Virus record (IMG/VR): IMGVR_UViG_3300042568_000701
Span: 1 to 36,924 of that record
DNA from: a virus
Direction: 5' to 3' (one strand)
DNA length: 36,924 nt
Part shown: positions 1-36,924 of the stretch, piece after piece
Layout of the letters: every line of letters starts with the position of its first letter
Numbering within the stretch: position 1 is the stretch's first letter
Made by a program: the position numbers and the translations under genes
The notes under the pieces: model-generated
Database searches by the model: none
Seen by the model: the letters and a program-made list of their open reading frames with translations, nothing else
Told to the model about the DNA's origin: nothing

Positions 1-848
1 GGACTGCGGAAGAGGTTGATTTATCAAATGATATTAGAGATTGGGAAAACTTATCAGATAATGAGAGATTTTTCGTAAAAAACGTCTTATCATTCTTTGC
101 GGCATCCGATGGTATTGTTAATGAAAATTTGGCAGAAAACTTCTTAAAAGAAGTCCAATACCCTGAAGCAAAATTCTTTTACGGATTTCAGTTAATGGCA
201 GAAAATATTCACTCTTTAATGTATTCATTACTTATTGATACCTATGTGTCAAACCCACAAGAAAAAGATGAATGCTTTCACGCTATTGATAGATTACCTG
301 CGGTACAAAAAAAGGCAAAATGGGCTTTAAATTGGATAGAGAACTCAACATTTGAAGAAAGATTAATTGCTTTTGCGGCGGTTGAAGGTATCTTTTTTTC
401 AGGTTCGTTCTGTGCTATTTTTTGGTTAAAGTCTCGAGGTATTTTACAAGGACTATGTAATGCAAACACTTTGATTTTCAAAGATGAGAACTTACACTGT
501 GACTTTGCAATTCATTTATTAAATAATCACATTGAAAACAAACCAAGTGAGAAAAGAATTAGAGAAATTTTATTATCCGCATTAGAGATTGAAAAAGAAT
601 TCATTATTGAGTCATTACCAATATCTTTAATTGGGATGAATTCAAATTTAATGAAACAATATCTTGAATTTGTTACTGATGGTTTATTACTTAAACTTGG
701 ATGTAAAAAAGAATTTAATGTGGACCAACCATTTAAATTTATGGAACAAATTGCGGTAGAAACAAAAGGTAATTTTTTTGAATCAAGGACTATGGAATAC
801 CAAAAAGCTAAATTGAACGAAACATTGTCATTTACGGATGATTTTTAA
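1..848 (+). CDS. nrdB: Ribonucleotide reductase class Ia, small (radical) subunit R2, 5'-truncated by window
   Basis: The frame is open from the window edge (first full codon at nt 3), so the N-terminus is missing; 281 residues remain of a family usually 320-390 long. R2 holds the di-iron/tyrosyl radical cofactor that starts ribonucleotide reduction in NrdA. All expected metal-site motifs are visible: the Asp in [11 protein letters not shown], the Glu/His of ENIHSLMY with the radical Tyr four residues after the His, the Glu in [12 protein letters not shown], and the Glu/His in KDENLHCDF. From memory these segments match vertebrate R2 much more closely than E. coli NrdB. The C-terminus ends SFTDDF, resembling the acidic/aromatic tail by which R2 docks on R1. 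It lies 10 nt before nrdA, so the pair is probably co-transcribed, in the order nrdB-nrdA, the reverse of E. coli. The TTG at 129 is internal and not a start. Confidence 0.96.
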
Positions 849-858
849 ATAAAAATAT

Positions 859-3291
859 ATGATGTCATTAAAAATTAAAAAAAGAGGGGGCGATGAGGTG
901 TCCTTTAATCCTCAGAAAATTTATCAGAGAGTTAAGAAAGCCGCTAAAGGGTTAAATGTTAATTCTGATGAAATTTTTATTAAAGTTATTACTTCGGTAC
1001 CTACCGAGGGTAGTATAACAACAAAAGAGTTAGATAAGTTAGTGTACGAAATTGCGGCGGCATATACTGGTAGTCATCACGATTATTCAAGATTAGCTTC
1101 ATCAGTTGCAATATCTTCATATCACAAAGAAACTAATCATAGTTTTAGTGAAACAATGACAGAATTGTACAATAATGGTATTGTTAATGAGATATTAATG
1201 AAAACTATTGAAAAATATGGTTCAGAAAATATTGATAAAATAATTAATCATGAGAATGATTATAATTTTGATTATTTTGCTTGGCGCTCATTACAAGAAA
1301 TGTATTTGTTAAAGTTATCTAGTGGTAAGGTTATTGAAAGACCACAACACATGTATATGAGAGTTGCCTTATGGGTGACTAAAACATTTGAAGAGGCAGT
1401 TGAATATTACAATTCATTATCAAATCAATTGATTTCACCAGCAACACCTATCATGATTAATGCGGGGACAAAGACACCTCAGTTAGCGTCATGTGTATTA
1501 CATTACAATAATTCCGATTCCCGCAAAGGTTTATTAGGGACATTGAGTGACATTTCAACGTACTCCTCTGACGCGGCAGGTATCGGACTTTCAATGTCAA
1601 ATATTAGAAGTAAAGAAAGTAGAATTTCAAGTTCAGGAGGATTTGCGGGTGGACTTTTAAAATATTTAAAAATAGTTAATGAGTCACTTAGATTCTTTAA
1701 CCAACAAGGTCGTAGACCAGGTAGTGCTGCTATCTATATTGAACCTTGGCATAAAGATATTATTGATTTATTAGAGATTAAGAAAAATACAGGTTCGGAA
1801 GAAATGAGAGCTCGTGATTTATTTACCGCACTTTGGATTCCTGATAATTTCATGCGAGCGGTTGAAAATAATGATGATTGGTATTTATTCTGCCCTAACG
1901 ACATTATCTCAAATAATATTAAACCATTACAAGAGTGTTATGGAAATGAGTACGAAGAAAATTATAAATTAGCTGTCAGCAAAGGTCTTGGTAAAAAAGT
2001 TAAGGCTCAAGATATTTGGAATAAAATTATTGAATCTCAGATTGAAACTGGAGTCCCTTATTTATGTTCTAAAGATAATGCGAATAAGAAAACAAATCAC
2101 CAAAATATTGGTGTAATTAAACAATCTAATTTGTGTAACGAGATTTATCAATTTACTGATGAGAATACTACCGCAATTTGTACCTTGTCTTCTATGGTTT
2201 TAAAGAACTTCATTATTGACGGTAAATTTGACTTTAGATTATTATACAGTGAGGTTAGAAAAGTTGTTAGAGCTTTAAATAAAGTTGTTGATATTAATAG
2301 CTACTCCACTGAAAAAGGACGTAAAGGTGGTCTTGAACAAAGAGCAATTGCGATTGGAACTCAAGGTCTTGCGGATGTCTTTTATCTAATGGATTATATT
2401 TTTACTTCTGAAGAAGCAAAGTCATTGAATAAAGATATTTTTGAAACTATCTATTATGCGGCTATCAGCGAAAGTAATGAATTATGTAGAACTGAAGAAT
2501 ACCAACCATACAAATTCTTTGAGGGGTCACCAATGTCTAAAGGAGAATTCCAATTTGATATGTGGGGATTAAAAAAAGAAGGTTTATCGGGTTATTGGGA
2601 TTGGGACACGTTAAAAGAAGACGTTAAAAAATATGGGGTATGTAACTCTTTATTTACGGCACAAATGCCTGTTGCGTCTTCAGCTAAAATCACTGGGTCT
2701 TTTGAAATGACAGAACCGGCTCACTCAGCTTTGTTTAATAGACGTGTTGTTGGTGGAGAAATTTTGATTGTAAATAAATATTTAATCAATGATTTTGAAA
2801 AAATTGGTATTTGGTCTGAGGATTTAAAAAATGAAATAATTATGAATGAAGGTTCAGTTCAAGGGATTAACTTTAACCATTATTTAGACCCTGAAGACAA
2901 AAATTACAATAAAAAAGTTAAACGTATTGAACATCTACTTCCTAAGTACAAAACTATATGGGAAATTTCCCAAAGAGATTTGATTGATATGGCTGCGGAT
3001 AGAGGTCCTTTTATTGACCAATCACAATCAATGAATATCTACATGTCAGCACCAACATTACCTAAAATTTCTTCGGCACATTTTCATGGATGGAGACAAG
3101 GATTAAAAACTCTTTGTTATTATGTTAGAACTAAGGCGATTTCTACAGGAGCAAAACATTTAGCTATGGACATCTCTAAAGTTGAAAAACCAAAGATTGA
3201 AAAACAAATACCAAAATTGGATGTTATACCTTTTGACCCAACAATTAAACCAAAGGATTCAGAATTTGAATGTTTTGGATGTGGGTCTTAA
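859..3291 (+). CDS. nrdA: Ribonucleotide reductase class Ia, large (catalytic) subunit R1
   Basis: An 810-aa, apparently complete R1 that reduces ribonucleoside diphosphates to deoxy forms for phage DNA synthesis. An ATP-cone-like regulatory domain occupies about residues 1-95. The catalytic residues are present: Cys212 (QLASC), the NxCxE triad Asn424/Cys426/Glu428 in SNLCNEI, and Cys441 in TAICTLSS. The tandem tyrosines Tyr754-Tyr755 (CYYVRTK) fit the radical-transfer route from R2. The C-terminus ECFGCGS carries the redox cysteines (805 and 808) that re-reduce the active site. Length and motifs such as RARDLFTALWIPD and PFIDQSQSMNIY resemble eukaryotic RRM1 rather than E. coli NrdA. The start is the first of two adjacent ATGs (ATGATG) in an A/T-rich leader without a Shine-Dalgarno. 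A hairpin terminator follows 25 nt after the stop. Confidence 0.97.
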   Translation: MMSLKIKKRGGDEVSFNPQKIYQRVKKAAKGLNVNSDEIFIKVITSVPTEGSITTKELDKLVYEIAAAYTGSHHDYSRLASSVAISSYHKETNHSFSETMTELYNNGIVNEILMKTIEKYGSENIDKIINHENDYNFDYFAWRSLQEMYLLKLSSGKVIERPQHMYMRVALWVTKTFEEAVEYYNSLSNQLISPATPIMINAGTKTPQLASCVLHYNNSDSRKGLLGTLSDISTYSSDAAGIGLSMSNIRSKESRISSSGGFAGGLLKYLKIVNESLRFFNQQGRRPGSAAIYIEPWHKDIIDLLEIKKNTGSEEMRARDLFTALWIPDNFMRAVENNDDWYLFCPNDIISNNIKPLQECYGNEYEENYKLAVSKGLGKKVKAQDIWNKIIESQIETGVPYLCSKDNANKKTNHQNIGVIKQSNLCNEIYQFTDENTTAICTLSSMVLKNFIIDGKFDFRLLYSEVRKVVRALNKVVDINSYSTEKGRKGGLEQRAIAIGTQGLADVFYLMDYIFTSEEAKSLNKDIFETIYYAAISESNELCRTEEYQPYKFFEGSPMSKGEFQFDMWGLKKEGLSGYWDWDTLKEDVKKYGVCNSLFTAQMPVASSAKITGSFEMTEPAHSALFNRRVVGGEILIVNKYLINDFEKIGIWSEDLKNEIIMNEGSVQGINFNHYLDPEDKNYNKKVKRIEHLLPKYKTIWEISQRDLIDMAADRGPFIDQSQSMNIYMSAPTLPKISSAHFHGWRQGLKTLCYYVRTKAISTGAKHLAMDISKVEKPKIEKQIPKLDVIPFDPTIKPKDSEFECFGCGS

Positions 3292-3315
3292 TATAAAATA
3301 GAAAATTACAACATT

Positions 3316-3347
3316 AATCACGGCAAACTGTCGTGATTTTTTATTTT
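3316..3347 (+). terminator. Rho-independent terminator after nrdA
   Basis: The 7-bp stem AATCACG (3316-3322) pairs perfectly with CGTGATT (3332-3338) around a 9-nt loop, followed by TTTTTT and further T-rich sequence. It separates the RNR operon from the baseplate operon. It overlaps the apparent upstream extension of the next reading frame (nt 3333-3389), which argues that translation of the next gene does not begin there. Confidence 0.8.
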
Positions 3348-3351
3348 ACTC

Positions 3352-3386
3352 TATTTATAAGAAATAATCACGACACTATATTTATT
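3352..3386 (+). promoter_or_regulatory. Candidate AT-rich promoter region of the baseplate operon
   Basis: Between the nrdA terminator and the gp25-like start are TATTTATA (3352-3359) and TATATTTATT (3377-3386). The same octamer or a close variant stands before most unit-leading genes in this window, on both strands. It resembles the inverse of the T4 late box TATAAATA, and TATATTT also fits the TAnnTTTG -7 element of Bacteroidota. Position after a terminator supports a promoter; the exact start site cannot be read from sequence. Confidence 0.4.
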
Positions 3387-3389
3387 GAT

Positions 3390-3848
3390 ATGGCAAATGG
3401 AACTACATATGGGATTAATTTTCCTTTTAGAGATTCTTATGATGGTAAGTATTTAGACCTTTCTGAGGTAAATGATGAAGAAATCAGAACTGATTTAATT
3501 CATCTTTTATTGACTAGAAAAGGTACTCGATATTATTTACCTGATTTTGGTACAAGACTATATGAGTTTATATTTGAACCTTTAGATGGACCTACGTTTT
3601 CAGAAATTGAAGCGGAGATTAGAGCCTCTGTTGAAGAGTATATTCCAGGAATAACAATTACTAAGATTGACATAAGTGCGGCTTCCGAAGGGGAGGAAAA
3701 TAAAGGTACTTATATAAACGACAACGACGAAAGAGTTTACCGAGTTTCTGATATTGGAACTTTAGAACATACTGCAAGAGTTAAAATTGATTACATCATT
3801 ACTAATGATGCTTTTAACAATTCAGATTTTGTAATTATAAATATTTAA
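3390..3848 (+). CDS. T4 gp25-like baseplate wedge protein
   Basis: A 152-aa protein of the gp25/GPW family, a conserved core subunit of contractile-tail baseplates that links wedge and sheath. The family signature is clear: a segment HLLLTRKGTRYYLPDFG leading to an FEPLDGPT stretch, as in the usual pattern of a glycine-rich turn, 'P-x-F-G', and 'L-F-E-P'. I place the start at the ATG at 3390 (MANGTTYG) because the reading frame upstream to 3333 runs through a terminator hairpin and has a poor, non-ATG start. The next gene, gp6-like, begins 6 nt after its stop. The gp25-gp6 order is that of the conserved inner baseplate module of T4, P2 and Mu. Confidence 0.85.
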   Translation: MANGTTYGINFPFRDSYDGKYLDLSEVNDEEIRTDLIHLLLTRKGTRYYLPDFGTRLYEFIFEPLDGPTFSEIEAEIRASVEEYIPGITITKIDISAASEGEENKGTYINDNDERVYRVSDIGTLEHTARVKIDYIITNDAFNNSDFVIINI

Positions 3849-3854
3849 TGATAT

Positions 3855-5693
3855 ATGGCTAACAAGAAAATATCATACACAACTAGAGACTTCCAATCAA
3901 TTAGAACTGAGTTAATAAATTTTACAAGAACTTATTATCCTGACACTATTGATAACTTTAACGACGCCTCAGTTTTTTCAGTATTGTTGGACTTAAACGC
4001 AGCTGTAACTGACAACTTACAATTTAACATTGATAGAAGTGTTCAGGAAACTGTATTACAATATGCACAACAAAGGTCATCAATTTTTAATATTGCAAGA
4101 ACTTACGGATTAAAAGTTCCTGGGCTTAGACCGTCAGTCTCATTAGTTGACTTTTCAATTACGGTACCCGCATTTGGGGATAAGGAAGATTTAAGATACT
4201 GTGGTATCTTAAGAAGAGGTTCCCAAGCTAATGGTGCTGGTCAAGTTTTTGAAACAATTTACGATATTGACTTTACATCAGCAATAAACGCCGAAGGTTA
4301 TCCTAATAGATTAAAAATACCTAATTTTGATTCTAATAATAAATTAATTAATTATACCATTGTTAAAAGAGAAACTGTTGTTAATGGTATTACAAAAGTT
4401 TTTAAAAGAGTTATAACATCGTCTGATGTTAAACCATTTTTAGAAATATTTTTACCTGAAAAAAATGTATTAGGGGTTACAAGTGTTTTATTAAAAGATG
4501 GTACGCAATACGCTAATATTCCTACTACCCAAGAATTTTTAGGTTCCAACAATAGATGGTATGAAGTTAAAGCGTTAGTTGAAGATAGAGTATTTATTGA
4601 AGACCCAACAAAAGTTTCTGATAATCCGGGAATTAAAGTGGGTAAGTACGTCCAAACAAATGATAAATTTATTACTGAGTACACACCTGAAGGATTTTTT
4701 AAAATGACATATGGTGGTGGTAGTCAATCTGCGGATGAACAATTAAGGGAGTTTGCAAAAAATGGGTTCACATTAGATTTAAATAAATATTCAAATAACT
4801 TTGCTTTAGGTAGTGTTCTTAAAGCTAATAGCACCTTATTTGTACAATACCGAGTTGGTGGTGGAACAGGAACTAATTTAGGTGTTAATATTATTAATCA
4901 AATAGGTACAGTTTCATTCTTTGTTAATGGTCCGTCAGAATCAGTTAATACAAGTGTTGTTAATTCATTACGTTGTACTAACGTTGTTGCGGCAATTGGT
5001 GGGGCAAATTACCCAACAACAGAAGAAGTTAGAAACTTAGTGGCATTTAACTTTGCCGCTCAAAATAGAGCCGTAACGGTTAATGACTACGATTCTATAA
5101 TTAGAACAATGCCGTCACAATTTGGGGCACCTGCTAAAGTTGCGATTACCGAAGAAAATAATAAAATTAAAATTCAGATGTTATCTTATGACGAATCTGG
5201 TAATTTAACTGAAATTGTGTCAAACACATTAAAAAATAACGTTGCTAACTACCTATCAAACTATAGAATGATTAATGATTACATTTCTATTCAAAGTGCT
5301 AATGTTGTTGATTTAGGTGTTACTATTGATGTGGTATTAGATAATAGTCAAAACCAAGGAGCGGTTATTTCTCAAATAATTACTATTGTATCTGAGTTCT
5401 TTAGTCCTGGTAACAGACAGATGGGGGAAAATGTGTATGTTTCCGACCTTAGAAGATTAGTCCAAAGTGAAAACGGGGTTATTGCGGTTTCAGATATGTT
5501 ATTCTTTAACAAGGTTGGTGGTCAATATTCTTCATCACAAACATCACAATCTTATATAGACACTAATACGAAACAGATTGGTTTAGTTGATGACACTATT
5601 TTTGCCGAACCAAGTCAGACCTATCAAATCCGATATCCCAACAAAGATATCAACATCAGAGTCAAAAATCTAAAAACGGTTAATTTTTCTTGA
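3855..5693 (+). CDS. T4 gp6 / baseplate J-like wedge protein
   Basis: A 612-aa protein (T4 gp6 is about 660 aa). In contractile tails gp6/J forms the wedge dimer ring of the inner baseplate. Sequence support: the N-terminus (YTTRDFQSIRTELINFTRTYYPD... followed by DASVFSVLLDLNAAVTDNL) has the form common to J-like wedge proteins. The centre has GGVNIINQIGTV-type J-domain beta strands and the segment NRAVTVNDYDSIIRTMPSQF, which matches the 'A-V-T-x-x-D-Y-x-x-l' motif of this family. The context, directly after gp25, agrees. A 72-nt gap with a 19-bp palindrome separates it from the next gene, so the following giant gene may also have its own promoter. Confidence 0.85.
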   Translation: MANKKISYTTRDFQSIRTELINFTRTYYPDTIDNFNDASVFSVLLDLNAAVTDNLQFNIDRSVQETVLQYAQQRSSIFNIARTYGLKVPGLRPSVSLVDFSITVPAFGDKEDLRYCGILRRGSQANGAGQVFETIYDIDFTSAINAEGYPNRLKIPNFDSNNKLINYTIVKRETVVNGITKVFKRVITSSDVKPFLEIFLPEKNVLGVTSVLLKDGTQYANIPTTQEFLGSNNRWYEVKALVEDRVFIEDPTKVSDNPGIKVGKYVQTNDKFITEYTPEGFFKMTYGGGSQSADEQLREFAKNGFTLDLNKYSNNFALGSVLKANSTLFVQYRVGGGTGTNLGVNIINQIGTVSFFVNGPSESVNTSVVNSLRCTNVVAAIGGANYPTTEEVRNLVAFNFAAQNRAVTVNDYDSIIRTMPSQFGAPAKVAITEENNKIKIQMLSYDESGNLTEIVSNTLKNNVANYLSNYRMINDYISIQSANVVDLGVTIDVVLDNSQNQGAVISQIITIVSEFFSPGNRQMGENVYVSDLRRLVQSENGVIAVSDMLFFNKVGGQYSSSQTSQSYIDTNTKQIGLVDDTIFAEPSQTYQIRYPNKDINIRVKNLKTVNFS

Positions 5694-5695
5694 TA

Positions 5696-5714
5696 ATTTA
5701 TTTTCAAAATAAAT
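5696..5714. repeat. Perfect 19-bp palindrome between wedge gene and giant structural gene
   Basis: ATTTATTTT (5696-5704) and AAAATAAAT (5706-5714) are exact reverse complements around a single C. It starts 3 nt after the gp6-like stop. A 1-nt centre is better for a DNA-binding operator than for an RNA hairpin, although a weak terminator with a slightly opened stem cannot be excluded. Confidence 0.5.
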
Positions 5715-5734
5715 GAATTATCATTTGAAAATAG

Positions 5735-5750
5735 TATATAAACTATTTAT
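5735..5750 (+). promoter_or_regulatory. Candidate promoter element before the 1826-aa gene
   Basis: TATATAAA followed at once by CTATTTAT lies 16-31 nt before the ATG at 5766. It belongs to the recurring TATTTAT-type element of this window. The leader from it to the ATG is A-rich (CAAAAAAAGACC) without a clear Shine-Dalgarno, as usual in Bacteroidota-type translation. Confidence 0.35.
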
Positions 5751-5765
5751 CAAAAAAAGACCAAT

Positions 5766-8700
5766 ATGTCCAACTCGTATAGAATAAGAACCAAACCTGG
5801 TGTTGATAGTTCAATTAAGATTTTAATTGACCAAGAGTTTGAATATTTAGAGATTCTTTCTCTAAAAATATTACAAAGCCAAATTTACACAAGACAGTGT
5901 TCCGACTATGGAGTTATTGTTGGTAGAGTTAGTATTAATAATGGTTTTGGTATTCCTAACGCAAAAGTATCTGTTTTCATACCTTTGGACAGTATGGACG
6001 AAAACGACCCTGTTATTTCTGAGTTATATCCTTACAAAACTTTATCAGATTTAAATGAAGATGGGTATAGATATAATCTATTACCTTATAAACAACAACA
6101 TCCAGGTCATAATCCTACGGGGACCTTCTTTACAAGAGAAGATGTGTTAATCAACCCAACTCTTATTGAAGTTTACGACAAGTACTATAAGTATAATGCG
6201 ATAACTAATGACAGTGGGGATTATATGATATTTGGGGTGCCTGTAGGGGCTCAAACGGTTGTTGTTGACCTTGACCTTTCAGATATTGGTGAGTTCTCTT
6301 TAGCACCACAAGATTTAATTAGAATGGGGATTACTACAGAATCACAAGTTTCTGGAACAAACTTTAAATCATCTACAAATTTACGAGAATTACCTCAAAT
6401 CATTACTTTCGTTAGAAACCTTGAAGTTGAACCATTATGGGGTCAACCTGAAATTTGTAATTTAGGTATTACAAGAACTGATTTTGATTTATCCGCAGAA
6501 TTTAATATTAACATTACACCTACCGCGATTTTTATGGGTTCTTTAGTATCATCTATAGAAGAACAGTATGTTAAGAAGAGTTGTAAACCAACCTTAACCT
6601 CAGGGGCACTTTGTTCTTTAGTTGCGGGGCCTGGTGAGATATTAGCAATTAGACACACAATTGCTCAAGATTCTAACGGACGACCTATATTAGAAACAAT
6701 TGATTTGGAATCAGGGGGACAAGTTATTGATGAAAATGGTACTTGGCTTGTGGATTTGCCGATGAACTTGGATTATGTTATCACTAATGAGTTTGGTGAA
6801 CAAGTTATTTCAGACGACCCAAAAAATGGTATCCCAACAAAAGGTAGGTATCGATTTAAAGTTAAATGGAACCAATCACCATCAGTTTCTGCTGACCCTA
6901 TTAAAAGGGGGTATTTTTTAGTTCCAAATATTAAAGAGTACGGGTGGAGAAAAACTGGAAATATTAACGTAGACCCACTTACTAATAATACCGCAACTAT
7001 CTTAAATCGAGACGCCGCGCAAAGGTCATACGCATTCAGTTTAGATTGGGCGGATTATGGATTAACGGGGACATCCATGGGTAATCAAATGATTGATGAG
7101 GCGATTAGGTGTGAAGATAAATTTTACGAGTTTCAATACAATAAGGTTTATACTGTGTCACAATTAATTACTCAATATAGAAATGGGTATGGTAATTGGA
7201 GAATTATTGCGATAAAAGATATTTTAGATAGCGATGTTAACTGTTCTAGCGACAATAATAAGTTTCCAACAAATGATGCGGTTTATAGATTTGATTTACT
7301 TTATCTCTTATTCACAATAATGATGTTTGTGTTTAGACCGATATTATATGTGTTATTACTAGTAGTACACATTTTAGCTTTTTTTTTAATGATTGTTGGC
7401 CCTATATTAGCAATCATCGCGGTAATCGTTATTCTTATTGTTATTACTGTCTGTACACTTATTAATGGGATTATATGGATTATTAACATCTTAGGTAGTT
7501 TAGATTATTTGGATTGTCCTGATGGTGGTGATATTGAGAGAGCGGTTGACCTCCTGTTAAATTTATATAAAAAATTTACTAATTTAAGACTCCCTAATTT
7601 ATCATATCCCGACTGTGAATTCTGTCAATGTACTGATGGAGACGCAATCACAATTGACGTTTCACAGTATCCATCTGCGGTGGCTAGTACTCAACAAACC
7701 GCTCAAGAAGCCGGAATTAACGCAGTTTTAACCCCCTTTGAACTTTCAACAAGCTATAACGCGACCTCACCATTTAATACGGATAACCTTGTTTATGAAA
7801 GTTTATTTGCGGGCACACCATTAGGTAACGCTAACCAAGCAAATAATCCATTAAAAGCTCAAACACGTACACCGCAAATTAAAAAAGTGACGGGTGGTGG
7901 GGGTAATCAAGGTAATGATTATGAGTTTACAACAAGTTTAACTCAAGCGGAAAGATTAAATTTATTTAATACTAAAGCAAAGTTTTTCAGAAACGACATT
8001 AATAATAATCCTGGTGGCGGTGTTAATATAATTAACGTTTCATTTAATCCTAACGATATTGGTGTTACTCACCAAGATAATGTTATTGTACTTATGGTAG
8101 AACCTGGCTCGGCGGACACTTTTCTACCGGGTAATTTAATAACTTTTCAAGACCCTACAAACTCTACTGACCCTAATATAACAGGGTTTACGTCTATTAA
8201 TGATTATGGTACTACAAGTAGTACAGGTACTACGGTTAATAATAAACCAGGTAGTACTTCAAATGTTGGTAATATTACAGTCCAATATGCCGATTATGCC
8301 AATGCTAATGGCCCTGCATTGACTAAAACATATACTAGTCAACAAGCTGAGGATGATGTGCAGTACGCAAAATTCCCAATGGATGTTGAGTATTTCCAAG
8401 TAATTACCGCACAGACTTATTCCGACTATTTGACAATATGTAACCAACCAGGAAGTTTTGGTACTTATCATGGTTTAAACAATAGATTTATTGATAACCA
8501 TATGAAGTTCAATAGAATTTATGGTAAACCTTTTAGTTTAGGATTTTGGATAAATGAGTTAAATATTAATTATCCCACTGGATTTCCACTATTAAAACCT
8601 AGTACTTATTTCCCTGAATTTAATGAACAAATTGTTGTTTTTTTAGTTAGAGGGGTTGACCCGTATTCTACAAGAAGTAATTGTGAATACGACCTCAGTG

Positions 8701-11246
8701 TTTTGTATGGTGATGTTGTGACAGCTTCTTCAATTTCTAATACATGGGGTTTTACTAACAGAGTAAAAGTTACTAGTGGTGTTGGTGGGGCACCTAAATA
8801 TCATTTAAATCAACCAATTAAACCTGGTTTTAAAAATATTAGACATAATTTAACAAATAATTTTGATACCGATACTTATAGTAACCAAAATTTATATTTT
8901 GATTCCTTCCATTATCAACCGAGTCCGACTGGCCCCGCGGCTTTTAGTGGATTTAATTCTAATTTACAAACTTACTATTCTTCATTAGATAATGGTAGTA
9001 TGTTGTTCACACCTCAAGTTGGTACTCCTAATTTAGATACTGGTTTTAATTCTGACACAACTTACGGTGTTAATGTTGATGGTAACATTAATTACTTTGC
9101 TAGAGAATTTAATTCACAACCAGGTTTATATGACCCAAATACATATAACTACCTCGCTCCCATAAATCCTTATAATGTTCCAAACACTAATTTTCCAAAC
9201 ACTGTAAGTCGTGGATATTACGATAATGAAATTATTGAAGGAGGGTCTGGAATGTATTGTCAAACTTTTGTAAGAAGTCTTAGCACACCAGCAGCTATGG
9301 GTGGAACCTACGACTATAATTCATATTATTATGCACCAAAATACCCTATTGCTAACATGTCATATAATTTGGGTGGTGCTCGAAAAATAATAATGAGGTC
9401 AGATAGATTACCTACATCTACTACATTACAAAATAATTTAAATAATAGTTTTGCATTACATAACAATGTTAATTTCTCAGTATATTCGATTAGTGATGAT
9501 GGTACTTCAGTGCAAGCTCAAGGTGTTGGTGGTGGACAATCGGGAAGTATAACGGGTAATACTGCGGACTCATTAAGTGATGGTGAGACGGAACCTCAAA
9601 TTATTAGTTCTGTTATTGACTCATTCAACTGTGGGGCGATGATTAATTTAGATTGTTATAAAGAGGTTAATGGTGAGTTAGTTGTTGACTATACCGGACC
9701 TTGTGGGTATACCTTTTGGAATCAGAAACTGGTAACAAAGGGATGTTATACTTTTGTAACTACAATTTTTTTATCATTAGTCTCAGACTTTAAATTATTA
9801 ACCGAGTGGGTTAGTCGTTTATTAATAACATTTGCCGCATGTCGAAACGTGTGGGGGCATCTGTTCACAAATAATTGGATTAATGGTACTTTATACGCAT
9901 TTAATTTTAATAATGATGTCACATTTACATCTCCATTATCACCAAATCCAAATCAAGCAAGATATTCTTATTGTGATGATGTGGTTATATTTCATAATAC
10001 TACTAACACATTTTATTATCGAAGTAGCCCATGGGACCGAACTGACTTTATTGGGCAAAATAGAGCAACACCAAATACTTTTACTTCGGCATTATTTGGG
10101 GGGTATGGTGGAAATATGTATAATTTATTATACCCAACGACCATTATGGATTTAGGCCCAAGAAATGATTATTTACAAGATATTGTAATGTCAGATAAAT
10201 ATGATGGATATGTCGCTAATAAATTAAAATCAACTACTTTCTCAGATGTTACTGAATTATTAAATTTGTTCGTAATTACTAGGCTGGCTAATTCAAGTTT
10301 CTTACAACTATTAATTGGTGGAGGAAATGTGTTCTCATATTTTAGTAGAGTTAAAAATATGGTTGATGGGGATTACGCTCAGTCGATTTCAATTAATTCA
10401 GAACTTGGAGTCGCACCATTTCAATCGGCAAATTACCCCGACAGACCTGGACAAGATTCTATTTATATTAATACGCTTTCGGATGATGACCAAGTATTTG
10501 GAATATTCTACCAATCAGATACAAGACTAAGAGATTTAATTAGCCCAAAAAGGACAATTATTGACGATACTGTTCCGGCAACTAATGTGTGTGCGTTTAG
10601 TAATATTGAAGTTTCTTCCCAGGACGTTCCATTTTATCAATGGGAAGTTAGGACAAATAAAGTTGGTTCAAACGATAGTATTTTTGGTAGTCAAGTTAAT
10701 GGGTGGATGACTGACCCGTTATCTACAACTAGTTTCTTTACTAAGAAATATCAAAGTTTAGATAGAATAGAATCAGCGTCAAGATATTTTAGAACTAATT
10801 CTACCGCAATGACTAAGTACTTTAAGGGTTATCTATATAGTGTTGAACCAAAGACCGTTACAGGTGTTTGTAGTATTTTTGGTAATGTTTTAACAATTTA
10901 TTCTCCCATTCCACAACTTTTACAAGAAGGGTTTGTATTAAGTGCCGCAGGGATTATTCCAAACACTACGATAATAAGTCAATTAACTGTAACATTACCA
11001 AGTACAGCTGCGGGTGGTTCAGGTACTTATCTTATTGATACTCCGCAAAATTTTGTTGGAGGGCCATTTACCGCAGTAGGGTTTATATATAGCGCGGTAT
11101 TAAGTACTCAAGACCAAAACACCCCTAAAGGTAGAGTAATAAACACAGGAGCTCCTTTCTATTTCTATTTTGGTTTGAAGAGAGGTGGTACCGCATTTGA
11201 TAGATTTGTGATTAAATGGGTCGATACTAATAATATAACTGCGTAA
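5766..11246 (+). CDS. Giant structural (baseplate/tail) protein with internal membrane-like helices
   Basis: 1826 aa, the largest protein here; I do not recognise a named family. Position inside the baseplate block makes it a probable baseplate or peripheral wedge protein (T4 gp7/gp10-type role is conceivable). About residues 45-170 look like a carboxypeptidase-regulatory/transthyretin-like beta sandwich, cued by NGFGIPNAKVSVFIPL and later NDSGDYMIFGVPVGAQTV. Around residues 505-575 lies an exceptionally hydrophobic stretch with about three consecutive potential transmembrane helices (for example FVFRPILYVLLLVVHILAFF and ILAIIAVIVILIVITVCTLI), then a Cys-rich patch CEFCQC. The remainder is Asn/Thr/Tyr/Gly-rich, beta-type, typical of extracellular phage structure. 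It is followed 1 nt later by the next gene, suggesting coupled translation. Product confidence is low beyond 'structural'. Confidence 0.7.
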   Translation: MSNSYRIRTKPGVDSSIKILIDQEFEYLEILSLKILQSQIYTRQCSDYGVIVGRVSINNGFGIPNAKVSVFIPLDSMDENDPVISELYPYKTLSDLNEDGYRYNLLPYKQQHPGHNPTGTFFTREDVLINPTLIEVYDKYYKYNAITNDSGDYMIFGVPVGAQTVVVDLDLSDIGEFSLAPQDLIRMGITTESQVSGTNFKSSTNLRELPQIITFVRNLEVEPLWGQPEICNLGITRTDFDLSAEFNINITPTAIFMGSLVSSIEEQYVKKSCKPTLTSGALCSLVAGPGEILAIRHTIAQDSNGRPILETIDLESGGQVIDENGTWLVDLPMNLDYVITNEFGEQVISDDPKNGIPTKGRYRFKVKWNQSPSVSADPIKRGYFLVPNIKEYGWRKTGNINVDPLTNNTATILNRDAAQRSYAFSLDWADYGLTGTSMGNQMIDEAIRCEDKFYEFQYNKVYTVSQLITQYRNGYGNWRIIAIKDILDSDVNCSSDNNKFPTNDAVYRFDLLYLLFTIMMFVFRPILYVLLLVVHILAFFLMIVGPILAIIAVIVILIVITVCTLINGIIWIINILGSLDYLDCPDGGDIERAVDLLLNLYKKFTNLRLPNLSYPDCEFCQCTDGDAITIDVSQYPSAVASTQQTAQEAGINAVLTPFELSTSYNATSPFNTDNLVYESLFAGTPLGNANQANNPLKAQTRTPQIKKVTGGGGNQGNDYEFTTSLTQAERLNLFNTKAKFFRNDINNNPGGGVNIINVSFNPNDIGVTHQDNVIVLMVEPGSADTFLPGNLITFQDPTNSTDPNITGFTSINDYGTTSSTGTTVNNKPGSTSNVGNITVQYADYANANGPALTKTYTSQQAEDDVQYAKFPMDVEYFQVITAQTYSDYLTICNQPGSFGTYHGLNNRFIDNHMKFNRIYGKPFSLGFWINELNINYPTGFPLLKPSTYFPEFNEQIVVFLVRGVDPYSTRSNCEYDLSVLYGDVVTASSISNTWGFTNRVKVTSGVGGAPKYHLNQPIKPGFKNIRHNLTNNFDTDTYSNQNLYFDSFHYQPSPTGPAAFSGFNSNLQTYYSSLDNGSMLFTPQVGTPNLDTGFNSDTTYGVNVDGNINYFAREFNSQPGLYDPNTYNYLAPINPYNVPNTNFPNTVSRGYYDNEIIEGGSGMYCQTFVRSLSTPAAMGGTYDYNSYYYAPKYPIANMSYNLGGARKIIMRSDRLPTSTTLQNNLNNSFALHNNVNFSVYSISDDGTSVQAQGVGGGQSGSITGNTADSLSDGETEPQIISSVIDSFNCGAMINLDCYKEVNGELVVDYTGPCGYTFWNQKLVTKGCYTFVTTIFLSLVSDFKLLTEWVSRLLITFAACRNVWGHLFTNNWINGTLYAFNFNNDVTFTSPLSPNPNQARYSYCDDVVIFHNTTNTFYYRSSPWDRTDFIGQNRATPNTFTSALFGGYGGNMYNLLYPTTIMDLGPRNDYLQDIVMSDKYDGYVANKLKSTTFSDVTELLNLFVITRLANSSFLQLLIGGGNVFSYFSRVKNMVDGDYAQSISINSELGVAPFQSANYPDRPGQDSIYINTLSDDDQVFGIFYQSDTRLRDLISPKRTIIDDTVPATNVCAFSNIEVSSQDVPFYQWEVRTNKVGSNDSIFGSQVNGWMTDPLSTTSFFTKKYQSLDRIESASRYFRTNSTAMTKYFKGYLYSVEPKTVTGVCSIFGNVLTIYSPIPQLLQEGFVLSAAGIIPNTTIISQLTVTLPSTAAGGSGTYLIDTPQNFVGGPFTAVGFIYSAVLSTQDQNTPKGRVINTGAPFYFYFGLKRGGTAFDRFVIKWVDTNNITA

Positions 11247-11247
11247 T

Positions 11248-13044
11248 ATGGGGAATAGAATAGATACTCGAGTAGTTTTAGGGTCATTAAGGTACAAGTC
11301 GGCACCTGACACAAACCTAATGTTTAATGTACCTTTAGTTCAAACTAATAAGGAGAATATTGAATTTGATAGGAATATTAATATTGACTTACAACAAGTT
11401 TTTGATGATGAAAGACAAAAATCCGACACATTTAGACCTGTATGCAAGTTCTCATTATTATTTAACAATTCTTATAGTGGGTCAACTAATTACGTACCAT
11501 TAGAAAATAATTTATATTATGTTAACGCTGTTGCAGCTGCTAAACTACAATGTGGGTATAATCCACAAACTGTTCTTTGGTCAGGGTTTCCACAATATAA
11601 TGAGTTTGACTTTGTTCGCACAGATTATAATGTCCCAGGATATACTCAACCACCCAATAATCATATTACTTTTATACCTAAAAGTGCTTCAAGTTATAAT
11701 TGGAATTTTTTTGTTAGTTATGCTTATGATAATGATTTTACAAAACCATTAGAGGCTATTGACCAAAAAAGTGGACAATTATTACAATGGATTTCTGGTG
11801 GAGGAATACCATTTATAATTAATAACACAACATTTAATGGACAAAATTTAGTATCATTTAGATGTCCGGTAAAACATGGTTTATCTATTGGTGAGCACGT
11901 AAAACTTAACTTCAGTTACATTGGAATTGACACATTTCAAGTATATTCATTAGGAGACCAAAAATCGGGGAGTGAAGAATACATATTCAATATATATAAC
12001 GTTGGGTTTACTGGCGCTGTTTTTGTTAATAATAAAAAAGGTTTTTTTAAAAGAATTATTGATATTGAAAATCCTAATGATACTACCTCACAATATTATG
12101 TTAGAAGACATAAATTATTAACTAACTCGCAAGACGCGGTATTAGTTAACGCAGGATTTGACCAAAATATTTTTGGTAATAAAAAGAAATTTGAAAGTAG
12201 TGGATTTACGCCAAATCGAGTTGCTAGGGTTTCAACTAAAGAAGGCTCGCAATCATATACACTATCTTTTAATAAAGACATAAATATTAATCCTATTAGA
12301 GATAATCAAAAACGACCTATAAGTGAGTTATTTTTCACTGTCATTTGGAAAGGTTATTTTGGATTAATGTTTGGTACTAAAAAAAATCCAAATGATTATT
12401 TAGGACTTAAACAAGGTTATGAATTTAATTTACCGGTTGACCCCGCAAACAATCAACCTAGTTCTTGGTGGGAGAACCTAAACAGTTTATCCGACACAAC
12501 ATTTCCTGTTGGTTTTTATAACACACCACTTGGTGCTGGTTTAGGGCCTAATTCAGGGCCAATACCATTTACCTATATTGAATCGTTAAAACAAAATGAT
12601 ATTTTAGATGGGGATTTGTGTGAGTGGAATGAATCGGAACAAAAAGAAAGAGTTATCTCAAAATTATATCATAAGTACAGATTTAACCCATTTGTATTAA
12701 GCGTAACAGAACCACAACAATCACCCTCAAACATGTTTGGGTATTATTATCAACCTCATTACCCAATAAAGATTAGGGATTATTCTGATTATATTGAAAC
12801 GGGTAGTAAACAATTAACTGAGGGTATCCCTGACTATGCGTTTTATTCGCAAAAAACCGATTCATTTATTTGGAGAGATATATACCAATATGGTTTTATT
12901 AATAATGGTATTGGGGTTAATTACCCATTTATTAATGGTACCCATTACCCTTATAATTATAATATTTTTAGAATAATTCCGGAAGGAAGTAATTATGGTA
13001 TAGAAGGATTAACAACTGACCCTATTATCGATGGATGTGAGTAA
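11248..13044 (+). CDS. Unknown structural protein of the baseplate block (598 aa)
   Basis: No family recognised. The ATG lies 1 nt after the stop of the 1826-aa gene, and the 3' end overlaps the next gene by 14 nt, so it is embedded in a translationally coupled structural operon. The protein is rich in Asn, Tyr, Phe, Ser and Gly, with no signal peptide or membrane helix, and has a long aromatic C-terminal part (YQPHYPIKIRDYSDYIETG, then YAFYSQKTDSFIWRDIYQYG). A charged segment CEWNESEQKERVISKLYHKY at about residues 455-475 stands out from the otherwise beta-like composition. Role as a baseplate or tail-tip component is inferred only from its neighbours. Confidence 0.75.
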   Translation: MGNRIDTRVVLGSLRYKSAPDTNLMFNVPLVQTNKENIEFDRNINIDLQQVFDDERQKSDTFRPVCKFSLLFNNSYSGSTNYVPLENNLYYVNAVAAAKLQCGYNPQTVLWSGFPQYNEFDFVRTDYNVPGYTQPPNNHITFIPKSASSYNWNFFVSYAYDNDFTKPLEAIDQKSGQLLQWISGGGIPFIINNTTFNGQNLVSFRCPVKHGLSIGEHVKLNFSYIGIDTFQVYSLGDQKSGSEEYIFNIYNVGFTGAVFVNNKKGFFKRIIDIENPNDTTSQYYVRRHKLLTNSQDAVLVNAGFDQNIFGNKKKFESSGFTPNRVARVSTKEGSQSYTLSFNKDININPIRDNQKRPISELFFTVIWKGYFGLMFGTKKNPNDYLGLKQGYEFNLPVDPANNQPSSWWENLNSLSDTTFPVGFYNTPLGAGLGPNSGPIPFTYIESLKQNDILDGDLCEWNESEQKERVISKLYHKYRFNPFVLSVTEPQQSPSNMFGYYYQPHYPIKIRDYSDYIETGSKQLTEGIPDYAFYSQKTDSFIWRDIYQYGFINNGIGVNYPFINGTHYPYNYNIFRIIPEGSNYGIEGLTTDPIIDGCE

Positions 13045-13846
13045 CAAATATAAATTTATATTACCGACAACGGATAAATATATTAATTTGCCAATAGAAC
13101 TTAAATGGGATTTTTATGGTAGAGACGATAGTATTGAAATTTTCCAAGAAGAAGTTGTTGAAGATATCATAGGAGTTCCTGATGATTTTGAGATTTTAAG
13201 ATTTGCCCACGATACTTACAGATTTGGAAACTCTTTTGAAGATACTAAAATAAATTATGAATTTAATTTCTATAACGGTAACCCAAATACTGTTGGAACC
13301 TCAACAATTGCGAATTGGGTATGTAGTTATTTACCTGAAGGGTTTTCAGCGACAGAAGTTTATTATTATGAAAAACCTTTTACCAAATCATTTTTTAAGT
13401 TAGATTTTTATGATAGTAATAGTGGTACAAATCAAACTAATTATTTTACTGTGATTTTACCCGTTCAACAGGGTCTTACTGAAAGTGTTAGTATTTCACC
13501 CATAAAACCAAACGTTGATATTAAAATACCTTCACAATTTTTAGATTATGTTGGGGACAAAGAAGGATTTTTTTTTTATTGGTTGAGAAAAAAAGAATTT
13601 ATTGATATTAGTACGTTTTATATGTCCGCAAAATTTTTTGATGCCAGATTAGGTGTATTTGTTAAAATGATGACAGTACCACAATCCACGTTACCTAATG
13701 TCTTTTTATTTAATGGTGAAGATAAGTTTTATTATAAAGTTGTTTTAAACTCTGTTAATCAAACCTATAGAATTTTTAACATTTCTAACGGACTTAGAGT
13801 TGGTGAGGGAACCCCCATAAAATGGTATGAATATGTAAACCCATAA
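13031..13846 (+). CDS. Unknown structural protein of the baseplate block (271 aa)
   Basis: No family recognised. The start ATG (MDVSNKYKF) lies inside the end of the preceding gene with a 14-nt overlap in another frame; an overlap of this kind is typical of real phage gene junctions and decides the start. The protein is acidic and aromatic, predicted beta-rich, without a signal peptide or hydrophobic helix. The next gene starts 1 nt after its stop. It probably forms part of the same baseplate or tail-tip subassembly as its neighbours, by context only. Confidence 0.75.
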   Translation: MDVSNKYKFILPTTDKYINLPIELKWDFYGRDDSIEIFQEEVVEDIIGVPDDFEILRFAHDTYRFGNSFEDTKINYEFNFYNGNPNTVGTSTIANWVCSYLPEGFSATEVYYYEKPFTKSFFKLDFYDSNSGTNQTNYFTVILPVQQGLTESVSISPIKPNVDIKIPSQFLDYVGDKEGFFFYWLRKKEFIDISTFYMSAKFFDARLGVFVKMMTVPQSTLPNVFLFNGEDKFYYKVVLNSVNQTYRIFNISNGLRVGEGTPIKWYEYVNP

Positions 13847-13847
13847 T

Positions 13848-15026
13848 ATGGATAATAGAATTTATTATATAAAAATATCTCCAGAAGTTATTAAAAACGA
13901 TATCTTCAAGGTTAATATATACTCACCTTATACCGAAGATATTGAGATACCCTTTTGTTGTGATATATATACCCAGCAAGTTACAAAATATGTGACAGGA
14001 CATACATATGTGTATTCATCCATGACTGAAATTTTATCAGGTGGAACCAACGGGGATTCAATCTTAACAGGACTTACGGTTCCAATTATGTTAACTGAGA
14101 ATACGGTTGATTTAGGGTATTATTCAGTTTTTGATGGAATGGTGTTACAACAGGAAACTATGACTAATTTTTTGTTTTCTGCGACAACAACGTTCCCTAA
14201 CGTATATTATTTTTATAATACTTCCGATACCGAGTTTAAAAAATATTTAGAATTTTCAAATTATTATGTTGATTGGGGTGACGGAACGCCAATACAAACA
14301 ATAACAACAAACGCACCAAATTATTACCAACACACTTACTCAACAATTGGGGAATTTACTATTATTATGTCAGGAATGAGTCCATGGGGTTCAAATATTG
14401 TTAAAAAAACAGTTGAAGTTCCATTTACTAACATTGTAATAACTAATCCTAATGGTACCGCTTATTTTACACCTGCGGGTGGTAGTTGGAGTGGGACTAT
14501 GTTTAATTATGATTACATTTTTAGTGGTGACGCTAGTTGTGACGCGCAAATAATGGACATTACAAATTTTACCACAGTCCCTTTTATTGTTACAGGGTAC
14601 ACTAAATCTTCTGTTAGCGATTTAGAAGTGTATGGAAATAAATATACTTTGTTTGGTGGAAAATATAATGTAGGGGTTCAAATAACTGGCACATCGGGAA
14701 ACATTGGAACGTATTGGGGACCACACCCAACAGAACCATACACAGCATATACAATTAATGGAATGAATTACTATGATTATAGTGATGGTACTACAGTATT
14801 TGCGGTTGAGTCTTCGGGATTAACTCAAGATATGTTAATTTGTTCTGCAATTACAAAAAATGAGGTATTGATAAATGTAATTGATGAGGCTGAAGTTCAA
14901 AGTAATGTTTTTGTTGAACGAGGTAAACTATCTGGTTTGGAACGAATTGAAAGATTGGGGGAAATTGATAATATAGGTGACCTTGAAAAATACGGATATG
15001 GTTTTTTTGATATAATAAAAATATAA
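13848..15026 (+). CDS. PKD-domain structural protein
   Basis: 392 aa. A PKD-type beta-sandwich (an Ig-like fold common in surface proteins and phage fibres) is marked at about residues 138-175 by YYVDWGDGTPIQ, then YQHTYSTIGEFTIIMSG, matching the family's 'W-D-F/W-G-D-G' and 'H-x-Y-x-x-x-G-x-y-x-v' motifs. The rest is Thr/Asn/Tyr-rich beta sequence. The C-terminal 60 residues are charged and less like the rest (GKLSGLERIERLGEIDNIG). It sits 1 nt after the previous gene and 1 nt before a 42-aa gene. Likely an exposed baseplate or tail-tip component; binding to polysaccharide or host surface is only inference. Confidence 0.75.
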   Translation: MDNRIYYIKISPEVIKNDIFKVNIYSPYTEDIEIPFCCDIYTQQVTKYVTGHTYVYSSMTEILSGGTNGDSILTGLTVPIMLTENTVDLGYYSVFDGMVLQQETMTNFLFSATTTFPNVYYFYNTSDTEFKKYLEFSNYYVDWGDGTPIQTITTNAPNYYQHTYSTIGEFTIIMSGMSPWGSNIVKKTVEVPFTNIVITNPNGTAYFTPAGGSWSGTMFNYDYIFSGDASCDAQIMDITNFTTVPFIVTGYTKSSVSDLEVYGNKYTLFGGKYNVGVQITGTSGNIGTYWGPHPTEPYTAYTINGMNYYDYSDGTTVFAVESSGLTQDMLICSAITKNEVLINVIDEAEVQSNVFVERGKLSGLERIERLGEIDNIGDLEKYGYGFFDIIKI

Positions 15027-15027
15027 T

Positions 15028-15156
15028 ATGGATATTTATTGTTATGAAACAAAACAATTATCTAAATTAAAATGGGTTAATGAAAATATTAAACCTGTAG
15101 AAATTTTAGTTGTTGATAAAAGAAATAATGAAGTAATAAAAAAGAATATTTTATGA
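15028..15156 (+). CDS. Small 42-aa protein in the baseplate operon
   Basis: ATG at 15028 opens one nt after the preceding stop, and its stop overlaps the next start as ATGA (15153-15156). This tight packing on both sides is the main evidence that the ORF is real. The product is small, basic and lysine-rich (MDIYCYETKQLSK..., then PVEILVVDKRN), ending KKNIL. It has no recognisable motif. It could be a small structural plug or chaperone, or simply a coupling ORF that carries ribosomes to the 302-aa gene; I cannot choose between these. Confidence 0.65.
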   Translation: MDIYCYETKQLSKLKWVNENIKPVEILVVDKRNNEVIKKNIL

Positions 15157-16061
15157 GTGTTGGAACATACGGAACAATAAGGCCAGCGGATGTCTCTCCC
15201 GAAGATGTAGAGATAATTTTGAATTTTACCCCATCAAGGGATGAAACGGATAATTTTATCTTAACTAAGTTAAATGCGACATCAATCTTAAGACCATACT
15301 TTAATAACAATGATACTGGTGGTAACCCTAATATTGAAATATTGGGTGGTTTATATAATTTAAGGTTACCTTCAGACCAATTTAATAAAATTGGTATCTA
15401 TACCTTAATGGTTAGACCGGCCCAAATAAGAACAAGAATACTTGATTGTGGTGTTCTATCGGCATTACCAAATGTTAAAGGGTTAGTTATTGATTTAAAT
15501 GACGTGCCAACTCAGTTTAGAAATAAATTTGTTAATCAAGGATTGGTTGGTTTTAGAATTGAATATTTAAATTCTGACGGAACTAAAGTACCTAATTTTT
15601 TTAGATTAATAACTTCATCATTTTTTTGTGAACCAGTTGTTCAAAACTTAACTAATACTTCTCAAAAAGCTATTAGATATAGGTATACTGATAATAATAC
15701 AAATTTAATTTTTTGTACTGTTTCACCATCATCATCACCTACTAATAAGCCAAATGCAACACCGTATATTGGGCAACCTGACCAAGATATCATTATTACA
15801 AATACTTTCTTTAATCCAATAACATTGGATATTGAAATTGCTGAACACGATTTCTCAACATTGGCAATTGCATTGTTTGGTAATCAAACTAAGTCTATGG
15901 ATGATGGTATCTACACATTATACGATACTCAAAATAACATATACAGACAATACAATTTATATGAAATTAGAGACCAATTTAATGAATTACTTTATGAGGT
16001 TAGACAAGATAGGGGAAATAATATTGACTTCAGTAAAAACTTTACAAATATAACGCAATAA
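15153..16061 (+). CDS. Unknown structural protein of the baseplate block (302 aa)
   Basis: No family recognised. The start overlaps the stop of the 42-aa gene (ATGA) and the stop shares an A with the next start (TAATG), so it is translationally coupled on both sides. The protein is beta-type with a moderately hydrophobic core, no signal peptide and no membrane helix. A short Ser/Pro segment (VSPSSSPTNKPNATPYIG) at about residues 190-207 may be a linker between an N-terminal and a C-terminal half; the C-terminal 45 residues (YTLYDTQNNIYRQYNLYE followed by a charged stretch) could be helical. Role as a tail/baseplate part is by context. Confidence 0.75.
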   Translation: MSVGTYGTIRPADVSPEDVEIILNFTPSRDETDNFILTKLNATSILRPYFNNNDTGGNPNIEILGGLYNLRLPSDQFNKIGIYTLMVRPAQIRTRILDCGVLSALPNVKGLVIDLNDVPTQFRNKFVNQGLVGFRIEYLNSDGTKVPNFFRLITSSFFCEPVVQNLTNTSQKAIRYRYTDNNTNLIFCTVSPSSSPTNKPNATPYIGQPDQDIIITNTFFNPITLDIEIAEHDFSTLAIALFGNQTKSMDDGIYTLYDTQNNIYRQYNLYEIRDQFNELLYEVRQDRGNNIDFSKNFTNITQ

Positions 16062-19000
16062 TGGCCGTTACAAAATATACTTGCCCACCTCAGTCCGCTT
16101 CAGGAGCTGGTACCTTTTCCGATAATTTAGTTGGTTTCCAATTAGTTACTGGCGGAGGTTTAACGCAAGGAAATTTTGAATTTGTTAGTTCTATTAATGA
16201 AAAAACAAATAGAACCTTTAATACGGGTAACTTCTCAGACCCTATCAGTTTAGATAGTATGGGTGTTAGTGGTGTGGTACAATCTAAATCTATTTTTGAA
16301 AATAACTTTAAGGTTTATCCTAATTTTGACATGAGTCAAATTACCAACTTCACATTATATGGGTCGATGGTTAAACGTATTTCAGTTTCGGTTGAAACCA
16401 TTATTAGTAAGTTCCCTGCAGCATTAGAATCAACATTCATGGGGACTAACTATGTGACAGGTGCGACCGCAACTAACATTTTGTTTAATTCGGTTTACGA
16501 TGAGACCGTTTTTGATTTGGACGTTTCAAAATTAAGAAATCCATTTGATATTGACTTTTCGGTTAACTCAACAAGAAATTTAGAATTAAAAGAAATTAGT
16601 GTATCTCCATTAAGAGATATGACAATCCAATATGCTAAGTATTCTTTATACGTTAATGGGGTTGGATATGATGTTAAATCTTTAACACCAACAACCAATA
16701 CTTCTAGTGGAGTATTACAAATATCCGTTAGTGGAAACCCTTTTTCAGGACAAAGTATTGTATATTATAGTTTTGTTATTCGGCCTAACGACTATGAGGT
16801 TACTAAAATATTTAATGAAGATTTAGATGAAGTTGAAAATTTCTTATTAAATAGAAGTGTGACACCAATTTATACCGCAACATTTCAAGTACCAAGAGAA
16901 TCTGAAGATGGAACATATTACACCTCAAATCAACCAATTACATGGCCATTGTATGGTGAGTGGAATATTGATATTATAACCAAATCATTTGAAAATTATT
17001 TAATACAATTAAATGAGGTTAGTGAGTATTTTGACATTTATACAACAAATTTAGTCTCAAGATTTTTAATTACAGGTTCATTTAAAGAATTTGATACTGT
17101 AACTCAAAAAATGGAAAAAGTTCTACAAATTTATGGTAGAAGTTTTGATGAAACTAAAAAATTCATAGACGCTTTAGCATTTATGACTTCGGTTAATTAT
17201 AATGTTGGTAATGATATACCGTCACAATTATTAAAAAATTTAGCACAAACATTAGGATGGGGAATTAACATTTCACCAATAACCGAGGATGATTTTTTAG
17301 GTTCTGTGTTTGGTCAAAAAAATAAAGACAATTCACAATTTACTGGAACGTCACAAAAACAAACACCCGATGAATTAAATTATCAGTATTACAGAAATTT
17401 AGTATTAAATTCCGCTTACTTATTTAAATCTAAAGGAACAAGAAAATCAATTGAAGTTTTAATGAGATTGGTTGGTGCTCCTGAAGCCTTAGTTGAATTT
17501 AATGAATATGTTTATGTTGCTGACCAAAAAATTAATTTAGAACAGTTTGAAACACAATTCTATAATATTTCTGGTGGGACATACATTCAAGAATTACCGA
17601 CTTACGAACAAGGTAATACCTTTAACATTATGGGAGTTACCTATACAGGTTTTACAACTCAAACAACAATTCAGGATGTTAATATTAACCGAGGAGAATA
17701 CCCTATGGATTTTTATGGATATCCACAAGCACCTATCGACACTGAAAATTACTTTTTTCAGATAGGTAGCGGTTGGTTTGAACAAACACCAAAACACAGA
17801 GCTCCTGAACAAGTTGATTTAAATAATAGTGTATTCACAGGTTCTAACCCTAATTATCAAACAACTTTAATACCTTATTCATACGGTCAAGAATATCTTA
17901 ATCGATTTAGGGACTTTCCATTTATGACATTAGGTTATAATTTGAGTGCAGTTCCTGATAATAATAAAAGTTGGACTGATAATGAAGTTGGAATAAGAAG
18001 TAATTTAGATGGAGGGATTAATGCTCGTTATTTTGCCGATGATGAAAGATTAGTATTAAATGTTAAAAATGTTGATTTATTTTTGAATCCTGCTCAAGGT
18101 ATAGTATATGACGTATGGTACATGTCTAGACAATATAATTACCCAATCCCAAATCAAGGTTTAAATTATGTAGCACCAACTTATTGTAACCCACACCCAA
18201 ATATCAAGTATCCACAAAGAGGTGGTGTGGATTGGACTGAAATCAACCCACAACCAAAAAGAAAAACATTCTTTGAGTTTGCTCAAACATTTTGGCAAAA
18301 TACTATCAATGTTAGAAATAGACAATATGCCACAGATGGTAAAACAAGTGGTTATCCAACTTTATCTTCTATTTTTTGGAAGTATTTAGAGTCTCAACAG
18401 ACAATAAATATACCTAACGATAATTTCACATATCAAACAATGATTGACTACGTGAATGGTATGGGAGATTATTGGATTAGACTTGTTGAACAAATGATTC
18501 CTGCAACAACTATTTGGAACACTGGTGTTAAGTATGAAAATTCAATATTTCATAGACAAAAATTTGTTTGGAGAAGACAAGAGTGTTGTAAATTTATACC
18601 AGTACCATGTAAACCATGTTCATTAACCTCAAACATATATCGATATGATTGTAATATACAATCAGTTGAATGTGGTGTGTATCCTTGGTATGGAAGTTCT
18701 ACTATTAATAGTTTTAATGCGGTTTTAGGTCAAGCACTTAATAACTATCTTACTGCTAATGGTTATACCTTAAATAACTGTTTATTAAATACTTTAACAA
18801 CTAATTGGTTTGTAGAAATAAAAATTAATGACTCAACTGTTATTCAATACCCATTTTTTGATGGAATTGGTTATACAAATATAAGTTTAAGCTCACCACA
18901 ACCAAATGATTGGGATTCCGCATTATTAATAGCGTTAAATGATTTAACAATTTACGGATATGACTATTATTTAACAACTACCGATACTGTAGTTATTTAT

Positions 19001-19081
19001 AATTCAATTTGCTCCACTTCAGCCTTTGGTGATAACTTTAAACTAAATGTTGGAATAAACTTTAATATTTTATGTAATTAA
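16061..19081 (+). CDS. Large baseplate/tail protein with P2 gpI / T4 gp7-like segment
   Basis: 1006 aa. About residues 345-410 (helical, with KFIDALAFMTSVNYNVGND and LLKNLAQTLGWGINI) and 440-480 (YYRNLVLNSAYLFKSKGTRK, then IEVLMRLVGAPEALVEF) resemble the 'LYKSKGT-x-x-A/S-I-x-x-L-x-R-L-x-G' signature of phage tail proteins of the P2 gpI type, related to the gp7 wedge core. Such a subunit is expected to join gp6 and gp25, both present upstream. The N-terminal third is beta-rich. The C-terminus after about residue 840 has a Cys-rich stretch (CCKFIPVPCKPC) and then a separate beta-rich domain. The start shares one base with the previous stop and the stop shares one with the next start (TAATG at both). 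Assignment to gpI/gp7 is an inference from motif and context. Confidence 0.65.
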   Translation: MAVTKYTCPPQSASGAGTFSDNLVGFQLVTGGGLTQGNFEFVSSINEKTNRTFNTGNFSDPISLDSMGVSGVVQSKSIFENNFKVYPNFDMSQITNFTLYGSMVKRISVSVETIISKFPAALESTFMGTNYVTGATATNILFNSVYDETVFDLDVSKLRNPFDIDFSVNSTRNLELKEISVSPLRDMTIQYAKYSLYVNGVGYDVKSLTPTTNTSSGVLQISVSGNPFSGQSIVYYSFVIRPNDYEVTKIFNEDLDEVENFLLNRSVTPIYTATFQVPRESEDGTYYTSNQPITWPLYGEWNIDIITKSFENYLIQLNEVSEYFDIYTTNLVSRFLITGSFKEFDTVTQKMEKVLQIYGRSFDETKKFIDALAFMTSVNYNVGNDIPSQLLKNLAQTLGWGINISPITEDDFLGSVFGQKNKDNSQFTGTSQKQTPDELNYQYYRNLVLNSAYLFKSKGTRKSIEVLMRLVGAPEALVEFNEYVYVADQKINLEQFETQFYNISGGTYIQELPTYEQGNTFNIMGVTYTGFTTQTTIQDVNINRGEYPMDFYGYPQAPIDTENYFFQIGSGWFEQTPKHRAPEQVDLNNSVFTGSNPNYQTTLIPYSYGQEYLNRFRDFPFMTLGYNLSAVPDNNKSWTDNEVGIRSNLDGGINARYFADDERLVLNVKNVDLFLNPAQGIVYDVWYMSRQYNYPIPNQGLNYVAPTYCNPHPNIKYPQRGGVDWTEINPQPKRKTFFEFAQTFWQNTINVRNRQYATDGKTSGYPTLSSIFWKYLESQQTINIPNDNFTYQTMIDYVNGMGDYWIRLVEQMIPATTIWNTGVKYENSIFHRQKFVWRRQECCKFIPVPCKPCSLTSNIYRYDCNIQSVECGVYPWYGSSTINSFNAVLGQALNNYLTANGYTLNNCLLNTLTTNWFVEIKINDSTVIQYPFFDGIGYTNISLSSPQPNDWDSALLIALNDLTIYGYDYYLTTTDTVVIYNSICSTSAFGDNFKLNVGINFNILCN

Positions 19082-22000
19082 TGTCTTGTACTTTATTATA
19101 CACCTCAGCCATAACTGGTGATTGTTCAAATACTAATGTTGGAGCATTTAATATAAATATTAATGGTAGTGCTCCTGATTATTCAATTCAGTGGATTAAT
19201 CCATCTTCTTTAGGAACTATAGCGTTAGGTGCTGGTATTACACAATATGAGGTTACATCATTATCTGCGGGGACTTACACATTTAATATTATTGATTCAT
19301 GTATACCAACATTAACGGTTGTCCCCGTAAATGTATATATATCAAGTGGAACGTGTGTAAGTATTGATTCTCATACTAATGCTACTTGTGGTCAAAATAA
19401 CGGTAGCCTTACCGCATCAACCCAAAATCTTTATGGTATAAGTCAATTCTACCTTTACGATACAATTAATGGTTATATTACGTCGGCGTCATCAGTAACA
19501 AATACTTTTGCATTTGATAATATGTTAAGTCCTGGGATTTATTATGTTATAGGTGATGACGGTGGTGGATGTTCAGGTAAGTCAGAAACATGTATTGTTC
19601 AAAGTGCGGAAACATTTGACTACGGATTTTATGTTGTTAATGATGCGGGGTGTGCAGTAAATTCAGGTAAAATATTTATTACAGGATTGACAGGTACACC
19701 ACCATACACTTATTTATGGTCAAACGGAGAAACAAACTCATCAATTAGCGGTTTAAGTGCCTCGACTTACGGTGTTATTGTTACTGATGGTAATGGATGT
19801 ACTATTTCTAAATCGGTAACGGTATTACAAGTGCCATTAGTTGGGTTAGGGGCTTTTACCTCAATTAGCCCAACTTGTTTTGCGTCTAACGGAGAAATTA
19901 CGGTTACGGTAACAGGTGGAACCGCGCCATATTATTTTTCAGGTTCAAATGGGACTGTTTATATTACATTTGACCAAACTTATACTTTTACAAATTTAGC
20001 TTCAGGTGTTTTTACAGTACAAGTGACGGATGCTGGTTTATGTAATTTTGTTGCAAGTACAACATTATTACCTCCAGGAGGATTTAGTATTGTTGGTATT
20101 GGTGTTAATAATTCAAACTGTAACAATAACGGGGGGTCTTTAAACCCAATTCAATTATTTGGTGGTAGTGGTAATTACACTTATGATTTACAATATCCTG
20201 ATGGAAATAATTTGGTTCAAAGTACAACAAATCAAAATTGGCAATTTACGGGACTTTCAGGTGGTACCTATAATTTAACAATTAGTGATGGTGTCTGTAC
20301 CTTTACCAGTGCTTATACTATCAATAATACAGTTCAATTTAATTTGACGACAACAAGTACAGGAACAACTTGTAGTTTTACTAATGGGGCTATTAACTTA
20401 GAAATTTCAGGTAGTACAGGGCCTTATACTTACTCAATAAATGGGTCAAGTTTGGTTTCGCCTTTAAGTGCATATACATTTAGTAATCTGGCCTCAGGAA
20501 CATATACTGCTAGTGTTACAGACTTTAGTGGGTGTCAACAAACTAATTCTGTGTTAGTTGCTCCATCCTCAAATCCTAATTTTATATTAAATGCGACAAA
20601 TACAGTAAATGGTTCTGATGGTACTATCACCGCATACATAACTAATGGTGTACCACCATTTACTTTAAATTGGAGTAGTAACGTAAATGGACAAACAGGG
20701 TATACGATTAATAGTTTATCCGCTGGCACGTATTCACTTACAGTTATAGATTTTAATGGGTGTTCTACAATATCAAGTGTTATTATTACAGGTACAAATA
20801 GTGTATCATCCTATCAGACATATACAATATGTGATACTGATTTTATCAATTCACCAAATGCGATTAAAACCGGTCCTAAACAAATGTTAAATGAAGGTTT
20901 TTATGATTTAACAATTAATGATATAAATTGTGTTTTAAATGAGGCAATTTTTGAAGCGATTGTGAGTGTTAGTGGTAATGTTTTAACTCAACAATTTTAT
21001 GCTGGTACAACATTAAACGAATATCCTGCAGATAATCAATTTTATGACACAATTACGGGGTTATTATTACAATTTGATGGTATTGCAAGTGTGGATATTA
21101 ATCCCCTAACAAATACTATTCAAATTTTAACTGATTGTGAATCTTTAGTTTCTTTATCGGACGCTCAAGTTATTATTAACATGAAAATATATTATGATAT
21201 CTCGTGCGTTAGTTGTCCTAGTCCTAGTCCAACACCAACATTAACACCAACACCAACTAACACTCCGACACCAACAGTCACACTTGGGTTAACTCCAACA
21301 CCAACAAATACTTCAACTCCAGCAAATACGCCAACACCTACACCAACAAAAACACCAACTCCAACACCTTTACCGATAATACCAATATGTTCTGTATTAA
21401 TTAATAATGGTGTTGACGTATCCGCCTATTTTCCATCATCAAATACTAACGTATTTTTAGGTAATTCTTTTCCATCATCACCAGATATTGCACATACAAC
21501 AACTAAACTATGGATGTATGATGGGTCGATAATTAAAGAATATAACATAACATTAAACCCTTGGTCAAAAACTTTCAACAGAAACATTGCATACCCTTCA
21601 GGTGTTTCTTTAGGGTTTGGTTTAGGGGCCATTAGCAACTCTCTGTTAATCTCAACAAACGTTTCAGTATCTCCTAATCAAATAATTACTTTAGATATTA
21701 ACACAAGTACCGCAGTTTCAACTGTAATTGGAACACTAGGGGTTGGTAGGACTGTTTCGGGTGATATTTTATTAACAACTACAAATAAAATATTAGTTAC
21801 TAATCAATCTACTACTGGTCCTTTTACATCTACATATCTAACCCAATATAGTTATCCGTCAGGTGCTTTTGAAGTTGAGGTCGATATTACGTCAACCATA
21901 CCTTTTCCGTATGGTATATTTATCGATAGTAGTAAAATATATGTTTGTAACAGTGGTGGTCAAATATATAAGGTTAATGTTAACTTCCCATACGCACAAA

Positions 22001-22374
22001 CATTATTTAATAACTCAGGATTAACCATTTTAGGAGCGTCTCAAGTACCAAGTTGTTGTAATACTAACCTAAACTTACCTATAACATCCTATACTTGGTT
22101 TACTAATCTTGATACCTACACATCATCTGATATTACTCCCTGTATAGCCACTGGTTGTGGGGCAAATTTATACACAGCAACATCGACAATAGCTCCTGGA
22201 ATTGTAATATATCAGGATAATGCTTTAACAATACCATTTGTTGGCACTAATTATGGTCTTTCAGGTGGTGGATGGGGTAGATTGTTTTTATCAGATGATT
22301 GCCCAATAACTGGATTGAGAAATGTTGCACAAGTAAATGGTTCAGGACAAGTTCTAAGTAATTATACATGTTAA
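19081..22374 (+). CDS. Tail fibre/adhesin with SprB-like repeats, Thr-Pro linker and C-terminal propeller-like domain
   Basis: 1097 aa. Residues 1 to about 580 hold some seven beta repeats of 75-95 aa of the form 'C..nnG.i....sGg.gPYtY.w.ng......isgLsaGtYtv.vtD.nGC', for example GTPPYTYLWSNGETNSSISG and LSAGTYSLTVIDFNGC. This is the pattern of SprB repeats from gliding Bacteroidota adhesins. A Thr/Pro linker covers about residues 713-765. A third part (about 770-1000) has phrases such as LWMYDGSIIKEYNI and KIYVCNSGGQIYKVNVNFPY that suggest a beta-propeller-like fold. The last 90 residues form a Cys-containing domain ending GSGQVLSNYTC. The start shares its A with the stop of the baseplate gene upstream. 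It probably acts as a receptor-binding fibre; the receptor is unknown. Confidence 0.75.
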   Translation: MSCTLLYTSAITGDCSNTNVGAFNININGSAPDYSIQWINPSSLGTIALGAGITQYEVTSLSAGTYTFNIIDSCIPTLTVVPVNVYISSGTCVSIDSHTNATCGQNNGSLTASTQNLYGISQFYLYDTINGYITSASSVTNTFAFDNMLSPGIYYVIGDDGGGCSGKSETCIVQSAETFDYGFYVVNDAGCAVNSGKIFITGLTGTPPYTYLWSNGETNSSISGLSASTYGVIVTDGNGCTISKSVTVLQVPLVGLGAFTSISPTCFASNGEITVTVTGGTAPYYFSGSNGTVYITFDQTYTFTNLASGVFTVQVTDAGLCNFVASTTLLPPGGFSIVGIGVNNSNCNNNGGSLNPIQLFGGSGNYTYDLQYPDGNNLVQSTTNQNWQFTGLSGGTYNLTISDGVCTFTSAYTINNTVQFNLTTTSTGTTCSFTNGAINLEISGSTGPYTYSINGSSLVSPLSAYTFSNLASGTYTASVTDFSGCQQTNSVLVAPSSNPNFILNATNTVNGSDGTITAYITNGVPPFTLNWSSNVNGQTGYTINSLSAGTYSLTVIDFNGCSTISSVIITGTNSVSSYQTYTICDTDFINSPNAIKTGPKQMLNEGFYDLTINDINCVLNEAIFEAIVSVSGNVLTQQFYAGTTLNEYPADNQFYDTITGLLLQFDGIASVDINPLTNTIQILTDCESLVSLSDAQVIINMKIYYDISCVSCPSPSPTPTLTPTPTNTPTPTVTLGLTPTPTNTSTPANTPTPTPTKTPTPTPLPIIPICSVLINNGVDVSAYFPSSNTNVFLGNSFPSSPDIAHTTTKLWMYDGSIIKEYNITLNPWSKTFNRNIAYPSGVSLGFGLGAISNSLLISTNVSVSPNQIITLDINTSTAVSTVIGTLGVGRTVSGDILLTTTNKILVTNQSTTGPFTSTYLTQYSYPSGAFEVEVDITSTIPFPYGIFIDSSKIYVCNSGGQIYKVNVNFPYAQTLFNNSGLTILGASQVPSCCNTNLNLPITSYTWFTNLDTYTSSDITPCIATGCGANLYTATSTIAPGIVIYQDNALTIPFVGTNYGLSGGGWGRLFLSDDCPITGLRNVAQVNGSGQVLSNYTC

Positions 22375-22384
22375 TATATGACAA

Positions 22385-22426
22385 ACTCAATTAGTTTACT
22401 GGTAATTAATCAATTGGGTTTTTTTT
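22385..22426 (+). terminator. Probable terminator after the SprB-like fibre gene
   Basis: ACTCAATT (22385-22392) can pair with AATTGGGT (22412-22419) with one G-U pair, around a 19-nt loop, followed by a run of eight T (22419-22426). It stands 10 nt after the stop. Its distal part overlaps the 3' end of a convergent small gene on the minus strand, which is a compact phage-like arrangement. The long loop makes the call moderate. Confidence 0.5.
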
Positions 22427-22582
22427 ACCTAAACCACCATAAAGTCTCATAAGTTTTAGAGATTCATGATAGTTTTTTTCTAATCTGTCTAGTTCTTTTT
22501 CAGGGACACCTTTTTCACAGGCAACCTCATACGCATCTTTAGATTCAGAAACCAATTTTGATATTGTTTTTAGTAGTTTCAT
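22406..22582 (-). CDS. Small 58-aa charged helical protein, convergent with fibre gene
   Basis: A minus-strand ORF too short for usual cut-offs: ATG at 22582, TAA at 22406-22408. The protein begins MKLLKTISKLVSESKDAYEV, continues with a Lys/Glu-rich helix (PEKELDRLEKNYHESLKL) and ends GLGKKNPID. Composition is that of a soluble amphipathic helix protein, quite unlike chance translation of AT-rich spacer. It fills the otherwise empty 280-nt gap between the fibre gene and the glycosyltransferase gene. TATTTATA, the recurring upstream element, lies 5 nt before its ATG on its own strand. No family is recognised; a small regulator, chaperone or anti-host peptide are all possible. Confidence 0.6.
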   Translation of the reverse strand: MKLLKTISKLVSESKDAYEVACEKGVPEKELDRLEKNYHESLKLMRLYGGLGKKNPID

Positions 22583-22586
22583 ATAG

Positions 22587-22594
22587 TATAAATA
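22587..22594 (-). promoter_or_regulatory. TATTTATA element upstream of the 58-aa gene (TATAAATA on the plus strand)
   Basis: Read on the minus strand this is the same octamer, TATTTATA, seen before other unit-leading genes. Read on the plus strand it is TATAAATA, the exact T4 late promoter box, 60 nt before the glycosyltransferase start at 22654. It could therefore serve either direction; sequence alone does not settle which. Confidence 0.35.
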
Positions 22595-22631
22595 TCTACC
22601 AAAACACCATTTATTAAGATGGATGATTAAT

Positions 22632-22640
22632 TATATTTAT
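22632..22640 (+). promoter_or_regulatory. TATATTTAT element upstream of the glycosyltransferase gene
   Basis: TATATTTAT ends 13 nt before the ATG at 22654, in an A/T-only leader without a Shine-Dalgarno. It is a close variant of the recurring upstream element of this window and would agree with the Bacteroidota -7 pattern TAnnTTT. Confidence 0.35.
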
Positions 22641-22653
22641 TTTAAAACATAAA

Positions 22654-23631
22654 ATGGATAAAAATTTAAGATTTGTATGTGCCCAACCTGATGTACCATA
22701 TTTTTATTGGCAAGTTAGGGTGTACGTTGAAAATTTTATAGAAAAAGGTATTTTACCAAACCAAATACATGTTATTTTTGGTATAGTAACACCAAATACT
22801 GAACCAACTTCAGATTCGTTAAAATTAAAAGAATTGGGAATTAATATCCATCATTATTTAGATAACAGAGAACAAAAACATTATATTCCAAATATTAAGC
22901 CATTTTTAATTCATAAATGGTTAAAGGAATTCCCTCAACACGGAGAATGTTTTTTCTTACATGATGCTGATATAATTTTTAGAGAATTACCTGATTTTAA
23001 AACATTAATGGAGGATGATGTTTTATATCTTTCAGATACTGTTGGTTATATTGGGTTTAATTACATTATGGATTGTTGTAAAAGATATGAATCTCATCAC
23101 CCACAATCTAAACAAGGTCAATTACTACAAGAAATGGTTGATGTTATTGGTGTTACGACCGAATGTGTTGAATGTAATGAAAATAATTCAGGCGGTGGTC
23201 AATATTTGATTAAAAAAACAGATTGGATGATTTGGGAAAAAATCTATATGGATTGTACGCCACTATATGACCAAATGATGGATTACCAAAAACGTTTCCC
23301 AATAAACCAAGGTGAAATACAATTTTGGACTGCAGAAATGTGGTCTTTATTATGGAACTTATGGTATTTTGGAAAAGAAACTAAAGTAGTTAAAGATTTA
23401 GATTTTTCATGGGCAACCGACTCAATTTCTATTTACGAACAAAGACCAATACTTCATATGGCGGGAGTAACTTCAGATATGAAAACAATTAAATTTTATA
23501 AAGGTGATTTTATTAATGTTAATCCATTAATTAAGTTAACAGAAAATTTTGAATATTTTGATTATGTTGAAGAACATAGTTCTACAAAAAAATATATAGA
23601 TGTTATGAAATCTATAGTAAAAAAACAATAA
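22654..23631 (+). CDS. Putative glycosyltransferase (GT-A-like, DxD motif)
   Basis: 325 aa. The best cue is the sequence FFLHDADIIFRELPDF, with Asp104-Ala-Asp106 as a DxD motif binding metal and nucleotide sugar in GT-A glycosyltransferases; the beta strand before it and the hydrophobic residues around it fit. Further on, the segments ENNSGGGQYLIKKTDWMIWE and EIQFWTAEMWSLLWNLWYFG fit the acceptor-side region of such enzymes, and HMAG near the C-terminus could supply the late His often found. No signal peptide or membrane helix, so cytoplasmic. It sits between two fibre genes, which suggests glycosylation of a virion fibre, or of phage DNA or a host glycan. Donor and acceptor are unknown. Confidence 0.65.
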   Translation: MDKNLRFVCAQPDVPYFYWQVRVYVENFIEKGILPNQIHVIFGIVTPNTEPTSDSLKLKELGINIHHYLDNREQKHYIPNIKPFLIHKWLKEFPQHGECFFLHDADIIFRELPDFKTLMEDDVLYLSDTVGYIGFNYIMDCCKRYESHHPQSKQGQLLQEMVDVIGVTTECVECNENNSGGGQYLIKKTDWMIWEKIYMDCTPLYDQMMDYQKRFPINQGEIQFWTAEMWSLLWNLWYFGKETKVVKDLDFSWATDSISIYEQRPILHMAGVTSDMKTIKFYKGDFINVNPLIKLTENFEYFDYVEEHSSTKKYIDVMKSIVKKQ

Positions 23632-23636
23632 TCTGA

Positions 23637-23655
23637 TTATTTATAGTATAAATAA
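23637..23655. promoter_or_regulatory. Perfect 19-bp palindrome made of TATTTATA/TATAAATA, abutting a start codon
   Basis: TTATTTATAGTATAAATAA: two exact 9-nt arms around one G, placing the recurring octamer TATTTATA (23638-23645) and its reverse complement TATAAATA (23647-23654) back to back. It ends 2 nt before the ATG of the second SprB-like fibre gene, in the 26-nt gap after the glycosyltransferase stop. It may be a promoter, an operator, or both. If the TATAAATA half works like a T4 late box the message would be nearly leaderless. Confidence 0.5.
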
Positions 23656-23657
23656 CA

Positions 23658-25061
23658 ATGACTAACACGACATCTTTACTTCAACAAAAAAACGAATGTG
23701 ATGTAATTACAATATTTCCAATGACCGTTGAGTGTTTAGTTAACAATCCGTCATCACAAAATGCGACTGATGGTAGCTTATCTATTTCTATAACAGGAGG
23801 AACACCACCATACATAGTTGCTTGGAGTAATGGTAATATATCTCCGGCAATTAATAATTTAGGTGCTGGTAGTTATACAGCAATAGTTACTGACTATTCT
23901 TGGTCAGGGAGTGGTCCTGATTATACGGCAACTACAACATGTGTGTTAACCGCACCTATAATACCTGTAACACCAACACCTACACCAACGGTTGTGCCTG
24001 TATTACTCTATGATATTTGTTTAACAGTGTATATACAACCAAGTAATTATCAAATGCACTTTAATCCTAATGGTATATATAATGGTATATATAGTAGTGG
24101 TTATCAATCATGGATATCAGATGACTCAGTATACCAAATTGTTTGGGCTACAATAGACAATCGATGGAGGGTAATTCCGAACACAACAAACCCTGGTGGT
24201 GGAAGTGTTTATATGTTACAATCACCATCACCATATCCGCCTTTAACGGGATGGTATGTAATTGGAGCATTAGGAACTGTTGTGTCAAATCAAGGTCTTT
24301 GTGTGCCGTTACCAAGTAACCCGTCATTTACATATTCACTTACTCAACCGACTTGTACATGTGATGGTAATATAATTATAACGGCTTCTAATGGAACACC
24401 ACCATATCAGTACTCAGTTGATAATGGAGTGACATTCACTAGTAATTCAGGGCTCTTCACAGGAAAATGTCCTGGAACTTATAGTTTACAAATTAAGGAT
24501 TCGTTAAATAATTTAAGTACTGTTTCTACGGCTACCTTAAATAATTTTATTGGAACAACAACATATACTCTTAGTTTGTCACCGACAGTTATTGTAACTG
24601 TAAACAATAACACAACTTTAACAAGACAATTTACTGCTACCGTAAATGTTTCACCACCAATCCCTGTTGGAACAACAATTACGTTTGATGCACAACACAT
24701 AAATCAGTTTGGTAGAGGGCCTGCCCCAACTGATGCGACTATTGTGACTAATAGTGTTTTAACTAAAAATTCAACAGTAATACCAATAACTTCAAGCCCG
24801 TCATCAAGTAATACTACAACACAAATAGGTGCCGGTTGTCAATCGGCGGCATTAAATAATACAGGTCAAATTGATAACTGGGTTTCGGTGTCAATGACAA
24901 ATGGTGATACCATGGTTATTAATACCACAACAACTATGACTAAAATACAACCAGTACCTAATTGTTTCTTCGCAGAATTCGGTGACACATTTTTTGCGGT
25001 AAATGGGGTTATTAATGGATGTAGTTGTTGTAGGTTAATTATGCCAAGTAAAGCGGTATAA
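23658..25061 (+). CDS. Short tail fibre/adhesin with SprB-like repeats
   Basis: 467 aa. About residues 20-95 form one SprB-like repeat (NPSSQNATDGSLSISITGGT, PPYIVAWSNGNISPAINNLG, then AGSYTAIVTD). A short Thr/Pro linker ([11 protein letters not shown]) follows at about 105-117. About 118-215 is a Tyr/Trp-rich module (YDICLTVYIQPSN, GIYSSGYQSWISDDSVYQIV) resembling one in the minus-strand 1161-aa fibre. About 220-295 is a second SprB-like repeat (CTCDGNIIITASNGTPPYQY, then KCPGTYSLQIKD). The C-terminal 160 residues are a further beta domain ending with a Cys-rich GCSCCRLIMPSKAV. The start directly follows the 19-bp palindrome. Likely an exposed, modular host-recognition protein. Confidence 0.7.
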   Translation: MTNTTSLLQQKNECDVITIFPMTVECLVNNPSSQNATDGSLSISITGGTPPYIVAWSNGNISPAINNLGAGSYTAIVTDYSWSGSGPDYTATTTCVLTAPIIPVTPTPTPTVVPVLLYDICLTVYIQPSNYQMHFNPNGIYNGIYSSGYQSWISDDSVYQIVWATIDNRWRVIPNTTNPGGGSVYMLQSPSPYPPLTGWYVIGALGTVVSNQGLCVPLPSNPSFTYSLTQPTCTCDGNIIITASNGTPPYQYSVDNGVTFTSNSGLFTGKCPGTYSLQIKDSLNNLSTVSTATLNNFIGTTTYTLSLSPTVIVTVNNNTTLTRQFTATVNVSPPIPVGTTITFDAQHINQFGRGPAPTDATIVTNSVLTKNSTVIPITSSPSSSNTTTQIGAGCQSAALNNTGQIDNWVSVSMTNGDTMVINTTTTMTKIQPVPNCFFAEFGDTFFAVNGVINGCSCCRLIMPSKAV

Positions 25062-25079
25062 TAAAATAAAAATTAAGGA

Positions 25080-25087
25080 TATTTATA
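25080..25087 (+). promoter_or_regulatory. TATTTATA element 3 nt before the collar-fibre-like gene
   Basis: TATTTATA ends 3 nt before the ATG at 25091 (spacer AAC). Compared with the other copies the distance to the start is very short, so if it is a promoter the message would be leaderless or start inside the gene. The alternative is a role in translation initiation, since no Shine-Dalgarno is present. Confidence 0.35.
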
Positions 25088-25090
25088 AAC

Positions 25091-27523
25091 ATGACTTATA
25101 TATTAAAAAATACCTCGGGATTAATTAATACTAGATTAACAGACACTGGAAGACAAAAATTATCTCAAGGCAACTTTAACATCGAGTATTTTCAAATTGG
25201 TGACGGAGAAGTTTCATATAACTCTTTACCAAGTTCATACAATCAAGCTAATACAAACATATTTGAACCTAATTTTAATTCACAAAATTCAGCACCAACA
25301 CAATCAAATAAACAATATGTAAAATATCCTTATTATGTTGATGGTGTAACAGGTAATACTTATGGTATTCCGTATTCAGACCCTGTAGTTTCTCCGGTAT
25401 ATAACCGAGCGGCAATGAGAGGATTTTTTACGGCAGACCTTAGTGCTACAACAATTAATTGGAGCGCAATTACAAATAGTTCTCATGTTATTAATTCTAA
25501 TTATGTTGTTGATATGTCAGAATTAACCGGCGGTACCACTATTATGTTAATTTATTCAGGTTGTAACACCAATATTGTTAGAATGCCTGCTATAGGTGAT
25601 TTATTAACAATCTATTATGATGGTAATGGTGAACACAATTGTGCCTGTAGTACTTACCCAACGCCAAGCCCAACACCTTCACCAACCCCAACTCCAACCC
25701 CATCATATGACCCTTGTATCTTACCACCAACACCAACTCCGTCACCAACATTTTGTCCAATAACACCGACACCAAATTGTGACCCTGTTGTGGAACCAGA
25801 ATGTCTTATGGATATGAGTAGTTGTTACCCAATGATGACCTATAAAATTGTCGATATTTGTTTAGGTGTTTACACATTAGATAGGCCAACACCTAATTTT
25901 TCAGGAAGTTCAAATGTTTGTTATGCGAGAACTATCGTATATCCGCCAAATATGACATCACTTTATGATACACTAACACCATGTAAACATTGGAATGAGG
26001 ATGTTATTAATTTTGAGTCTGTTTGTTATACAGATGAGTTTGATGTTAAAATTTGGAATATGAATATTCCATGGTCGGAAAATCCTGCGGGGTTAATTCC
26101 GACAATAAATGAAGGATTTGCGGATTTTGGTTCAGCGACATATATCGGGTCAAAAGAATATTTGGGTTATATGTCGAATAGTGGGCAGACTGACAGCAGT
26201 TCAGTATACTACTACAACTCTTTCGATGAAAAAGTTACTGTACAACCAAAAGACCAAAAATCTATCGCCATTATTCACTATACAAATCAAAGTATTGATT
26301 TCTTTTATGGTGAAAAATTTGCATTAGAACCTTATGACCCTACGGCACCCGCTAATACTATTGGGCAAGCAAGAAACTTTAGACTACATATTCCATGGCT
26401 TATGTGGCATAAAAATCCTGAATGTTGTTTAGGTGAAACTTTTTGGGTTGACCCTCCAGGGTATGACGGATTAAATTTATTTCAAGTACAATACTTGAAA
26501 TCTACTAAGAATGCGGATATGAATAACCCTGGTATGAGATACTACCAATTATGGGATACTAATACAAATGATGACGGGTTCCCAAGTAGAGTTGGTAAAG
26601 TTTTTCCTGACCAAAAAATTATAGTGATTGATGATGAAGAGATTATTGCTGCTATGTCTTATAAATCAAATCGTAATTGGACTCTACCTTCACCAAAACT
26701 TACTTTAGTTGCTCCAAATACATGTGGTACTAATAATACTTCATATATTGGTGTGTTAACAGGTGATACTGAGTATATGTATGTAACTTATAGAATTAGT
26801 AATACGATTAATTTTACTAATTCATTACATTGTAACTATTATACTAGAATACAAGGTCCAAATTTAACTTGTGTACCAAGTGCGTCGCAAAACGTATCAA
26901 TTAGGTTTGGTCCGGAGTTTGGTTGTTTAAATCAACCAGATTATACACCAACAACTACAACAACTACAACTACAACAACATTATGTCCATCTGTTTGTTA
27001 TACGCCACAAGGATTTTACGGTGATAAATTTGAAATTATATGTCAAAAAGTTATTGGTGATATTAGACCTGATTCGTCCGAGTGGAAAATAATCGATGTA
27101 ACATCACAATTAAGTGCAACAACCGTTGGAGGGTATATTACTCAAAACGGTATAACAGGTAATACATTTACTATTACTCAAGATGATTATGATAATGCGC
27201 CTTATTACGATTTAAATACCTATATACCTCTAACCCCTGTTGGAAGCACTACACCATCTTTAAATTTTGGGGACGAATATTATTTCTACGGTTCATTAGA
27301 AACGGATATTCAAGCTACAATATATGAGATGAGGTATAAAATTAATTTAGGTGTTGCGGAATTTCAGGCAACTTCAAACCCAACATGGACTCAAGGGACT
27401 GACTCATATATAACTGATATTGGTCTTTACGATTCTGATAAGAATCTTATGATTATATCAAAGATGCAATCACCTGTTTTAAGACAAGGGATTCAACAGT
27501 TCCTGGTTAAATTTGATTTCTAA
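25091..27523 (+). CDS. Collar-fibre-like tail fibre with Thr/Pro linkers
   Basis: 810 aa. The first 45 residues (SGLINTRLTDTGRQKLSQGN, FNIEYFQIGDGEVSYN) and the last 60 (SYITDIGLYDSDKNLMIISK) resemble the two ends of the phage tail-collar fibre family (DUF3751-like: 'lT..G...l..g..l.i..i.vGdg' and 'iTEiGLYd.dg.li'). Between them lies a large insertion. It has a Ser/Pro/Thr linker at about 190-235 ([19 protein letters not shown] and more), a large middle domain at about 240-615 with several Cys and WMDVK-like aromatic patches, and a ten-threonine run near residue 622 (TTTTTTTTTTLCPSVC). No membrane segment. Probably a virion fibre whose conserved ends attach to the baseplate or collar. Family assignment is from memory of the motif and is tentative. 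Confidence 0.6.
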   Translation: MTYILKNTSGLINTRLTDTGRQKLSQGNFNIEYFQIGDGEVSYNSLPSSYNQANTNIFEPNFNSQNSAPTQSNKQYVKYPYYVDGVTGNTYGIPYSDPVVSPVYNRAAMRGFFTADLSATTINWSAITNSSHVINSNYVVDMSELTGGTTIMLIYSGCNTNIVRMPAIGDLLTIYYDGNGEHNCACSTYPTPSPTPSPTPTPTPSYDPCILPPTPTPSPTFCPITPTPNCDPVVEPECLMDMSSCYPMMTYKIVDICLGVYTLDRPTPNFSGSSNVCYARTIVYPPNMTSLYDTLTPCKHWNEDVINFESVCYTDEFDVKIWNMNIPWSENPAGLIPTINEGFADFGSATYIGSKEYLGYMSNSGQTDSSSVYYYNSFDEKVTVQPKDQKSIAIIHYTNQSIDFFYGEKFALEPYDPTAPANTIGQARNFRLHIPWLMWHKNPECCLGETFWVDPPGYDGLNLFQVQYLKSTKNADMNNPGMRYYQLWDTNTNDDGFPSRVGKVFPDQKIIVIDDEEIIAAMSYKSNRNWTLPSPKLTLVAPNTCGTNNTSYIGVLTGDTEYMYVTYRISNTINFTNSLHCNYYTRIQGPNLTCVPSASQNVSIRFGPEFGCLNQPDYTPTTTTTTTTTTLCPSVCYTPQGFYGDKFEIICQKVIGDIRPDSSEWKIIDVTSQLSATTVGGYITQNGITGNTFTITQDDYDNAPYYDLNTYIPLTPVGSTTPSLNFGDEYYFYGSLETDIQATIYEMRYKINLGVAEFQATSNPTWTQGTDSYITDIGLYDSDKNLMIISKMQSPVLRQGIQQFLVKFDF

Positions 27524-27569
27524 TTTTAGGGTTGGATATAATCACTAAAACTTTTTTATAGAACAAAAA

Positions 27570-28172
27570 ATGATTAGAAATAAATTAAAAGAAAGTCCAA
27601 AAGTATTAGGTCTTGATGTATCAACTCGAACAATCGGTGTTGCATTATTTGATATACAAAGTAGAGAATTATTAGAATTAACTCACGTATCGCCAGTTCC
27701 AAAACCAAAAGAAGAGTCTAAAATTAAAGAATTATTACTTAAGAGTGATATTTTTAGAAATAAGTTAATTGAATATAAAGACTTAGGTATTGTTAAGGTT
27801 ATTATTGAAGAACCATTATTAAATTCTAATAATGTTTATACTATTAGTATTTTATTAAGATATAATACCTTAATTACTAAAGAAATTTATGATGTTTTAG
27901 GTATTGTACCTGAATTTATATCCACCTATAATTCACGTAAGTTCGCTTACCCTGAATTAGTTAGAGAAAACAACAAAAATAAGTTTGTTTTATTTGGGGG
28001 ATTCCCAAAAGACTGTGATAAAAAACAAATTATATGGGAACAAGTCGCAAAAAGGGAACCACAAATACAGTGGTTATATACTCGAAACAATACATTAAAG
28101 AAAGAGAACTTTGACCAAACAGATGCCTATACTTGTGTGTTAGGGTATATGAGACAAGAAAAACTTTGGTAA
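27570..28172 (+). CDS. RuvC-like (RNase H fold) Holliday-junction-type nuclease
   Basis: 200 aa. The RuvC-like acidic tetrad is visible in order: Asp16 in VLGLDVSTRTIGVALFD (strand 1 with the 'D-x-S-x-x-x-G-x-a' motif), Glu80/Glu81 in VKVIIEEPLL, and Asp182/Asp185 in NFDQTDAYTCVLGY near the C-terminus. This is the layout of Holliday-junction resolvases of the RuvC type, metal-dependent enzymes resolving recombination and replication branches; T4 uses the unrelated gp49 for that job before packaging. It lies at the end of the fibre block, just before a strong terminator, probably in the same late transcript. A different RNase H-fold nuclease role is possible, but the spacing favours a resolvase. 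Confidence 0.8.
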   Translation: MIRNKLKESPKVLGLDVSTRTIGVALFDIQSRELLELTHVSPVPKPKEESKIKELLLKSDIFRNKLIEYKDLGIVKVIIEEPLLNSNNVYTISILLRYNTLITKEIYDVLGIVPEFISTYNSRKFAYPELVRENNKNKFVLFGGFPKDCDKKQIIWEQVAKREPQIQWLYTRNNTLKKENFDQTDAYTCVLGYMRQEKLW

Positions 28173-28198
28173 TATCGTGTAAATAACCGATAATATAG

Positions 28199-28229
28199 AA
28201 TATCGTCTTTTTAGACGATATTTTTTTTT
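28199..28229 (+). terminator. Strong intrinsic terminator between convergent genes
   Basis: A perfect 10-bp stem, AATATCGTCT (28199-28208) with AGACGATATT (28213-28222), 4-nt T loop, then nine T in a row on the plus strand. It lies 26 nt after the RuvC-like stop. The convergent 1161-aa gene ends at 28256 on the other strand; read from there the hairpin is followed by TCTATATTA, a poorer tail, so the plus direction is better served. Confidence 0.85.
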
Positions 28230-28255
28230 ACCTTAAAGTTTTGATTTACTCAATT

Positions 28256-31200
28256 TTATACAGTAGTTGAGGTTATTATAATTGGAACACCACAGTTTGC
28301 GGTTGTTACTGTAAAAGAATAGTTTATTTCAAAAACTTGGTCAATAGATAATACAGAGTTGTTGTATGAACCAATACTTAATTGAGCATTAGAAATAAAC
28401 GAAGTACAAAATGATGAAGGTACCATTGCCTGTAAATAAAGTGATACCACATCACCTGTTTGAACTGGAAAAGTATTTGAATAGACGCCCTGTGATAAAC
28501 TAGATTGAAACGTATATACTATAACACCATTAACTTTTATATTACCCGTTGTCCAAGAACAATAAGTTTTTGTGTGAGTGTAAGACATGGTACAAGGTTG
28601 TGGTGTTACAGTTGTGGTTGTTGTAGTTGTTGGTGTTGCCGCAGCAGAACAAGCATTACAACTAGGGTATGTTGAGAAACCAGTAAAGTAATTACCAGAC
28701 CAAGTAATTACATTTGTATTTGGGGAAAATTGTCCCGGTGAACATAAGGAAGAGCCAATAAATTTCCAACACACCCCTGTAGTAGGGTTACGTAAAACAT
28801 TCCCAACAATAGTTGTTGGTGTTGCCGGTACAGTTTGAACTACGACCTGCAGGGTACTAGATGAATTGTTACTATTGTTAGTACAATCTGTAAACACATA
28901 ATAAGTTAAACATGGAGTTGGAGTTACGGTTGGTGATGGTGTTGGAGGTAATCCTGATGTTACGGTAGGAGTTGGCGTTTGTGTTGGTGTTTGGGTTGGC
29001 GTATTTGTTGGTGTACTTGTTGGCGTAATAACACAGTTTAAACAATCACCTAAATTAGAAAAACCAAAAGGACCTGCAAGTAAATCCATTTGGTTAATAC
29101 CTATGATATCGTTGTTTACCCCAATATAACTCACACATTTTGACACACCATCAACAAGTGATTCAAAAACCATATATATTTCTATATCAAGACCTGGAGT
29201 TGGGTTCTCAAGGACACTTGTTGTATAATACATACTACCATTAAAACAGTCTTGGAATTGTTTACTTGATGGACATTTAATTAAGTCATTAACAGTATTA
29301 AATGTTACGTTTCCTAAAAAGTCACACGGTCTGTCAATTGCGGGTGTAGGTGTTGGTGTGGTTGTTACTGTAGGTGTTGGTGTTGGTGTAATAGAACTAA
29401 TCGTTGCATCAACACTAACATTTGAACATACATTTATTGGTGTCTGAGTAGGTGTCTGAGTAGGTGTTGGTGTCTGAGTAGGCGTTGGTGTTGGTGTAGG
29501 AGTATAGTCACAATCAAATAATGCGGTAAAGTCAACATCACACGGTAATGTAGGCGTTGGCGTTGGTGTAGGACAAATACCTGCAAGTAAATTGTCGTCA
29601 CATAAATCAGGACAAATACTATAACAAGGTGATTTACCTGATAATAAACAAATACCACCTAAACTGGTCGATAAACACCATTGAGTGTTTGTTGTGTCAT
29701 AATAAATAAATAATGAATTTAATGTACCAACCCAATAAAAATTAATACCATAAGCACCAACTCTTACGTAGTTATCGTTCCATAAGGCATTACCAGTATC
29801 ATATAAACAATAGTTTATCACCGTACAAAAACCTACAGGTATTGATGTTTCAGTTGGTGTTGGTGTTGGTGTTTCAGTTGGAGTAGGGGTATTTGTTGGT
29901 GTTTGGGTTGGAGTTTCGGTTGGTGTTGGTGTTTCAGTTGGGGTTTGTGTCAACCCATTTGTTGGTGTATTTGTTGGCGTTTCAGTTGGTGTTGGAGTGT
30001 TAGTTGGTGTTTGGGTTGGAGTTTCAGTTGGAGTATTTGTTGGAGTATTTGTTGGAGTATTTGTTGGTGTTTCAGTTGGTGTTGGTGTTGGTGTTTCATT
30101 TGGAGTTGGAGTATTTGTTGGGGTTGGAGTATTCGTTGGTGTTTCAGTTGGCGTATTTGTTGGTGTTTCAGTATTTGTTGGAGTATTTGTTGGTGTTTCA
30201 GTTGGTGTTGGAGTGTTAGTTGGTGTTTGGGTTGGAGTTTCAGTTGGAGTATTTGTTGGAGTATTTGTTGGAGTATTTGTTGGTGTTTCAGTTGGCGTTG
30301 GTGTAACTGTTGGTGTTGTAGTATTTGTTGGAGTATTTGTTGGTGTAGGTGTATTTGTTGGAGTTTCAGTTGGTGTATTTGTTGGTGTTACAGTATTTGT
30401 TGGGGTAACTGTTGATGTAGGTGTGTTTGTTGGGGTATTTGTTGGGGTATTAGTCGGCGTTTGAGTCGGCGTTTGAGTCGGAGTATTTGTTGGAGTTACA
30501 GTATTTGTTGGAGTATTAGTTACAGTATTTGTTGGAGTATTTGTTGGAGTATTTGTTGGAGTATTTGTTGGTGTTTCAGTTGGAGTATTTGTTGGAGTTA
30601 CAGTGTTTGTTGGAGTATTAGTTGGCGTAGATGTTGGAGTTTCAGTTGGGCTTGGTGTAGGAGTATTTGTTGGAGTTATTGTATTTGTTGGTGTTACAGT
30701 ATTAGTTGGAGTATTAGTTGGAGTATTAGTCGGTGTATTAGTTGGTGTATTTGTTGGAGTTACAGTATTAGTTGGCGTTATTGTATTTGTTGGTGTTGAA
30801 GTATTTGTTGGAGTATTAGTTGGAGTTGTTGTTGGTGTTGGTGGAGGATTTGTTGAGGTAAGAGTTGGGGTGGGTGTTGGAGTTTCAGTTGGACTTGGTG
30901 TAGGAGTATTTGTTGGAGTTACAGTATTTGTTGGTGTTGGTGTATTTGATGGTGTTGAAGTATTTGTTGGTGTTATTGTATTTGTTGGTGTTGATGTATT
31001 TGTTGGCGTTATTGTATTTGTTGGTGTTACAGTATTAGTTGGAGTATTAGTCGGCGTATTAGTCGGCGTATTAGTTGGAGTATTAGTTGGAGTTGGAGTT
31101 GGTGTTGGGGTTTGGGTTGGAGTGTTAGTTGGAGTTGGAGTTGGGGTAGGTGTTGGGCTAAGTGGTGGTGTACAATACCAACTTGGAGCATTACACATGT

Positions 31201-31741
31201 TTAGAGTAACAGTTACAGTTGAATAAGTTGCGTTAGTTTTAACGTCATTAACATAATAATATGGAGTTGGGTTTAGTATAGAAACGCACATGCTGTATAT
31301 ACCATTCACCTCAAATGGGTATGATAAAGTTTCTCCAATCTGACAATCATACATGTCAACAAATATTACTAAGTCAATTGAAGGGTCAGTATTACCTGTG
31401 GCACTATTTAAGTCCTTATTATCAATATAAATGTCAACACACGTACAATTTGGTAATGGTATAATATCGGGACTATCACATTTTCCAGTATGGTCGACCA
31501 TACAAGCGGCACAACCACCTCCAGGTGTATACTCAAAATAGGTGTTAACACTATTATAGTTAGTTTCAACACCTGTCGCTCTGGCCTCCCAGCATATATC
31601 ATTTGTATCATAATAAAAGTTACCTACAATAAACTCTGAGTCCGCAACTGCATCAATTGTTGGTGTACATGGCCTAATAATTATTGAAGTGTCATAACAA
31701 CATCTTAAAAATACTGTATTACATTCTGGTTGTTGCGGCAT
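28256..31741 (-). CDS. Large fibre/adhesin dominated by Thr-Pro repeats
   Basis: 1161 aa, opposite in strand to all other structural genes here. Residues 1-190 are a beta, Cys-rich head ([19 protein letters not shown]..., [20 protein letters not shown]). Residues about 195-635 are a nearly pure Thr/Pro repeat, with [N/P/E/Q/S]-T-P-T units, probably a long stiff stalk. From about 636 on are small Cys/Tyr/Trp-rich modules joined by further Thr/Pro linkers ([39 protein letters not shown]). The C-terminal 100 residues are a separate beta domain after a Thr run. Near residues 975-1035 is a second copy of the N-terminal module type ([18 protein letters not shown], then PSCNACSAA). No signal peptide. 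Likely an exposed receptor-binding or capsid-fibre protein. TATTTATA stands 36 nt before the start. Confidence 0.75.
29979..30079 (-). repeat. 101-bp perfect direct repeat, copy 1
   Basis: Identical base for base to 30195-30295, offset 216 bp (72 codons, so the frame is kept). At the ends the copies differ by single bases (29978 C against 30194 T; 30080 T against 30296 C). Such identity within otherwise drifting repeats points to a recent in-frame block duplication that lengthened the stalk. Confidence 0.85.
30195..30295 (-). repeat. 101-bp perfect direct repeat, copy 2
   Basis: Second copy of the block at 29979-30079. The protein block is the pattern [20 protein letters not shown] followed by [16 protein letters not shown], present twice. 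It could be unstable in assembly as well as in nature. Confidence 0.85.
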
Positions 31742-31931
31742 TTATTTTAGTTTTTTTGTTATATGGTTATCTCAGTCTATAAATACCTTTAAGGTTCTTT
31801 TTATTTTTAAAAAAAATTGTAATACGAATAACGTTTTTTACAAATTTCTTACTTAACCCAACGTAAATTTGTTGTATATTAATTAATCTCATATTCCATT
31901 CCTATAATAGTATCAATTTAGGTTTTAATGG
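31742..31931. other. AT-rich intergenic spacer with an inverted repeat
   Basis: A 190-nt gap between two minus-strand genes. Besides the TATTTATA element it holds a perfect 8-bp inverted repeat, ACAAATTT (31840-31847) with AAATTTGT (31865-31872), loop 17 nt, and A/T homopolymer runs. No T-tract stands in a terminator position on either strand. I see no coding potential; it may carry regulatory signals for the two genes. Confidence 0.4.
31778..31785 (-). promoter_or_regulatory. TATTTATA element upstream of the minus-strand fibre gene
   Basis: On the minus strand TATTTATA lies 36 nt before the ATG at 31741, the longest spacing among the copies and compatible with an ordinary promoter and leader. 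No Shine-Dalgarno; the leader ends AAAAAAACTAAAATAA before the ATG. Confidence 0.4.
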
Positions 31932-32147
31932 TTATAAACTTAAATAAGTGATAACTTCACAACTATTATTATCAATAACCTTTAGATTAAAACTTAACTG
32001 ACTTCCCATAACTGACGGAATAACAAACGAGTATGGAGCCGAGTTGATTGTGTCAATATAAATACATATTGTTATTGGGTCGTCACAAAGATAAATATCA
32101 AATGGTGATGCTCCTGTAATGTTGTTAATTGTTATATTTGTTGACAT
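31932..32147 (-). CDS. Small 71-aa beta protein of the minus-strand fibre unit
   Basis: Begins MSTNITINNITGASPFDIYL and continues CDDPITICIYIDTINSAPYS, ending in a Cys-containing CEVITYLSL. The look is a single beta-sandwich domain: alternate hydrophobic residues, Asn/Thr-rich, no charge clusters. No named family is known to me. The phrase 'IYLCDDPITICIYIDTI' has the flavour of part of the neighbouring 1161-aa fibre ([20 protein letters not shown]), so it may be a free-standing fibre-tip or structural domain. TATATTTAT stands 17-25 nt upstream. It lies divergent to the primase gene, marking the boundary of the structural and replication blocks. Confidence 0.6.
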   Translation of the reverse strand: MSTNITINNITGASPFDIYLCDDPITICIYIDTINSAPYSFVIPSVMGSQLSFNLKVIDNNSCEVITYLSL

Positions 32148-32163
32148 TGAGATTTCTTTTTAG

Positions 32164-32172
32164 ATAAATATA
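32164..32172 (-). promoter_or_regulatory. TATATTTAT element in the divergent region
   Basis: Read on the minus strand, TATATTTAT lies 16 nt before the ATG at 32147. The 76 nt between this gene and the primase start must also hold the primase promoter, though no equally clear copy faces the plus direction. Confidence 0.3.
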
Positions 32173-32232
32173 ATCAGAGCCAAAAACTTGTGAAGGTTGA
32201 TTAACTTAATATTTTTAATTATTATGTGTTAT

Positions 32233-33135
32233 ATGTCAGACGATAAAGAAATTTTATTAGAATTACTTAGGGAAATCCTTGGTGATGAAAAACAACATTA
32301 TGAGTCTAAAGGACAAATCGCGTTCGACTGTGTAATATGTGATGAAGATAGACATAAAGGTAATTTAGAGGTTAACTACTTACATCACGTATATAAATGT
32401 TGGAGTTGTGGTGATGTTAATAATACTAAAGGACCTCTTGGTAAATTATTTGACCAATTTGGAAATAAAAAACAAAAAAAAGTCTATAAACTACTACAAC
32501 CCGAAGAGTTTAAACCCAAAGAAGAAAAATTTCAAAAATTAAGACTACCTGAAAGTTTTACTTTATTTAAGGACTCAAGTACCGTTTATCCTGTTAGAAG
32601 ACAAGCCTACAACTACTTAAAGAACCGTGGTATTGGTGATGATATTATTGAAAAATATGGTATTGGATTTTGTGATAATGGTTCCCATAAAGGTAGAATT
32701 ATTGTACCATCGTATGATAAGAAAGGTGAACTAACTTATTATATCGCAAGAAGTTGGGACCCAAACACACGAGCTAAATATAAAAATCCACAAGCGGAAA
32801 AAGATAAAATAATCTTCAACGAACACTTAATTGATTGGAAAAAAGATATATTTTTAGTTGAGGGTGTTTTTGACGGGTTTTTCCTACCAAATAGTATTGC
32901 AATGTTGGGTAAACATATGAGTGAATTATTATTTAACTCGTTATACAATAAAGCAAAAAAAAATATAATAATTTCATTGGATGGTGACGCTTGGGACAAT
33001 TCAACTAGATTATACGAAGAATTAAACGGTGGTGGTCTATATGGTAAAATAAAACTATTAAAATTACCAAAAGATAAAGACGTTTGTGATTTAAAAGGTG
33101 AGATTAACGACTATTATTATACTATGAAGTTTTAA
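32233..33135 (+). CDS. DnaG-like DNA primase (zinc finger plus TOPRIM)
   Basis: 300 aa from the chosen start MSDDKEILLELL; the ATG at 32224 (MCYMS) is a near alternative and the upstream TTG at 32197 is unlikely. Residues Cys33/Cys36 (FDCVICDEDRHKG) and Cys56/Cys59 (YKCWSCGDV) form the N-terminal zinc-binding domain of bacterial/phage primases. The middle has the RNA-polymerase-basic region (NRGIGDDIIEKYGIGFCD, RIIVPSYDKKGELTYYIARS). The TOPRIM fold follows, with Glu210 in LVEGVFDGFF and Asp250/Asp252 in IISLDGDAWD. It synthesises RNA primers for lagging-strand replication. It is shorter than E. coli DnaG (581 aa) and has no helicase-interaction domain, as in T4 gp61-size phage primases. No helicase is fused or adjacent in the window. 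Confidence 0.85.
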   Translation: MSDDKEILLELLREILGDEKQHYESKGQIAFDCVICDEDRHKGNLEVNYLHHVYKCWSCGDVNNTKGPLGKLFDQFGNKKQKKVYKLLQPEEFKPKEEKFQKLRLPESFTLFKDSSTVYPVRRQAYNYLKNRGIGDDIIEKYGIGFCDNGSHKGRIIVPSYDKKGELTYYIARSWDPNTRAKYKNPQAEKDKIIFNEHLIDWKKDIFLVEGVFDGFFLPNSIAMLGKHMSELLFNSLYNKAKKNIIISLDGDAWDNSTRLYEELNGGGLYGKIKLLKLPKDKDVCDLKGEINDYYYTMKF

Positions 33136-33136
33136 T

Positions 33137-33487
33137 ATGGAAATTGGTAAATTAATTAAAGTTAAAGTTGGTGATATCAAAGCTCCTGAATGTATTGTTT
33201 GGACGACGGACAATTTAGATATGGTTGATGAAATTATTAAGAATTACGATGTGAATATTAGTGCAATTAAGATATCAAAAGATTTTAAACTCATTGATGG
33301 TGGTCATCGACTTTGTATACTTTGGGAAGAATATGGGGATAAACATGAGATAATGGTTAGACAAGTACCAATAAATCAATGGTTGTATTATACCATATTA
33401 TTTACGTTTTTACCAATATTATTTCCCGTGGGAATTGTTTTGAGGGTTTTAGAACAAAAAAAAAATAAAAAAAATGGAATTAAATAA
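33137..33487 (+). CDS. ParB/sulfiredoxin-fold-like protein with C-terminal membrane helix
   Basis: 116 aa, 1 nt after the primase stop. The segment KISKDFKLIDGGHRLCILWE contains the 'DGxHR' signature of ParB-N/sulfiredoxin-like folds, which bind nucleotides or DNA in ParB and serve as nuclease or regulator in phage. The C-terminal 35 residues hold a hydrophobic helix (YYTILFTFLPILFPVGIVLR) with a basic tail KKNKKNGIK, suggesting an inner-membrane anchor with the fold on the cytoplasmic side. This is unusual for the family. The 3' end overlaps the next gene by 14 nt. Function unknown: a membrane-tethered DNA or nucleotide-binding factor is a guess. Confidence 0.5.
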   Translation: MEIGKLIKVKVGDIKAPECIVWTTDNLDMVDEIIKNYDVNISAIKISKDFKLIDGGHRLCILWEEYGDKHEIMVRQVPINQWLYYTILFTFLPILFPVGIVLRVLEQKKNKKNGIK

Positions 33488-34334
33488 GATTGCAGAAGAA
33501 ATTCGAGAGATTTTACAGAAAAGGAGAGATGAGTTAGATTTAACCTTTGTGGAGGACACTCACACATATTATATGAAGGATTTAGATGGTAATATCAAAG
33601 ATGATTACCCTTCGGTGAGTAAGGTTATGAAATATTTTTACGAGGAGTTTGATAGTGAAGGTATCTCTTTAAGAAAGGCTAAGGGTGACCTTGAAGTCCA
33701 ACAACAATTACTTGATGAGTGGAAAGCTGCTGGTGATTATTCTACAAACATGGGTAGTAGAGTACACTATTTGTTAGAGAAGAAACTTATAGAAATGTTT
33801 GGTAATTACAAGGAAGTGCGACAACCAATTTTTGATTGTGACTTTACACAGATACTTAAAGGTGATTCAATGGTCTCGGCTGGAAGTGATTATTTAAACC
33901 TTATGATTGAAAGAGGTGCGGTGTTATTAGATACTGAGATTGTGTTAGGTGACCCTGAATTAGGTTATACAGGACAACCTGATAAGGTGTGGTTAATCTT
34001 TAATAAAGAAATGACCGAGTTTGGTTTGATAATTACCGATTGGAAATCCAATAAACCTAAAAACTTTGAACAGACTCATTTTACGACAAAAATGAAATAC
34101 CCATTTCAAAAACACCCAAACAATGCTTTAGGTCACTATTTCACACAATTACCATTCTATGGTAAATTGTTACTTAAAATGTTGAAGGGTACTAAATATG
34201 AAAATATTAAACTATACGGATGTATTGTTGTTTTAGTAAAAGAGATTGGTGAGTATGAGGAATTTAGAGTACCTAAAGAAGTAATTACAACTATTCTTGA
34301 TATGGATATGAAAAAATATTTGACTAAAAAATAA
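33474..34334 (+). CDS. PD-(D/E)XK nuclease (RecB/Cas4-like)
   Basis: 286 aa. The motifs appear in the family's order: a helical GSRVHYLLE near residues 99-107 (GxxxH-type motif of RecB-like nucleases), a Glu in LLDTEIVLGDPELGYTGQPD with catalytic Asp170 in TGQPDKVWLI, and Asp189-Trp-Lys191 in LIITDWKSNK, forming the D...(D/E)xK core. An N-terminal part (HTYYMKDLDGNIKDDYPSVS) suggests the 'PSVS/PSVT' start common to this phage nuclease group. It probably acts as exonuclease or single-strand nuclease in replication/recombination, alongside the primase. Start ATG overlaps the preceding gene by 14 nt, in an AAAAAAATAAAAAA leader. Confidence 0.8.
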   Translation: MELNKIAEEIREILQKRRDELDLTFVEDTHTYYMKDLDGNIKDDYPSVSKVMKYFYEEFDSEGISLRKAKGDLEVQQQLLDEWKAAGDYSTNMGSRVHYLLEKKLIEMFGNYKEVRQPIFDCDFTQILKGDSMVSAGSDYLNLMIERGAVLLDTEIVLGDPELGYTGQPDKVWLIFNKEMTEFGLIITDWKSNKPKNFEQTHFTTKMKYPFQKHPNNALGHYFTQLPFYGKLLLKMLKGTKYENIKLYGCIVVLVKEIGEYEEFRVPKEVITTILDMDMKKYLTKK

Positions 34335-34353
34335 AAAATAACTATATTTTATT

Positions 34354-34446
34354 ATGAAAAATAATATAACATTGGTATGGGTACATACCACAACTTTGGA
34401 TTATTTTATTCCAAATGGATTAACAATAAATTATATAATTAAATAA
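34354..34446 (+). CDS. Possible 30-aa ORF in the leader of the zinc-ribbon gene
   Basis: ATG at 34354 with an A/T leader, stop at 34444-34446, one nt before the next ATG at 34448. The peptide (MKNNITLVWVHTTTLDYFIP and ten more residues) has no known motif. The same DNA contains a 7-bp hairpin (34373-34390), so this may be a structured leader rather than a gene, or a leader peptide. Kept with low confidence because of the tight junction with the next gene. Confidence 0.3.
   Translation: MKNNITLVWVHTTTLDYFIPNGLTINYIIK
34373..34390 (+). promoter_or_regulatory. Hairpin TGGTATG-GGTA-CATACCA in an intergenic leader
   Basis: A perfect 7-bp stem (34373-34379 with 34384-34390) with a 4-nt loop, GC-richer than its surroundings, in the 113-nt stretch between the nuclease and zinc-ribbon genes. 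No T-run follows at the usual distance, so a terminator is unlikely. It could be an RNA processing or regulator-binding site. Confidence 0.4.
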
Positions 34447-34447
34447 A

Positions 34448-34684
34448 ATGGAAGATATTTTAAAACCAAAAATTGACCTTAAAAAACAACCAACTGTTGA
34501 ATGTGAAAAATGTTCCTCAAAATATTTTAAAGAAGTTGTTTTGATAAAAAAAGTTTCTAAACTAATGACTGGTAGTTTTGATGATACGTTAGTTCCATTC
34601 CCAACATACCGATGTGATGACTGTGGGCATGTTAATGCGGATTTTGTGTTATTTGACGAAGGTAATAATACTAATTTAGTTTAA
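34448..34684 (+). CDS. Small zinc-ribbon-like protein
   Basis: 78 aa with two CxxC pairs: VECEKCSSKYFKEV near the N-terminus and YRCDDCGHVN near residue 60, with the spacing of a zinc ribbon (about 35 residues between knuckles). Proteins of this size and pattern are common in large phages as possible transcription or translation accessory factors, but most are uncharacterised. It lies 1 nt after a 30-aa ORF and 1 nt before the next gene, in a series of small early-type genes. No more specific role can be supported. Confidence 0.65.
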   Translation: MEDILKPKIDLKKQPTVECEKCSSKYFKEVVLIKKVSKLMTGSFDDTLVPFPTYRCDDCGHVNADFVLFDEGNNTNLV

Positions 34685-34685
34685 G

Positions 34686-34907
34686 ATGGACTATAAAGAA
34701 TTTTACATTTGGTTAGATGGGTTTATGACAAATAGATGTTGGACAACAATTAAACAAATTGACATTCAAAACATTCAAGATAAAATGAAAGAAGTTAAGG
34801 ATGATTTACCTAAATTGGGCGGTAATAAGATATCTAATGAATTTATACCAAACGCGGTACCAAACAATCCTTTAAGGGATATGATTTGGGATATCCGCAA
34901 AAAATAG
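34686..34907 (+). CDS. Unknown 73-aa protein
   Basis: Begins MDYKEFYIWLDGFMTNRCWT, then a Gln/Ile/Lys-rich helix (IKQIDIQNIQDKMKEVKDDL) and a short basic C-terminus. The N-terminal phrase 'YKEFYIWLDGFM' has the look of short conserved phage proteins I have seen without assigned function. Starts 1 nt after the previous stop and ends shortly before the acetyltransferase gene. Soluble, no membrane segment. Function unknown. Confidence 0.6.
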   Translation: MDYKEFYIWLDGFMTNRCWTTIKQIDIQNIQDKMKEVKDDLPKLGGNKISNEFIPNAVPNNPLRDMIWDIRKK

Positions 34908-34917
34908 TAATGTGATT

Positions 34918-35250
34918 ATGATTGAAGATATTAAAGTTATACACCTTAAGAGTAATGCTCAACAACTTGAAACATGGATTGCCATGTTAAATGGTGAAAT
35001 TATAGGTCACATATATATGGAACGAGAAGAAAGTAATAAAATAAAATTTTTAGATGCTTGGGTACATGAGGAACATAGACTAAAAGGTGTTTTTAGAATG
35101 TTGTGGGACACTAGATGGGAATATGTTAAAACTCGTTATAGTGGGTATACAGTATATGCTTGGTGTAAACCAGGTTCACTACCATTATTAATTGAAAAAG
35201 GATTCACTGAAGGTGAGACATCAACTTATGTTGAAAAAATAATAGAATAA
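34918..35250 (+). CDS. GNAT-family N-acetyltransferase
   Basis: 110 aa from the ATG at 34918; the GTG at 34912 would add two residues. The fold cues are a strand pair LNGEIIGHIYMEREESN, then FLDAWVHEEHRLKGVFRMLW, which corresponds to the 'V-x-x-x-x-R-x-x-G-i-g-x-x-L' acetyl-CoA pyrophosphate-binding loop of GNAT enzymes, and the end GYTVYAWCKPGSLPLLIEKG followed by a Phe, matching the 'A..FYek.GF' segment. It transfers an acetyl group from acetyl-CoA to an unknown amine. It may modify a host protein, a phage protein or a small molecule. Loop residues are less canonical (RLKGVFRML rather than QxxGxG), so the enzyme may be divergent. Confidence 0.65.
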   Translation: MIEDIKVIHLKSNAQQLETWIAMLNGEIIGHIYMEREESNKIKFLDAWVHEEHRLKGVFRMLWDTRWEYVKTRYSGYTVYAWCKPGSLPLLIEKGFTEGETSTYVEKIIE

Positions 35251-35263
35251 ATAAATTAAAACT

Positions 35264-35599
35264 ATGAAAAACTTATTAACCATCATTGTTAGTACATCAA
35301 TTCTTATTGGAATATTTGCCGCCATTATCAATAATAGAGCGAATACCAAATTCAGTGGAGTAATAAAAGATAAAGAAAGAATAATTGATAGTCTTAAAAA
35401 AAACCCTCATGTAGACACTCTATGGTTATCATTACCTGAAGACTCCATCAAGGTTCAAATAGGAAAACAATTAAAAAAAATTCAATCTCAAAGGGATAGA
35501 AATAGGGCGTTAAAAGAATATATTATTTTCTTAGAAAATGATAACCAATTTTTAGGTAGTGTTCTTGCAGAGAAAGAATTAAAAGACGGTATGAAATAA
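35264..35599 (+). CDS. Small membrane-anchored protein with coiled-coil-like tail
   Basis: 111 aa. Residues 4-22 (LLTIIVSTSILIGIFAAII) form a single N-terminal signal-anchor helix, and the rest is polar, with a Lys/Glu/Gln-rich helix (IGKQLKKIQSQRDRNRALKE) followed by EYIIFLENDNQFLGSVLAEK. Topology fits an inner-membrane protein with a periplasmic coiled coil, as in phage i-spanins, but no holin/endolysin neighbour is seen, so spanin is only one possibility. The AAACT(ATG) leader has no Shine-Dalgarno. Not recognised as a family. Confidence 0.6.
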   Translation: MKNLLTIIVSTSILIGIFAAIINNRANTKFSGVIKDKERIIDSLKKNPHVDTLWLSLPEDSIKVQIGKQLKKIQSQRDRNRALKEYIIFLENDNQFLGSVLAEKELKDGMK

Positions 35600-35625
35600 T
35601 AAATAAATTACTAAAAATATAAAAA

Positions 35626-35883
35626 ATGAAAAAAAGAACACTTAACGAGTTAAGACAAGAAAAAGAATTTGGTTATAAGGCACCATTAACAAATACAGAA
35701 ATTAATGAGTTGTCAATAACTCAACAAATTAAAACCCAATTAGAAAACTCTAACATAAATGTTGTTATTACACCAGTTATGTATGACCCAGATGGGTTTA
35801 CACCTGTGTTAGGTGTGTTAGTAAAAAACGAGGATTCTAGTTATACTAGAAAATATACAATAACGGTTAAACCTAACAATTAA
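35626..35883 (+). CDS. Unknown 85-aa protein
   Basis: Begins MKKRTLNELRQEKEFGYKAP, with a basic N-terminus, then a helix (TNTEINELSITQQIKTQLEN) and a C-terminal beta part (VVITPVMYDPDGFTPVLGVL). No named motif. The 'NINVVITPVMYDPDG' part suggests a small alpha/beta fold. Spaced 26 nt after the membrane protein and 3 nt before the next gene, so it is probably in the same early transcript. Function unknown. Confidence 0.55.
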   Translation: MKKRTLNELRQEKEFGYKAPLTNTEINELSITQQIKTQLENSNINVVITPVMYDPDGFTPVLGVLVKNEDSSYTRKYTITVKPNN

Positions 35884-35886
35884 ATT

Positions 35887-36102
35887 ATGAAAAGATACCC
35901 CGCATTATTCATTAAATGGTTAGCTAATCGTTTTGGATATAAAATTGCAATGATTAAAATTGATGGTAATAATAAACAGGATAGAGGAGAAACTTTCATA
36001 CCTCACACAATAATTGAGGGTGATTTAGAGATATTGACATATTTGGATATCTCAGGATACATTTTTAAAAAAGAACCATTTAATAGAAGTAAAAATGATT
36101 GA
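35887..36102 (+). CDS. Unknown 71-aa protein
   Basis: Begins MKRYPALFIKWLANRFGYKI, a basic amphipathic N-terminus that could touch membrane or nucleic acid, then a mixed region ending YIFKKEPFNRSKND. No known motif. It starts 3 nt after the previous stop and its end overlaps the following tiny ORF by 8 nt in another frame. Function unknown. Confidence 0.55.
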   Translation: MKRYPALFIKWLANRFGYKIAMIKIDGNNKQDRGETFIPHTIIEGDLEILTYLDISGYIFKKEPFNRSKND

Positions 36103-36196
36103 TATGTTATATAGATTAAGATACAAATTATTAAAATATGTGTTGTGTAATCAACGTAACATTAATAAAACAACAAAGATTACCCTAAACGATTAA
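36095..36196 (+). CDS. Possible 33-aa basic peptide gene
   Basis: ATG at 36095 inside the end of the previous gene (8-nt overlap, ATGATTGA), TAA at 36194-36196. The product is strongly basic (MIDMLYRLRYKLLKYVLCNQ, then RNINKTTKITLND), with an amphipathic N-terminal helix. The overlap and the 12-nt distance to the cysteine synthase start suit a small coupled gene, but the length is within chance range for AT-rich DNA. Function unknown. Confidence 0.4.
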   Translation: MIDMLYRLRYKLLKYVLCNQRNINKTTKITLND

Positions 36197-36208
36197 ACTT
36201 AATTTAAA

Positions 36209-36924
36209 TTGGAAAATTATTTAGAGGTGGGTCAAACACCACTTATCCCTATTGATATTGATGGAGTTATTATTTGGGGTAAGGCAGAATTTATGAACCC
36301 ATCAGGTTCTGTTAAAGACAGACCAATCAAAAACATTTTAACACGAGCGGTAGAGAATGGTTTATTATCCAAAGGAGGTACCGTTGTTGAAGCAACTAGT
36401 GGAAACGCAGGTATTTCATTTGCAATGTATTGTGCTGAAATGGGGTTTAAATGTGTTATCGTAATGCCATCTAACATGAGTGAAGAACGTAAAAAAATGT
36501 TACGTCTTTATGGTGCGGAACTTATTGAAGTTGGACCTGGTGATTTTGATTCTGCAATTAAATTAAGAGATGAATTGGCAGAAAAAAATGGATGGTTTAA
36601 TGGAAATCAATTTGCATCGCCTTGGAATGTAGAGGCTCATAAAGAGGGAACAGGTGTTGAACTAATGTATCAGGCAATTAGTAATAAAATTAGACCATCA
36701 GCATTTGTATTAGGAACTGGCACTGGTGGAACACTAATGGGGGCGGGAGAAACACTTAAAAATTTTTATTATGATATGGAAATTGTTGCGGTTGAACCAT
36801 CAGAGTCACCAGTAATGAGTGGAGGAGAATCAGGATTACATGGGATTCAGGGAATTGGTGATGGTTCTAAGTTTATGGTTGATTTAGATTTTGTTGACCA
36901 CATTATTACAATATCAACAGAAGA
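36209..36924 (+). CDS. Cysteine synthase-like PLP enzyme, 3'-truncated by window
   Basis: Reads open from the in-frame stop at 36200 to the window end, 238 codons visible. I chose the TTG at 36209 because no ATG precedes the conserved start 'GQTPLI' and the resulting length matches the family (the first in-frame ATG at 36287 would remove the substrate-binding beginning). Motifs: GQTPLIPI, FMNPSGSVKDRPI with the PLP-binding Lys of 'SVKDR', VEATSGNAGISFAMYCAEMG (Thr/Ser/Gly/Asn substrate loop), and LGTGTGGTLMGAGE (PLP phosphate loop). Cysteine synthase makes L-cysteine from O-acetylserine and sulfide; related cystathionine beta-synthase-type or diaminopropionate-type members cannot be excluded. 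Lying after phage genes without a break, it looks like a phage-borne metabolic gene. Confidence 0.85.
   Translation, partial: MENYLEVGQTPLIPIDIDGVIIWGKAEFMNPSGSVKDRPIKNILTRAVENGLLSKGGTVVEATSGNAGISFAMYCAEMGFKCVIVMPSNMSEERKKMLRLYGAELIEVGPGDFDSAIKLRDELAEKNGWFNGNQFASPWNVEAHKEGTGVELMYQAISNKIRPSAFVLGTGTGGTLMGAGETLKNFYYDMEIVAVEPSESPVMSGGESGLHGIQGIGDGSKFMVDLDFVDHIITISTE

Follow-up and report, generated by a model that had tools for sequence, protein, structure and literature searches.

The window, a stretch of 36,924 nucleotides of viral DNA corresponding to positions 1 to 36,924 of the IMG/VR record IMGVR_UViG_3300042568_000701, includes nrdB and nrdA upstream of the genes for a gp25-like baseplate wedge protein (nucleotides 3333-3848, plus strand; PF04965, E 3.3e-11) and a gp6-like baseplate wedge protein (3855-5693, plus strand; phrog_219 and PF04865, Baseplate_J). 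Directly 3' of the gp6-like gene, an open reading frame on the same strand (5766-11246) codes for an 1826-aa protein with a hydrophobic segment, and it is followed by the gene for a conserved 598-aa protein, p598 (11248-13044, plus strand), which has no such segment and is present at 102 of 136 dereplicated loci. Two phage proteins encoded 3' of the baseplate block (19081-22374 and 23658-25061) include SprB repeats (PF13573), which are familiar from the gliding adhesins of Bacteroidota, and relatives of the 1826-aa protein were found on Bacteroidota and Paludibacteraceae MAG contigs. On the basis of these two observations the hosts are probably Bacteroidota. The family belongs to uncultured contractile-tailed jumbo phages. 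Elsewhere in the window, a 1161-aa protein encoded on the minus strand (28256-31741) shows a partial match to phrog_15511, a group of unknown function, and the gene for a protein of the pyridoxal-phosphate-dependent enzyme family (36209-36922; PF00291, E 2.4e-56) continues past the window end.

The order of gp25, gp6 and the gene for the 1826-aa-family protein is strict, and gp6 was the immediate upstream neighbour at 132 of the 132 family loci in which it was detected, so that at these loci the family gene occupies the position immediately 3' of gp6, that of gp7 and TssG. This order supports the placement of the 1826-aa protein in the baseplate block; the protein is a putative giant component of the contractile-tail baseplate. 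A 177-kb record encoding a 94%-identical relative gives a wider view of the arrangement: the genes for the sheath, the tube, a T4_baseplate (PF12322) protein and a 645-aa tape-measure candidate come first, followed by those for two giant proteins and then by RNR, gp25, gp6 and the 1826-aa-family gene. The possibility that the 1826-aa protein is itself the tape-measure protein was rejected because its gene does not lie between those of the tube and the hub, where the 645-aa candidate is found in this relative. A sheath was detected in six of seven long related records and bS21 in three of seven related records. These records resemble the published bS21-encoding Bacteroidetes phages, myoviruses of large size from freshwater that have a sheath and baseplate W proteins (PMC9723584); in the passages considered no protein of the 1826-aa family is described, and the two groups may share a clade.

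The 1826-aa protein has no match in PHROG and no above-cutoff match in Pfam, and the family profile matched no sequence in the PDB. A tblastn search of 50,697 phage records with six different members revealed no convincing cultured relative, the loosest limit yielding two chance-level matches only. The family is large, undescribed and from uncultured phages, and IMG/VR contains no fewer than 596 relatives of a single member. A0A8S5LA66 from the metagenomic Myoviridae sp. ctPuP5, which Foldseek matched with an E of 3.8e-43 and 35% identity over 550 columns, is a clear relative in both structure and sequence; it is unannotated and uncharacterised and has no assigned function. A search of bacterial genomes identified four MAG contigs with divergent homologues, two of them without the hydrophobic segment and one ending before its position. 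The comparisons described below were carried out with 136 dereplicated complete homologues of 732-3028 aa derived from 305 loci, a sample that reflects the search patterns used and should not be taken for a census free of bias. All family members include, whole or in large part, a conserved N-terminal region, residues 1-470 (5766-7175, plus strand), that is mostly beta in the AlphaFold2 model. Within residues 46-249 (5901-6512, plus strand) VIA-align identified a putative transthyretin or carboxypeptidase-regulatory-like beta domain; the best match, to 2nsm, had a middling Z of 6.4 with an rmsd of 2.2 over 80 residues, and Z values of 5.0-6.4, mostly over 80-105 residues, were obtained with many folds of this type, which is below the level at which a match stands out. 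Structure searches with the C-terminal model returned weak generic beta matches only.

Nucleotides 7270-7500 code for residues 502-579. The 19-residue Kyte-Doolittle (KD) mean is at least 1.6 across residues 505-580, with a peak of 3.39, and never attains 1.6 elsewhere in the protein, while the best 66-residue mean is 2.59 as compared to 0.79 ± 0.16 in 2000 shuffles (maximum 1.49), a difference of 11 SD. Residues 510-579, 70 in all, include one Asp, one Arg, one His and two Asn. These values, together with the strict gene order, agree with the first-pass annotation, which had described a baseplate-block protein, otherwise polar, with about 70 residues as hydrophobic as the core of a membrane protein. 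The same annotation had proposed about three transmembrane-like helices, a number that was not borne out. AlphaFold2, run on residues 1-760 and an alignment of 83 sequences (mean pLDDT 72, pTM 0.57), predicted one continuous helix of 63 residues, 511-573 (7296-7484, plus strand), for which the 10-residue pLDDT means are mostly 81-91; the soluble bundle that the first-pass annotation had named as grounds for refutation did not appear. The model is of a single chain, without partners or membrane, in which hydrophobic stretches are readily drawn as helices, and hydropathy combined with such a model does not tell a lipid-facing helix from a buried one. The predicted helix has the character of an integral membrane segment, that is, at least about 20 hydrophobic residues without a polar face. 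Its only likely hinges are Pro525 and Gly545-Pro546, and at 1.5 Å per residue its length would be about 95 Å; since this exceeds one membrane crossing, a helix in a membrane would have to bend at these hinges or lie partly outside the bilayer.

The helix is preceded by an FPTND motif, residues 500-504 (7263-7277, plus strand), of which P501 is invariant in 83 sequences, and it starts with a conserved apolar core of about 34 residues, 511-544 (7296-7397, plus strand). In the 83 homologues residues 511-537 have no gaps and almost no charge except at position 524, and the core consequently has no polar face; His535 and Pro525 are common, and position 545 is often charged (mostly Arg) or Gly. The core is followed by a clade-variable part, residues 545-605 (7398-7580, plus strand), that differs among relatives in length, hydrophobicity and number of stretches: past about residue 545 the sequence is continuously apolar in the clade of the window, and in others it consists of two or three stretches with polar turns, or is amphipathic or short. 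The module ends at the sequence (Y)PDCxxCxC, which includes a CxxCxC motif (CEFCQC, residues 617-622; 7614-7631, plus strand) whose cysteines are invariant in 37 close homologues; in the wider set, C620 is present in every one of the 79 rows that have no gap there. The Cys-rich patch pointed out in the first-pass annotation is therefore real and nearly invariant, but it does not immediately follow the hydrophobic stretch, being located 44 residues beyond the end of the helix and outside nucleotides 7270-7500. A metal site or a disulphide cap is a possible function of this motif.

The hydrophobic segment is kept at the same place, at about residues 440-665 and after the conserved N-terminal region, in 134 of the 136 homologues, and its absence from homologues, likewise named as grounds for refutation, is confined to two of them. 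A KD of at least 1.8 is found in 132 of the 136, and two more, L162 and L219, have values of 1.68 and 1.77. The two proteins without the segment, L142 (766 aa) and L145 (732 aa), are the smallest and most divergent of the set; the match of L142 to the family profile is limited to positions 3-468 and 1385-1508, so that it lacks both the segment and the middle part of the protein. These two short homologues indicate that the segment is not required in every relative. In some rumen-type relatives the segment is weaker and more amphipathic, with a peak KD of 1.7-2.3.

Six neighbouring families (gp6, p598, p271, p392, p302 and p1006) were used as a control, and a KD of 1.8 was reached by 1 of 282 of their members as compared to 132 of 136 for the family of interest; among p598 homologues the count was 0 of 61. 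In the interval from the sheath gene to this gene of three related genomes, the sheath, tube, tape-measure-candidate, hub, gp25 and gp6 proteins have no comparable segment, and the other proteins above a KD of about 1.7 are nrdB (1.92 and 1.77) and, in one genome, an inserted 308-aa ORF (2.08). The next large proteins encoded after distant gp6 relatives, from the cultured phages immuto (Flavobacterium) and Mel-JY01 (Microcystis) and from an uncultured 484-kb phage record, show neither the segment nor any similarity to the 1826-aa protein. The 308-aa ORF was found in G002 (L059 record, approximately 124351-125277), where it lies between gp6 and the gene for the big protein and owes its value to a hydrophobic N-terminal stretch; it is absent from the window, and several close relatives also have a gap of about 1 kb between gp6 and the big gene.

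The neighbouring families thus conform to the view, expressed in the first-pass annotation, that baseplate proteins normally avoid such segments, but T4 gp7 does not, as it has a transmembrane-like helix of 19 residues (886-904, KD 2.07). This protein, the wedge initiator with TssG, P2 gpI and Cis12 as counterparts, resembles the 1826-aa protein in that its gene lies directly after gp6 and near gp25, in being large and multi-domain, and in this helix, which is common to seven T4-like phages (T4 and six others). The GenBank note on T4 gp7 reads 'C-terminus is predicted integral membrane domain', yet full-length gp7 is listed in solved baseplate entries, a statement that applies to the entries and not to individual residues. 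A three-helix bundle is known in the (TssF)2-TssG and (gp6)2-gp7 wedges (PMC6300606). By analogy with both cases, the segment described here could be a structural helix that never meets lipid and packs with gp6 and with its own copies around the tube or hub, in the manner of the wedge bundle, its apolar surface being an interface. We regard such burial as the main alternative, if on balance an unlikely one. In comparison to that of gp7, the segment has as much as three times the length, is far more hydrophobic (peak KD 3.39 as compared to 2.07) and has no polar face; it lies in the middle of the protein and is followed by a Cys motif, whereas that of gp7 is near the C-terminus, and the N-terminal fold matches of the 1826-aa protein are other folds. 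Homology to T4 gp7 was rejected after comparison by hhalign of a 7-member gp7 profile with the family alignment, which gave a probability of 0.8%. This lack of profile similarity, which also counts against burial by analogy with gp7, is the reason why the 1826-aa protein is not filed as gp7. Five downstream families gave no profile signal when compared to gp7, and structure searches with two half-models, each a single chain, included no wedge protein among their matches.

Further evidence on whether the helix is packed or lipid-facing comes from the comparison of close relatives. L003 and L005 are about 98% identical to the window over 19 kb, except for a divergence island at 7351-7950 (plus strand), in which DNA identity is 81-92%. 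For residues 546-605, comparison to L002 and L005 gave a dN of about 0.21 and a dS of about 0.18, the corresponding values for residues 1-510 being 0.005 and 0.04; as both are raised, exchange or a relaxation of constraint is a likelier cause of this divergence than clean positive selection. A diversity-generating retroelement was rejected as the cause of the hotspot, since there are no adenine-biased substitutions; ordinary recombination or relaxed constraint would fit. A frame or assembly artefact was also discarded, the protein being identical or near-identical in several independent contigs and the core dN/dS well below 1. The helix differs from that of the near-identical L002 at 12 residues, and every one of these changes stays within the set V, I, L, F and Y, for which a simple missense model gives a chance of about 2e-4. 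Across 19 independent close pairs the core shows 29 substitutions, each of which replaces one apolar residue by another; in 13 of these 19 pairs conservation is lower in the variable part than in the N-terminal region. Maintenance of apolarity while sequence and length drift would be allowed by lipid contact and unusual for a packed core, which is an argument, if not a proof, against burial, and so is the fast change in length and sequence beyond the core between near-identical phages. The looseness of this part, with hydrophobicity often kept, fits a lipid environment. A second divergent patch, at 15001-15300, shows 56-86% DNA identity to L003 and L005 in a region that is otherwise about 98-100% identical; it consists mostly of the gap between the genes for the 392-aa and 302-aa proteins (15027-15152) and may represent a small insertion or a regulatory region.

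The passage of DNA through the inner membrane after sheath firing is an open question, and the hydrophobic parts of tape-measure proteins are the usual suspect; a membrane-like hydrophobic segment is common in these proteins, without being a defining property of all of them. The tape-measure protein gp59 of phiCD508 has a predicted three-helix transmembrane domain, and a hydrophobic stretch of T4 gp29 has been proposed to contribute to channel formation (PMC11948020). Like gp59 and the tape-measure protein of TP901-1, the 1826-aa protein is a putative tail protein with a strongly hydrophobic helical segment of the kind for which an action at the host membrane has been proposed (PMC11948020, PMC5099701); it differs from them in being encoded after gp6, a separate tape-measure candidate without the segment being encoded just after the tube and hub genes. 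Considering the membrane-level hydrophobicity, the conservation, the apolar-only evolution, the lone AlphaFold2 helix, the gene order and how seldom a segment of this type is seen in neighbouring proteins, we tentatively favour a membrane-active baseplate module used at infection, a reading whose chance of being correct we judge to be slightly below even. The module would consist of the apolar helix of about 34 residues, an extension that varies and a Cys-rich cap. As long as the virion is free, baseplate partners would sheathe the helix; attachment and sheath contraction would then open the baseplate, and the helices, perhaps one per wedge, would insert into a host membrane and help to dock the tail tip or to open a path for the DNA. 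The DNA-entry channel formed after contraction that the first-pass annotation had envisaged would be plausible. The elements of this scheme, from incorporation into the virion and the number of copies to burial ahead of firing, membrane insertion and a possible channel, are all inferred. The role at infection must be weighed against the weak rumen-type versions, the two homologues without the segment, the presence of T4 gp7 in solved baseplates, and the results with TP901-1 (PMC5099701). Deletions in the tape-measure protein of this lactococcal phage made chaperone binding or assembly a likelier function of its hydrophobic regions than membrane insertion (PMC5099701), and by analogy the module could be a docking site for a chaperone or assembly partner, shielded until incorporation and with no membrane role. 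We find this highly improbable: no dedicated chaperone gene was identified, and a length and a number of stretches that vary among clades are unlike the needs of a fixed site. A more far-reaching version of the membrane-active module, in which membrane entry has moved from the tape-measure protein to a wedge-position protein, a ring of helices opens or clamps the membrane once contraction has taken place, and the variable half is tuned to the host membrane or to competing phages, is speculative and in our opinion unlikely.

Contact with a membrane could also take place before the virion is complete. The contractile injection systems (CISs) of Anabaena are held in thylakoids by a transmembrane helix of the tail-fibre-like Cis13 and an extension of the baseplate protein Cis12 (PMC8894136), and firing of the Streptomyces CIS requires the membrane protein CisA (PMC12237407). 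In these systems, as perhaps here, a transmembrane segment is tied to a baseplate or tail-fibre component, but it belongs to tail-fibre-like or accessory proteins of cell-resident machines, whereas here it belongs to a phage protein encoded at a wedge-gene position. By analogy, the module could tie the nascent baseplate, or the protein during its synthesis, to the host inner membrane, and so hydrophobic a segment should in principle be recognised by the membrane-targeting machinery at translation. A phage baseplate must, however, come free of the membrane before it can become part of a soluble virion, and here no form freed by release or cleavage is known; we consider an assembly anchor quite improbable.

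In a very common and undescribed group of phages, then, a membrane-like helix is found in the wedge-position protein and the tape-measure candidates are without one. The helix may help the phage tail to engage the host membrane, or it could simply be buried inside the baseplate. If it inserts, the membrane-engaging part of these tails has been named; if it does not, it serves as a warning that a baseplate protein for which a transmembrane segment is strongly predicted, such as T4 gp7, can have a buried helix instead. Regarding the short members of the family that lack the module (L142:2870-5113 and L145:10001-12187), L142 could show what a minimal version of the protein does.
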